Below, piece by piece: positions 1-64,000 of a DNA stretch of 64,000 nucleotides. The translations under genes and the position numbers were made by a program. The DNA comes from Prostheceraeus crozeri (taxonomy: Eukaryota > Platyhelminthes > Polycladida > Euryleptidae), in assembly GCA_907163375.1 (NCBI GenBank), contig CAJQUW010004458.1, forward strand, positions 300,147 through 364,146. The letters are read 5' to 3'. A model generated the notes under the pieces. It worked only from the letters and a program-made list of their open reading frames with translations, had not been told where the DNA came from and searched no databases. Numbering within the stretch: position 1 is the stretch's first letter; each line of letters opens with the position of its first letter.

Positions 1-458
<458 letters not shown>

Positions 459-2732
459 TGACGTGGTCTAAGATTAGTCTATTAAATAATCTACCGAGAC
501 GTAGTTGACCAAGCGTCGAGAGAGGTTATCTATTTTTCCAAGTTTTTCAAGGCAGAACAAAGTATGTGGGCTCCCTCGATTAACGCTATATTGGTCGATC
601 ACACAATAAATTAAAGTAAAAAATAAGAGGACCTTCGGCGTTAAGCCCCTTCCATCATTCGATATACACTACACTGTACATCATATTTCATCACTAGATC
701 CCAGTAACTGAGTATGAATGATATAGACTAGTTGATGGGGACCTTGAGAGGCGAATGCGGAGGTCTAGAGTACTCTTCGAAATTTAGTGTTTGTCAGATG
801 ACATAAATAGTATAATATAATGATCAGATATATTCAACCCATGAGTAACACGTTCTCGACATTACGGGAGCAATATTTAGCACGTCAGAGCATCTTCTGA
901 GATTGCCGACTCGTATAATATGTTGCCAAATTGAAAATAGGCGATGGAAGATGCTGGAAATAAATATCAATTCAACAAAAAGAACAACGAAACAAATGTT
1001 TCAAAACATAGCTTTTTTTAAACCCCAATTTGATCTGAGATTCATGGCTACACAAATCTACTTTATTTTGCATAGCTGGTGCACCATTATTTCTTAACAT
1101 ATATCCGAATTATTCCAAGTATCTGTGAAAGGGCCTCTTCGGGTGATTGAACCCGTGGGTTTTAGGTTTTACAATGGCTTGCCTGTCTTTTCTTTGAATT
1201 TCCATTACGCTGGCTTCGTAATGTTGAGTTGGCTTCGTCGTCTGCGTTTCACACTATTATTATTATTCTCTCTATTATAAATTGAATAGTCTCTCGTTGT
1301 GATAGAGGGTCAGGACCCGAAACCACCTAGAAGTAAACTAGGTGTAAATATTGTTTTTAACTAAACTAAGCAAAACTTAAGGGAGGGTGTCTATTTTGTT
1401 TTCTTTTTCTTTACGATCTCATTGTTAGCAGTAGATTTTCATAATGTTCAATTCTGTTCCACAAAGTATAGTCGACAAAATTTGGAATGTCATTCGTCTT
1501 TCTATGATAAATAATTTCGCCAGCCAGCTAAGCTATTTCTCCCTCGAGTTAGTTCAAGTTAGAGACGTTATCCTTCGTGAGAATATCACTTGCATGCGAT
1601 TATGAAATGTTATGTCAGTTGCTAAAATAGATAAAGATTATATGTTGAAAATTAGATTTCATGTGAAGTCGAAGATATCGAGCTTCTCGTTTCCTTTAGT
1701 TGATGAAAACAAGCTTTGCTTGTCGTTGCAAAACCCTGGAAGTGAAATTTGAAAGGTTTCATGTCAATTACTACCCGATTCTGTTGTAACCAAGAACACT
1801 GCTTTGCCTGATTAAGCTTTACTTAAATAACGTATAAGATTTATCGCTATTTTGTCTTTTATTGCAGTTAACACAGCTTCGAAGCATTTATTCGTACTTT
1901 TAGGTGCAAACAACGTCTTCGATTTATTCAATTTGCACGCTATTTGAGTTGCCAATCTATTGTAACCTCCTTGTGCTTTTTGTGGCTCATAGCTCTCACG
2001 ACTATTCAATATAAAATTTCTGGGATACATATTACAATTTTGGGATGTGGCAGGCAATCTAAAAGCGTCCTTCTTGAAAAATGACTGTTGGTCCCTTTCT
2101 TCCTTTTATCTTTAGTGGTACTGGCAACCCTGATACTACATTCTTTTGTTTTCAACTTAACCACTCACTTTCTCATTATCATGCTCGTATGACTAGAATG
2201 ACCGAGGTTCATTACTTTCAAAGCTGGTTTGTGCATCAAAATTTCACCTTCACTTTCATGTATTACCCTGCTTTATGTCATGCTTTAGTTAGCGACGGAG
2301 ATCAGTGTAACAACTTTCATAATAGCGGAGAATTCGAAATCATGAAATTTGCACTGCCCACTTATAATACGTTTGTATCGGTCAAGTGATATCAATATTC
2401 ACGATTTACTTGCTAGTAGCTTTTCCATGATCTTACAGAATGTAATTATATTCAAATTACAATCTCACGCTGTGCTTTGCTACCGTTACTATGAAACTGA
2501 CCCTGTCATTTTAGTAAGTTGTGAAAAATTATATGCGAAAATGTTTATCAAGATTTATCAGTGATATCTAAGTATTAGATGCTGATTGCTGACACATACA
2601 TTAGATAGACATTCGTAGAATTATTCAATGGCAAATTAAAAAATATCAACTTACTCTTAAAATAATTCGACTGCTCAGTGATGTTGCAGTGCTTCGCAAT
2701 ATTCCATTATGTTTTACCGGCTCAATATTTGC

Positions 2733-3026
2733 GCCAAAATAAATTTTTCATTTTAAACTTAATTACCTCATTTACAGCCAAAAAACAATAAAGACTATAC
2801 AAATATGACAAAACTTTTTCGGCAGGCAAAATTCACGCCGTCTTCAATGTCATTAGATGTTAGAATGAAGACATTAATGTTAACATTAAGATGCTAATTC
2901 TAGCATCTAATGACATTGAAGAGGGAGTGAATTTTGCCGAAAAAGTTTTGTCTTATTTGTATAATTCTTATTGTTTCTTTACCTGTAAATGAGGTAATAA
3001 AATTTAAAATGAAAAATTTATTTTGG
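2733..3026. repeat. Foldback / MITE-like inverted repeat
   Basis: Two arms of about 140 bp, starting CCAAAATAAATTTTTCATTT and ending in its near-complement, surround a short centre near 2880. The arms share the motif GACAAAACTTTTTCGGCA and a block around TCTTCAATGTCATTAGATG. Mismatches and small indels show some age. No coding capacity is seen, so this is best read as a non-autonomous DNA element. Confidence 0.75.
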
Positions 3027-4019
3027 ATTAGTTATGGCTCATGGCACGAAATGAAACAAATTTCGCATTTCACAAATATTAATGCCAATACAAAATTATT
3101 AATTTGATTGTTTTAATAGAATGAAAAATTGGATTTCAGTCGCTGCTTTCAGTAAAAGCAGTAAAACTTCCGATAAATCAACCGAGCGTAAGCAGCAATT
3201 TGACATGGCAGAAAGATGTGTGATCGCCGCGTGCCTCGTTGTCGAAACTGTTGTCACAACGCACACATGAATAACATTAGTTATGTTTCAATTCACAAAT
3301 TAATGTATTTCAGGGATGCCTCATGTATTTAATATAATTGATTGTGGTATGTGCTCGTACTTACTGGCATCGCTTATACGAATGGAACTTCTTTAATAAC
3401 CCAGTTGAAGGAGCTACAATAGATAAGTAAGGTTTCGCATGTACTTGTAGTCTTCATATGATGTATTCTAGCATTTTACTTTATTTAAGAGCATTTTTTT
3501 ATCTAGATATTGTACAAGCGTGTAAATAATTTCGGTATATCCAATCAATTGAGCATGCTATCAATTCGAAAAGAGGGTTTTATTCAGTGAAATTTACAGC
3601 ATCATAGCCAAATTTATCAAATTTGCTATCTTTTCCTCACGATTTTGCTGCACCAACTGAATTTCTTTGATATATATTATCTATACTTTTTCGAGTAAGA
3701 AGGTCACAAATCACAGGATTTTATCATCCATTATTTATGTATGATATGATTTTAGTTTTCATGTGTTTTTCATTAAAACTAAGTTGCAAACATACAGTGC
3801 TCCGACAGCGACGCGAAATTTTTGAAAGTCGACGCCAAACGCTAAATTGGCCCTGGTGACGGGAATTTAAAGATGATGTAAAACGTTTTTTGATACTAAG
3901 TGTGTTAATGAGGAAATTATCATTATGGACTACGGAGAGCATTTTCGAATTCTATGATACGAAATTTAAAGACCCAAAAGTGCTCTTCATTCTTGAGTTT
4001 CTGTCGTTAATTTGAACTG

Positions 4020-5165
4020 CTTTTTCAGAAGAGCGACTGCCATGTCTCCGAACTTCATGACCATCTCGTACATCTCTTTGAGCGATTGTTGCTTCGTTTT
4101 ATGAAGGGAGAAAAGCTTCACTTAATGCGCTGGAAGACTGACATTTCCGACCAAAGAAGTTTGCTGGGGTGCTACAACTTCGTCATTGGTGATACTGCAA
4201 AAAGAACTTTCTGCAATATGAACTCTTCAAATCACGTTATCTTTATCGAGCAGATCCGCAAGTTCTACTCGGTCGGAACTGCGAGCCCTTCGGATTACCT
4301 ACTGGCTGGAAATGCAGTTCTTCAAAACTATCTCATATTGATCTCTATCATTGGCTCTATCTCCCTTAGCAGAAATCAGGAATGATTCCAATTTTGAGAA
4401 ATGGGTTTTGCAATTCACAAGTCATCTTCCGAAAGATATTTCCGGGGAGGAAGTATCTGACGTGTCTGTCGATGTCCACATATCATTTCCTCGCAAAAGA
4501 AGTTGCCTCCACGGACAACACTTCGGCTGGAACAATTGAAAGCTCCCTCAACACGAAGTCTTTCTGTTGGAACTCATTGGGCGATAATAGTACAAAGCAA
4601 AAAGTGTCCAACTCTGGTAAAAGCTGCGAAAGCTGCTTTTATCCTCCTTCATGGCAATGCTGAAATCGAGAAAATGTTTTCAATTCTGCCTAATGTTATA
4701 ACGAAGAATCGACAGTCTTTGTCACCTGATACTGTTAATGCCCTTGTGGTTTACAAGTCAATCATGAAGACCAAAAATTGGTCTCCTGAAACTATTCCTA
4801 TAAATAAGAAATTTGTGAAGCACTTTGTCTGACAGGGCATCATATGAGCAAGCGAAACGGGATGAGGAAAAGGAGGAAGTGAGGAAAGGACAGCAGGAAA
4901 TGGAGAGAATGCTTCAAGAAGAGATCTCGAAAGAGAATGAGACCAGCAAACGGCGAAAAGTTGTACTTGGCGAAGGCAAACGAAAAAAGAAACGAAAAAA
5001 GAAGAAATTGAGGGCAAACTCCGAAAAGAATTGGCTTTTTGATTGAGACGCAGAAGAAAGCAAAAGAGGCGGATGAGAAACTTGAAGCATTAAGAAATGA
5101 AAAAGACAAACTCACCGATAGAGAGAAGAAGTTAGACCGAAAGATGGTTCAGCAAGTCTTCAAAT
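4020..5165 (+). pseudogene. Degenerate hAT-family transposase (C-terminal part with coiled-coil tail)
   Basis: The translation in pieces over three frames gives hAT transposase segments. At about 4580-4760 the hAT dimerisation region reads LLHGNAEIEKMFSILPNV followed by KNRQSLSPDTVNALVVYKS, which is highly characteristic. Upstream fragments (4086-4540) look like the preceding RNase H-like region but are frameshifted. Downstream from 4825 the frame shifts again into a Lys/Glu-rich coiled coil (QEMERMLQEEISKENETSKR) that ends in stops. Similar tails occur at 33177-33600 and 56100-56460. At least three frameshifts make it dead. Terminal inverted repeats were not found. Confidence 0.8.
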
Positions 5166-5779
5166 AGCTCTGTACAGACGTTTGCGATTCACAGACTGTC
5201 AATCAATTGAAAGATTGAATTGGTCCCATATATACATACATTCATATGTACTGTTTCATAGTTTATATGTACTTCATTCAAATAAGAAAGTAATAGATCA
5301 ATCCTTATCGTTCATATCTTCATTTTGAAACTGAGTCCATGTATCACACTGAAAACAACGCATTTGAATATCGTATTATGCCGAGCTGTATGAGCTAATC
5401 ATCCCTCGAACATAAGACGTAATTCTTCCTCAAGCAATTTCAGAGGAATAAGTGACAAAACAGTAACCATTATTTTATTCGTCGTCATCATTTCTGTATA
5501 CTCTACTCGTAGCTCTGAATTTGAAAATAGTTTCTAACGCAGTCCATGTTTGCACTTGAATAAGACTAGACGAAATGCTTAGTGCGACAGAATTGGCTAT
5601 AGTATTAAGAATCTATTGAATATTTCGTGGCTTTATATTTTTATAAGAGATTTCATTTTTCAAGAAAAATTTGTGTAATTGTGTTTCAGGACATTATTTT
5701 TTTACCAACATGTTACCACCAGAACGACAATAGCACCGGTATATGTGATCTTGATATATGTTTCTATTCCAGGATTCGA

Positions 5780-5806
5780 TTATATATATATATATATATA
5801 TATATA
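5780..5806. repeat. (TA)n microsatellite
   Basis: About 13 TA dinucleotides, lying 35 bp left of the foldback arm at 5841. A second TA tract abuts the foldback on its right, so the foldback sits between two TA tracts. Confidence 0.95.
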
Positions 5807-5840
5807 AATTGTAAAAATAACTGTCGAAAATTGGAAATGA

Positions 5841-6109
5841 TATCAATACAAAACTGAAACACCCTGACGTATAAAGTTTTTAAAAAACAAACAATTATGC
5901 CCAACCGGTTTCACTTGTTTCCAAGCTATTGGAATTATTTTATTCAAAGCTATCAAATCAAAGGCTTTTGATTTGAATGTACTTCTACTATCTGTAAAGA
6001 AAATAGATGTCATTCCACCCATGAATAGCGTGGAAACAAGTGAAACGGTTGGGCATAATTATTTGTTTTTATTTAAAACTTTATACGTCAGGGTGTTTCA
6101 GTTTTGTAT

Positions 6110-6114
<5 letters not shown>
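5841..6114. repeat. Foldback element with 82-bp arms, next to the satellite array
   Basis: The left arm 5841-5922 (TATCAATACAAAACTGAAAC...) is almost perfectly complementary to the right arm 6032-6114, with only small indels in an A-rich part. The loop is about 110 bp. The right arm runs straight into a TA microsatellite and then the hammerhead satellite. No open reading frame fits. Confidence 0.85.

Positions 6115-6145
<31 letters not shown>
6112..6145. repeat. (TA)n microsatellite bordering the satellite array on the left
   Basis: A pure TA tract that runs directly into the first satellite unit (TTTAGACAAGTAACC at 6145). It mirrors the TA tract at 9073-9124 on the other side. Confidence 0.95.
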
Positions 6146-6148
<3 letters not shown>

Positions 6149-6195
6149 GACAAGTAACCTGGCAATTGATAAATTTATCAAATCTCAACAGATGT

Positions 6196-6249
6196 AACCA
6201 CCACGAGACATGTTTCGGCCTGTTGGGCCTCATCAGTCGTGGGTAGGTT
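6196..6249 (-). ncRNA. Hammerhead ribozyme (left arm, copy 1, outermost)
   Basis: Reverse complement of the right-arm ribozyme. On the plus strand helix I appears as CCACGA at 6201-6206 and TCGTGG at 6237-6242, with the CUGAUGA core as TCATCAG at 6230-6236. All stems are intact. Confidence 0.92.
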
Positions 6250-6498
6250 TGAACCAGCGACGTTGGAGCTAGAGGACGTGCAAGCATACCCTCTAACCAC
6301 AAGGCCACCGGACCATCTGTTGAGAGCGTGAATTAGCCAGGAAGGCACTGCTTTAACGCAGGCACGTGGAGGGCGGACTGCTTTCTGCAATCACTTAATA
6401 CCGCATCCGAGATTGAGGCGCTTCACGCAGGCGCTACTCATTACATGTTTAGACAAGTAACCTGGCAATTGATAAATTTATCAAATCTCAACAGATGT

Positions 6499-6552
6499 AA
6501 CCACCACGAGACATGTTTCGGCCTGTTGGGCCTCATCAGTCGTGGGTAGGTT
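6499..6552 (-). ncRNA. Hammerhead ribozyme (left arm, copy 2)
   Basis: Identical to left copy 1, offset by 303 bp, with all core positions retained. Confidence 0.92.
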
Positions 6553-6801
6553 TGAACCAGCGACGTTGGAGCTAGAGGACGTGCAAGCATACCCTCTAAC
6601 CACAAGGCCACCGGACCATCTGTTGAGAGCGTGAATTAGCCAGGAAGGCACTGCTTTAACGCAGGCACGTGGAGGGCGGACTGCTTTCTGCAATCACTTA
6701 ATACCGCATCCGAGATTGAGGCGCTTCACGCAGGCGCTACTCATTACATGTTTAGACAAGTAACCTGGCAATTGATAAATTTATCAAATCTCAACAGATG
6801 T

Positions 6802-6855
6802 AACCACCACGAGACATGTTTCGGCCTGTTGGGCCTCATCAGTCGTGGGTAGGTT
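6802..6855 (-). ncRNA. Hammerhead ribozyme (left arm, copy 3)
   Basis: Identical to left copy 1, offset by 606 bp. Confidence 0.92.
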
Positions 6856-7104
6856 TGAACCAGCGACGTTGGAGCTAGAGGACGTGCAAGCATACCCTCT
6901 AACCACAAGGCCACCGGACCATCTGTTGAGAGCGTGAATTAGCCAGGAAGGCACTGCTTTAACGCAGGCACGTGGAGGGCGGACTGCTTTCTGCAATCAC
7001 TTAATACCGCATCCGAGATTGAGGCGCTTCACGCAGGCGCTACTCATTACATGTTTAGACAAGTAACCTGGCAATTGATAAATTTATCAAATCTCAACAG
7101 ATGT

Positions 7105-7158
7105 AACCACCACGAGACATGTTTCGGCCTGTTGGGCCTCATCAGTCGTGGGTAGGTT
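7105..7158 (-). ncRNA. Hammerhead ribozyme (left arm, copy 4)
   Basis: Ribozyme sequence intact. The 47-bp deletion of this unit lies about 80 bp away, outside the ribozyme, so a released monomer would be about 256 nt. Confidence 0.92.
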
Positions 7159-7360
7159 TGAACCAGCGACGTTGGAGCTAGAGGACGTGCAAGCATACCC
7201 TCTAACCACAAGGCCACCGGACCATCTGTTGAGAGCGGACAGCTTTCTGCAATCACTTAATACCGCATCCGAGATTGAGGCGCTTCACGCAGGCGCTACT
7301 CATTACATGTTTAGACAAGTAACCTGGCAATTGATAAATTTATCAAATCTCAACAGATGT

Positions 7361-7414
7361 AACCACCACGAGACATGTTTCGGCCTGTTGGGCCTCATCA
7401 GTCGTGGGTAGGTT
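7361..7414 (-). ncRNA. Hammerhead ribozyme (left arm, copy 5, next to the inversion)
   Basis: Ribozyme intact in the truncated fifth unit, 133 bp from the inversion junction. In minus-strand transcription this is the first ribozyme after the centre of the palindrome. Confidence 0.92.
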
Positions 7415-7726
7415 TGAACCAGCGACGTTGGAGCTAGAGGACGTGCAAGCATACCCTCTAACCACAAGGCCACCGGACCATCTGTTGAGAGCGTGAATTA
7501 GCCAGGAAGGCACTGCTTTAACGCAGGCACGTGGAGGGCGGACTGCTGATTTGATAAATTTATCAATTGCCAGGTTACTTGTCTAAACATGTAATGAGTA
7601 GCGCCTGCGTGAAGCGCCTCAATCTCGGATGCGGTATTAAGTGATTGCAGAAAGCAGTCCGCCCTCCACGTGCCTGCGTTAAAGCAGTGCCTTCCTGGCT
7701 AATTCACGCTCTCAACAGATGGTCCG

Positions 7727-7790
7727 GTGGCCTTGTGGTTAGAGGGTATGCTTGCACGTCCTCTAGCTCCAACGTCGCTGGTTCAAACCT
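7727..7790 (+). promoter_or_regulatory. tRNA-like internal Pol III promoter (A-box and B-box) in each satellite unit
   Basis: GTGGCCTTGTGGTTAGAG at 7727-7744 resembles a tRNA A-box and D-arm. GGTTCAAACCT at 7780-7790 resembles a B-box and T-arm, about 40 bp further on, which is the normal spacing. The same pair recurs every 303 bp to the right and, inverted, in the left arm. The B-box overlaps the 5' outer strand of ribozyme helix I (AACC at 7786-7789). The whole tRNA-like plus ribozyme block is flanked by an 11-bp inverted repeat, CTCAACAGATG at 7711-7721 and CATCTGTTGAG at 7841-7851. It does not fold as a complete tRNA. A role in driving transcription is inferred. Confidence 0.65.
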
Positions 7791-7839
7791 ACCCACGACT
7801 GATGAGGCCCAACAGGCCGAAACATGTCTCGTGGTGGTT
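7786..7839 (+). ncRNA. Type I hammerhead ribozyme (right arm, copy 1)
   Basis: All invariant hammerhead elements are present in order. Helix I 5' strand CCACGA is at 7793-7798 and the core CUGAUGA at 7799-7805. Helix II GGCC/GGCC closes a CAACA loop at 7806-7818, followed by GAAA at 7819-7822. A very short helix III ACAUGU follows, and the cleavage triplet GUC ends at 7828. Helix I 3' strand UCGUGG is at 7829-7834. Helix I extends beyond an internal loop (UAC opposite U) by AACC/GGUU. Predicted self-cleavage is after C7828. Tiny helix III and open helix I are typical of metazoan type I hammerheads. The self-complementary ACAUGU suggests that two ribozymes act as a dimer. Confidence 0.93.
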
Positions 7840-8088
7840 ACATCTGTTGAGATTTGATAAATTTATCAATTGCCAGGTTACTTGTCTAAACATGTAATGA
7901 GTAGCGCCTGCGTGAAGCGCCTCAATCTCGGATGCGGTATTAAGTGATTGCAGAAAGCAGTCCGCCCTCCACGTGCCTGCGTTAAAGCAGTGCCTTCCTG
8001 GCTAATTCACGCTCTCAACAGATGGTCCGGTGGCCTTGTGGTTAGAGGGTATGCTTGCACGTCCTCTAGCTCCAACGTCGCTGGTTCA

Positions 8089-8142
8089 AACCTACCCACG
8101 ACTGATGAGGCCCAACAGGCCGAAACATGTCTCGTGGTGGTT
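8089..8142 (+). ncRNA. Hammerhead ribozyme (right arm, copy 2)
   Basis: Exact copy 303 bp downstream of copy 1. CUGAUGA is at 8102-8108 and predicted cleavage is after 8131. Confidence 0.92.
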
Positions 8143-8391
8143 ACATCTGTTGAGATTTGATAAATTTATCAATTGCCAGGTTACTTGTCTAAACATGTAA
8201 TGAGTAGCGCCTGCGTGAAGCGCCTCAATCTCGGATGCGGTATTAAGTGATTGCAGAAAGCAGTCCGCCCTCCACGTGCCTGCGTTAAAGCAGTGCCTTC
8301 CTGGCTAATTCACGCTCTCAACAGATGGTCCGGTGGCCTTGTGGTTAGAGGGTATGCTTGCACGTCCTCTAGCTCCAACGTCGCTGGTTCA

Positions 8392-8445
8392 AACCTACCC
8401 ACGACTGATGAGGCCCAACAGGCCGAAACATGTCTCGTGGTGGTT
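8392..8445 (+). ncRNA. Hammerhead ribozyme (right arm, copy 3)
   Basis: Exact copy. Core CUGAUGA is at 8405-8411 and predicted cleavage is after 8434. Confidence 0.92.
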
Positions 8446-8694
8446 ACATCTGTTGAGATTTGATAAATTTATCAATTGCCAGGTTACTTGTCTAAACATG
8501 TAATGAGTAGCGCCTGCGTGAAGCGCCTCAATCTCGGATGCGGTATTAAGTGATTGCAGAAAGCAGTCCGCCCTCCACGTGCCTGCGTTAAAGCAGTGCC
8601 TTCCTGGCTAATTCACGCTCTCAACAGATGGTCCGGTGGCCTTGTGGTTAGAGGGTATGCTTGCACGTCCTCTAGCTCCAACGTCGCTGGTTCA

Positions 8695-8748
8695 AACCTA
8701 CCCACGACTGATGAGGCCCAACAGGCCGAAACATGTCTCGTGGTGGTT
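8695..8748 (+). ncRNA. Hammerhead ribozyme (right arm, copy 4)
   Basis: Exact copy. Core CUGAUGA is at 8708-8714 and predicted cleavage is after 8737. Confidence 0.92.
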
Positions 8749-8997
8749 ACATCTGTTGAGATTTGATAAATTTATCAATTGCCAGGTTACTTGTCTAAAC
8801 ATGTAATGAGTAGCGCCTGCGTGAAGCGCCTCAATCTCGGATGCGGTATTAAGTGATTGCAGAAAGCAGTCCGCCCTCCACGTGCCTGCGTTAAAGCAGT
8901 GCCTTCCTGGCTAATTCACGCTCTCAACAGATGGTCCGGTGGCCTTGTGGTTAGAGGGTATGCTTGCACGTCCTCTAGCTCCAACGTCGCTGGTTCA

Positions 8998-9051
8998 AAC
9001 CTACCCACGACTGATGAGGCCCAACAGGCCGAAACATGTCTCGTGGTGGTT
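8998..9051 (+). ncRNA. Hammerhead ribozyme (right arm, copy 5, outermost)
   Basis: Exact copy. Core CUGAUGA is at 9011-9017 and predicted cleavage is after 9040, only about 30 bp before the TA tract that ends the array. Confidence 0.92.
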
Positions 9052-9068
9052 ACATCTGTTGAGATTTG

Positions 9069-9072
<4 letters not shown>

Positions 9073-9124
<52 letters not shown>
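9073..9124. repeat. (TA)n microsatellite bordering the satellite array on the right
   Basis: About 25 TA units directly following the truncated end of the last satellite unit. It is the counterpart of the tract at 6112-6145, and such tracts are frequent insertion sites for tandem retrozymes and SINEs. Confidence 0.95.
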
Positions 9125-12100
9125 GAAAAACACATTAAAATAATGATAAATATCTTTCGAAGCAAAATTCAGCACTAACCCCATGTCGGAGCACTGAATA
9201 TACTATTTAAAAGAGTATCGATTTTAGATAAAAAAGCTGCTTAAATAAAAAAGTTGCACTGCGAATGGCTTACAAAGTTTCCTGAATAATAGAAAATATT
9301 GCACTTTAGCAATCTGTTCATATTGTCAGTTTCAAAGTTAATGGATTTAATTTATTGATCTATCAAACACACTAGACAATTTCAATTTTTATGAAATTCA
9401 TCTTTACAATATACCAAGAAGACGTTTGTAGTGTTCTGAAAATGATCTGTTACAATGAAAAGCAGGAAAGCGTATCTTTGCATATTAGATTTTGATTTAT
9501 GAGATTTCCATCGACAACTTAATACCGTTGTCATGCACGTGGTAGATCATATTTTGGGTGATAATTTTTCAGTCCTTCGTACACTCAGACACCGTTACAT
9601 CTCGAAAGTCACTATGGCAATGTTGCCTCCGTCTAATTCATACATGCACAAAAGCTAATAACATGAAATTTCAAACAAGTCCATCTGTCTTTACTATGAT
9701 AGATCATGGAATCTCTATTATAGAATCAAACAGGCCGTAATTGTCGATGTAATGACTGCTGATGCTGGTTATGCAAATAAGCTCTATCGGATTTTATCCT
9801 TTTATGTTTACTTAATCTCCATATCTACAGAATTATTTCATTTATTCTGCTTGTTTGAATTTGGTTATTCTTTCTTCGAAAAGAACACTGTCCGTGTAAG
9901 TGTCATGTTCGTGAGAATATCTGTACGTGACATTCTTAACTTAATACGTTGTAAATAAATGCAACACAAACTCAGTCCAAACGCAAATTTGACTTACCTG
10001 TAATTGTAATGTTTGTCATTTTTTTCACAGACCTCAATCATCCCTGTTTAGAGAAATTTTACTGCTTGAATTACTGGTTAAACAGGCGAATCTTTGCAGT
10101 TTGAATGTATTCCGATTCCGATGCATTATCTCTTTCTTCAAGCTTGCCATATATTACGATGCAACGAAATTTAGAATGCTTCTATTTATGGAGGCTTGAC
10201 TCGATAAACAAATTAGTTGCTTAATCAAATGTTCTGTCAATCTGATACCAGTCTGTGAATTTCCAGATTTTATCAGTTTTCATCGAAAGATATTTTTCAT
10301 TCAGGTCTCCTTATCAGGTGACGTGTTTCTTTCAGTTGAATAGTTTTTAGTTGACATTTTATTTTTTATGAATTATTGAATAATCATATATTTTGAGAGG
10401 CGGATTTCCCTTAGGCACTCTAAAGCGACGTAATGTTTACGTGACATTTTACTCAGCAGCATTTTACTCTTGAAATCATGTTAGCCAGCCTATTTTTTCA
10501 CCGTGGTAACAAATGGATTACATGTAGGTCGGACCGGAATAACACGTCCAGTGTCCCGCGTGCTGTAATAATTTCAATGTTATCTGCGATTTTTCAGTTT
10601 TTCACTGATGCAAAATACTTCATTACATTGTCATACAGCCGATATGCCTGAATATGATTAATCTATCAGTAACTTTGAACTCATAACAAACCCACAAGTG
10701 CATAGGATCATATTGAGATATTTTTATAATTTCTGGAGATTATCTTTTATGAAAGCGATCAGACAAATTTCTCGCTGCTCAACTGTTGACCTGTGCACTT
10801 CGTGAAACTTGCAGCATTGAAGAACAGTACGACGGGTACCTGAATTCATAGCATAATTTAATTTGTATTCATATTTCTCATTTGGTTGCCACCTCATTTA
10901 GGCACCTATTTATTTTTATGAAATATGGATTTCTTTTTTCATCAGTTACCAACTGAAAGACAGGGAGTTGATGCATGATTTTGATGCACTTTTTGATATG
11001 CTGAATTTTGTTTGCATTCAGAAATAATCAATTTTTGCTTTCTCTATTGTGAATTCATATTATTGTCATTAAATCCCCAAGACTTAAATGTAATTAAAGT
11101 TACAAAAAATGTGAGGTATTTTATTTTAAAAATACAAGGTATTATTAACAGCTGAAGGTGCATGCGAAGACAAGATATCACAATTAGTACAAGCCGATGG
11201 AGATACATGTATGAGAAGTGGTAGAAAAGCGCTATTTTTCTTTCGCTTCCCCTATTTGAATGTGTGTTCTTCCAATAATACCATCCGCGAGGTGTCTGAT
11301 CAGACTCACTTCCATAGGATTTCTGATTTTTCTTAGTTAACTCTGCTTAACAATTAGGCTCTACGCGCACGTTTGGAATAATGATTATAGCTTTGACATT
11401 CTTGTGTAGCTTGTGGTAACCCAAAAGCTTTGATCTTCAGCTCAATATTTATTTTTAGACGGTATGCCGTCTGCATGTTGTTCGTACACACTGTCGTCTA
11501 GGTAGTTTAACTTTACATCAGCGGGTGATAATTGTGTAAATCATGAACTGTAGCTGTAGCCATTGATTTAAGAAAAAACGATTATTTTTGTTTGTCTGTT
11601 TTATATTTTGTCTTGAAAATAGATGGAAAAGTTCGTCGTGGGAAATATTGTCTTCAAAGACCAATGTCAAGACACCTCTGAAGATGTTTGATCATTCATC
11701 AACTTAGTGTAACCCAAATGTTGAACTATGAACCCCAACTCTCAGGAGATCCGCCATTATCTTTCCTGTAACTTAAGCTAATAAGGGACCTAGCTATCAA
11801 GTAGCTTTCAATCAACGGTGTGATTCCAGAGAACTCGTAGTCCTCGATTCATCGAACAGAAGCCGTGATGCAGATCCGATTTAACTGCCATCACACAAAT
11901 CATATTGAAACGGCAGATTACTTCACTGCTGACTGCACTATAACTACCAGTTGTTTCAGCACAGCTAGAGACCGTAGAGATGCGTGTGATTTCAGTCGCC
12001 TGAAATTCTGCGGGTGAGTCAAAAATAACTGCGTATTTTCTTATCAACCCTTCGATGTTGGATGAACGCGATGATATTCTTCAGTATAGTTCACATGATT

Positions 12101-12849
12101 TGACCAGTTGTTTTCTTTGGTGATCGACCAACCCCACCTCGTATTGATTTAGGCATTTTGCTGAAGATTTATTGCATAAACATACACATGTGTAGTAACG
12201 CCAGCATTTTGGCTCAATGAATTCACGCCAGCAAAGTTGCTTGAAAACAGCCATTCATCTAAAACTTCTCCCTCATATTTAGCGTCGTTAGGAAGTCCGT
12301 ATCTTTATACGGTCTCCCATTGTTCCAAATGTTGTGTTAAGATTGTTCATTCGTTTGTGTTTTAACATGCAGTAAGCATTCGTTTAAAAAATCATTTGGA
12401 AATAGCAGACTCCGGATTAACGTTTTGGACACATGTGAGTACATCTCATGCGGCTATCATAAACATTTCCAATCAAATGAACTTCCATCAGCGTTCTGAT
12501 CAGAACGAATCATCGTCTGATTGAAGTGATGGAAGATTTCTTCCTTGCCTGTTGGGATATCCATGAAATCAGCGTAAAACTCTCACAATTGACAACAATC
12601 ACATGTAAAAAAATATTATAAGAAATCAAAGACCACAATCCAAAATCGCAATTTATTGAAAACACTACAGATTTGTTAATTAATATATATATTTATCAAA
12701 ATTGTATCACATATTATTAAAATTTTCGTAGTAAAATTGTATAAAATTATATTTTTCCCTTTCTTTGATCACTCCACCTGCAACCCTCTAAAACATCCGA
12801 GTATGCAACAGACATCCACAACATAATATTAAAAGCAACGGCATCTTGT
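9125..12849. other. Intron sequence without recognisable features
   Basis: AT-rich sequence. No open frame over 80 codons carries a recognisable family motif, and no long inverted or tandem repeat was seen. Confidence 0.6.
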
Positions 12850-13413
12850 GGTGCAGTTTAAATGGACAATAATATATACAGGATGATTGCTTTTCAAGTG
12901 CTGCACATCTCTCACTTGCAGCAACTTAGAAAAACAACAAGATACCATCACTGCCACTTAAAAGGCCTTCACACTCCCCTCTTGGAATACATATCCACAA
13001 TCTCGTCACCAATCATCTCACAAACAAATGTCGACAAGCTACATGTGATACAAAATACCAAATGCAAGGCATCATAATAATGCAGACACTCCGCCACCCA
13101 TTTAAACCTCTCATCACGCTGCAGCCAATTCCTCACTCCCACCAAATCCCACCACCTTCACCACAGAAAAGTGCACCACACATTCACTCACGCAACTACC
13201 CAACGTGTCTACAAAACAGCGACTCAAGCAGACATGTACTTACCTTGTCATGTACTCACATACGTCGCACACAGACAAAACAAAGTCATGAACGCACCTC
13301 TTGCAAAAGTAGCACACACGGTTCACAAATCAGACCTACCATTTTACAGACGCACACAAGAACATAAACTCACCAGCAAATTGCCCTTCTTCAAAGAATA
13401 TTGTACATAAAAA
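12850..13413 (+). pseudogene. Degenerate non-LTR retrotransposon fragment (reverse transcriptase C-terminus)
   Basis: The frame starting at 12862 reads PLLEYISTISSPIISQTNVD then KLHVIQNTKCKAS. This matches the post-thumb region of jockey/CR1-like LINE reverse transcriptases (LEY.S.IWSP followed by KLQ.IQN.ALR). After two stops at 13075-13080 the same frame reopens and runs as a His-rich remnant to a stop at 13408. Base composition is C-rich on this strand (ACA/CCA runs), unlike the surrounding intron, which supports an inserted element. The catalytic domain is missing. Confidence 0.6.
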
Positions 13414-13571
13414 GTCCCTTCTTTCCCCCTTCTCTTTGCAAATCCTAGCCACATCAAACCACATCTAACCACATGAAACATCTCTTCTCTTGCACACTCA
13501 TACATGCAGCCGTCGACACAACCAGTTTCCTATGAAACGTGAATACCACTAACTGTTGTTTTCTTTTTCAG

Positions 13572-13862
13572 GTTCGCTTCCCCTCGCACTTCAGCTCCGA
13601 CTTGAAGGACCTCCTGCGAAATCTCCTGCAAGTTGACCTTACCAAACGTTATGGTAATCTGAAGAACGGTGTCAACGATATCAAAAACCACAAATGGTTT
13701 GCTTCCACCAACTGGATCGCAATATATCATCGGGAAGTTGAAGCTCCATTCACCCCGAGAGTACGCGGTCCTGGCGACGCCACCAATTTCGACGACTATG
13801 AAGAGGAGGCCCTTAGAATTGCGCCATCGGAGAAGTGTGCCAAGGAGTTTGCTGATTTTTGA
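13572..13862 (+). CDS. PRKACA: cAMP-dependent protein kinase catalytic subunit, last coding exon
   Basis: The exon begins [19 protein letters not shown] after the acceptor TTTTTCAG and ends with TGA at 13860-13862. It encodes the end of the kinase C-lobe ([19 protein letters not shown]) and the AGC-kinase C-tail with FDDYEEE and the terminal hydrophobic motif F-A-D-F. PKA is unusual in ending exactly at FxxF, and this protein does. Compared with mammalian Calpha, the residue at the Ser338 autophosphorylation position is Ala (RIAPSEKC instead of RVSINEKC) and the CGKEF motif is CAKEF. Mammalian genes split this region into two exons; here it is one. No upstream in-frame stop separates it from the exon at 291, with which it is phase-compatible. 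Confidence 0.97.
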
Positions 13863-15248
13863 GTCTTCGTGTTTGGGGAACCTATGCGCTTCTGAATTGT
13901 ACAGTAGAAATCGTTGAATTGACAGTACGCAGTGGAAATGAGAAAAGAAATCCCAGTTGTTAATCAGTGGGGAAGACATGCTTCCTTGGAGGGACTAATA
14001 TTGAAGTCTCTTACTCAAGAATTTTTCCCAACTATGTTCACAAGTAATGCGCACACACAATCTATCGTCATTAATCATCCTACAGTCAACGCATGTTACT
14101 GATAAATGATCAGCAGCAGTAACATTACTCTACCTTTTGGTATGGTGCAGTAAGAAAAATCTTGAGAAGACTGACCTAACGGTATGATTTATTTACGATG
14201 GATGATCAAAATCGTTATCATCAGTTGTTTGAGTAGCAACTGAGGTAACAACAGGATGAATCATAAAAAATCCCTCCATTGTTCTTAGATTGACTTTGTG
14301 TAAATCAAGATTGGCATTTGGAAGTGTAATTGGGTTGTGTGTTTCTCCCTTTGTGCTCCCATTTGTTACCGACTTGTACATACAAAGCGATGAGCCAGAA
14401 ATTTTGATGAAGTTAGCAGCTTTGTTATGCCACGTGTCCACTGCTCGCGAAACGTTGTCGCCATGAAGTATTGGTGTTATATATATAATGTACTTCAGTC
14501 CACTTCGCTGCCTCCCGATACCCACCCACCCACCCACTACTGATGTTTCGTTCTTTTTTGACTTGATGATTTATGTGGTTACTTTAAACTTATTTCTGAA
14601 AATGCTTATGACATTAATCGATAGAAGACTCATCTACTCTTCGTTTGTGATTTGCCATCTGAAAAAGATATTGAAATTTACAGACGTGTTATTATAGATA
14701 ATGTGCCGTCAAATTTGAGATAGCTGTTGTACACAAAGTAATGAAGAAAAATTTTTCCATCTACAAGCAAGTTGCCATGTGTCCTGTAAATGGTTCTTGA
14801 GACTGCTTTTGTCACATACAGACGAAGAATTATGGTCTGATTGTTTCCTTAAACGATTGTCTTTTGTTGTCGTTACGTGTACATATCAGTGCACGGTACG
14901 CTTGGATTTCATTACATGTCAAGCCGCATGTTCTTTCATGGCATGGATCCTCATTATGTTGGCGTGTTGGCTTTCCAGGAGTTAGTTTGGCAGTGTGCCC
15001 TGTTTGAGTGCATGATATCATTCTGCGCCAACGCGCTTGTCCTTACCAATTCAAGGGAAAATCGTCTGTTTGTAACATACTAAAGCATTGTCAGTTAAAT
15101 GTAATGGTCGAATGTCATTTGCAAGAAATGTTGCGTCGGCGTTACATTTGTATGATGTCGGCAATTTGTGCAGATATAAATTCTATTGTATCGATTCTGA
15201 AATCGGTTATATAGTACCATAACAGATCTAGATGAAATACAAAATAAA
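13863..15248 (+). other. Probable 3' untranslated region of the PKA gene
   Basis: Non-coding sequence after the PKA stop codon. It contains short spurious frames and a small CCCA repeat near 14520. A candidate AATAAA lies at 15243-15248, followed by T/G-rich sequence, which would give a 3' UTR of about 1.4 kb. The true end could be further on, since another AATAAA occurs near 15952. Confidence 0.45.
15243..15248 (+). terminator. Candidate polyadenylation signal of the PKA gene
   Basis: AATAAA followed within 20-40 nt by TTATTTGTTCTTGTCATCTG, a plausible downstream U/GU-rich element. No transcript evidence is available. Confidence 0.35.
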
Positions 15249-17338
15249 GTGATATTATTTGTTCTTGTCATCTGTGAATCAAGTTCAGATAAAACAGAAG
15301 AATAGTTGTTATTTCTAGCGAATGAAGACAAATTCTCGCAGCATGATCTAGATATTGCTGTAATGAAACGAAGGGCGCAATGACTAAGACGCTTAGTGGC
15401 ATTGGGCACGGTTCCTAGCCACAAAAAGTGCCATCCCACGTACATTTAAGCATTAACATCAGTAGTTGAATTATCTTAACTAAGCTTCGAGTTGTTAATC
15501 AGGTTTAATTAGGCCTTAAAAGTAAATAATTATGCACGGATTGCAAAAAGCCTACGCTGGGTTTTGCCTCCTCCAGAATCTACAAAACTCATTTTCTCTA
15601 AATCCCTTTGAACAACATGTTATGATTGTTTCCGTCACGCTTTTAATCCAAAATAGCAGGGAATTAATTGCTATAGTACAGAAACAATGTTTAGCCACGA
15701 GTTCCAAAGTTTGCATCTATCACTGCTTTTGCGCCAACTGTAAACCGTTATCCATCGATAACGAAACAACTGGAATATATAGGCCCTACAGCTCAATCCA
15801 ATTTTTCTTCTGAGAAACTGAAAATTGAAGAAACTACGTCATTGCACTAGTCGGCTTTCTTTAGAACCTAGCCTGAATTCGAGGTGAAAATTGAGACTAT
15901 ACCGAATTACTCATGGAATATGGTGTCACTACATAGCAACAATTCATAAAATAAATGCTCTAGCTGATAAAATAGGTATTTTTTGATAAAAAAATCAGTA
16001 TGGTGTTCCGGTGGTCTCGATTCAACCGTTCCTAGGTTTTGATTCTTTCAAGGAGCGTCGGCACATCCCTGGTCGACGGATTTAGTAACAAAAACGTTAG
16101 AGAGTAACGTTAATATCTTTCGAATTATGGCAACTTTAACGTTAGCAAATAGAGAAGTGTACGTTAGCAATGGTCCACTTTTTCTGCTATCCTAACGAAA
16201 ACCTATAACGTTAGTTATTTGTTAGTCAAATCTAAAAAGTAACGTTATAGCATACTTCGCAAAACTCACTATACGTCTCATTTCACTAATTTCCAATGAT
16301 CCAGAGATATACTAAGATCAAAACTTGATCCATATAGTGTTACCGTTTTTCATCACAATTAAATACCAAAATATAAATCCTTGATCGAAGGTTTATCGTG
16401 CCAAAAACGTTAGAGTAACGTTAAATTGTTCTGATCGACAAGTTCCGCTATCCTAAATTAAGAAAAGTATTATTTCCAATATAAACTTTAGTTTCCAAAA
16501 AACGAATTTCATTGATTATTACAATTGTAATCCGCATGAGAAAGATAGTGAAATCTCACCAAAAATAATTGTTCTTAGAAAAAGCCAAAACATGTACAAC
16601 TAAGTTAACAAAATTGTATCACATCAATTAACCAGAGTATACATGTATACAGACAATTCTGGAAAAATTACAATTTCAGTCTTAGCATGATTTTGCAATA
16701 TAGCCAAGTCCATTTTCCACTTCAGAGACCATCAACATATCCAATATGTACCTGGCAGGTTGACTTGCGAGTAGATTATAATGCCCTGAGTAAGTTATCC
16801 AGATAAGTAAATATACTCGGAGTAAATTTATAATATTCAATTAGCATATTAAGCTATACTTGTGAACATAATTGGGAAAACCGAGTAGGAGCTATTATTG
16901 TATCAGGTGCATGCAATTATGAAAATATTTGTAGCCTATAATTCAAATCTGAAGATAATCTTTGCTAAGGTAGAAATATTATTTGTAAAAAAGCAAATCA
17001 CCACAATAACAAAATCAGTTGTTTTTCCAGTAACATTTATAATTAAATTATGTCGAGCTATCAAACTTTCCAAATGCTATTATGCAAATTTTTCCAAGAA
17101 ATTCGGTGTGTTCAATCATAAATCAGGGCTAGGTCTACTCTATTATTGCGCAATGTGATGGTCTCTACAACATTGTACATGATATAGTACTTCTAATGAT
17201 TACATGATCAATCAAATAAAAAGCATCTGGTGAAATTGCATTGACATTCATGAATCATGGTTACTTTGCAAAATAAAGAGATGCAATTTTTGAAAAATGG
17301 CAATGCACCTTGACAACATTATCTAGCCTAGCATTACA
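15249..17338. other. Intergenic sequence; contains an AACGTTA-motif cluster
   Basis: No supported gene. At 16093-16423 the heptamer AACGTTA occurs seven times (16093, 16106, 16138, 16207, 16241, 16406, 16417), with further ACGTTAG relics. The outermost pairs, 16093-16112 and 16406-16423, are near copies of each other. This may be a decayed repeat or a regulatory cluster. Confidence 0.5.
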
Positions 17339-18436
17339 TTAGCGTTTGACAGAATTTGGGGCTTTCTTCAGCCATCTCTGTATAGAGTCGATTATATCTT
17401 TTTCAGATGCATTCGTAAATTCATTTCGCGCAATTCCAAAAATGATACGACATATATTCGGGAAACAGTTTTTAAGTGATAGTTTCCCTTTATGTTTCCC
17501 AAGCTAATTTAGTTCACAGGCGACCTGTTGTGTAAAAAGCTTTGACAGTGTCATGTATACTGTCGATCTAACTTCATCACCACCAACATTTCCAACGCAA
17601 GACACAAATGTTTCCACTTTATCAGATGTACTGAAATGCTCATTCAATTTCTCACAGTCTGCAATAAGCTCACAAGGGAGTTTCACATCGATGTCAGGTA
17701 TCTGAATATTCTTATTCCTCAGTTGTCTTAGCATCATATTGTTCTCCTTGTTTAAAATGTAGTTAGCACTCAGAGGTTTTATAATTTGGGAGGCAGTGGT
17801 ATTCGTGCTTCCGCATACTTCTACTAGAACTGTCAGTTTCACTAGGCTTAGTGATTGGATGGTCACGAGATCTATCTAGCGATGACATAGAAGCACCAAG
17901 AGCCTGAACATGTCTTCCAGTCGGCGTAGAAGAATGTCCGGAAATTTCATCGGGAGCGCGCGTTGGTGTTGATGCACGGCTAGTAACTGGTCGAAGATTA
18001 TCAGGTATTGGATCGAAATGTGGGGTCTTTCTGGTCGGCGTAGAAGAATGTCCGGGAATTTCATCGGGAGCGCGCGTTGGTGTTGATGCACGGCTAGTAA
18101 CTGGTCGAAGATTATCAGGCATTGGATCGAAATGTGGGGTCTTCCTGATCGGCGTAGAAGTATGTAAGGAAATTTCATCAGGATTCCACGTTGCTAACGA
18201 TACAGGACTCGCAGCTGGGCGAGGGATACTGGGCATTGGATCACAATTTGAAGCCTTTCTAGTTGACTTAGAACAATGTCTGGAAATTTGTAAGTTTGTT
18301 TCTCCACCTTCGTTATCAGAAGTTTCACTGGTGCGGTCAAAACAAGGTCTTTTCCTAGGCTGCTCTCCGTCAGTCTCCGATATACTCCCCTTCTTTTCAT
18401 ATCGCTGAGCGCGATAATAGACATAATCCAAGTCAT
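17339..18436 (-). pseudogene. DUF4806-type protein, 3' exon (frameshift and nonsense codon)
   Basis: The exon opens after TTTCATACAG with AT GAC TTG GAT TAT, joining codon phase 1 of the exon ending at 24797. It encodes a Ser/Thr/Pro/Arg-rich linker with a 38-residue tandem repeat (114 bp, about three copies, 17930-18280; motif RKTPHFDP then NLRPVTSRASTPTRAPDEI). Near 17760-17830 the frame changes by one base. The new frame carries the DUF4806 signature (IQIPDIDVKLPCELIADCEK, then GGDEVRSTVYMTLSKLF). A TAG at 17504-17506 replaces the Trp of the family motif N-W-L-G, after which the same frame continues (LGKHKGK, then IIDSIQRWLKKAP) to TAA at 17339-17341. DUF4806 proteins are often encoded by transposons. 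The function is unknown. Confidence 0.72.
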
Positions 18437-18700
18437 CTGTATGAAATATGTAGGCTATCATGCAGCATTAAAAAACAACTGATGATCCTCATTTAATCAA
18501 AATTATATACGTAAGTCTCACAATCATTTTGATGTGTGTAATTTGCATCACTAGCGTCCTATTTCAGGATGCACGGAATAAAGAATCAGACATTCTCTTT
18601 AACAGGACGCCCGCCAATTTTCAGATGGTAATTTCCAAACAGAAGAGAAGATTCAGACTTTCAGCAAAAATCGCAATGCACCCGACAGATACATAGATAG

Positions 18701-18976
18701 TTATGGAACGCGTGCAAAAAACTGATTGAACTCAACACTTAGAACGATTCTTATTGAGAGAAACCAAAACGTGGAAGAAAATGTTTCTTTGTCAACGGTC
18801 CCAAGACTTTCGCATACGACATTGTCATAAAAAATGTCTTTCAGCTCTGAGAACCGTCGCAAAACCGCTGCTCGGCTCGGTGCAGTGTCAGGAGGAATCT
18901 TTCTCAACTTATTGAAACACTCGCTAGCAATAAGGTCCAATCTGAGATGTGTCAGCAGTGCGTGGAAGTTGTTCAT
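18701..18976 (-). CDS. Unknown open reading frame, 91 codons
   Basis: Not recognised. The product starts MNNFHALLTHLRLDLIASEC, is predicted mostly helical, and has a composition plausible for a real protein. It lies head-to-head with the open frame at 19061 across 84 bp. It may be a host exon or a decayed element product, but chance cannot be excluded at this length. Confidence 0.2.
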   Translation of the reverse strand: MNNFHALLTHLRLDLIASECFNKLRKIPPDTAPSRAAVLRRFSELKDIFYDNVVCESLGTVDKETFSSTFWFLSIRIVLSVEFNQFFARVP

Positions 18977-19060
18977 AGTCGATCTTTAAGCGCGGAAATT
19001 GACACCAAATTGCGGTGATTATACAAATCCGCAGTGTTTATACATGAAGATAGTTAGCGG

Positions 19061-19258
19061 ATGCTAACTGAAAATATATGTGAAGAATTAGAAAATACAA
19101 TCAACATTATTAAATATTATATGAAGAGCGACGTTACGTCTGTCTCCTTTGCGTTTATTGACCGCATTATAAAAGAAATTCAATTAAAGATCGCTAGACT
19201 ACGGCCGTCGCTTCGTGCCACAGAAATTTCAAGGACCAATTCAGAAGTAGCAGTATGA
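19061..19258 (+). CDS. Unknown open reading frame, 65 codons
   Basis: Not recognised. The product begins MLTENICEELENTINIIKYY and continues as an amphipathic helix rich in Ile, Lys and Arg. It is divergent from the open frame at 18701-18976. A tRNA-derived SINE starts 300 bp downstream. Support is weak. Confidence 0.2.
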   Translation: MLTENICEELENTINIIKYYMKSDVTSVSFAFIDRIIKEIQLKIARLRPSLRATEISRTNSEVAV

Positions 19259-19555
19259 TGCAGTGCATCAAATGTATAGCCATAAAGCGTAGTTATTGCT
19301 TATAGCTCGCTATTGCTCGAAGAAAGTCGGAATAATAGAAAATTCAAAGAAGTAGGATATACTCGTATATTAACAGAATTCACGAAGACAGCCACTGTAT
19401 AGTTCTACTTTATTGCTTTTCTCCGAATTGAGTTTCTCTGATTTTTGATCCTGATAAGCAATTCGAGGGAATGATACGAACACGCATTTCTGAGATGGAT
19501 GACTAAATCATTCTGTGTAGCCTACTCTTGACTTCTGCAAGTGTTATAGCGCATT

Positions 19556-19745
19556 GACCGGCGCTGTGGCCTAGTAGTAATGTCTGCCCTGCGTCCGGTA
19601 GACCTTTGTTCAAATCGTGGTCGGGTCAAACCTAAAACTTTTAAAATAGGTACATGTAGACTCTGCATTCTTGCTAAACACCCAGCACAAAAAGAATGCG
19701 AGTGGGATAAATAACATCTCGGCCACATGGAAGAATGGCTCTGAG
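19556..19745 (+). mobile_element. tRNA-derived SINE
   Basis: The head reads GGCGCTGTGGCCTAGTAGTA (A-box region) and, about 40 bp on, TTGTTCAAATC (B-box, 19606-19616), then GTGGTCGGGTC. The body continues with CTAAACACCCAGCACAAAAA and GGGATAAATAACATCTCGGC, a tail type common in invertebrate SINEs. Several box positions are mutated, so it is an old, inactive copy. It is unrelated in sequence to the satellite tRNA-like region apart from the promoter boxes. Confidence 0.75.
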
Positions 19746-22700
19746 CCAAATGTGCTTCCGAGTATAAACAAAGTTAATTTACAAGTATCTCCTAACGTAT
19801 CTCTTACATCAATTACATTTTGTGATACTCTGCATGCTTTTTCTTTTCAAAATCATCAATTGACTTGTTTCTTCTATCTTCAGATAGCTTTGCGATATAT
19901 TCACGATTAAAACTCCAGCTGATCATTTCAAGTAATGGCATTCTTCATTTAAAAGGTGTTTCGCGATTTTTTGAAATTATTTTACCTCTCATTTCGATCC
20001 TTTGTTTTGTGATGTTCTCGTTAAGAATCCTTTCATAGTAGTAGTACATTTTTCATGTATTTAATTGATAAGAAGTTAAATTTTGTTTCTTTGAATCTCG
20101 AGGTGTAGTACAAAAATCGATGCCATAATAGAATTCTTCGGGTTGAATAATGGCACTATACCAAAACTTGACGCATTTCATTGATGTATACCGGAGTTAA
20201 CACTATTTAATTCTTTACTCTACGGCTGAAATGACATCATAGAGCATCCTCTTGCATTCAACCGACTGTCTGTTGACATGGGCATCCAGGACACGAGTCT
20301 CATATACGCAAGGTAACTACAGTGATTGCAAACTAATTATTGAATGGTTCCCTTAGTCAATCATTGATCGGTATTGATGTTTGTGACGGACTTTCTGTTA
20401 TGCTGCGGTTGTAATGCTACAAAGGTTATTTCATTTGGAAAGAGGAGGATAGCTATAATTATCAAACTTCATGGATCTCAGGATTGACCCAATTTATCTT
20501 TGGATTTACGGAAACGTAGGCACCATGTATACAGGTAGGTACATTCTGAATGTCATGCCGATAATTTCTCAGAAAGTATGTATACTTAACTATGAGATTT
20601 TCTTGTAATTTACATATTTCACTGTGAAAATTGTTTTTGATCTATGTATCAAAAATATTAAATTGGGTTGTGAGGTGTTGTATGACAGAGCACTTAAAAT
20701 TTTCTCTTCAAGCATTTTATTTTGTTTAAGTGCAGTGTTCTTCGAATGATTATATTACCGTTCCCGATCAAAGCGAAGAGGAAGAATTCATTGACACATT
20801 GTCAAAACGCATTGCTGACACAATTGTGAATGACTGAATTTCTTAAGGATTCAAACACGTATATTCCTAACGCGAAATTTCGGATACCTCATACGATAAA
20901 ATTTGTCGTGTTTAACAGGTAAGAATAACACGCTTTCAATCTAATTTGTCTCTCGCTCTGAGAGGCTTGTATGAACAATTGTACACTGTGTGCATAACAT
21001 ACACATTTTTTCTGAAATGTTGGTTAATAGGGTTGGATTAACTTGAAGAAAATATTCAATTGGGAAAATATGTATTAGGCTACTGTCATATTCCAGCAAA
21101 TAAAATCAGGATACGTACGGTATTCCAATACCAGACGCATGTTGATTGAAGTTCAATGTTTTCTCATTTATGTTTTTGGGACATCAGTATGCAGTACCAA
21201 ACTTTTTTACGAAATACATTTCAAATCACCAAAACTAAGTGAAGTTTACTTTCCTGGAAAAAATCAATAACACTTGAGACATCAGCCGAAAAGTAAAATA
21301 TCCATGGCGAATAACCACTGGTGTTACGATTTAAAATGAAAAGCTTATTAGGCCCTACATGATTTGGCCGAAGCGCTCTATGTGTAGCTCAGTTAAAAAA
21401 TCAACTATACTGAATTTAACATGAATCACATAATCTGCAGACGCCTTTTTTCTTTCCTTCAACCGATTGAATTTCTTCCAATTATCACCTGCATATGTTC
21501 CTTCGGAAGAATAGCGGTTGCTACGTTTTATGCAATTAATTGCGCTAAAACTGCATTCTACTAAATAGTAGGCCGAGAAGAAGGAGAAAAGAGCTTCGCT
21601 TTTGTATCGTTAGGCTTGTATATTGATCCACCGTTTGTTTGTAAAATCCTATCAGTTATCCTCTTATTCTTTAAAACACTTGACTGTCGGAGAGGGCCAC
21701 AGTTGCTAGCCAATGTCTATCAGTCGCGAGATAACAAAACTGTATGAGATTCCTTATCTCAGGGTCTCTAAGATCTCTTCATCCTTGAGATAAAAACAGA
21801 AATGCTTTCTCTCACCCATGACGCACATTCGGTCATTTCCAATAATTGCTTTTTAAAAAAAATTTGGGTGACGTGCCCCACTCCCCCTGCATATAAATCA
21901 TAATCATCATCTTCTAACCTTTGATTGTGCTCGTTTCTTATCTGTGGACTATCGCCGCAAAAGTATTAGTTGCAAACTTTTCCTACGAATAGTATCAGAA
22001 TCAGCGCATCCTCTTCACCATCTCTTACTGCCGATCATGAATCATTCTATAGACAATTTCGTCTTCCAGTGATCACTACATACAAGTCTACGTGAAAGCA
22101 GCTTCATCACATGTAGCCTCCTACTAAGTTGTACAATCATGAATTTTGTGTATAGCCCAATAACTTTGTAATGACTTTCTCATTCCATGAACTTTCGCTA
22201 ATGTATTTATTATGACTCACAATTCTCAATACTGAGACATCGATTGATGAAATACACCTTTTCCAATTCATGTATAAGAATACGACATTCAATCATTAAT
22301 TATCTCAAATCAAAGATAAAAAGGTGGTATGTTTTGAGATTATTAATTGATGAACTGAGATGTAAGATTACTTTGAATATCTACCTCAATTCAATCGTAA
22401 AATTATCAAAACGATAATGAATAGACTAAAATCAAATGTGAATGCTTGATGTTCTTGAAAAAAACTTACTGTATCCCAGTTGCTTCACTGTAGGCCCTAC
22501 TATTTGTGAACATATATATGCTAATGACTTTTGAGCCCTGTTTGCCTCAGGCATTTTCTTGTCGGTGAAGTACGTGTATTAGGGGGCATAAGCTCTCCCC
22601 CTAAGAATTTCTAAACCATTGACTTAGGCTATATGGCATAACATAATCAGGTATACCTATTTTGAGCATGCTCTATCCGATGGTGGTATCAGTTTTCATT

Positions 22701-23720
22701 CTAAGTTGATCTTGTTACTATAGATAGCTGTCCATGCTATAGATTAGCATTTTAAAATTCAAACAATCATTAAAATATCGTGATTGCATCTAACTTAGTC
22801 CGCAGAATTTCATGAAATCATAGAAGCAAGATTTATATCATAACTATATGCATCAGTAATCATATCACTAAATCTTTCAGAATAACATCGGTGAAAATAG
22901 AACAATTAAATGTTTAGTGAGTTGAGAAGTCTCGAAAAGTGTGTGTAATTAACTCAGTTTCAATGGATACATAGTAATTCCAGTTGGGGTAACAGCATAA
23001 TATTGTCAATTGCTTCCGGAAAACTCTCCAACTGTTTCAGACGATGTTATTAATTGGCAAACGTTTCAGTGGCTCACAGCTCACCTTGGTCACTGCCACA
23101 CCAGATAATACACTCTCAGTTATTGAATAATGAACGTGTATTTATAAGTAATATGTATAGAACATGCGCAATGTTAGTCATCATATTAAAAAAAGTAAAA
23201 AAGTATCTGAGTATTAATTGCATAATTACTCGACCAAGGTTATAGAGGTGAAAATCCAAAATGTCGAAAAATGAAGTCGTAAATTACTTTTCATCTGGCT
23301 CCTGTGGCTAAAATATTGGGCCTACCAAATAGGAGCTACTACCCAGAGAAAGCCAACACAAAGTTAAGAAAAGTCACATAAGCAGACCTTTAGACGATCA
23401 TTCGTTCCGGCGTGAGATAATAAAACTGAGTTAGCCATAATCCTTCCTGAGGCAAATAGTGTTAAGCAAGCCTTTCAGCTGTCATAATCGTCTTCTTAGT
23501 ATAAGTGAAATTGATAAGATTAAATAAAAACAGCAAGGCTTGTTTCTAAAAAAAATTGGCTTATTTCAATATTCAAATATGCTGCTTAGATTCAACGAAC
23601 ACCCTTTAAATTTATTTATGTATATGTGCATGTATCTCATGCATCAACATATAAATTTATGCACCTATATTTTATCTTTTATTCTATATCGAACAAAACA
23701 GCGAAAAATTATCCAAATAT

Positions 23721-23890
23721 TCATGTATTTATGAAAACGGAATGCTTCATCAATCTTTTCATAGCTGATGTCATCACTTGATACACAAGTCTAGAGGTCT
23801 CTACATAATCTTCATCATGCTCAAATGCTGCAACAATTCTTTGTTTGTCAGCCAAGGAAATGCTATTTCTTGGCATACGCGTATTTACAC
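23721..23890 (-). pseudogene. Tc1/mariner-type transposase N-terminal helix-turn-helix fragment
   Basis: The minus-strand frame reads MPRNSISLADKQRIVAAFEH followed by DEDYVETSRLV. This matches the first helices of the DNA-binding domain of IS630/Tc1/mariner transposases (S..DRQRIV.AFE.GDDYV.VA..L). The pattern is lost after about 35 residues and no DDE domain follows. It is an isolated fragment. Confidence 0.45.
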
Positions 23891-24796
23891 AATTATCAGT
23901 CGACAAACGGAACTAAACCTTTTTGCATAAATTATTTTCAAAGCTAAGTTTATTGAAAACAATTGTTCAAATGCAATTTGCAGGAGATCTAGGCAACGTT
24001 CGAAGTCGGGAGAGGTGCCATTAGAAGCGCATTGATCTCTTCTTTCTTTTGGTTACAAATGATTACCGCTTGGGATCAAGATGTTGTTCAGGGACAACAT
24101 GCAGCTTTAAAGATTTCTGCACAGCAAAGTCAGCGGATGAAACCGACTACATCAAACGTTTTACAGGATACAAGTGTAATTTACTGCGTGACGTTTTCGA
24201 TCTTCCCAGCAACTTTCTGTGCATGAATTGATAGAAAAATGAGGAGTCAATCGGTCTTTATCTGGGCATTTCAAAAGGATAAGTCAGAAGATAGCTATCT
24301 GCTTTCAAAATCATCTCTAAATTATCTCAATAAAAACAGCGCATGGAGAAAACGTGTAAAATCCCTTGAACTAAGGACAATAACTGACCATCAAGGAGTA
24401 GCTATTGAGACTGAATAACTTTGATATTGTTCTTTACATAACTCATCCAAGGACTTACAAAATCACTATTCATTTTGTACATTATATTATAGAATTTCAA
24501 ATTGAAGGGATGAGCGGTATAGACCTACCTGATTGGTAACTCAGCAACTACTGTTCCTATTGACGTCAAAGTTCATTTCAGTCTTCTCAATGATGAGAAG
24601 TTTGGAAGTGATAGGATAAGATCTTTAGTCTATGTTAGTCTAGAGGTGAGGCATTCGGAGGGAGATAAGTAAAAGAATTCCTATCCCACTGCGGTAAATA
24701 AAGAAATAGCATGCATGAAGGATGAGGAAACATTGTCTTGTTCATTTCCAGTTCAGCGATGATGAAACGTATTATCGTGACTTGAGAAGAGCTTAC

Positions 24797-24982
24797 CGTG
24801 CGAAAGAAGAATTTCTGTGTATTTGCACGAGTTCCAATTTTTGGAATCTGGATGCGTGCCTTTCTTCACATTATTTCGGATATTAGAGCAGGATAGAAAA
24901 CAAGTCCTACCATCTTCTTTGACCCATGAATTGCAAACAACGACAGTGCCATCGACAAATTGTACAAGGTGATACGGTTTGA
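24797..24982 (-). pseudogene. DUF4806-type protein, exon 2 (N-terminal VQF/W domain)
   Basis: A 186-nt exon between the acceptor TCTCATTTCAG and the donor CACG|GTAAGC. It encodes KPYHLVQFVDGTVVV, then SWVKEDGRTCFL and KYTEILLSH. This follows the N-terminal module seen before DUF4806 in animal proteins: a Tyr-His-x-Val-x-Phe strand, a Trp near residue 30, and a closing VxVLSS-like strand. Both ends are in phase 1, matching exon 1 (25129-25147) and the 3' exon at 18436 with no frame disruption, which supports true splicing. Confidence 0.72.
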
Positions 24983-25128
24983 CTGAAATGAGAAATGAAA
25001 CCACTGTTGAAATTTGTTTAACAATATCTTTCCAGTCGATAATATGGAACAGTAATGATAGCGATTTAATTGTAGCCACACAACAGTTCTCTCAAAATAA
25101 ATGACCGCGATAAATGAATTACACTCAC

Positions 25129-25147
25129 CTTTACATGCAGTGATCAT
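25129..25147 (-). pseudogene. DUF4806-type protein, first coding exon
   Basis: ATG at 25147 starts the short peptide M-I-T-A-C-K and then G|GTGAGT, a strong donor at 25129/25128. An in-frame TGA lies six bases upstream (25151-25153), so this ATG is the natural start. The exon overlaps the last 17 nt of the transposase reading frame, which ends in TAA at 25131-25133 in another frame. Confidence 0.6.
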
Positions 25148-26765
25148 GATTCAGTAATGGGATGATAATGAATACATCATTACAAGGCAGTCCACATGCC
25201 TTGCTTAGGATTTCGCACGCTGATATCTCTTCAAGTTCCTTCTTCTTAATTTTGACATAGACAACTCCTATTAAAGAACTAGCGAATGGTTGATCGTATA
25301 TGTTGACACAATTAATGAATTTCTGTACTTTGAATCTGTTGTCACCGACATTTTCTTCAATAAATGCTACAGACTTATCAGTGCAAATGATGCACCGATC
25401 CTTGAAGGAAGAATTCAATATCCTTTGGCTGCCTCGACTCCTACGCTCATGTGAACAACCCTGCATATCTGATGCTCTATAGAAAATCTGTTCAATAACT
25501 TTATGCCCGCTACGCACTCTGTTCTTGATTATCTGCAAAAAAATTTCATATCTAAAAGCTGACGGTTCATCTAGGGATCCATGCATAGTGCAGTCAACGG
25601 ACAAGTGCAATAACGAATGGACGTTGTAAACGACGAAGGCCTTTCCATATAACACTATGCTTTTATCGAAAAAGATTTCCAACAAAGTCTGTATAGTATC
25701 AACATTCTGGCTGCAATTCGACTGACTTAGTAGAGTAATAGCAAGGTGAAGGACAATGAAGTGATTATATGCGTCCTCAGAAATGGTCTGTCTTAATACA
25801 ACCACTCCAACGTACAGTAAAAACGCCCTATATTCCGATGCTTTCCAGAACTTAACTTCATCAAGCCCCCGAGGCCATCGAACAAACTCTGATGGCATAT
25901 ATGGAGCAATTGCTCTAATGTTATCAGATATACTCGATAAGATTCTGCCAGACAGGCGAACTTTGTCGGCACTTCCAGACATCCAGAATTTAATCATTCT
26001 GCGCATTACACCTAGGTATACACAATGCATACCGTCCAGAGGAAAATCCTGAACCATGTCAAGTTGTGCAATGTCAGTCAGTGGCGTTGGTTCATTGTGA
26101 TGATCACTATAACGGTTACTTCTGAAGTCATCATTTGTTCTCAAACGATTATTTCTTTCAGTGAATATCACACATCTACTTTCGTAACAGTATTCCTCCT
26201 CAATGGTACACTTATCACATGCAAAATATCCACTTTGATATTTTATTCCTTTTATCATGTTTCTTGCAGGAGCGTCGCAAATTATTCTCAGTCTTCCTAA
26301 TTTAATATTTCCTTCATTTTCTAAAAAACCAACCTCTATGATGCTGTTAATTTCATCAACAAAGGAGCTAAGATAATCCTGTAAATCTGGTTTTCCTTTT
26401 CCATAGAATATGCCAATCAAAAACGGAGAGTTACTTAAATCCTTGACAAAACCGATTACGGGCCAGCATTGGTTGGAAGAGCTCTTGAAAAAGCTTATGC
26501 CGTCAAAATTGACGTCCAGATCGATCTTTAATGTGGAGGATTTCAAGAGTAAATGTCGAATCGCATTTCTAATACCGATGTAATAAAAATTGTTCGAGAT
26601 ATATCCTGTTTTCATAATTGGCTTTCTATTCATTAATTGTCTCGCTGTTTTCGGAATGGTCGCATTGGGAAAATAGTTGCTTATCAAATGCAGAAGACTA
26701 GTGAATTTGTGGTATGTTCGCTTCCAGAGCCCATTTCCGCAGAGCCTCATGAAAAGGCGTGTCAT
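25131..26765 (-). pseudogene. CACTA-like (EnSpm-related) transposase, main open frame
   Basis: This long frame of about 520 usable residues has the features of the animal CACTA-like transposase family. In order it shows LDVNFDGISFFKSS (first catalytic Asp region), WPVIGFVKDL, CDAPARNMIKGI with YFACDKC (second Asp plus Cys pair), DMVQDFPLDGMHCVYLGVMR, and YGKAFVVYNVHSLLHL with the following acidic segment. The reading frame is true from about 26700. Upstream residues belong to the frame at 26698-27042, so a single-base shift near 26700 splits the protein. The 3' end overlaps the start of the DUF4806-type gene. The enzyme would cut and paste its own element; terminal repeats were not located. 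Confidence 0.8.
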
Positions 26766-27042
26766 CTACACCTACGTGTTGAATAGGCGAGAAAAGTTGA
26801 GTTAAATCATCCGGTAAATCAATTTCAGAAATTTCTATGTCTATATCATCATGTATGTGGTCTTCTGATGGATAATCATGACTGCGAAAAGTCTGGCTCC
26901 CGCCATCTTCAAGAACTGATTGAAGTTCTGCTGCACTGTTACTATGGTGCAATGCTACATTAGGCTGGAAGGAAGTTTGTCCCCAATCATTCCAAAATTT
27001 GTCGATTTTCCTCTTAAAATTTCGCTTTTCGTTTTTGTTCAT
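26698..27042 (-). pseudogene. CACTA-like transposase, N-terminal open frame
   Basis: Starts MNKNEKRNFKRKIDKFWNDW just after TTTCAG|GTACAAA, implying a spliced 5' leader. It contains an acidic segment (DIDIEISEIDLPDDLTQLF) and ends LRKWALEANIPQIH. The last part is the conserved start of the transposase fold, normally continued by a hydrophobic helix. The continuation (FTSLLHLISNYFPNATIPK) lies in the other frame from 26697 on, so a one-base indel at this point breaks the gene. Confidence 0.7.
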
Positions 27043-28111
27043 TTTGTACCTGAAATGGCAATGTATGGAATTTTTGGTTGTGTAGCTTAGTCGTCTTTCA
27101 AATAGGCAAATTTTATAACATGAAGATTGAATCGAGTTTTGTGGTAGTGGCTTCGTGCAGTAGTTGCTGGTATCACCGTATCACGTACCGACGGCATTTC
27201 ATTTATTAGTGGATCAGAATTGGTATACCCCTGAAAACCTTGTCGCAATATCTGCATATTTTTGTGGCAATCGATCTATGTGCCATCCATCAATTTCGAT
27301 TATTGTGACATTTCAGCAATTCGTCCGCGATCTATCTTTTCTTGACAATACTATGTCGGTTCTTGACAACTCCAGGTTCTTCTGTACATGTACAGTAGGC
27401 TACATACATGTATATTCAACTATGAATAATTTGAATTTACAAAGTAGACCTGATGAGTAAGAAAACGTTAAATCGAAATCGTAAGTAGGGCCTATGAATT
27501 TTAATAGAAGTATCTCTCAAAAATTTGATGGATCATGTTCAAAAGAGCCAAGACTCGAAAACATGAAGCAAGAGCGGATAGGGATGGGATCACCGTTTAA
27601 ATTTTTATAACCGGCTGACCGATCCTATTGTGTAGATTTTATGTCGAAATTGTTAGCACCTTCTTAACTAATCTTATTACCCTTTGGTTCGCTAAAATAA
27701 ACTAAATAAGATAATATCAATAATAAATTCAATATCATCTAATTGCAATTAATTCTCCCAATCACTGACGGTGTTCTACTAAAAAAATTACAGGCCCAGG
27801 CCTGGTAAAGCCCGTGGTATATACCCGGCCTACTTGCAAGTCTAATTATTCGATTTGTCTGAAAGTTCATCATTGAAAGTCAGCTCATCGTGGAATCACA
27901 CTTCAAAGAAAATGGAAACTTTTTACTCATTGAAATAAATTTGAAGGCAAGCTGCCAACAGGGTGCTAGAAAATTTGATAACTTGAAACAAAATTGATCG
28001 GGTGGTATCATTTGCCGATTTATCACAGAATGCGATCCAGAGATGATGAAAATTCAATCTGGGAACTTCGAAACTAATCATCCTAGACAGCGGATTTTAG
28101 GCAAAAACATG
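27043..28111. other. Sequence upstream of the CACTA-like transposase; nothing recognised
   Basis: AT-rich with short spurious frames. It may contain the untranslated leader and the right end of the transposon, but no terminal repeat could be identified. Confidence 0.4.
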
Positions 28112-28479
28112 GGCACTCCTGTACTTTACTGGTCCCTATATGGGAATGCGAGAAACTACCTGTACTTTACTGGTCCCTAAATATCCCCTCCTTTACTTTG
28201 CTGGTCCCAAATTTATCACGAACGCAGACGTGTTGCCATGTGTTGCCATCGTGCGAATGAACTATGGCTGGTGATCTATGAACTCCCACGCAGATGCTTT
28301 CAGCAATATTCTTGGACATCTTGCTGAATGGCATATAATTTCTTAATATCTTTATAGCAAAAAATGTTGTTCAATTGGATAAATATTTGTTTTTTAATTT
28401 GGGAATAGTGAAGTACAGGAGGTAATATTTAGGGACCAGTGAAGTACAGAAGGAAACACAGGAAAGTACAGGAGTGCCA
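28112..28479. repeat. Foldback element with GGCACTCCTGTACTTTACTGG ends
   Basis: Left arm 28112-28207 contains three spaced copies of CTGTACTTTACTGGTCCC-like sequence. Right arm 28402-28479 contains their complements (AGTGAAGTACAGGAGG, GGGACCAGTGAAGTACAG). The ends are GGCACTCC and GGAGTGCC. The centre of about 190 bp is unique AT-rich DNA. There is no open frame, so it is non-autonomous. Confidence 0.75.
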
Positions 28480-29539
28480 AAATATGTTCTGAGCAAACTA
28501 GGTACGTACAGGGGGACATAATGAAGTGATTATCAGGTAATTATGAAGCAAGCGAAACTCCTCCTATTATCACTTTGACGAATAATATTCCTGCGCTTAG
28601 TAGGCCTAGTACTCAACTTTTATAATTATAGTTTTCGGTTGCTAGATTTACTTTACACTATTTCCGCTATCGTCTTATTTGAAATACAGGTAGTTCAAAC
28701 TCAAACGATGGCAAACAATATTTGCCTAGTTTGAAATGTAAATGGAGGTGTGAACGTTTGCTCGTTAGAAAAATCAACTCATTTTAGAGTGAAAGTTAAC
28801 ATCGGAAAGTCAAACACGTGTAACTTTGTTTCTAAGTCACACTTTAGATCGTAAATTCATAGGTCATTATACATAGTATGAACCATCCAAATTTCAGATT
28901 TGAAGGCGTTCAGTTGAGAAAGGTGGACTGCAGATATATTTTCTGTGTTTAGGCAAAAGCGGAAATATTCTTCGTATTTTGGTAAGATTAGTTGAATTAT
29001 TCTTGTTGACAGCATTTTTAATGGTACACTTCATGCATAGCAGCATATTTCCTTATTCACTTAATCTGATGTGCATGGAATTGAATTTGACGAATTAGAG
29101 TTATTAACATCGATACTTTGGTTTCTTATTGAATTATTGTTTGTATAATTTCTTAGTGAGAGTGCTGAATTTCATTCCTTTGAATGGCCAAAGCTGTTAT
29201 TCCTCCTAGGAGAGTACTTTTAAGTACTTACTTTTAAGTAAGAGTTCTTCATATAATTGGAAAGCCCTATCATAATCAAGCCAAGTGCTTGAAATAATTT
29301 CATGTGGTACCCGAGAACAAAAAATATCTGGACCTGTCGAAGCTCACCTGAACCCATCGATTGCAATGCGGAAAGTGAAAGTCATCCGACGCACCGAGGA
29401 CTCATTTCTTCAATATGAACCAATCCACACACGCCTATTCATACTGCAGTGTGTGATCAGCCAGATGGAATTCGAATAGTCGAAGAGGACAACTGAGTCA
29501 GTATCATTGGAAGCGATCTATGCGCAGCTGCATCATCAG
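28480..29539. other. No recognisable feature
   Basis: AT-rich sequence between two elements. The short open frame at 29285-29479 has no family motif. Confidence 0.5.
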
Positions 29540-31106
29540 CAGAGCTGGAAAAATTCCACTGAAATTTTTTAATTCCAATTCCGGAGCAGAAATTTCAATT
29601 CCAATTCCAGTCGAAACAGTTCAATTCAATTCCAATTCCATAATAAGATTCAATTCCGATAATTGCATGTCGCGTATAGTGTCTTATGTTAATGTATCTA
29701 ACGTTTGTTCGTTTCAATCTAACCCATGTGCCCTTATTCTATCCTCGTTGTTCCTGTGCGCCGTTCCCTGCGTCGTTCCTATGTGCTTATTCATGCTCAT
29801 AGTTTATATTTCTTGTGTACATGTATACCGGTATATGTAACCGGTCAGCCTACGCCATTTTCATTTCGTAAACGAGATATTCAATATCTCGTGAAAAAAA
29901 GAAAAGAAAGTTAACGGTCAGCAAAGAATCAAGCGCTGAGAGAGAGAGAGAGATGAGATGCGAATAAATCGATTAATAAACTGACAGAAGAAAGAAATTG
30001 AGTGTGCGAATAACGTGATTGTCGATGAAAGAAAAAACGACAATAAAAATGATATCATGAAATCTGATTAATGGTCCATGTCAAAATAAGAGATTAAAAA
30101 TTTCATGATAAGAACGAAATGTGGTCGGGTCGAAAGCTAACGAGCAGAGATTAAAGGAAACTCTTTCAGTTTTCAAAAGAAAGGGGTTTTATCGTCAAGT
30201 CTCAAAAATTTTCCATAAATTAGAAACGATGAGAAATTGACACAACAACAACTACCAACAACAACACAGCAGCATATACGGCATCACATCAGTGAGCGCG
30301 ATTGAAGATTGACGGTATAAGTGACACTGATATTTATGATATTATTTTGGCATAAGTGAGTCCGATCGAATTGAAGTGAATTCAACATTAAGAAGTGAAC
30401 TGCAAGTTTGAAGTTTTTCTTTTATCGTTGCGTATCGCATCTATATAACTATAGTCTTTAAAATTAATATTGTTAATTGTTGTGATTGGAAGTTGAATAA
30501 TAGTTCATGTAATTGAATAATTGATTATTAGAATAATTTGTTGACGCTGTCTATAGTATGATTTGAACTGACAGGGTTGCTGCCCTTAAATGCAGCGTTA
30601 ATTTTCCTCTTTCAAAACCAATTGTTTTTCGTGTGTACAACAATGAAGTAAATCTCCAATTTTTGTGCTTATCCTATCAAGAACTGAATTCAACGATTGT
30701 TTTATTTTGATTAATTGTCTTAGTTGATAAATAACTAGATAACAGATTGAACAATGATGATTGTCTTTTCATTGTTTGCTTAATCGCTGAAATAACATTG
30801 TCCGGGGCTGTAGGCCCATCGAAGTCACAAAAAACACCCTTTATTCAACAATAGAATAAAGCTACTTCTGTCGATCTATCTCTCTCTTATCTCTGCGTGC
30901 AGTTAACACACCGGCCGAGTACTGTGATTTCAATTTTTGTACAAATAGATTTATCACAGGTCTATCGAAAAAGTGGAATTGAGGTTTATCAAGGTCAATT
31001 CCAATTCCAGTAGATTTAAATATCGTCGATTCCAATTCCAATTCCGACGAAAAATGGAATTAATTCCGGATCGGAATTAATTCCAATTCCGACTTTTCCA
31101 ACTCTG
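29540..31106. mobile_element. Non-autonomous hAT-like element with AATTCC subterminal repeats
   Basis: The ends are imperfect inverted repeats: CAGAGCTGGAAAAATTCC at 29540 and the complement of CAGAGTTGGAAAAGTCGG ending at 31106. A CAG(A/G)G start is typical of hAT. Both ends carry clusters of AATTCCAATTCC (29569-29660 and 30975-31095), in inverted arrangement as expected for transposase binding sites. The interior has a GA microsatellite (29938-29953) and no coding capacity. No convincing 8-bp target duplication was found, so the exact borders remain uncertain. Confidence 0.55.
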
Positions 31107-31576
31107 ATCTGACACTATCGGTCGGTGATAATAAGCAAAGCAAAGCCATTGATGAAAAACACGCCGTTTGTTTTTTGCCGCGAATACGCGACGGTCATCG
31201 ACGGTCTTCGGTTGAGCTTTGCATGAAGGAAAGTCTCTTGCTATGCTATGCCACACCTCTGTTGACAATGACAACACTTTCGAGGATTTTGCTTCGTCGG
31301 CCATCAACAATAGTTAGACGATTGTGAAGTCTCTCACAGCGTAAATAAATCAAGATGAGTTAGCTCCAGGCCCGTCGTCAGAATGGATTTACAGTGGGGG
31401 GGGGGGCTCAGCTTTTGACTGGAGGGGCAAGTGTTTGTGATTTTTATATTCAACGAAGCACATAACCAATATACCTAATCATGCATATTTGACATTCCTG
31501 TGCTTCACATATCTGTATTTTCGTACTTTCTATTGTAATCGCAAGTTAGCTAAATTAAAACATGCACAGATCAAGT

Positions 31577-31925
31577 ATTCAAATGTAATTCAAAAAAGCA
31601 AAAAAGTTGTAAGCGTTTGTGAACATTGCTAAATGTCTTCAAGAAAGACTGAACGTCAATATTTTCCACCCTATCTTTCTCAAAAGTCAAAAAGCACAAA
31701 CTGGCTCGTCGAGACTGCGTCATGCTTCGTCGTAGTGGCCGATCAATGCGGGTAAGTGCCGAAAACGACGCCTCACAGACAGCAGTGGAACAGGCCATTG
31801 TTGACACCGCCGCAAATAATCGTACGTGCACTGGAAGGCCTCTCTTTGATTATGCAAAACATCGAGAAGTATGGAAGTAGGCCTCCCGTCGATTTTCTTC
31901 TTGAGATAGCGTCTCACCAAATCTA
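31577..31925 (-). pseudogene. hAT transposase C-terminal fragment
   Basis: Minus strand, two frames joined by a shift near 31800. The first reads VRRYLKKKIDGRPTSILLDV and the second TMACSTAVCEASFSALTRID followed by RPLRRSMTQSRRASLCFLTF. The latter is the hAT dimerisation signature (A..E.SFS...RI...LR.SM...R...L) of the TTF-zinc-finger/hAT group. It belongs to a different subfamily from the three coiled-coil-tailed fragments in this window. Confidence 0.7.
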
Positions 31926-33039
31926 ATTCGCCTTCATCTGGAATCGTAATTCCCAGTGGGCTGAGCGGGTCAATCGTAGTCTTGATTAAAAATTCGTCTC
32001 CGTCTGGTATAGTTCCCTACAGAAAATAAAAAAAGCAACTACTCAATTTTCAGTAGCTAACTATTACAGCACCATTAAGTTTAGAATTTAATCTTCGATA
32101 ATAAAGAATTAAAACACACGGCTTGCATATGAATTCTCCAGCTATGGACATTTGATGATGGATTTTGCTCGTTATATGATGATCTTATCACAAAATAGGT
32201 CGATTTGGTAAATGAAGTCTAGAAAATATTTCATAAAAGGAATCTAGATATGTCAATAGAGACAATGATTAGTAAATGACGATAACAAATAAAAGCAAGA
32301 TTATTATTTGACTTTATGAAAATAGATGTTAATGCTATTTATATATTTATTATTGTTCACATGCAAAACCTGTTAACGACATTTTATTTTCCTATGTAGT
32401 GTTTGAGCAGAAGAAAAACTTACTTGCAACGTGAAGTACTATTGAAATCATGCTTCGATGTAATGCATTTTTCTTATATACTTCCGGGTTTGCTGTTCAT
32501 GCAGTAGCCTATGAAATTTGACACGTTATCTCCAGATGTGATCACCCGAGAAACACAAAAAATGTTGGGAACGTGACCGCCGCATTCAATAAAAATATTG
32601 CGCTATTAGGCCTACGCTATATTAATCGGCATAGAGTAGGCCTAGATGTAGGCTCCTGCCGACTCAAAAAATGTCTGCATATAGTGAAAATTTTTAAATC
32701 AAAAGCTTTTTGAGGAGATTACGTTCCTGCGGTCTTTAAAAAATATTTGATCACTTTTTGAGAAACTAAATTTTTGCAAATTATTCCAGTGTTTACATAT
32801 ACTTTTTGAATGAAATTTATTCAAATTGTAGTCTGCTTGCAGATAAGCAATTTTTGCATTGAACTATTATACATGACATGTATAGGCCTATTGATGATCT
32901 CGGAGAGGCAATTAACAGACATGCATGCAGTTGAAATCGAAATACAAAGTGAATTTATCGAAAACTTCTCAACTTTCAATTGTGGTCCACATGTGCCTAC
33001 TTTTCGTACTAATATTCCAGGATATAGGCCTACTATCGC
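31926..33039. other. No recognisable feature
   Basis: AT-rich sequence without supported genes or repeats, ending at the hAT terminus at 33040. Confidence 0.45.
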
Positions 33040-33176
33040 CAGTGCTCCGAGCGGTCAAGGTCCAAAATTTTCGGCAATTCGGAAATGGCCAAAATTTTCG
33101 GGAATTTAATGTTATCACTTTAGTACAATGCATTTACTCAAATTAAATCTACTACAAGCATAGAGCGTTTTTGCTG

Positions 33177-33600
33177 TCAATCATTCATCCGACGTCGCTT
33201 AGATGATGAGGTCGACTTATCGTGCAGTGACACCATCTTCTTTTCTTTCTTCTTGGACAAATTCTCCTTCTTTTCCAACAATTTCTTCAATTTTTCTTCA
33301 GATTCTTTTACTTTCAACTTTGCCTCCGCAATAAATTCTGCAAGTTTCTCCTTTTCCTTCATCAGCTCTTCCATTTGCGGTCCTCTCTGCAGAATTTTCA
33401 ATAATCGAGAGAGAATCACTTGATTTTCTAAAGTCATTGAAATCAGCAACAAGTTTTGTTTCCATTTCTTTTCTTTTGTTGAAGTTTTTAAGTTTCACCT
33501 CTTCAAGTTTTCTTTGCCTGAAGCTTTCATGGGTTTTACAGCAGTAAGCTGGACGAATGGAATTGTCCGACAGAATGGTAAGGTACGAACCACCCTCCAA
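33177..33600 (-). pseudogene. hAT transposase coiled-coil tail fragment
   Basis: The minus-strand frame from 33600 reads SFRQRKLEEVKLKNFNKRKE. After a frameshift near 33395 it continues as MEELMKEKEKLAEFIAEAK and KVKESEEKLKKLLEKKENLS, ending SSKRRRMND at a stop at 33177. This Lys/Glu coiled coil is the kind of tail that follows the dimerisation domain in one hAT subfamily. The domain itself is not preserved here. Confidence 0.55.
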
Positions 33601-34111
33601 TTACGTAACATCTCTATATTACGTATCGGTTTCTGAAAACAAGTTATGAAAGGGGGCATCCATATAATGTGCACGTATAAAAATCCTCATTTTTGAATAC
33701 CCTCCCTCTCCTTGCGCGCAGCAGCAAGCATTTATCGACATCCCGTCAATGCGTGCGTACACTCTTTTGACCCCCCCCCCCAGGGGCCTCCCCCAACATT
33801 GCGAAGTACGAGACCAATCCCGGTATACCTCTGATATTTATAAGCTTAAATAATTATTAAACATAAGAAATCGGAATCCACAGCAGTCTGCATCTCTTGA
33901 TTGTAGGTTCTAGTCATAGAAATTTACAAATTCTTCTACAGGATGAGATGTGTTGCAATAAATATTCAGACAAAAAACCGCTCTACGCCGCTGCATAGGG
34001 AGAATTGTACGTATATGGGTGCCAATCAACTGTCACGCTGCTCAGTGCACGCCTGTCGTTCCGGGTCACCGTCTTCTCTTTCGTGCACGCGCGCTCATCA
34101 GACGCAGACTA

Positions 34112-36014
34112 CACCTTTTTAATCTCAAGTTCAGAAGTTTTAAAATGAAATTCAGAAATTTTAAAGTCAAATTCAGAAATGTTAAAATAATTTCAGAAGT
34201 ATTAAAATGAAATTCATAAATTTTTAAGTCAAATTCAGGAACTTTAAAGTCATATTCAGAACATTTAAAATGAAATTCAGAAGATTTAAAATCTATTTCA
34301 GAAGAATTTTTAACATTTAAAAACTATCAAAAAACACTATATTCTCAGTAACTAAACACATGGGATCGCTTCAGCCGCTTTGGTTAACGCCCACATTTCA
34401 ATAAAAAAGTTCTGTCATTTTACTAATGCCCAACTTCCATGTCTTCCATGGCATGCGCAACAGCAAAGAAAGTATGACTGTGTTGACAGCAGCAGGCACG
34501 GTCCTGACCAGTTAAGCTGTGCATTGCGCTTTCTATTCTAGTTTCTACGTATTGCAGTCGCTGTTCTCCAAGATTGTCGCGACTTGCATTGGGCACCAAC
34601 ATATTCCGCTTTACAAGTGACTTCAATTTCGACCAAATTTGCTCAATGGGATTGAGCATCGGTGAGTATGGTCCCAATCTCAAAATAATGAGTCCAGGAT
34701 TCGTCTCAATGCATTGCTCCAAGCGCGAGTGACAGGGAGCGTTGTCACAGACGACCACAGCATGCTCAGGAAGAATGTTATCTGGCAACTGTTCGAGCAT
34801 CACATTGACCCATTCAACAGCGTTCTCCTACTCGAAAGCACCACGTCTCATGTGTACGATCGAGTAGGATGTAATGGCACCGATGACATGAATGTTTCTG
34901 CCCTTCGATGTTGGTGCAAGAACAATTGCTCTATCATCTTGTCGGGCACGACCTTGATTTCTGCGAAAGAAGAGGTTAAAATTCAATTCATCGATCCAAA
35001 TAGAGGTTTTGCCCTGTCTCATCAGTTCAGTTGCGGCTAATACGTAATCGCGTCGCTTGCGCTTCACGTCTTGGGTATTCATCGGCACAGTTACCTGCAA
35101 GTCGAAACGCCGTAAAACTTCATCTTTCAACTTCTTCAAGGTAATTTGGGGGCGATTTTCAATTGCTTCACACAAGTAGTCGATTTGATTGATTATTTGT
35201 CTTTCAGCTTCGTTTCCTTTATTGTACTTTCCTCTATGAGACATGACGAAATGACGATGCGAGTTGTTCGAAGTGATACAAACTGATAACTATGAAAGAG
35301 AAAGAAGCTTGTATGCTGACTTATGAACCTCTAAATAAAACAGTTTCTGGACAAGCAACTCCACGCCACTAGAGGTCGCATAGATGTCTACATTAACATG
35401 CGAGGAATAAACTCCAAAGTAGCAGTTCAACTGCTGAGTATGCATTTAATGTGATGTCAATCTCCTGGTTCGTCAGAGTTCAGGCTTGAATTTGCATCAC
35501 GCTCAATGGAAGATTGATCTCCTTTCCCATCGAAACTACACCTAAGGACAATCTTGGAGAACAGCGACTGCAATACGTAGAAACTAGAATAGAAAACGCA
35601 ATGCACAGCTTAAATGGTCAGGACCATGCCCGCTGCTGTCAACACAGTCATACTTTCTTTGCTGTTGCGCATGCCATGGAAGACATGGAAGTTGGGCATT
35701 AGTAAAATGACAGAACTTTTTTTATTGAAATGTGGGCGTTAACCAAAGCGGCTGAAGCGATCCCATGTGTTTAGTTACTGAGAATATAGTGTTTTTTGAT
35801 AGTTTTTAAATGTTAAAAATTCTTCTGAAATAGATTTTAAATCTTCTGAATTTCATTTTAAATGTTCTGAATATGACTTTAAAGTTCCTGAATTTGACTT
35901 AAAAATTTATGAATTTCATTTTAATACTTCTGAAATTATTTTAACATTTCTGAATTTGACTTTAAAATTTCTGAATTTCATTTTAAAACTTCTGAACTTG
36001 AGATTAAAAAGGTG
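34112..36014 (-). mobile_element. Tc1/mariner-superfamily element with 467-bp terminal inverted repeats
   Basis: The element is bounded by TA on both sides (34110-34111 and 36015-36016) with ends CACCTTTTTAATCTCAAG and its complement. The left repeat 34112-34578 and right repeat 35547-36014 match over their full length with few differences. Each contains about ten irregular copies of TTCAGAA(A/T)TTTAAA. The repeats are so long that the 3' end of the transposase gene lies inside the left one, and an inverted copy of that coding end (about 35547-35702) lies in the right one. The internal gene runs on the minus strand. Confidence 0.85.
34423..35244 (-). pseudogene. DDE (Tc1/mariner, IS630-type) transposase with one internal stop
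   Basis: A single frame of 273 codons is interrupted only by TAG at 34828-34830. Upstream it reads SIWIDELNFNLFFRRNQGRA (first catalytic Asp of the DDE_3 fold) and GRNIHVIGAITSYSIVHMRR. Downstream it reads VVVCDNAPCHSR (second Asp) and LRLGPYSPMLNPIEQIWSKL, with the Glu/Asp region of the third catalytic position. It ends with TAG at 34423. The N-terminal helix-turn-helix is missing or compressed: the open frame starts MSHRGKYNKGNEAERQIINQ and has only about 80 residues before the catalytic domain. The single nonsense codon implies recent loss of activity. Confidence 0.85.
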
Positions 36015-39000
36015 TAGAGAGCAATAAAGGAAAAACGCTACGCCGTGACTGTGGAACAATTGAGCCTAATTGCTGCATGTAGTTGGTCATTAATGCCTAC
36101 ATAGGAAGCGATGAATATAGCCTAGTATTAGATGTTTATAGAACTCAAGTTAAACAATGGTAGTCTACAAGAATAGGATTGCTGGTGACCAAATTATATA
36201 TAATTTAAGCTTACGTTCATTTTTCATAAGATAGAAAGCGTACGCACGCATTTTGGAAAATACCCCCTCCCCTTGCACGCATTTTGCCTGCCCCTCACCC
36301 CCTCTGACTGCGTGCACACTACATGGATACCCCAAAGTCAGTTTTATACGATATGCAAGTCAAAATAAACTTATCTTTTCCAAAGTTATCTGTTCCAGAA
36401 ATTTTGGGAATTTTTGGTCAGAATTTCGGGAATTTCGGGAAAATTCCCCAAATCAGAACAGACCTTCAAAATTTCGGGAAATTCCCGAATTCAGGAATTA
36501 CTCGGAGAACTGCATCGCCCAACTTCGAACCCAACTTCGAACCCACAGCTAATACATGTACACGTACAATTGCATTCGAGAAGTAGGCTACGTAGAGTGC
36601 AACGCAGTTGCTTTATAGGTCTGCACGTGATTTAGTTTTCGTTTAGTGAATGAATCAGAGCATATGGACTTAATATGTTTGCATTTTAATACAATGCAGT
36701 CAATGATGGTTCTCACTTCGATTCCACCCGCCACTCCGTCGTTTTATAAGTGTTCGAAACGTTGGGGAAATCCGCGGAATGTTTATTTAAGGTTTTTGTT
36801 TAGAAATAAGTGCTTCATCAGAGATGAGGTCCAATAGAAATGAATACATCTTTGATAAGTTGTTCTCCCCGCGTCAATAGTAGATTGATAAGTCGATGAT
36901 GATAATGGTTGCTGACAGGAATTTATATTTTAAGAGAAGTTTGCTTATCTGTCCTAGCAGTTTACTGCATGTACACATGATATCATGTCAGAAAATCAAG
37001 CTGCACAAACCACTTCCTTATTAATAGATAAGGCCTGATATTCATTAAAATGACATTATGTCGAGCCCATTCAATAGTCTGCTATTGCATCCTCCAGGCT
37101 CCCGAAAACACTGAAAGCGGAGAATCGAACTCCTGATGCAAACTCTTTGCGACACTTTGGGTCATTCAAGAATTCGCTTTTTTGAACCCACTCCCCCAAA
37201 GACAATGGACAAATATCTACTATCTTTGTACTCCCCCATAATCGATCTGTATTTCCGCAATCGCCGTTGAAGCCCCCTAAACGATACCGATTGCGTAATC
37301 GCCGGTCCAACTCCCCTGGATCCATAGATGATCGAATTTTCTCGCTACCGTATAGGTACTTCTGTTGCGATTTCAGTCTCTAGCCGTTTGCTTAGGCCTC
37401 TTGGTAATTTAAAGGCTGATAGACCTATGTGTACAAGGTATGATGTAGTTGCCGTGCCATGATCCTTTCAATATGCTGCAGTTACCATATCTTGCAAGCC
37501 TGCCTTCCTGTCGTGACATACTTACTTTTGCAAACTTTACCTGGAAGATGGAAATTTGTTGCACAAAATTAAATTGGCATTCTCACGCGCAGATGCACTA
37601 CATGTAGACTATGTTGGGAATTCGTGCAACAGCCACGAATTGGAAACCTATGAAGATTTCATATTATTGACAATGATTTTGGAGAGACAACAATGGAATT
37701 TGAAGCAAAATAGAAATGCCGGAAACTTAGATATTTATTAGTTTGATATCGGAATTACTACCAATGGGCTAAAGCACTGGACGCTTAACTACTGTTAATT
37801 AATCAAGGATTATAATGGGACAACTAAGCCCGGAGGAAATTCGCAGTTTCAATGAGCCCAAAATAGGAAAAACAAGGAATTCATTATTTGGCCCCCGGAG
37901 GATGCGCGAAAGATGTCGTCCCTGATTAATAGAAAATCAAGAACGAAAAAATAATCATTTCGACAACTCCTCCCTTCCCTTAGGCGATTGCGTACATTAT
38001 TTCTTGAATGACCATTTACTCTTACATGTAATCAACAAACATAGGAGGACAAACTCAGTGCACATTTTTACAAAGCGCGGCTTTCGTTGATTTTCTGAAT
38101 GAATTGATCTTCATTTAGGCCCATCAATCATTTTCATTCAATTTGCATCGAGATGTTTTTAGATGAGATTGAGAGGACCAAGATTCTTTTAACTTGAACA
38201 ACTAATTTGTCTTAATCGAATGCCTGTTCAGTATATTGCGGTTCAATCATAGATAACCTTAACACAATGATACTGCAGTTCTGATGACAGAACCGCAATA
38301 AGCTATGGATTCGGGCCCGACGGCCCTCAGCCTTGTGGCATATTGCGGTTCAGCTGAACTGTAATATTGCATTAAACATGCTCGCTTTTTCAGGAGAGTG
38401 AAATAGCTTAACATGATAGCTATCCATGCTGATCGGTATGTTAGATCCGGTTAGATCATGGACTTCTATAGATATAAAACACGGTTACAAATTCAGAATC
38501 ACTTATCATAGACATTTAGAAGTCCATGCACTAATATGCCATAGTTGTTAGTTCTTCTTTCATAGGACATAAAATAATAAACTTCTTTAATTTCATAGAT
38601 AGTTTTACTATGAAAGTGTGAGAATAATTGAAAACAGAGAAAATAACTGAAACACTGATTTGTAAGAATAGTCCAGTTAATTCCACACTTGATACTAGAG
38701 CACTCTCCAACATTTGACTTTCATTTGTTTACTAACCACTTCTTCCTTACTCTTCATCGGTCTGCCATTAGAAGAAGCCAGCATCTGGCCTTTCGGATTT
38801 GAAAATCAAATTGTTCAGTTAACTTAACTTAGCTTGCTACTTTGTGTTGCTGTCTTGATTATCTTCGATGGCTTAACACTTATGATTGGTCGCTTTGAGA
38901 AACATATTCCTTTGAATTGTTGGGAATGTCCGCTAAATCAACCACCAATGGTGCCTTCAAAAAAGCAAATTTTGCAAGATTCAATTTTAGAATACAATAA

Positions 39001-39477
39001 TAATTTATTAGAATTCAATAATTTTGTGGAAGTTTTGTTTGCAGGTCATTGATTGCCTCATCAGTGCTTCCTGTAAATTCGAAAATGATTCTAGTACCGT
39101 CTTCTTCATTGAAATTCCTACGCTTTAATCTTTCGCTGTTCATCACACATGTTGAGATGCAAAATTTGAATTGGTGCTGGCATATAACCTAGCAATTTTC
39201 CTCTAGCTCTTTGACAATCGCCATGGTGAGTGGTCAAGTCTTCAATTAGGTCTAGTGTCTTATCGTGCTTTGGCTTTATTAATTTCCGTCATTCATACGT
39301 CAATGTCATAACTATTAAATTGAACAGAACAAAATTGCATACTGGACTAACTGCTCCCATGGCTGAATTGAAACCTGTGAAAGTAACTGACTTTTGAACA
39401 TGAAGGTTAAAACCATAGAGCTAGGCTATGTTTTATCGTTGCCTTCTGCTGATAATTATGGTATAAACTAGTTAAAC

Positions 39478-39619
39478 CATAGACAAATGTGATGCATGGA
39501 GATTTTCATTCGAAGCACTCGTATTCTGCGTAGATTACTCGCTAAAGCTCGTGATCTATGCAGAATACTCATGTTTTGAAACTATGAGATTAAATCTCCA
39601 TACACCACATTCGTCTATG
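39478..39619. repeat. Near-perfect 142-bp palindrome (foldback element)
   Basis: The outer arms CATAGACAAATGTGATGCAT and GGTGTATGGAGAT-type complement pair end to end. The inner arms GTATTCTGCGTAGATTACTCG and CTCGTGATCTATGCAGAATAC leave a loop of only about 6 nt. There are no terminal repeats beyond this and no open frame. Confidence 0.75.
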
Positions 39620-39956
39620 ATATGACAACTACATGTAGGCTACATCACAATGGCATCTCTCATGTCCTTTTTCGAAGAATTAATTGTTCAAAGAAAAACA
39701 ACGAACAATAGTTATACATGTGAAAAGAAATTATGCCTTAAAAGCGAAGGCAGCATTTACAATGTGCCTCCATGAAAAAAGGCATTCAGATATCGATATA
39801 GACGCAATATTAACATAATAACTTGCTTCATTTCTTACAAACAACTAATTTCTTAAAAAAAGATGCTGAATCTTTCTAGACATAAATGCTGAAATAACAA
39901 ATGCTAAACCTAAAACTATGTGATACAGAAAACATAAAAGAAAACCAAAAGAAATA

Positions 39957-40010
39957 CTAAATAAATAAATAATAATAATAAATAAATAATTAATAATTAA
40001 AACATAATAA
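39957..40010. repeat. TAAA/TAA microsatellite
   Basis: A run of AATAAATAAATAATAATAAT-like sequence, imperfect. Confidence 0.8.
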
Positions 40011-40509
40011 CATAAATGAAATCTCCTAATGTGATCTACCATGTTGCAGTTGGATTGCTATTGCCTTCATGTCCAGACCACCATGGCATTCACCTTGATC
40101 CGGTTATGGATAGCTATATGTACAATATATGATAATTTCAATGCTGTTGTTCGTTCATCGACATCTATGGACCACGTCGCAAGTGTTTTTTAATCCATGA
40201 ATCCATTTTTAATCCTTTTTCAGGCATGAATAGAAATTATAGCTATCAGTCGTCGGCCAAAAATTCGAAGACATCCTCGAATGCTACGCTCCCTTGTATA
40301 TCTTCCAATTTATGCCCTCGACAGATAGCTATAATTCCTATATTGACTATGACAATTAATATCGGAAGATATCTACAGGAGGTACAGCTTGAATTTCCAT
40401 GGATTTCATGTTTGAATTTTTATAGAAGGCGAATCAATTCCAGAAGCCCTGTTAGCCACGAAGAGCATTGGTCTAAACAACAAAAGGCAAGTTATTCATT
40501 CTCCTACGT

Positions 40510-40545
40510 TATAAAAAAGGTTCATAATAAATATCAATTCATTAC
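40510..40545 (+). promoter_or_regulatory. Candidate core promoter (TATA box and initiator) of the giant repeat gene
   Basis: TATAAAAAA at 40510-40518 lies 31 bp upstream of the A in TTCATTACAC (A at 40541), an initiator-like site at the canonical spacing. Transcription from there would give a leader of about 32 nt before the ATG at 40573. The match is by sequence only. Confidence 0.45.
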
Positions 40546-40572
40546 ACTCAGAGCCCGATCAACAACACAAAA

Positions 40573-43500
40573 ATGGCCTTTGCTACGAACCCATATTCAA
40601 AACAAACACCTCGACACGACGTATATGCGGGAAGATATAAATCCCCTATGGAAAACATTTCAATGTACAGAAAAGAATATCAAAATAAGGAAGTTGATAG
40701 ACCAAGAATGGCTTTCCAAAATGACAACCTCACGTGTGGTGAAGGACCCATGGATAGTGACAGCATGTACCGATCGCAGTTCAGAGGCAAGGAGGTGGAT
40801 AGACCAGGTTTAGCATGGCAACAAGACAACCTCAAATGCGGTGAAGGGCCAATGGACGGAGATAGCATGTACAGATCACAATTCAGAGGCAACGAGGTAG
40901 AGAGACCTGGCCTAGCACATCAGTCAGACAATCTTAAATGTGGGGAAGGAGCAATGGACAGTGATAGTATGTATAGATCGCAGTTTAGAGGAAAGGAAGT
41001 GGAAAGACCAGGACTATCTCACCAATCGGACAACTTGAAATGTGGTGAAGGAGCGATGGACAGTGACAGCATGTATAGATCACAGTTCAGGGGAAAAGAG
41101 GTCGAGAGGCCAGGTCTCGCTCACCAATCCGACAATCTCAAATGTGGTGAAGGAGCAATGGACAGTGATAGCATGTATAGATCACAGTTCAGGGGAAAGG
41201 AGGTCGAGAGGCCAGGTCTAGCTCACCAATCAGACAACCTCAAATGTGGCGAGGGAGCAATGGACAGTGACAGCATGTATAGATCACAGTTTCGAGGAAA
41301 GGAGGTCGAGAGGCCTGGTCTAGCTCACCAATCAGACAACTTAAAATGCGGTGAAGGAGCAATGGACAGTGATAGCATGTATAGATCACAGTTCAGGGGA
41401 AAGGAGGTCGAGAGGCCAGGTCTAGCTCACCAATCAGACAATCTTAAGTGTGGAGAAGGAGCGATGGACAGCGACAGCATGTATAGATCACAGTTCAGAG
41501 GAAAGGAGGTCGAGAGGCCAGGTCTAGCTCACCAATCGGACAACCTCAGGTGTGGCGAAGGAGCAATGGACAGTGACAGCATGTATAGATCACAGTTTCG
41601 AGGAAAAGAAGTCGAAAGGCCAGGTTTAGCTCACCAATCCGACAATCTGAAATGTGGAGAGGGAGCAATGGACAGTGATAGCATGTATAGATCACAATTT
41701 AGGGGGAAGGAGGTCGAAAGACCAGGTCTAGCTCATCAATCAGACAACTTGAAATGTGGTGAAGGAGCAATGGACAGTGATAGCATGTACCGATCACAGT
41801 TCAGGGGAAAAGAGGTCGAGAGGCCAGGTCTAGCTCATCAATCAGACAACCTGAGGTGTGGCGAAGGAGCAATGGACAGTGACAGCATGTATAGATCACA
41901 GTTTAGGGGAAAGGAGGTCGAGAGGCCTGGTCTCGCTCACCAATCGGACAATCTAAAATGTGGAGAGGGAGCCATGGACAGTGATAGCATGTATAGATCA
42001 CAGTTCAGGGGAAAAGAGGTCGACAGGCCAGGTCTAGCTCACCAATCAGACAACTTGAAATGTGGTGAAGGAGCGATGGACAGTGACAGCATGTACAGGT
42101 CACAGTTTCGTGGAAAAGAGGTCGAGAGGCCTGGTCTAGCTCACCAATCCGACAATCTAAAATGTGGTGAAGGAGCAATGGACAGTGATAGCATGTATAG
42201 ATCACAGTTCAGGGGAAAGGAGGTTGAGAGGCCAGGTCTAGCTCATCAATCAGACAACCTCAAATGTGGCGAGGGAGCAATGGACAGTGACAGCATGTAT
42301 AGATCACAGTTTCGAGGAAAGGAGGTCGAAAGGCCAGGTCTAGCTCACCAATCAGACAACTTAAAATGTGGCGAAGGAGCAATGGACAGTGATAGCATGT
42401 ATAGATCACAGTTCAGGGGAAAGGAGGTCGAGAGGCCAGGTCTAGCTCATCAATCAGACAACTTAAAATGCGGTGAAGGAGCAATGGACAGTGATAGCAT
42501 GTATAGATCACAGTTCAGAGGAAAGGAGGTCGAAAGACCAGGTCTAGCTCATCAATCAGACAACTTGAAATGTGGTGAAGGAGCAATGGACAGTGATAGC
42601 ATGTACCGATCACAGTTCAGGGGAAAAGAGGTCGAGAGGCCAGGTCTAGCTCATCAATCAGACAACCTGAGGTGTGGCGAAGGAGCAATGGACAGTGACA
42701 GCATGTATAGATCACAGTTTAGGGGAAAGGAGGTCGAGAGGCCTGGTCTCGCTCACCAATCGGACAATCTCAGGTGTGGAGAGGGAGCCATGGACAGTGA
42801 TAGCATGTATAGATCACAGTTTCGTGGAAAAGAGGTCGAAAGACCAGGTCTAGCTCACCAATCCGACAATCTGAAATGTGGAGAGGGAGCCATGGACAGT
42901 GATAGCATGTATAGATCACAGTTTAGGGGAAAGGAGGTCGAAAGACCAGGTCTAGCTCATCAATCAGACAACTTGAAATGTGGTGAAGGAGCAATGGACA
43001 GTGATAGCATGTACCGATCACAGTTCAGGGGAAAAGAGGTCGAGAGGCCAGGTCTAGCTCATCAATCAGACAACCTGAGGTGTGGCGAAGGAGCAATGGA
43101 CAGTGACAGCATGTATAGATCACAGTTTAGGGGGAAGGAAGTCGAAAGACCAGGTCTAGCTCACCAATCGGACAATCTAAAATGTGGAGAGGGAGCCATG
43201 GACAGTGATAGCATGTATAGATCACAGTTCAGGGGAAAAGAGGTCGAGAGGCCAGGTCTAGCTCACCAATCCGACAACCTCAAATGTGGCGAGGGAGCAA
43301 TGGACAGTGATAGCATGTATAGATCACAGTTCAGGGGAAAAGAGGTCGAGAGGCCTGGTCTCGCTCACCAATCAGACAATCTTAAGTGTGGAGAAGGAGC
43401 GATGGACAGTGATAGCATGTATAGATCACAGTTCAGAGGAAAGGAGGTCGAGAGGCCAGGTCTAGCTCACCAATCGGACAACCTCAGGTGTGGCGAAGGA

Positions 43501-45277
43501 GCAATGGACAGTGACAGCATGTATAGATCACAGTTCAGAGGAAAGGAGGTCGAGAGGCCAGGTCTAGCTCATCAATCAGATAATCTGAGGTGTGGTGAAG
43601 GAGCCATGGACAGTGATAGCATGTATAGATCACAGTTCAGAGGAAAGGAGGTCGAAAGACCAGGTCTAGCTCATCAATCAGACAACTTGAAATGTGGCGA
43701 AGGAGCAATGGACAGTGATAGCATGTACCGATCACAGTTCAGGGGAAAAGAGGTCGAGAGGCCAGGTCTAGCTCATCAATCAGACAACCTGAGGTGTGGC
43801 GAAGGAGCAATGGACAGTGACAGCATGTATAGATCACAGTTTAGGGGAAAGGAGGTCGAGAGGCCTGGTCTCGCTCACCAATCGGACAATCTAAAATGTG
43901 GAGAGGGAGCCATGGACAGTGATAGCATGTATAGATCACAGTTCAGGGGAAAAGAGGTCGAGAGGCCTGGTCTAGCTCACCAATCAGACAATCTCAAATG
44001 TGGAGAGGGAGCCATGGACAGTGATAGCATGTACAGGTCACAATTTAGGGGGAAGGAAGTCGAGAGGCCAGGTCTAGCTCACCAATCGGACAATCTAAAA
44101 TGTGGAGAGGGAGCCATGGACAGTGATAGCATGTATAGATCACAGTTCAGGGGAAAGGAGGTTGAGAGGCCAGGTCTAGCTCATCAGTCAGATAACCTGA
44201 AATGCGGCGAAGGAGCGATGGACAATGACAGTATGTACAGGTCACAGTTTCGTGGAAAAGAAGTCGAAAGGCCAGGTCTAGCGTCTCATTCAGATAACCT
44301 CAAATGTGGTGAAGGAACTATGGATGGTGACAGCATGTACAGATCTCAATTTCGAGGAAAAGAGGTAGAGAGGCCAGGTTTAGCAACCCAATCAGACAAT
44401 CTACGTGTTGGTGAAGGACCCATGGATGGTGACAGCATGTACAGATCTGAATTCCGAGGAAAGGAGGTTGAGAGACCCGGTCTAGCAACGCAATATGATA
44501 ATCTGACTTGTGGTCATGGATCCATGAATAACAACAGCATATACAGATCGGAATTCCAAAGTAAGGAGGTTGAAAGACCTGGTTTAGCCAAATACACAGA
44601 TAATCTCTGTTGTGGTGAAGGTGAGATTGAAAATAACAGCATGTACAGGACTCAATTTCGAGGAAAGGATGTAGAAAGACCAGGCCTGGCAAGATACTCG
44701 GATAATCTCAAGTGCGGAGAAGGAGATATGGACAGTGATAGTATGTATAGATCACAGTTCAGGGGAAAGGAGGTCGAGAGGCCTGGTCTCGCTCACCAAT
44801 CGGACAATCTAAAATGTGGAGAGGGAGCCATGGACAGTGATAGCATGTATAGATCACAGTTCAGGGGAAAAGAGGTCGAGAGGCCAGGTCTAGCTCACCA
44901 ATCAGACAATCTCAAATGTGGAGAGGGAGCGATGGACAGAGATAGCATGTACCGATCACAGTTCAGAGGAAAGGAGGTTGAGAGGCCAGGTCTAGCTCAC
45001 CAATCCGACAATCTGAAATGTGGAGAGGGAGCAATGGACAGTGATAGTATGTACCGATCACAGTTCAGGGGGAAAGAGGTCGAGAGGCCAGGTCTAGCTC
45101 ATCAATCAGACAACCTGAGGTGTGGCGAAGGAGCAATGGACAGTGACAGCTTGTATAGATCACAGTTCAGAGGAAAGGAGGTTGAGAGGCCAGGTTTGGC
45201 TCACCAATCAGACAATCTCAAATGTGGAGAGGGAGCCATGGACAGTGATAGCATGTACAGGTCACAATTTAGGGGGA
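40573..45277 (+). CDS. Giant 33-residue-repeat protein, SAXO/MAP6-like (5' reading frame)
   Basis: ATG at 40573 in a good context (AAAATGG) starts a short unique segment (MAFATNPYSKQTPRHDVYAG). About 46 tandem 33-residue, 99-bp units follow, with consensus elements DNLKCGEGAMDSDSMYRSQF and RGKEVERPGLAHQS. The SxY(+)xxF ... RP ... DNL..GEG pattern resembles the modules of SAXO/MAP6-type proteins that bind microtubules in cilia; this is an inference. Units from about 40900 to 44200 are nearly identical. A divergent group (44280-44740, e.g. CGHGSMNNNSIYRSEF) is followed by homogeneous units again. Every unit but a few has one Cys. The frame breaks at 45278-45281, where 29 bp of a unit are missing, and it stops at 45316-45318. 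No introns are needed. Confidence 0.85.
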
Positions 45278-48200
45278 AAATCGGACAATCTGAAATGTGG
45301 AGAGGGATCCATGGATAGTGATAGTATGTATAGATCTCAATTTCGTGGAAAGGATGTAGACAGACCAGGCTTGGCAAAATATTCGGATAATCTCAGGTGC
45401 GGAGAAGGTGAAATGGATAGTGACAGCATGTATAGATCGCAGTTTCGAGGTAAGGAGGCTGACAGACCGGCGCTTGCCCACCAGGCAGATAACCTCAAGT
45501 GTGGTGAAGGAGCAATGAACAGTGATAGCATGTATAGATCGGAGTTTCATGGCAAGGAGGCACATAGACCAGGTTTAGCTCATTATGCAGATAATCTGAC
45601 ATGTGGCGAAGGAACTATGGACAGTGACAGTATGTATAAATCGCAGTTTCTCGGTAAGAAGGCTGACAGACCGGGGCTTGCACACCACGCAGATAACCTC
45701 AAGTGTGGTGAAGGAGCGATGGACAGTGATAGCATGTATAGGTCACAGTTCCGAGGAAGGGATGCTGAAAGGCCAGGGTCAGCTCATTATTCAGATAATC
45801 TGAAATGTGGTGAAGGAACAATGGAAAGTGACAGCATGTATAGATCGCAGTTTCGAGGTAAAGAGGCTGACAGACCAGGGCTTGCCCACCAGGCAGATAA
45901 TCTCAAGTGTGGTGAAGGAGACATGGACAGTGATAGCATGTACAGATCACAGTTCAGAGGCAAGGAGGCTGAAAGACCGGCACTTGCCCACCAAACGGAT
46001 AATTTAAAATGTGGTGAAGGAGCAATGGACAGCGACAGCATGTACAAATCAGAGTTTCGAGGAAAGGATGCTGATAGGCCAGGGTTAGCTCACTATGCAG
46101 ATAATCTGACATGTGGAGAAGGAGCAATGGAAAGTGACAGTATGTACCGATGGCAGTTTCAAGGTAAAGACGCTGACAGACCGGGGCTTACACACCAGAC
46201 AGATAACCTCAAGTGTGGTGAAGGAGCGATGGACATTGACAGTATGTATAAATCACAGTTTCGAGGAAAGGATGCTGAAAGGCCAGGGTCAGCTCACTAT
46301 GCAGATAATCTCAAATGTGGTGAAGGAACAATGGAAAGTGATAGCATGTACAAATCACAGTTCAGAGGCAAGGACGCTGACAGACCGGGGCTAGCCCACC
46401 ACGCAGATAACCTCAAGTGTGGTGAAGGAACGATGGACATTGACAGTATGTATAAATCACAGTTCCGAGGAAAGGATGCTGATAGGCCAGGGTCAGCTCA
46501 CTATGCAGATAATCTGACATGTGGAGAAGGAGCAATGGAAAGTGACAGTATGTATAGATCGCAGTTTCGAGGTAAAGAGGCTGACAGACCAGGGCTTGCC
46601 CACCACGCAGACAACCTCAAGTGTGGTGAAGGAGACATGGACAGTGATAGCATGTACAGATCACAGTTCAGAGGCAAGGAAGCTGAAAGGCCGGCACTTG
46701 CCCACCAAGCAGATAATCTCAAATGTGGTGAAGGAACAATGGACAGTGACAGTATGTATAAATCGCAGTTTCGCGGTAAGGAGGCTGACAGACCGGCGCT
46801 TGCACAACAGACAGATAACCTCAAGTGTGGTGAAGGAGCGATGGACAGTGATAGTATGTACAAATCACAGTTCAGAGGCAAGGAGGCTGAAAGACCGGCA
46901 CTTGCCCACCAAGCGGATAACTTAACATGTGGTGAAGGAGCAATGGACAGTGACAGCATGTATAAATCACAGTTTCGAGGAAAGGATGTTGAAAGGCCAG
47001 GGTTAGCTCATTATGCAGATAATCTGACATGTGGTGAAGGAGCGATGGAAAGTGACAGCATGTATAGATCGCAATTTCGTGGAAAAGAGGCTGACAGACC
47101 TGGGCTAGCTCATCAGTCCGATAATCTTCAGTGTGGAGAGGGAGCGATGGACAGTGATGGTATGTACAGATCTCAGTTCAAAGGAAGAGATGCTCATAGA
47201 TCCGGATTTGCTCACCGAGCAGATAACCTAAGGTGTGGAGAAGGAGTCATGGAAAGTGACAGCATGTACAGATCGCAGTTTCGAGGTAAGGAGGCTGATC
47301 GGCCTGGACTAGCTCACCAATCCGATAACCTCAAGTGCGGTGAAGGAACAATGGACAATAACAGTATGTACAGATCACAGTTTCAAGGTAAGGAGGCCGA
47401 AAGGCCTGGACTATCCCACCAATCAGATAATCTAAAATGTGGTGAAGGAACAATGGACAGTGATAGCATGTACCGATCACAGTTTCGCGGTAAAGAAGCT
47501 GACAGACCTGGTTTAGCTCAACAGTCTGACAACCTAAAATGTGGAGAAGGAACAATGGACAGTGATAGCATGTACAAATCGCAGTTTCGCGGTAAGGTGG
47601 CAGATAGACCTGGCTTGACTCATCAAACCGATAATCTCAAATGTGGAGAAGGAACAATGGACAGTGATAGCATGTACCGGTCACAGTTCCGCGGTAAAGA
47701 GGCTGACAGACCTGGTTTAGCTCATCAAGCCGATAATCTCAAATGTGGTGAAGGAACAATGGACAGTGACAGCATGTACCGATCACAATTTCGTGGTAAG
47801 GAAGCTGACAGACCTGGCTTGACTCATCAAACCGATAATCTCAAATGTGGAGAAGGAACAATGGACAGTGATAGCATGTACCGGTCACAGTTCCGCGGTA
47901 AAGAGGCTGACAGACCTGGTTTAGCTCATCAAGCCGATAATCTAAAATGTGGTGAAGGAACAATGGACAGTGATAGCATGTACAAATCACAGTTTCGTGG
48001 TAAGGTGGTTGATAGACCTGGTTTAGCTCATCAGTCAGATAACCTCAAATGTGGTGAAGGAGCAATGGACAGTGACAGCATGTATAGATCACAGTTCAGA
48101 GGCAAGGAGGCTGACAGACCTGGTTTAGCTCATCAGTCAGACAACCTAAAATGTGGAGAAGGAGCAATGGAAAGTGATAGCATGTACAAATCACAGTTTC

Positions 48201-50533
48201 GCGGTAAAGAAGCTGACAGGCCTGGCCTAGCTCATCAAGCCGATAATCTCAAATGTGGTGAAGGAGCAATGGACAGCGATAGCATGTATAAATCGCAGTT
48301 TCGCGGTAAAGAAGTTGACAGGCCTGGCCTAGCTCATCAAGCCGATAATCTCAAATGTGGTGAAGGAGCAATGGACAGCGATAGCATGTATAAATCGCAG
48401 TTTCGCGGTAAAGAAGTTGACAGGCCTGGCCTAGCTCATCAAACCGATAATCTCAAATGTGGTGAAGGAGCAATGGACAGTGATAGTATGTATAAGTCTG
48501 AATTTCGAGGTAGGGAGGCTAATAGACCTGGTTTAACTAATCAACATGATAATCTCAAATGCGGAGAGGGAACAATGGACAGTGACAGTATGTACAAGTC
48601 CGAGTTTCGAGGAAAGGAAGCACAGCGACAAGGATTAGCGATGCAAACAGATAATCTAAAATGTGGGGAGGGATCAATGAATAATAGCAGTATGTATAGA
48701 TCTCAATTCGTGGTTAGGGTAGCTGAAAGACCAGGAATATCAAAGCAGGAAGACAATCTTAAATGTGGAGAGGGGGCAATGAATGATGATAGCATGTACA
48801 AATCGGAATTTAAAGGAAAAGAAATTGAGAGACGAGCACTGACGCTACATTCCGATAACCTAAAATGCGGTGAAGGGAAAATGAATGAGGATAGCATGTA
48901 CCGAACTCAATTCAAAGGAAATAAGGCTGAAAGACCAGGTATAGCTGTGAAATCAGATAACCTTAAATGTGGTGAAGGTTCAATGAATAATGAAAGTATG
49001 TACAAATCGCAGTTCATAAGCAAAGGGTTTGTTGAGAGACCCAGCATAGCAATACAGGCAGATAACCTTAAATGTGGTGAAGGGTCAATGAACAATAGCA
49101 GCGTGTACAGTTCTCAGTTCGAAGGGAAGGATATTGAGAGAAGAGAACTAAAAATGCAGACAGACAACCTTAAATGTGGTGAGGGAAAAATGAACGATGA
49201 CAGTATGTATAAATCTCAATTTATAGCCAAAAAGGTTGAGAGACCTGAAAAAGTGGCGAAGAAAGAGGACAACCTTAAATGTGGTGAAGGAAAGATGGAT
49301 GACGATAGCATGTACAAATCCCATTTCATAAAGCAGAAGATTGATAGAGCTGGTCTTGTATTGCATTCAGATAACCTTAAATGTGGTGAGGGAAAGATGG
49401 GTGATGATAGTATGTACAAATCCCACTTCATAAAGCAAAAGTTTGACAGACCTGGTTTAGCTGTGTACTCAGACAATCTTAAATGCGGTGAAGGAAAAAT
49501 GGATGACGATAGCGTGTATAAATCTCACTTTATAAGTCAAAAGATTGATAGACCCGGTCTAGTACTGCATTCAGACAATCTTACATGTGGTGATGGAAAA
49601 ATGGAAGATGATAGTATGTACAAATCTCAGTACGTAAGCCAGAAGATTGAGAAACGGGGTCTCTCAATGTATTCGGATAACCTTAAATGTGGTGAGGGAA
49701 AGATAGAGGATGACAGTATATACAAATCCCATTTCATAGGCAAAACGATTGATAGACCTGGACTAGTGATGCATTCAGATAACCTTACATGCGGCGAGGG
49801 CAAAATGGAAGATGACAGCATGTACAAATCTCAGTTCATAGGCCAAAAAATTGACAAGCGTGCTCTAGCATTGCATTCGGATAATCTCAAATGTGGTGAG
49901 GGAAAGATGGACGATGATAGCATTTACAAGTCCCAGTTTACAAGTCAGAAAATTGATAGACCTGGACTAGCATTGCATTCAGATAACCTCACATGTGGTG
50001 AGGGAAAAATGGAGGATGACAGCATGTACAAATCTCAGTTCACAAGTCAAAAAATTGACAAGCGGTCTCTAGCATTGCATTCGGATAATCTCAAATGTGG
50101 TGAGGGAAAGATGGACGATGATAGCATGTACAAGTCTCAGTTTAAAAGTCAGAAAATTGATAAGCCTACTCTCGCATTGCATTCGGATAACCTCAAATGT
50201 GGTGAAGGCTCAATGGATGATAAAAGTATGTACCGCACGCAGTATCGGGATAAAATCGTTCAGAGGCCTGGGTTGGCATTAAAATACGATAACTTGAAAT
50301 GTGGTGAAGGAAAAATGGAAGATGACAGTATTTACAAATCGCAATTCAAAGGAAAGGAAGTAAACAGACCTGAAGTGATCCGCTGTGAAGATAACCTAAA
50401 ATGCGCAGAAGGTAAAATGGATGGAAGCACCGTTTACATGAGTCAATTTGGAGGAAATGAAGTCTTAAAGCCAGCATTTTGTCCCCAGGAAAATTTGTTT
50501 TGTGAGGGTCATCTGTGTACAGGAAATCATTAG
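45278..50533 (+). CDS. Giant 33-residue-repeat protein, SAXO/MAP6-like (3' reading frame)
   Basis: This is the continuation of the same repeat array in the next frame, from SDNLKCGEGSMDSDSMYRSQ to TAG at 50531-50533: about 53 units plus a short unique end (VLKPAFCPQENLFCEGHLC). Units here are more diverse than in the 5' part. The first half uses K(E/D)A(D/E)RPGLAH with alternating AHY...MESD and AHQ...MDSD units. The last 15 or so units are the most divergent (KIDRPGLVLHSDNLTCGEGK alternating with KIDKR.LALHSDNLKCGEGK), a 66-residue higher-order repeat. Both frames together would make a protein of about 3,300 residues. The lack of any other stop over 5 kb argues that the array was under selection until recently, or that the break is an assembly error. 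Confidence 0.85.
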   Translation, partial: KSDNLKCGEGSMDSDSMYRSQFRGKDVDRPGLAKYSDNLRCGEGEMDSDSMYRSQFRGKEADRPALAHQADNLKCGEGAMNSDSMYRSEFHGKEAHRPGLAHYADNLTCGEGTMDSDSMYKSQFLGKKADRPGLAHHADNLKCGEGAMDSDSMYRSQFRGRDAERPGSAHYSDNLKCGEGTMESDSMYRSQFRGKEADRPGLAHQADNLKCGEGDMDSDSMYRSQFRGKEAERPALAHQTDNLKCGEGAMDSDSMYKSEFRGKDADRPGLAHYADNLTCGEGAMESDSMYRWQFQGKDADRPGLTHQTDNLKCGEGAMDIDSMYKSQFRGKDAERPGSAHYADNLKCGEGTMESDSMYKSQFRGKDADRPGLAHHADNLKCGEGTMDIDSMYKSQFRGKDADRPGSAHYADNLTCGEGAMESDSMYRSQFRGKEADRPGLAHHADNLKCGEGDMDSDSMYRSQFRGKEAERPALAHQADNLKCGEGTMDSDSMYKSQFRGKEADRPALAQQTDNLKCGEGAMDSDSMYKSQFRGKEAERPALAHQADNLTCGEGAMDSDSMYKSQFRGKDVERPGLAHYADNLTCGEGAMESDSMYRSQFRGKEADRPGLAHQSDNLQCGEGAMDSDGMYRSQFKGRDAHRSGFAHRADNLRCGEGVMESDSMYRSQFRGKEADRPGLAHQSDNLKCGEGTMDNNSMYRSQFQGKEAERPGLSHQSDNLKCGEGTMDSDSMYRSQFRGKEADRPGLAQQSDNLKCGEGTMDSDSMYKSQFRGKVADRPGLTHQTDNLKCGEGTMDSDSMYRSQFRGKEADRPGLAHQADNLKCGEGTMDSDSMYRSQFRGKEADRPGLTHQTDNLKCGEGTMDSDSMYRSQFRGKEADRPGLAHQADNLKCGEGTMDSDSMYKSQFRGKVVDRPGLAHQSDNLKCGEGAMDSDSMYRSQFRGKEADRPGLAHQSDNLKCGEGAMESDSMYKSQFRGKEADRPGLAHQADNLKCGEGAMDSDSMYKSQFRGKEVDRPGLAHQADNLKCGEGAMDSDSMYKSQFRGKEVDRPGLAHQTDNLKCGEGAMDSDSMYKSEFRGREANRPGLTNQHDNLKCGEGTMDSDSMYKSEFRGKEAQRQGLAMQTDNLKCGEGSMNNSSMYRSQFVVRVAERPGISKQEDNLKCGEGAMNDDSMYKSEFKGKEIERRALTLHSDNLKCGEGKMNEDSMYRTQFKGNKAERPGIAVKSDNLKCGEGSMNNESMYKSQFISKGFVERPSIAIQADNLKCGEGSMNNSSVYSSQFEGKDIERRELKMQTDNLKCGEGKMNDDSMYKSQFIAKKVERPEKVAKKEDNLKCGEGKMDDDSMYKSHFIKQKIDRAGLVLHSDNLKCGEGKMGDDSMYKSHFIKQKFDRPGLAVYSDNLKCGEGKMDDDSVYKSHFISQKIDRPGLVLHSDNLTCGDGKMEDDSMYKSQYVSQKIEKRGLSMYSDNLKCGEGKIEDDSIYKSHFIGKTIDRPGLVMHSDNLTCGEGKMEDDSMYKSQFIGQKIDKRALALHSDNLKCGEGKMDDDSIYKSQFTSQKIDRPGLALHSDNLTCGEGKMEDDSMYKSQFTSQKIDKRSLALHSDNLKCGEGKMDDDSMYKSQFKSQKIDKPTLALHSDNLKCGEGSMDDKSMYRTQYRDKIVQRPGLALKYDNLKCGEGKMEDDSIYKSQFKGKEVNRPEVIRCEDNLKCAEGKMDGSTVYMSQFGGNEVLKPAFCPQENLFCEGHLCTGNH

Positions 50534-50847
50534 ACAATATTATTCGGATGAGACTGTCATGTTATCCTCCTTTGTGTGCAGTTGCCACTTTAAGTAGGTA
50601 AGTTTCTGAGGTGAAACTGTGTCAGAGGAATTAATTAGCATTTTTAGTTTTGGAGCATTTTACAATTGATTTCTTGCTCGTCCAAAAAATTGTTTTGACT
50701 GATGAATATTACATTGTTTTTCTTGTAAATGATCATTTTAGGCATCTGCAGCCTAATATTATTACGAAAAGACATTTGGTTCATCGAGGTTTATACACAG
50801 GATTTCGTGAACGCGAAAGTTAAGAAAAAAGTCTGATATTCACTTTG

Positions 50848-50870
50848 AATAAAGCAATCATTCGAATAAA
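50848..50870 (+). terminator. Polyadenylation signals of the giant repeat gene
   Basis: AATAAA occurs at 50848-50853 and again at 50865-50870, followed by the GU-rich TTATTGGTGTGTTATT. The 3' UTR would be about 340 nt. Confidence 0.55.
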
Positions 50871-51403
50871 TTTAGTTATTGGTGTGTTATTCGTATCCTC
50901 GCATTATATGCAGCCGAAAATTAGAAACAGTCTTATTAATGTAATCCTACAGTATCGCATGTGGATTAGTAGTCATGGTGCAACTGCAATCCAAGAAATA
51001 GAAAATTTGCAGTAGTTCATATAATTTTTACTCGATCATCAGAAATGTTGGTCTCTCGCTGAGTCTTCAGTCATCTCACGAATTCAGACTTCTCAATCAT
51101 TTACAGAGCAATCATTTCAATTAAATCTGAGGTGATGTACTTTTCAATGCTGAGTATTTTTCAACAGAATTTAACGTTCTACACATTTCTGCTGTTGACA
51201 CCCGGAAGTGTTGCATCGTCAACGATCTTCTCTTGCAGTCTCACTAACGTTGCATAGCGTTGAGTGTGTAAAACTCTTCCTATCTGACTTGTAGAATATT
51301 TACAGCCTCAGAATTAGACAACTAATCGTTATTTGTCTGTAGACAAATGACACACGAAGTTCATGATCACAGCTGTACCTTGCATTCTAACTGAGTATCC
51401 AAG
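50871..51403. other. No recognisable feature
   Basis: AT-rich sequence between the repeat gene's 3' end and the foldback element. No gene seen. Confidence 0.5.
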
Positions 51404-52066
51404 TAGTCCGGCAGTCAGAACGAGTTTCTGCAGGGAACGAGGCCGAAAGTGAGACTTTCACAGAGTGATGTACACCCTATGCCTACTACAAATCGGCACG
51501 TCTGCCGAGTTCTAGTGAGTTCCTCTTCTTGTCAAACAGGATCAAAGAAAAACACATGTGAATCCAATGGGACGCAGATTGCAGTTTTTGGCTAAAATGA
51601 AATTTTGTATGTTTTCTCTGATTAAAAGAAAAGCACTAATCCCAGAGTCATAATTTTTGGCATGGAATGTCTTCAGGTCATTTCCTATCATGTGCATGTG
51701 CTTTTATCGTGCATCTAATCGGCAATGCATGTGAGAATGTGGTTGAATGTGGACAAAGTTGCTCAAAATGCTTATGTTTGCCGACATTAAGAGGCTCGCC
51801 AAATCTAAATGTGTCTAGCTATATAGACAGGGGTGCATGAACATGAAAGGAAGTAACCTGAAGACATTCCATGCCAAAAATTATGACTCTGGGATTAGTA
51901 CTTTTCGTTTAATCAGAGAAAACATAAAAAAATTCATTTTAGCCAAAAACTGCAATCTGCGTCCCATTGGATTCACATGTGTTTTTCTTTGATCCTGTTT
52001 GACAAGAAGAGGAACTCACTAGAACTCGGCAAACGTGCCGATTCGTAGTAGGCATAGGGTGTGCAT

Positions 52067-53668
52067 CAGGGATGGAACCGGTCGTGATTTTCCCGACCCG
52101 ATCCGACCGGCCGGTCGAAAATTTCGACCGGTACCCGACCGGCCGGTCGACCGGTTGGTTATACAAAATGCGGTTATGCCAAACTACATGTAGGCCTATA
52201 TAGTACCCAAAGAATGACGATACTAATATATCTGAGTAGCCTATGTGTACTAGCTAGATAGGTAATTAGCAAATTAATTTATTGTCTTCGACTGTACCAA
52301 TATATCTACTAGATTAGTAGGTCTAATTAGTAAATCAAGAAGACATATAGCAGTAAAATTACATATAGCCTTCAGAACAATCATGAATTTAAGATAAGTA
52401 TAAGCATAACTAATTTTGACTACAAGTAGGCATATGTACGACGTGTAGGAAATGATATATGACTACATGTACATTATACGAGTCTTTATTATTACTAAGT
52501 ATATTTAATCTTTAAATAAAATTTTACTTACTATCTCATTTTGAAACGTTTTACGGAATCATGGAATGAAAATTGAAAATTTCTCAAATCTTTTAAAACA
52601 AATATGATTAACATGAAAAACTTATCCTAGCTACCACAATCCATTTATGTCTCCTTCTTTTAATACAACAAGACTTTCGACAGTGGATGGGTCAAGTCTA
52701 TTGCGACTCGCGGTCAATACAGAACCTCCAATGCTAAAGTGTCTTTCACTCTCTCCTGACGATGCCTGAATTACGAATATCTTCCGGGATATTTCACTCA
52801 ACAGAGGGTAGGTCGATTGTTTCTTTTTCCAAAAATCTAATGGATTGGTTGAATATATTCCATGAAAATTTTCGTTCATGTAGTTTTCAAATTCATGCAA
52901 CAATTCGAGTTTGTTTCAAGAATGCAAAGAAACAGGAGCAGCTGAACACGAAGATCGGAAATTCGAAAACGGATCAATTTTGGTAATTTTTGGTGGTACT
53001 TCGGTAGAGACCGTAGATTCACTTACTGTAGGTTTGATTTTAATATATGAAGACAACGTCGATGTGACATGAATTTTCACATTCTCCATAAACTGATTAC
53101 GAAATTGGCGATCTTCAATAAAAGATAGTTTTCGAAAAGTTGGATCCATGACAGTTGCAACTTTATGTAGTTCAGTCGTAGACGACCAATACTTTTCATC
53201 CAATCCGCTCAGAAAGTATTCCTTTAGTAATATCACGCCACGTGACTCATGTACATTGGGAGTAGCGGCTCCGAATTCTTTCATCAAATAATAACTTGGT
53301 ATGACATTTTGAATCGATGGTTTGTCAGACATTTCTAAATAATCAAATATAGAATTGAAATGTCGAAAAAAGTCAACCAATTCTTTTAGAAGTTCCGGAG
53401 AAACGGGTAACAAACGGTATTCCATGTCTCGTGTATGAAGAATACGTTGAAGATCTTCATATGACACACTAAAAGAATGATACACATCGTAGAAGGACCG
53501 CCATGGACGAGTAGGACTTGGTCTCTTCAGAGTTAAAGTAAGTTCATCAGAGGAGACAGTCAGTGACCGGCTGGTTGCCTGACCGGTCACATGACCGGCC
53601 GGTCAGAAAGTTTGACCGGTACCCGACCGTTGACCGGCGCCGGTCGACCGGTAACGGTTCCATCCCTG
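52067..53668 (-). mobile_element. hAT transposon with perfect termini and 8-bp target duplication
   Basis: The ends CAGGGATGGAACCG and CGGTTCCATCCCTG are perfect 14-bp inverted repeats, flanked by GTGTGCAT at 52059-52066 and again at 53669-53676. An 8-bp duplication is the hAT hallmark. Both subterminal regions are packed with GACCGG / CCGGTC motifs (52088-52155 and 53565-53652), probable transposase binding sites. At 1.6 kb the element is shorter than a full hAT; the zinc finger and first half of the catalytic domain are missing. It is therefore an internally deleted derivative. Confidence 0.95.
52631..53590 (-). pseudogene. hAT transposase, C-terminal half, with one nonsense codon
   Basis: One continuous frame is broken only by TGA at 52916-52918. 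The upstream part reads LLKELVDFFRHFNSIFDYLE, then IPSYYLMKEFGAATPNV and HKVATVMDPTFRKLSF (the VA.VLDPR.K motif of hAT). The downstream part has NPLDFWKKKQSTYPLLSEIS, IQASSGESERHFSIGG and RNRLDPSTVESLVVLKEGD, the dimerisation region with its conserved Trp and Glu-Arg. The ATG at 53590 lies in the subterminal repeats and is probably not the natural start. The third catalytic Glu region is expected near SGESE. Confidence 0.88.
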
Positions 53669-53740
53669 GTGTGCATCACTCTGTGAAAGTCTCACTTTCG
53701 GCCTCGTTCCCTGCAGAAACTCGTTCTGGCTGCCGGACTA

Positions 53741-55400
53741 AAGGGACCAATCCTTCATCCCAGGGTTCAAGCAAGACTTCTCAGTCGTATTGTAGTGTCA
53801 CTCAGTGACAGATCAAGTCTATTCTAAACCCATATGTGACTAACTTTGGCGAAATTTGATGATTTTGGAAAACTTGAAAAATGTGGGGGGGGGAAGAATA
53901 GAAGTACCCAAACACCATCCATAATCATAATATCTAATACGAAAATAAGATATCAAATATTTTAGTGACAAAAACTAGTCACTAATTTTCAGATGTTCAC
54001 AAGAAATGTAATGGTAATGGTGATCAGCTCAATGCTTATATTGTTCAATTTCAAAAATTATCCATCAAGTGGAATCATGCTGGCAGCCTACAGAATTTTT
54101 CTCTTCTTAGTCTGAATAGAGACACAATAGCAACACCAAAGGAAGAGAAAACACAAAAAGAGCAAAACTCCTCATAAAATGTCATTTATTGATGATATAG
54201 TGTTGAAGAGGCCTTGATCAATCATTTTTTATAAGTTTTTGTTGGGAAACCAAGTACACAAGATGGTAATAATTCATATACTTTATTAATTTTGGTCTCC
54301 TCTTAGGCCATCATCTTCTGATGATGTGATCTTGTGTACTTGGTTTCCCAACAAAAACTTACAAAAAATTGATGACATAATCCGAGAGCTTAGAGTCGAA
54401 AAAGGGAACTTGAAGATAGAGAACAGTGCGTAAGTAGGCTAAACGACAGGAATATTGTATCATCATGAAAGTTAGGAGCGAACATATCAAGCAGATTGCG
54501 TATCTTGAAGTGACTATGTTTAAGTGGACTACCGTGAATCAATTGTAATATGTTTGAAAAATCGCTGACGAAATACTGTTTTGGATGTGGAGAGAATCCT
54601 GATGCTATAGCAAGCATAGTTGGGTAGCCTACTTTAAAGTCACGTGCCCGGCCTGAGGCCCATTCAAGTTAGAAGTTATTCAAATACTGTCGCAAATTAT
54701 ACTTGAATAATCATATATAATTCGATCAATATATTTTCCTGTTCAGAAATGAGGCATGTGCAAGTCGCTAGGCCAAAATACAAGGTTTACTTTAGGTTTT
54801 TACGGTAACTTGGGAAGTCTGCATATATAATGAGTATTCATACTGGCCACCAACTGCAAGCAAGTTTTGATGAAAGTGTTGGAGAATATCCATTTAAGAT
54901 TAGGGCACATATATTGCACTTAGAGCAATTTTTGTCTTTTCAACTTTGCAACTTCGTTTTCATTGAAAATTTGCATATACATGTAGGTCTATAGTCAATT
55001 TTCATGCTGAACTCGAAAATCATAGTGGCGACCACACCAAATGAATATTATTTGTACTTTGTGGTCTCAGTCAGGTTGACAATTTGACCGTTATACGAGA
55101 TTTTGAAAATGATAATTACTACCTTATCAAAAGAAATTCGCATGCGTAAATGCATGATGGTTCTAGATTATTCCGTGAGTTTTCATGAAATCCGGATAAA
55201 AATGTGGTTTCAGCAATAAATTGAAATTGATAGAAATCAAAAAAAGTCAGTTCTGAAGAATACAGGACATTTTTTTAAATCCACAATTGCTCAATTGTGA
55301 TGATCCATGACTGATTCTTTCCTTTTTAGTGCAGTAACTATACACTAATGATGTATTTAATTTTGGCGTATAAAGAAAATAATAACATCATTTAAGTTCA
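53741..55400. other. Non-genic; contains a small foldback element
   Basis: Foldback at 54217-54374 (see separate entry); otherwise AT-rich DNA with a G9 run at 53885. No gene supported. Confidence 0.5.
54217..54374. repeat. Foldback element, about 48-bp arms
   Basis: Arms TGTTGGGAAACCAAGTACAC (left, from about 54238) and GTGTACTTGGTTTCCCAACA (right) extend outward through matching A/T-rich ends. The loop contains TCATCTTCTGATGATG. Confidence 0.75.
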
Positions 55401-56095
55401 GAGGTGTCCATCGGTCAGAAAACAAAAAAATGGAATCGGTCAAAGGACAATTTTTGGGGTCAAAGGCTAATAGAAAAAATCCCAACTCAATCTAGATGTA
55501 ATCCTGAATTATAATCGGGTTAAAGTACGGTTGATGCGCTTTCACACGATACATAACTTTATCTGTATGATTTAAGTAGATCACAACGAAATTTCCTCCC
55601 GAAGATAGAGTAACTATGCTTGGGACAGACATCTTTTGGTAACTTTTCTGCCTTGAACTAAATTTCTCATGGAGAACATTTTGTTGGATTGATTTGCGTT
55701 TCCAATTTTGGCGAACGTTTCTTTTAAGCGGCAAAGTCCGGAATTCAACGATTGAGCGGATTTTTTACGAACTAGCACACATCATTCGGAAGAACGAAAA
55801 AAGACTATCTGACTATACAGCATCGTCAGTTAGGCTCCGAACAAAAATATCTGTAGAAATAGTGAAGTCAGTTAATCTGTGTATCAGAGGTTCACGTGTA
55901 CCCTTCAAAAAAGAGTCTGCCAATGTTGTCATGGAAGATTTCGGTCTAAATGCATTTCGTGCCAATATTTTTTGAATTTTTTTAAGAGCACTCATTTTTT
56001 AATGTCTTCTCTTATGAACTGACTTTATTGGTCTCCATACTGAGACGCTAGATTTAAGTTTTGTATCCGTTTTTGTAAATATTTGAGAATAAAGT
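55401..56095. other. Low-support region next to a hAT tail
   Basis: A possible hAT-like start, CAGAGGTGTCC, is at 55401, but no partner end was found. The open frames 55492-55734 (minus) and 55694-55975 (plus) overlap and show no motif. Confidence 0.25.
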
Positions 56096-56099
56096 TATG

Positions 56100-56470
56100 A
56101 TCGTGATCAAATCTCATTTACAGGCGCTTAATACCACATGCCACGACTATCCAGTTGATGACTCTTTAGTAGAGACTGTGAAAGATTCAAAGCGATATTA
56201 TGAGTCCCGTCTGGAAAAACAACGGGCAGCAGCCGAAGAGGAGTTGAAGGCGGATGAAAATTGTCGACGAGATAGAGAATTCTGAAAACAACTCCAAAAA
56301 ATCCAATTGAATAATAAAAGGAGCGAAAGTCTTGATGAAGCGGAGAAATCTCTATTCCAAAGGGAGGAGGAGGCTGTCGAGAAGCGAAAGCAAACAGAGG
56401 AAATGATCCTATCGCCGCTGAGAAGATGCTTCAAGATGCATCGTCATTCGTCAATGCAAAAGATTTGTGC
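56100..56470 (+). pseudogene. hAT transposase coiled-coil tail fragment
   Basis: The plus frame reads PVDDSLVETVKDSKRYYESR and LEKQRAAAEEELKADENCRR, then after a TGA at 56283 continues NNKRSESLDEAEKSLFQREE and EEAVEKRKQTEEM. A further frameshift gives IAAEKMLQDASSFVNA. A Val-Asp/Thr-x-x-Leu segment plus a Glu/Lys/Arg coiled coil is the tail that follows the dimerisation domain in one hAT subfamily, as at 4825 and 33177. The dimerisation domain itself is absent. Confidence 0.55.
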
Positions 56471-56672
56471 GGAGGAAAATAGACGTGTTGTTGACTGTGT
56501 GCGTGCAAAAGCAAGACACTTGCTAAAACAATCACGTGCTAACATTCAGAGAAGAAGTGTTGATGCTCTTAGTCATGAAAGAGAAAAAGCCATAATTCGA
56601 ATAAGCAACTTGTTCATCATCCTCACACATTCCTTCCTCACTGATGAGGCCCTCAACGATAAAACTCGATAG

Positions 56673-59636
56673 GCCTACTGGTCATTGTAATGCTAAAAAG
56701 ATCTAAGCGCTTCCCTTACCTGTAAGTCATTTTTTTCACTATTCACTACATCGCTTATTTCAAATTTTCTAAAACGTAAAAGTTCTGATTTTCATATAGT
56801 CACCAAATACTATGGCTAGAATCGCTCACTTGTTATTGATCGAAATCAAGTTTGGTGGGTGTTCATTTTTAATTGAAATATTCGTTTTGTTTTAAGACAC
56901 CATGACAGGAAGTCAGTACCATGCGCAATTTCCATATTTCTGTATTTTTTTGTTGTGATTTATAATTTCAAGTCATTAGTAGACTTATTTGGCCTACACG
57001 TACGGTAGAGTGTGTTAAGACGCCCCCTCCCCATTGATTTCACAAAAATCAATAATTATTCAAGATATGTGACCCTTCTAAGATGCAATACTCATAGAAT
57101 AATGTGTTGGAACCCAAAAATCATTGAGTTTTTCATAATTAGTCTTCCTCATTTTTGATACTTTTGATGTATTTTTTGAAGTTAAGTTAAGCATTATGAA
57201 GCAATCGGACATCATTTTGATATCTTTAATTCAGGAAATTTAAGTTTGCGCATCACTAGACATGATTTAGATATTTGTTTGATTCCGTTTAACGTTTTTA
57301 TTCGAAAACATATTGAAGAAAAAAGCAGGGACGCCGGCAAGGGTGTTGCAGGCGTTGCATGTGTGCCCTCTTCTTAAATTACGGAACTACTCCTTAATAA
57401 GCTGCCGTTTCACGAATTTCATATCAGCGTTGACTGCTTACTCTAGGCTCCACGCTGATTCGAGGTTAATTCTCGTTTGCTTGTCTGACCAAACTTTGCG
57501 CTCCAGCGATGAATAGCAGTATGAAGTGTGCCGTCACAGTTTACTATTCTGGCCGCCATAGACATATAAAGTTTTGCTTTCGAGTTATGAATAAAGCTTG
57601 TCAATGGTGTGCTCACTGGTGTACAGAAATCGCCGTCATCGTTTGTAGCTTCAATCTCGATCTAGAAATCAAGATCATTCATCGTTTGTAGCTTCTCTCT
57701 CCCAAAAGACAGCCAAAGTGTTATGACAATCATACGGACTTTCGCAGCATGTTTTTGTATTAAACATATTTTACAAGTTCCTTGATCTTATTCAAAGATA
57801 GAGTATCACGCTCATTTCGGATGCAGAGATCAAACATCAAGCTGAGGATTTGAATTGCTTTACAGATCGTTCTGTTGCATACAAATAAGGAGTACAATGA
57901 TTTTTTTTTGTTCCAAAACAAAGTATAGAAATATAGAGCACTGCATCGAATTTTCTATAATCCATTATAATTTTGTACATAAAATAGTATTACGATATTT
58001 GAACCAATTAAGCAAGAGTTGCAATTGTTTTAAAACAAGCTTTGTGGTTAAAATTTCTGCCAAGACCCTTGATATATCGGGATTTATTTTATAGGCCTAC
58101 TGGAAAAGCAACACAAAATAAGCTCGGTTGCAGTTTCTGGTGGATAAATGCAAGTCATTTTCAAGTCAAAAGAAAATGTGCTGCCTGATATAAAATCCAT
58201 TTAAATAGAATTAGATCTTTTATTTTTCTGTTTGTCTTGCACTGAAATGGTGTGGTGTACACTAATGTATCGTGTTCGCGTAGTACAGTTGCAGAATCTA
58301 ACTTGTTGTAAATGTGCTAGACTTAGACTAAAATTGATAACAAAGTGTCAAAGTTAGGAACCCAAGTATTTATAAAATACATTTTTCTGTTGTTATAAGC
58401 CTTTATATGTTTCGACCAGCTCTTTGCTCATCATCAGAAGGTGCTTATTTGGTCGAAATATATAAAGGTTTATAACAGCAAAAAATATTTTAAAAATACT
58501 TCGGTTACTAACTTTGATATTTCGAAAATGACCCAAGGCATCTTTACACTTAATAACAAAGTGATTTTTACTAATTCGATTTTCACAGTCATTCATACCA
58601 GAAATATTTGTTGTCTGAGGACCATGGAACTATAGTTGAAATAAAACTATAGTTATCAATTTAAAGTTAACAGGTGCAAAACTACATGCAAAGCTTCAAA
58701 AGGTTAATATCGCAAATGAAATTGAGTTCCGGTTCCGGAGGATGAGGCATCATAACGTGTCCTCCTTGAGTCCGGTGCAGCACCTGCCGGCGTCCCTGAA
58801 AAAAAGACACACCTGGGGGAAGACGCCTCGCCGGGCGTTTTACCCCATAATACGTTTTTGCGCTTTCGTTGTGAACGGCATTGATTCCTGTCTCCTGACT
58901 TTACTGGCATTGATTTGAAATCAAATTCACATTTCTACTATTGTCTATGTACTGATTAACGACAGACTGTTTAATAATTAATTGCACAAAAAAGTTAACC
59001 CATTTTCAAATGTAATTTTCGTATGGAAGTCCTGGTTCAATTTTAATAAGCGATATACCATATAAAACTTTATATTCAATAGATTATTTTGACATACATT
59101 TTGCTCTCTTTTGTTGTGGTCAGTAGTCCCTTCGAAAGAAAATTTAACGTTTTCTTTGATGCACGATTTTAATATGAAGACGACAAAATTGTTTGATGAA
59201 AATTGACAGATAATGTAAGCTATCATTCAGCTTCATAATGATGTAAAGATTTTAAGATTCGTTTGAATGTACAAAAAGATACAGTCAATAAGTTTTACCA
59301 AAAAATTGCTACTAAAAGAACATCTGACGTAATTTTTCAATAATGGTGATGCTCAATTTGAATAAACTTAGCGCCATGTGAAAAGTTACGTTTAGTATTT
59401 TGTTTAGTGCAGTTGTTTCGTGTGTGCGCGCGAGCTGTTGGTATGCAATCCAATTATCATGCGCGTAGACGTCAGCGATGAAAACTAGAACCACAGCGTC
59501 CACGGAAGCAGACAGCAGAAAGGGCACAAAACCTCAAATATCTTCATATAAGCAGTACTTAGAGGCCAAAAAGAAAGTAGGACGATGTCGACTGCCACCA
59601 AGTCAGTCCCAAGGGACGTTCAGAATACGTATACAT
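56673..59636. other. Non-genic region with a foldback element and two GC-rich blocks
   Basis: No gene supported. Contains the foldback at 58341-58526. Two GC-rich stretches share the string GGGACGCCGGCA, at 57327 (plus) and 58784-58795 (minus). The second lies in a 130-bp block with far higher GC than its surroundings. Confidence 0.45.
58341..58526. repeat. Foldback element, about 75-bp arms
   Basis: The left arm contains GTTATAAGCCTTTATATGTT followed by TCGACCA. The right arm has TGGTCGAAATATATAAAGG and TTTATAACAGC. The outer parts (TCAAAGTTAGGAACCCAAG / CTTCGGTTACTAACTTTGA) also pair. The loop is about 30 nt. Confidence 0.75.
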
Positions 59637-60541
59637 CAGGGTGTCCACAGAATTTCAGGATTGAATTTCAAGGTTTTTTCCCGGTTTTCAAGGTTCTCCA
59701 TTTTCATTCTTAAGGTTCATACTAGAGCCTTTGTCTACCGGACTTTCGCATTTTCATGCTGTTTTTCAAGGTGCATTATTCTTTTTCTAAAGGCGTGGAG
59801 CCTATCAACCGGATTTTCGCACTTACACTATGTCGTTTAAACATTGCTTATGATGTGCATACAGATGACATAACAGCTATCACATATAGGCTCACTTTCA
59901 TGAGAGAACTTTGTGGTTGAGGGGGTTCTCTTTCATAATCCTACATTGTTCTGTACCTTTAAGCCTGGCTATAATGAAACTATTTATGTCTATTTTATTG
60001 CTTGATATCTGTGTAGTTTTGAGACATACAGTGTATTTTCGATTTTTGCTTACCCTGTACTGTAAGAAATTCAAAGTCATGTACGGTATTTAGACTACAA
60101 AGGTCAAATAGGCAATTTCTGCAATGCATGTGTACTTAGATGACAGAAATAACACCCCGATTTACCTAATGCGGACATCACACCAGAGCACGTCAGTACT
60201 ACGCTCTGAAAGTTCTCACCGCGTCCTAGAAAATTCGAAGGAGTGGTGCAAATTTGGTATATTTTCCATGCGCACGTCACTGCAAGGTTTACACTGCGCC
60301 ACTACTACGCGCACACAAGGTCAAGGCAGACCTCACTGCGCTCGAACTCAGTTTCCTCTATGCCCAAGCTCACGCGCGTGCTACGTTGTGTCGGCTCTCA
60401 CCACGTCAGTGCTGCGCATTTGCTACGTCAAACCGGTTCGCACGACGCAAGTGCCACGCTTGCAGTACGTCACTACAAAAGAATAAAAGCTTTTCTCCGA
60501 TGAATCACTCAGCTGGTTGAGATCCTTATTTCAACAACAAC

Positions 60542-60950
60542 ATGGCTCCGAAAAACAGGAAAGGTCGGAAGACCAGATTAATCACCCGACTTGAAGTGAC
60601 TGAGAGTAATCTGAAGATACATGCACACTCGAAGAAAATGAAGAGATGAGCCAACCGAAGAAGATGGAACTAGTCCCTGACCTCGACCATGAACAAGAGG
60701 AAAACATGGTACAGTGGCTAGAAAATCATCCTTTACTTTATTACAAGAAGCTAGCCACTTACAAAGATACCGACAGAAAAGAACGATTGTGGTCCGAAAA
60801 GGTGGAGGATTTGGGCAAGCCGAAGGAAATGTTGAGAACCTGGTACAGCAGCCATAGGAGTCGGTATGGCAGATTGAAAAAGAAAGCAGACGGCAAATCC
60901 AGTGATGCTCTTCAAGAGTTTACCGAGAGAGAGGATCCTGTTTTGTACAT
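60542..60950 (+). pseudogene. PIF/Harbinger MADF (Myb/SANT-like) protein, truncated
   Basis: A likely original start is ATG at 60542 (MAPKNRKGRKTRLI). A one-base shift near 60604 separates it from the frame carrying EMSQPKKMELVPDLDHEQEE and the MADF domain: NMVQWLENHPLLYYKKLATY, then ERLWSEKVEDLG and MLRTWYSSHRSRYGRLKKK. Trp spacing and the basic third helix fit DNA binding. In this superfamily the Myb-like protein brings the transposase to the element ends. After about 60950 the frame runs into antisense transposase sequence (stop at 61021), so the natural C-terminus is lost. Confidence 0.75.
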
Positions 60951-61221
60951 CTTGTACCAACTCGGTACCAAACATATGCGGTGGCATACGAAGAAAGTTC
61001 ACAAATGCATTGATATCTTGTAGTCGTAGTTGCTGCATGAGAGTGTGATAATGCCCATATTGCAATCTGCTGTCCAAATTTAGCCAGTTGCGCACCCAGC
61101 ATACTCTTGGTCTTCTTCTTTGAGCCATCTTGATTTTCTTGATGAGCAGTAGCTTAAAAATTTCGTTATCCAATAGACTTTGCAATACGATAACATGTTG
61201 AATAATGTCGAGGTCAGACAT
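60945..61221 (-). pseudogene. PIF/Harbinger transposase, N-terminal fragment
   Basis: The minus frame has RRRPRVCWVRNWLNLDSRLQ, then YGHYHTLMQQLRLQDINAF and VNFLRMPPHMF. This is the conserved N-terminus of animal Harbinger transposases (WVR.W......YG.Y..L...LR..D...F.NFLRM....F). The DDE catalytic domain (DDE_4) is entirely missing because of the deletion joining this gene to the MADF gene. The ATG at 61221 may be upstream of the natural start; KMAQRRRPR (about 61128) is an alternative. Confidence 0.75.
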
Positions 61222-62446
61222 GTTTTTGACAAGGAAGCTGATACAAAGATGATTCCGTTTCAGTATTTATACTATTTGAGATGACTACGTTCGCCTCACG
61301 CTCATGATACGTCTAGGAAAACCTCGCTGCGTCAGAACCACGTTAAGCCAGTTCGTACTACGTAAGTAATACGTCAAGCCGGTCAGTACTACGCACGCAA
61401 TAGGTTCAAACTACGACGAATATTTGAGCACGTCTTCGCTACGCACATTTTGATCGTGTTCAAAATTCCTCCATGTCAACCACGTCAATCAGGTTCTTAC
61501 CACGTTCCTACTGCGTTGTCCCCGTTTCCACTACGTCAAGCCACGTCCTCACCACGTCCTCTTAGAACGTGATTAGCGTAGTAAGGACGCGCTCTGGTGT
61601 GATGGCCCCATAAGTAATCAGGTAAATCATGAATATGGAGAACAAAAACCAAAAATATTCTGTTCATCTACATGTATATTTGATGAACTTCAGTACAAAA
61701 AAATCAAGAGATCCAACTAACAAAAAACTGGATTAAGCATCTATAAAAATTCAAAGACTTCTGTAAAATGATAAAAATACTTGAGGATTGAGTCGATTGA
61801 TCATCATACTCAGGAGTTGTGAGGGAATGGTGCTATAATGAGTCTAAATAGAAGTGAAACAAAAACAAAAGCTTTCACAGTCTGAACTGACTTGATTGCA
61901 TATAATGCATATTGCCGCACATACTATAAGTCGACCTTTTTGTCCCAATTTTTCCCCCTAAGTATGGGTCACAACTGATAGCCTGCTGCCATTTATATTC
62001 GAAATATTTTTCTTCTACCGGTATTACCGTCAGAGAACTTAGGGTATACCGTCTAAGTCCTGGACGGTAAAGGAAGGAACTTAGTGCTGAAGTGGGCAGA
62101 AAGCTTGTAGCTCAACACAGTGAATTGGAGATATTGTCCCTTCCCAATATACATGTATAATCACTGCAGATTCTATTCAGATGGTCTCAGGTTTGTGGTG
62201 ACATTTTCAGCTCGTCGCCCATAGGCGGGCAGAGTCGGGGGGGGGGTCCACCAATAGGGCCCAGTCGGTGCAACATAAAGGCGAATATATACGGCATGCA
62301 CGGGTTCGTGAGCGAGTACAAACAAAATTAAAAGAATTAAATGTGATCAAGGTTTTTTCAAGGTTTTCCCAAGGTTTTTCACAACCTTAATTAATTTTTC
62401 CAAATTCCAGGTTAATTCCCGGTTTTTTCAAGGCGTGGTCACCCTC

Positions 62447-63167
62447 ATACATTGTTTGTAACGAAATGTATTCTAATAGCCGACTGCCACTGGACACAGT
62501 GTAGGCCTACATAATGCAGTCAGTGGGCACATGAGGAATGTACTGCCGGCAATCTTCCAAATCATGCTGTATGTATATATGAAATATGCGAATAGTGACG
62601 TTGCTTCGACCTAATCTTTTTCTACAGACCCCTTTCTGTTACTGAATAAATAGCTGGAAGACAAGTTGGTTTGGTTTTACTAATTGATCATATCACATTG
62701 GGCTAATATACAAGTTTCCAAAAGATATTTAATATTTTTTAAAAGTTGGGGACAAGACGCCCTGTTTGGTACTTTTGAAAGTCGAAAAGCATATGATCTT
62801 CTAACTTTCTAGCTGTAGTCCTCGTCCATGTAACTAGTACATGATAAAATCCAGAAAAAATGGCCCCTTTTTTGTCCACTCAAAAAAATTCTCGAAAAAT
62901 TTGATTTCATTTGCTCCTGATAGTTGTCTTTGGTTCTTGTAATATACATTATGTGTGTTAAACCACAATCTAATTACTAATACGAGATCTGTGGCCGAGT
63001 TTCTGATATGAGGGCGTCAATGTGATGACGCTGATGCGTAGATGTGATGACCGAAAGTAAATGTCTTTATATGCATGTTTTTATTCATTTTTTTCACATC
63101 GATGGTCTGCTGAGGACTTGTACGTACTCACAATTTGACATCTCGCACTGCTCACCTTTGCTCACCT
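62447..63167. other. No recognisable feature
   Basis: AT-rich. Its last 50 bp (TGAGCAAAGGTGAGCA on the minus strand) follow the LINE stop codon and probably form its short 3' tail. Confidence 0.45.
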
Positions 63168-64000
63168 TTACCGGCCAACAATCCCTAATTCCTCTAGGGT
63201 GGGCCGTATCGTCCTCTTCCATTTTACTCGATCGAGGGCCAGATTATGGATTATGTCTTTTCTCTCCAGATCTTTTTCTATGACCCTTTTCCATGATAGG
63301 GGTGGACGACCTCTTCTTCGTCTGCCAGATATCGGTTGGTGCAGTGCTGTTTGGGTTATATGATCGTCCGGTCTTCTTCTGACGTGTCCGTACCATGCAA
63401 GCCGCTTGTACTCCATGAATCTATCGATGGATGGAATCCTCATCTTGCGTCGAATCTCTTCATTCTTAACTCGGTCCCGGAGGATTAAACCTTGACATCG
63501 CCTGAGTATCTTCATTTCCGTCACCATCAGCCTTTGCGTATGTTTCTTCCTTGGTGCCCAACACTCTCCTCCATAAGTCATTGCCGGTCGTATCATAGCC
63601 TGGTAGATCTTTGATTTCAGCTTGAGAGGAACTTCTTTGTCGTAGATAACTCCTGTCACTTGTCTCCAACTTTTCCATCCTGTTTGTATGCGGTTTTTGA
63701 TGTCCTGCTCGCAAGATGATGTTACGTCTAAGAGTGAACCAAGATACTTGAACTTCTTAACTGATGGGAGCGAGGTTCCATCCATTTGGATTTCTTCATC
63801 GTTCGCAGCGGTGGAGAGGTATTCACTCTTACTTCTGCTAATTCTAAGACCATTACTTTCCAGGGCATTGCGCCACAACTCCAATCTGCTTTCTACCATT
63901 GTTTTAGAATCCCTACAAATCACCAGATCGTCAGCGTAGAGCATTTTTTGGGGGACTGCTCTCCAGATGCCCATTTCTCACATCCAAGACCAGTAGGAAG
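63168..64000 (-). mobile_element. RTE-like non-LTR retrotransposon, 3' part of reverse transcriptase (runs off the window)
   Basis: A minus-strand frame of 268 codons ends with TAA at 63168. It contains the catalytic MLYADDLVICRDS (YADD), then GLRISRSKSEYLSTAAND, VKKFKYLGSLLDVT, IYQAMIRPAMTYGGECWAP (thumb), RRCQGLILRDRVKNEEIRRK and LAWYGHVRRRPDD. This order is typical of RTE-type LINEs. Near 63947 a run of CCCCCAAAAAA separates this frame from an upstream frame reading VLDVRNGHLESSPPK, so a homopolymer frameshift is likely. The endonuclease and first half of the polymerase lie outside the window. The 3' tail is short and contains the tandem GGTGAGCAAAGGTGAGCA. Confidence 0.88.

Follow-up and report, generated by a model that had tools for sequence, protein, structure and literature searches.

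The 64-kb stretch of DNA analysed here (the window) carries, on its plus strand, exons of a PKA catalytic-subunit gene, located by tblastn with a human PKA query, one bound of each being approximate (Table 1); the earlier note's placement of a hammerhead repeat in a PKA intron agrees with this. The insert in that intron (6145-9073) consists of two head-to-head arrays, five units on the minus strand and then five on the plus strand, the latter sense to PKA, with a (TA)n microsatellite on both sides (Tandem Repeats Finder). Measured from cleavage site to cleavage site the unit is 303 bp, with 50.5% GC; seven of the eight complete units are letter-identical, and the remaining one, having lost 47 bp, measures 256 bp. 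A single tandem array of ten 303-bp copies ending at 9062 had been described: the ten motifs and the unit length stand, but the inversion was missed, and the true end is 9073. The insert as a whole has the look of a single integration that left two arms in inverted orientation. A fragment of reverse transcriptase, under the Pfam cut-off, lies elsewhere in the window.

Table 1. Features of the insertion and its host gene, in window coordinates.
Feature	Position	Strand	Basis
PKA catalytic-subunit exon upstream of intron, end approximate	288..416	+	tblastn
Left flank (target), (AT)17 microsatellite	6112..6145		Tandem Repeats Finder
Minus arm, five units; outer 3' end 6145 = site B (phase 62); inner end 7547	6145..7547	-	
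Hammerhead, minus copy 1; predicted cleavage between 6207 and 6206	6196..6249	-	extent from helix I
Hammerhead, minus copy 2	6499..6552	-	exact string + HH9
Hammerhead, minus copy 3	6802..6855	-	exact string + HH9
Hammerhead, minus copy 4	7105..7158	-	exact string + HH9
47-bp deletion within minus arm	about 7234/7235	-	
Hammerhead, minus copy 5	7361..7414	-	exact string + HH9
Plus arm, five units; inner end 7548; outer 3' end 9073 = site A (phase 33)	7548..9073	+	
Hammerhead, plus copy 1; predicted cleavage after C7828	7786..7839	+	exact string + HH9
Two predicted start-site hairpins, 3' of ribozyme; A after 7861, B after 7890 (one unit shown)	7844..7898	+	fold of unit + end positions
Hammerhead, plus copy 2; predicted cleavage after 8131	8089..8142	+	exact string + HH9
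Hammerhead, plus copy 3; predicted cleavage after 8434	8392..8445	+	exact string + HH9
Hammerhead, plus copy 4; predicted cleavage after 8737	8695..8748	+	exact string + HH9
Hammerhead, plus copy 5; predicted cleavage after 9040	8998..9051	+	exact string + HH9
Right flank (target), (AT)27 microsatellite; first bases overlap plus-arm end	9069..9123		Tandem Repeats Finder
PKA catalytic-subunit last coding exon, start approximate	13572..13859	+	tblastn; Pkinase E 0.0031, under Pfam cut-off

A 30-nt string, written here as CTGATGA-GGCC-CAACA-GGCC-GAAA-CATGTC but uninterrupted in the DNA, is present exactly ten times, and not once in 100 shuffles. The traits of a type I hammerhead are present, i.e. 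the CUGANGA and GAAA core, helix II, a UH cleavage site and an open helix I, and a structural scan of the window returned exactly the ten array copies; a motif at 34079-34101, considered as a second hammerhead, was not matched by that scan and was rejected. The Rfam covariance model RF02275 (HH9) matches all ten copies (E 8.4e-6), yet the score is 33.5 bits where gathering requires 52, so that none of the ten passes a gathering-mode search. Helix III, as read from the sequence, is a single A-U pair closed by a palindromic CAUG tetraloop (GAAA-CAUG-UC); the hammerhead had been called complete, which holds for the core, helix II and the cleavage triplet but not for this helix. The copies have no hairpin-stable helix III of their own, and neither does the newt and axolotl form (HHR_Amex1 in axolotl), where helix III is likewise described as weak and closed by a palindromic tetraloop, and the one-pair form is reported to act poorly alone but well as a dimer (PMC7229834). 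Since helix III is one base pair, the hammerheads here probably cut as dimers. An exact 25-mer of the hammerhead had no match in the viral contigs searched.

The genome search that the earlier note proposed found the 303-bp element on at least 39 contigs of the 2.05-Gb genome, namely on all 39 candidates scored, the best 39 of 443; these are probably the youngest copies, being the best-scoring. The label of satellite therefore gives way to that of a dispersed insertion family, and the flanks of the dispersed loci examined are unrelated. The other half of the original description, an animal retrozyme, is supported by the young, scattered copies and by a 303-bp repeat that carries a type I hammerhead. 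Twenty loci, the first contigs of the best-39 list, were taken in list order, and 18 of them have inverted arms with 3' ends outward; a further 8 + 4 loci were picked as compact or as having matches on both strands, with 6 of the 39 contigs outside the locus-by-locus reading. Arms range from 0.5 to 11.5 units. ARAGORN and the Rfam tRNA model found no tRNA in the unit, and pol III A and B boxes appear only with 2 and 1 mismatches, as they do in 43 of 3000 random sequences; the case for a tRNA or pol III origin of the unit is weak.

The outer ends fall at two sites, A at 33 nt and B at 62 nt past the cleavage site, thus 29 nt apart, an end being called A or B when within about 3 nt. One A end is paired with one B end in 24 of the 25 insertions whose outer ends are both readable as A or B (P 8e-7 if ends were independent), although not all 25 are independent loci, because L016 and L019 hold neighbouring insertions. 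The exception, L034, has two A ends. Outside this count are five insertions with one end off both sites (L019a, L019b, L031, L061 and L062), the one-armed L026, the complex L015 and L063, and L012, L014 and L023, with one end beyond the stretch. Just 3' of the ribozyme the unit is predicted to fold into two hairpins at these sites, and the other units carry the same pair as the one in Table 1. A TA run of at least 10 is touched by 23 of 27 insertions, versus 25 of 12162 control windows. Target duplications are unreadable where they lie inside (TA)n; at two loci with unique flank they measure 14 bp (L035) and 10-11 bp (L036).

The inner joints, direct or with short fillers, are scattered along the unit (54 phases, KS P 0.12), although its last sixth holds only 2 of the 54. 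Since arm lengths and inner joints differ between insertions, the copies are formed anew each time. Ten private substitutions, spread over seven of the insertions, are fixed throughout both arms in every unit, and 187 of 227 substitutions are confined to one unit. A private change fixed in this way implies that the source was a single monomer, or else an array that carried the change in every unit beforehand; the variant pattern favours one monomer as the template, which is what a circle would provide. A locus with four variants in two of its three units (L030) is unexplained by a single circle.

The same genome holds two families of GIY-YIG Penelope-like elements (PLEs), and their head-to-head pairs proved comparable: among the 40 candidates scored out of 487 and the 40 out of 354, a short tail lies on exactly one arm in all 27 readable pairs (13/13 and 14/14). 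Contigs with a single match were not counted as pairs, and we dropped C11045 (second match internal) and C7064 (both matches on one strand) from the 13-pair family, and C6846 (one end internal) and C12665 (two places about 198 kb apart) from the 14-pair family. The A arms of the former start at query 23 in C13584 and at 27-39 in the others, and those of the latter end at 301-310; because "B" here means a match reaching the query end, arms running past B would look alike. Four pairs were fetched: L057 and L060, checked on sequence, have duplications of 14 bp and 8-12 bp, and L058 and L059 lack clear ends. Frames of the resident PLEs carry GIY-YIG, and two of three tested also RVT_1. A hairpin loop at start site A is predicted in the retrozyme unit, L057 and L060 but not in L054. 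This last locus was rejected as a case of PLE insertion into (TA)n: of its two TA-rich flanks, the left one recurs in L038, L052, L055 and L056 and is thus PLE sequence. Rfam at E up to 1, run on 16 of the 20 PLE loci L037-L056, found no hammerhead, nor did the structural scan in L037-L060, most of which are 3' pieces. Words common to the retrozyme unit and the fetched PLE loci are 11-20 nt long, with E above 2, a chance level.

These insertion scars suggest a Penelope-type enzyme that used both cut DNA ends to copy, outward from each, one and the same small RNA circle. We consider it likely, on genomic evidence, that the element is a non-autonomous animal retrozyme whose RNA circle is integrated by PLE-type machinery with target priming from both DNA strands. 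The cycle may run as follows: (i) A genomic array would be transcribed. (ii) The hammerheads, probably as dimers, would cut the RNA into 303-nt monomers, which a host ligase would close into circles; such closure is reported in other animals (PMC7229834). (iii) A PLE reverse transcriptase-endonuclease would recognize the hairpins just 3' of the ribozyme and cut both strands of an AT-rich target, usually the (TA)n seen in the flanks. (iv) Priming would start at site A from one cut strand and at site B, 29 nt off, from the other; it is at these positions that the ends are observed. (v) Each cDNA would follow the same circle for as many as several turns, so that the two arms carry the same private variants, as found. 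(vi) The two cDNA ends would be joined at variable places, directly or with the short fillers observed, leaving the 10-14-bp target duplications seen at the two loci with unique flank.

We also lean, with less assurance, towards a more specific rule, in which each start site of the PLE machinery feeds one cut strand, hence one A end and one B end in a complete insertion, and retrozymes are parasites of PLEs. If true, one site per strand would account at once for the "tail" of Penelope and for the head-to-head layout; the retrozymes would keep only the ribozyme and two start hairpins, and would supply an RNA circle open to repeated rounds of copying in either direction.

PLE-type machinery might instead have used a linear multimeric template, or primed itself by snap-back on an antisense template, which we think unlikely. 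Snap-back has been proposed for Penelope (PMC3846280), on the basis of palindromes at the head-to-head junctions of rotifer PLEs, and 3 of our 27 inner joints do have nearly equal phases (L020, L027 and L034). In the other 24, however, the phases lie more than 12 nt apart, and private changes present throughout both arms call for one monomer as source, or for a source array that was uniform beforehand.

LINE twin priming yields inverted arms with outward 3' ends, the layout found here, and leaves one end of the inversion at a variable internal place. That a LINE mobilized the element, with the inversions as ordinary twin priming, is nevertheless improbable: both outer ends sit at two fixed sites rather than one at a variable internal place, and a tail on exactly one arm occurs in PLEs of the same genome. 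In its favour are also the reverse transcriptase fragment in the window, itself under the Pfam cut-off, and the naming of LINEs as possible helpers in reviews (PMC11722881).

Very little speaks for an ordinary satellite grown by unequal exchange and then inverted, with gene conversion keeping its units alike. Units within a locus are indeed alike, and conversion could fix private variants, but it would have to leave the 187 single-unit variants unerased, and the dispersed loci with unrelated flanks, the fixed paired end sites and the target duplications all argue against it. Equally hard to sustain is an assembly artefact as the source of the inverted layout; L034, with the same flank on both sides in a perfect 800-bp palindrome, speaks for it, but the left and right flanks of the remaining loci examined do not match, and the arms differ in length and end at different sites. 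A DNA transposon of the cut-and-paste type, bearing long inverted ends, would account for the inverted ends and TA-rich targets, but is scarcely credible with arm lengths and inner joints that vary per insertion and two ends offset by 29 bp.

Papers of 2020 and 2024 put forward PLEs or LINEs as candidate mobilizers of retrozymes from shared hammerheads, tandem copies and co-occurrence; integration scars add countable evidence on this from one genome. That private variants are fixed in the two arms alike is evidence, at the genomic level, of one small template, such as an RNA circle would be. For two long-standing Penelope puzzles, the inverted copies and the tail, the A/B rule proposes a mechanism that can be tested. 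A 303-nt RNA would also be a small substrate for reconstituting PLE integration.

The preferred reading, PLE-type integration of a retrozyme circle, sits between several known systems. The non-LTR retrozymes of coral, mussel and axolotl, as described in PMC7229834, share a type I hammerhead per repeat and many dispersed copies, with repeats of about 170-400 nt; our 303-bp tandem units fall inside the retrozyme range of about 150-450 bp, but the arrays here are inverted, forming a head-to-head pair whose outer ends lie at fixed, offset sites, and the main text of that paper does not contain the word "inverted". GC is below 50% in those retrozymes against 50.5% here, a marginal difference in a descriptive trait. 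Much is shared with PLEs such as Anolis Poseidon (PAc, PMC11167929) and Adineta Penelope (PMC3846280), as described there: head-to-head copies, short target duplications (read at two loci here), AT-rich targets, a tail of about 30 nt on one inverted copy, and a hammerhead upstream of two adjacent reverse transcription start sites, which are predicted ones in our unit. PLEs encode a reverse transcriptase and a GIY-YIG endonuclease, whereas the 303-nt element encodes neither; its unit cannot hold both, so the element is not itself a PLE, although it would integrate like one. A purified PLE enzyme is described as cutting and extending both strands, preferring AT-rich DNA and starting at two adjacent internal sites (PMC11167929); that study found the PAc start sites not to differ between strands, which does not predict one site per strand, whereas here the ends are nearly always A plus B. 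The SINE-like SMalpha/W36.2 element of Schistosoma (PMC8490949, PMC4918200) has a similar unit size (335 bp in W36.2) and a type I hammerhead, but also tRNA sequence, unlike our unit with no tRNA model match and weak A/B-box likeness. Hammerhead repeats of Nematostella, taken as LINE-like, have 15-bp target duplications (PMC4918200), close to the 10-14 bp found here.

The hammerhead repeats form two arrays lying head to head with their 3' ends outward, five units on the minus strand and five on the plus strand (Table). The earlier note had described a tandem satellite of ten nearly identical 303-bp hammerhead units (an animal retrozyme) in a PKA intron at 6145-9062. Its repeat unit, copy number, near-identity, host gene and start all stand: exact string matching finds the core ten times at a unit length of 303 bp, seven of the eight complete units are identical and the other lacks 47 bp, and the insertion lies in an intron of ~13 kb between two PKA catalytic subunit exons. 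What does not stand is the single array, which is two inverted arms, and the end, which lies at 9073. The plus arm is sense to the PKA gene, so a read-through transcript could fold back on itself as a >1-kb hairpin in which the ribozymes would be masked. Two other features of the window are (i) a palindromic element at 5840-6115, with 93-bp inverted ends that are 93.5% identical (5840-5930/6024-6115), which lies between two TA runs and abuts on its right the retrozyme-bearing (TA)n; and (ii) a long gene-like stretch at 40531-50530 made of tens of copies of a ~34-aa repeat (102-bp period), whose first 1000 residues have no Pfam match.

Table. Retrozyme arms, their flanks, and transposase and reverse transcriptase pieces in the window
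Feature	Position	Strand	Evidence
Minus arm, five units	6145-7547	-	Repeat and sequence comparison
Plus arm, five units	7548-9073	+	Repeat and sequence comparison
(TA)n, left flank	6112-6145		Tandem Repeats Finder
(TA)n, right flank	9069-9123		Tandem Repeats Finder
hAT transposase piece	4461-4829		Pfam
DDE_3 transposase piece	34426-35289		Pfam
Reverse transcriptase piece	63171-63977		Under Pfam cut-off

The Rfam model HH9 matches all ten copies (E 8.4e-6), under its gathering score, and a structural scan of the 64-kb window found no hammerheads beyond these. Most of the complete type I ribozyme of the earlier note can be read: the core, helix II (GGCC-CAACA-GGCC), helix I (CCACGA/UCGUGG) lengthened by AACC/GGUU, and the GUC cleavage site. 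Helix III, though, is a single A-U pair closed by a palindromic CAUG loop. The accessible text of PMC7229834 describes the same helix III form in axolotl and newts, where the monomer cleaves weakly and dimeric constructs much better; by this analogy the ribozyme here would be expected to act as a dimer. The fold of the predicted circle (-103.2 kcal/mol) is stabler than those of 200 shuffles (mean -83.4, sd 5.4, z -3.7).

A genome search, as the earlier note had suggested, did reveal further arrays: scoring 39 of 443 candidates in the 2.05-Gb assembly places the element on at least 39 contigs, the window's included. We fetched 32 other loci (20 + 8 + 4), making 33 with the window. Flank-to-flank comparison of 29 loci (53 pieces; L061-L064 stand outside it) shows unrelated surroundings, save for five short matches of 30-123 bp, a 133-bp piece common to L016 and L031, and the palindromic flanks of L034 (below). 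TA runs of at least 10 touch 23 of 27 insertions and lie on both sides in 19/25; among 12162 control windows drawn from the 64-kb window, 25 have such a run. Two insertions outside (TA)n have target duplications of 14 bp (L035) and 10-11 bp (L036). Six loci (L020, L023, L028, L032, L034 and L036) form a subfamily with C39A and A181G in their units.

The outer 3' ends fall within ~3 nt of two fixed sites, A at phase 33 (..GATTTGATAAA) and B at phase 62 (..CTTGTCTAAA), where phase is counted in nucleotides from the hammerhead cleavage site. In 25 insertions both ends could be assigned to A or B: 24 pair A with B, L034 is A/A, and there is no B/B case among them. Independent ends would yield mixed pairs in no more than half of cases (P 8e-7). 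Outside these 25, five insertions have one end at another phase (300 in L019a and L019b, 168 in L031, 235 in L061, 122 in L062); of the others, one has a single arm (L026), two are complex (L015, L063) and three run beyond the fetched stretch at one end (L012, L014, L023). The two flanks of L034 (G000:C3300:3500-6800) together make up a perfect palindrome, 800 bp long or more, which would reflect either faulty assembly or the duplication of a large segment in inverted orientation. At L019:2789-3915, two neighbouring insertions are found, with the plus arm stopping at phase 300 within the hammerhead CAUG loop, followed by (TA)n; the phase-300 ends there may mark an additional start site besides A and B, or else a duplication at that place. 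In the single minimum-energy prediction for the unit, one hairpin has site A in its apical loop and the next has site B at its loop edge.

The inner joints of 27 insertions give 54 phase values, which are scattered (KS P 0.12); just 2 of them belong to the final sixth of the unit. Arms range from 138 to 3483 bp (0.5-11.5 units). Near-equal phases on both arms, as snap-back would give, occur at only 3/27 joints. Alignment labels short fillers at 13/27; those of L027 and L033 copy or invert nearby unit sequence, a pattern expected of polymerase-theta end joining.

Substitutions, scored at positions covered at least three times, total 227: 187 occur in a single unit, 25 in all units of both arms and 15 are intermediate. 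Ten of the 25, spread over seven insertions, are private to one of the 27, e.g. G89T in L017 (5/5 and 7/7 units of the two arms), C288T in L024 (5/5 and 5/5), and C251T with C288A in L027 (3/3 and 5/5). Such private fixation suggests that a single monomer was copied repeatedly in both directions, as a circle would allow; alternatively, gene conversion may have come later, or the source array may have carried the change throughout. The intermediate changes include two close to fixation (17/18 in L016b, 9/10 in L023), three from palindromic L034 and four from L030, the last common to both arms and present in 2/3 units. These last go beyond what one circle explains, as if the template had held two unlike monomers.

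The element thus described appears to be a non-autonomous retrozyme using machinery of the Penelope-like element (PLE) type. The sequences show the geometry, ends, target, variants and a like layout in resident PLEs; cleavage, the circle, the protein and the order of steps are inferences. PLEs are named as candidate retrozyme helpers in the available portions of PMC7761336, PMC11722881 and PMC7229834, and schistosome and other animal repeats are treated in those of PMC8490949 and PMC4918200. In literature listings outside subscription journals, neither titles nor abstracts dealt with head-to-head retrozymes or with retrozyme ends.

GIY-YIG frames are abundant in this genome (150 scored of 11858 first-look candidates). 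Among the 150, matches often lie within open frames of 720-741 aa, some are tandem, and head-to-head pairs occur on four contigs; of three PLE frames given a domain test, all have GIY-YIG and two also RVT_1. Four PLE pairs were fetched: in L057 the duplication measures 14 bp and one arm exceeds the other by 36 nt, in L060 the corresponding values are 8-12 bp and 24-28 nt, and clear ends were not found for L058 and L059. With L057 and L060 ends as genome queries, the tail is on exactly one arm in 13/13 and 14/14 readable pairs among the matches listed, as counted from match coordinates, where B means that the match extends to the query end; L057 and L060 themselves were checked at sequence level. 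Retrozyme and PLE pairs together give 51/52 (P 1e-14, all pairs taken as independent). Single minimum-energy predictions put site A in a loop in the PLEs L057 and L060 and not in L054. L054 had also been read as a PLE sitting in (TA)n, a reading that fell on re-examination, leaving no PLE family with demonstrated (TA)n targeting.

In its available part, PMC3846280 describes head-to-head pLTRs with an optional 31-bp tail on one and 8-10-bp duplications, and suggests self-priming. A purified PLE cut and extended both strands, preferred AT-rich DNA and began synthesis at two neighbouring internal positions, which delimit the tail (PMC11167929, accessible text). The two strands were not seen to differ in start site there, whereas retrozyme ends are nearly always A plus B; a rule of one start site per cut strand therefore goes beyond that work. 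We lean slightly towards such a rule in PLEs, with retrozymes as PLE parasites that would offer an RNA circle; the fallen L054 reading and the counting of PLE tails from match coordinates weaken the case a little. One GIY-YIG match, at G000:C6269:69544-69795, lies inside an open frame of 3625 aa, vs the usual ~730 aa of PLE frames.
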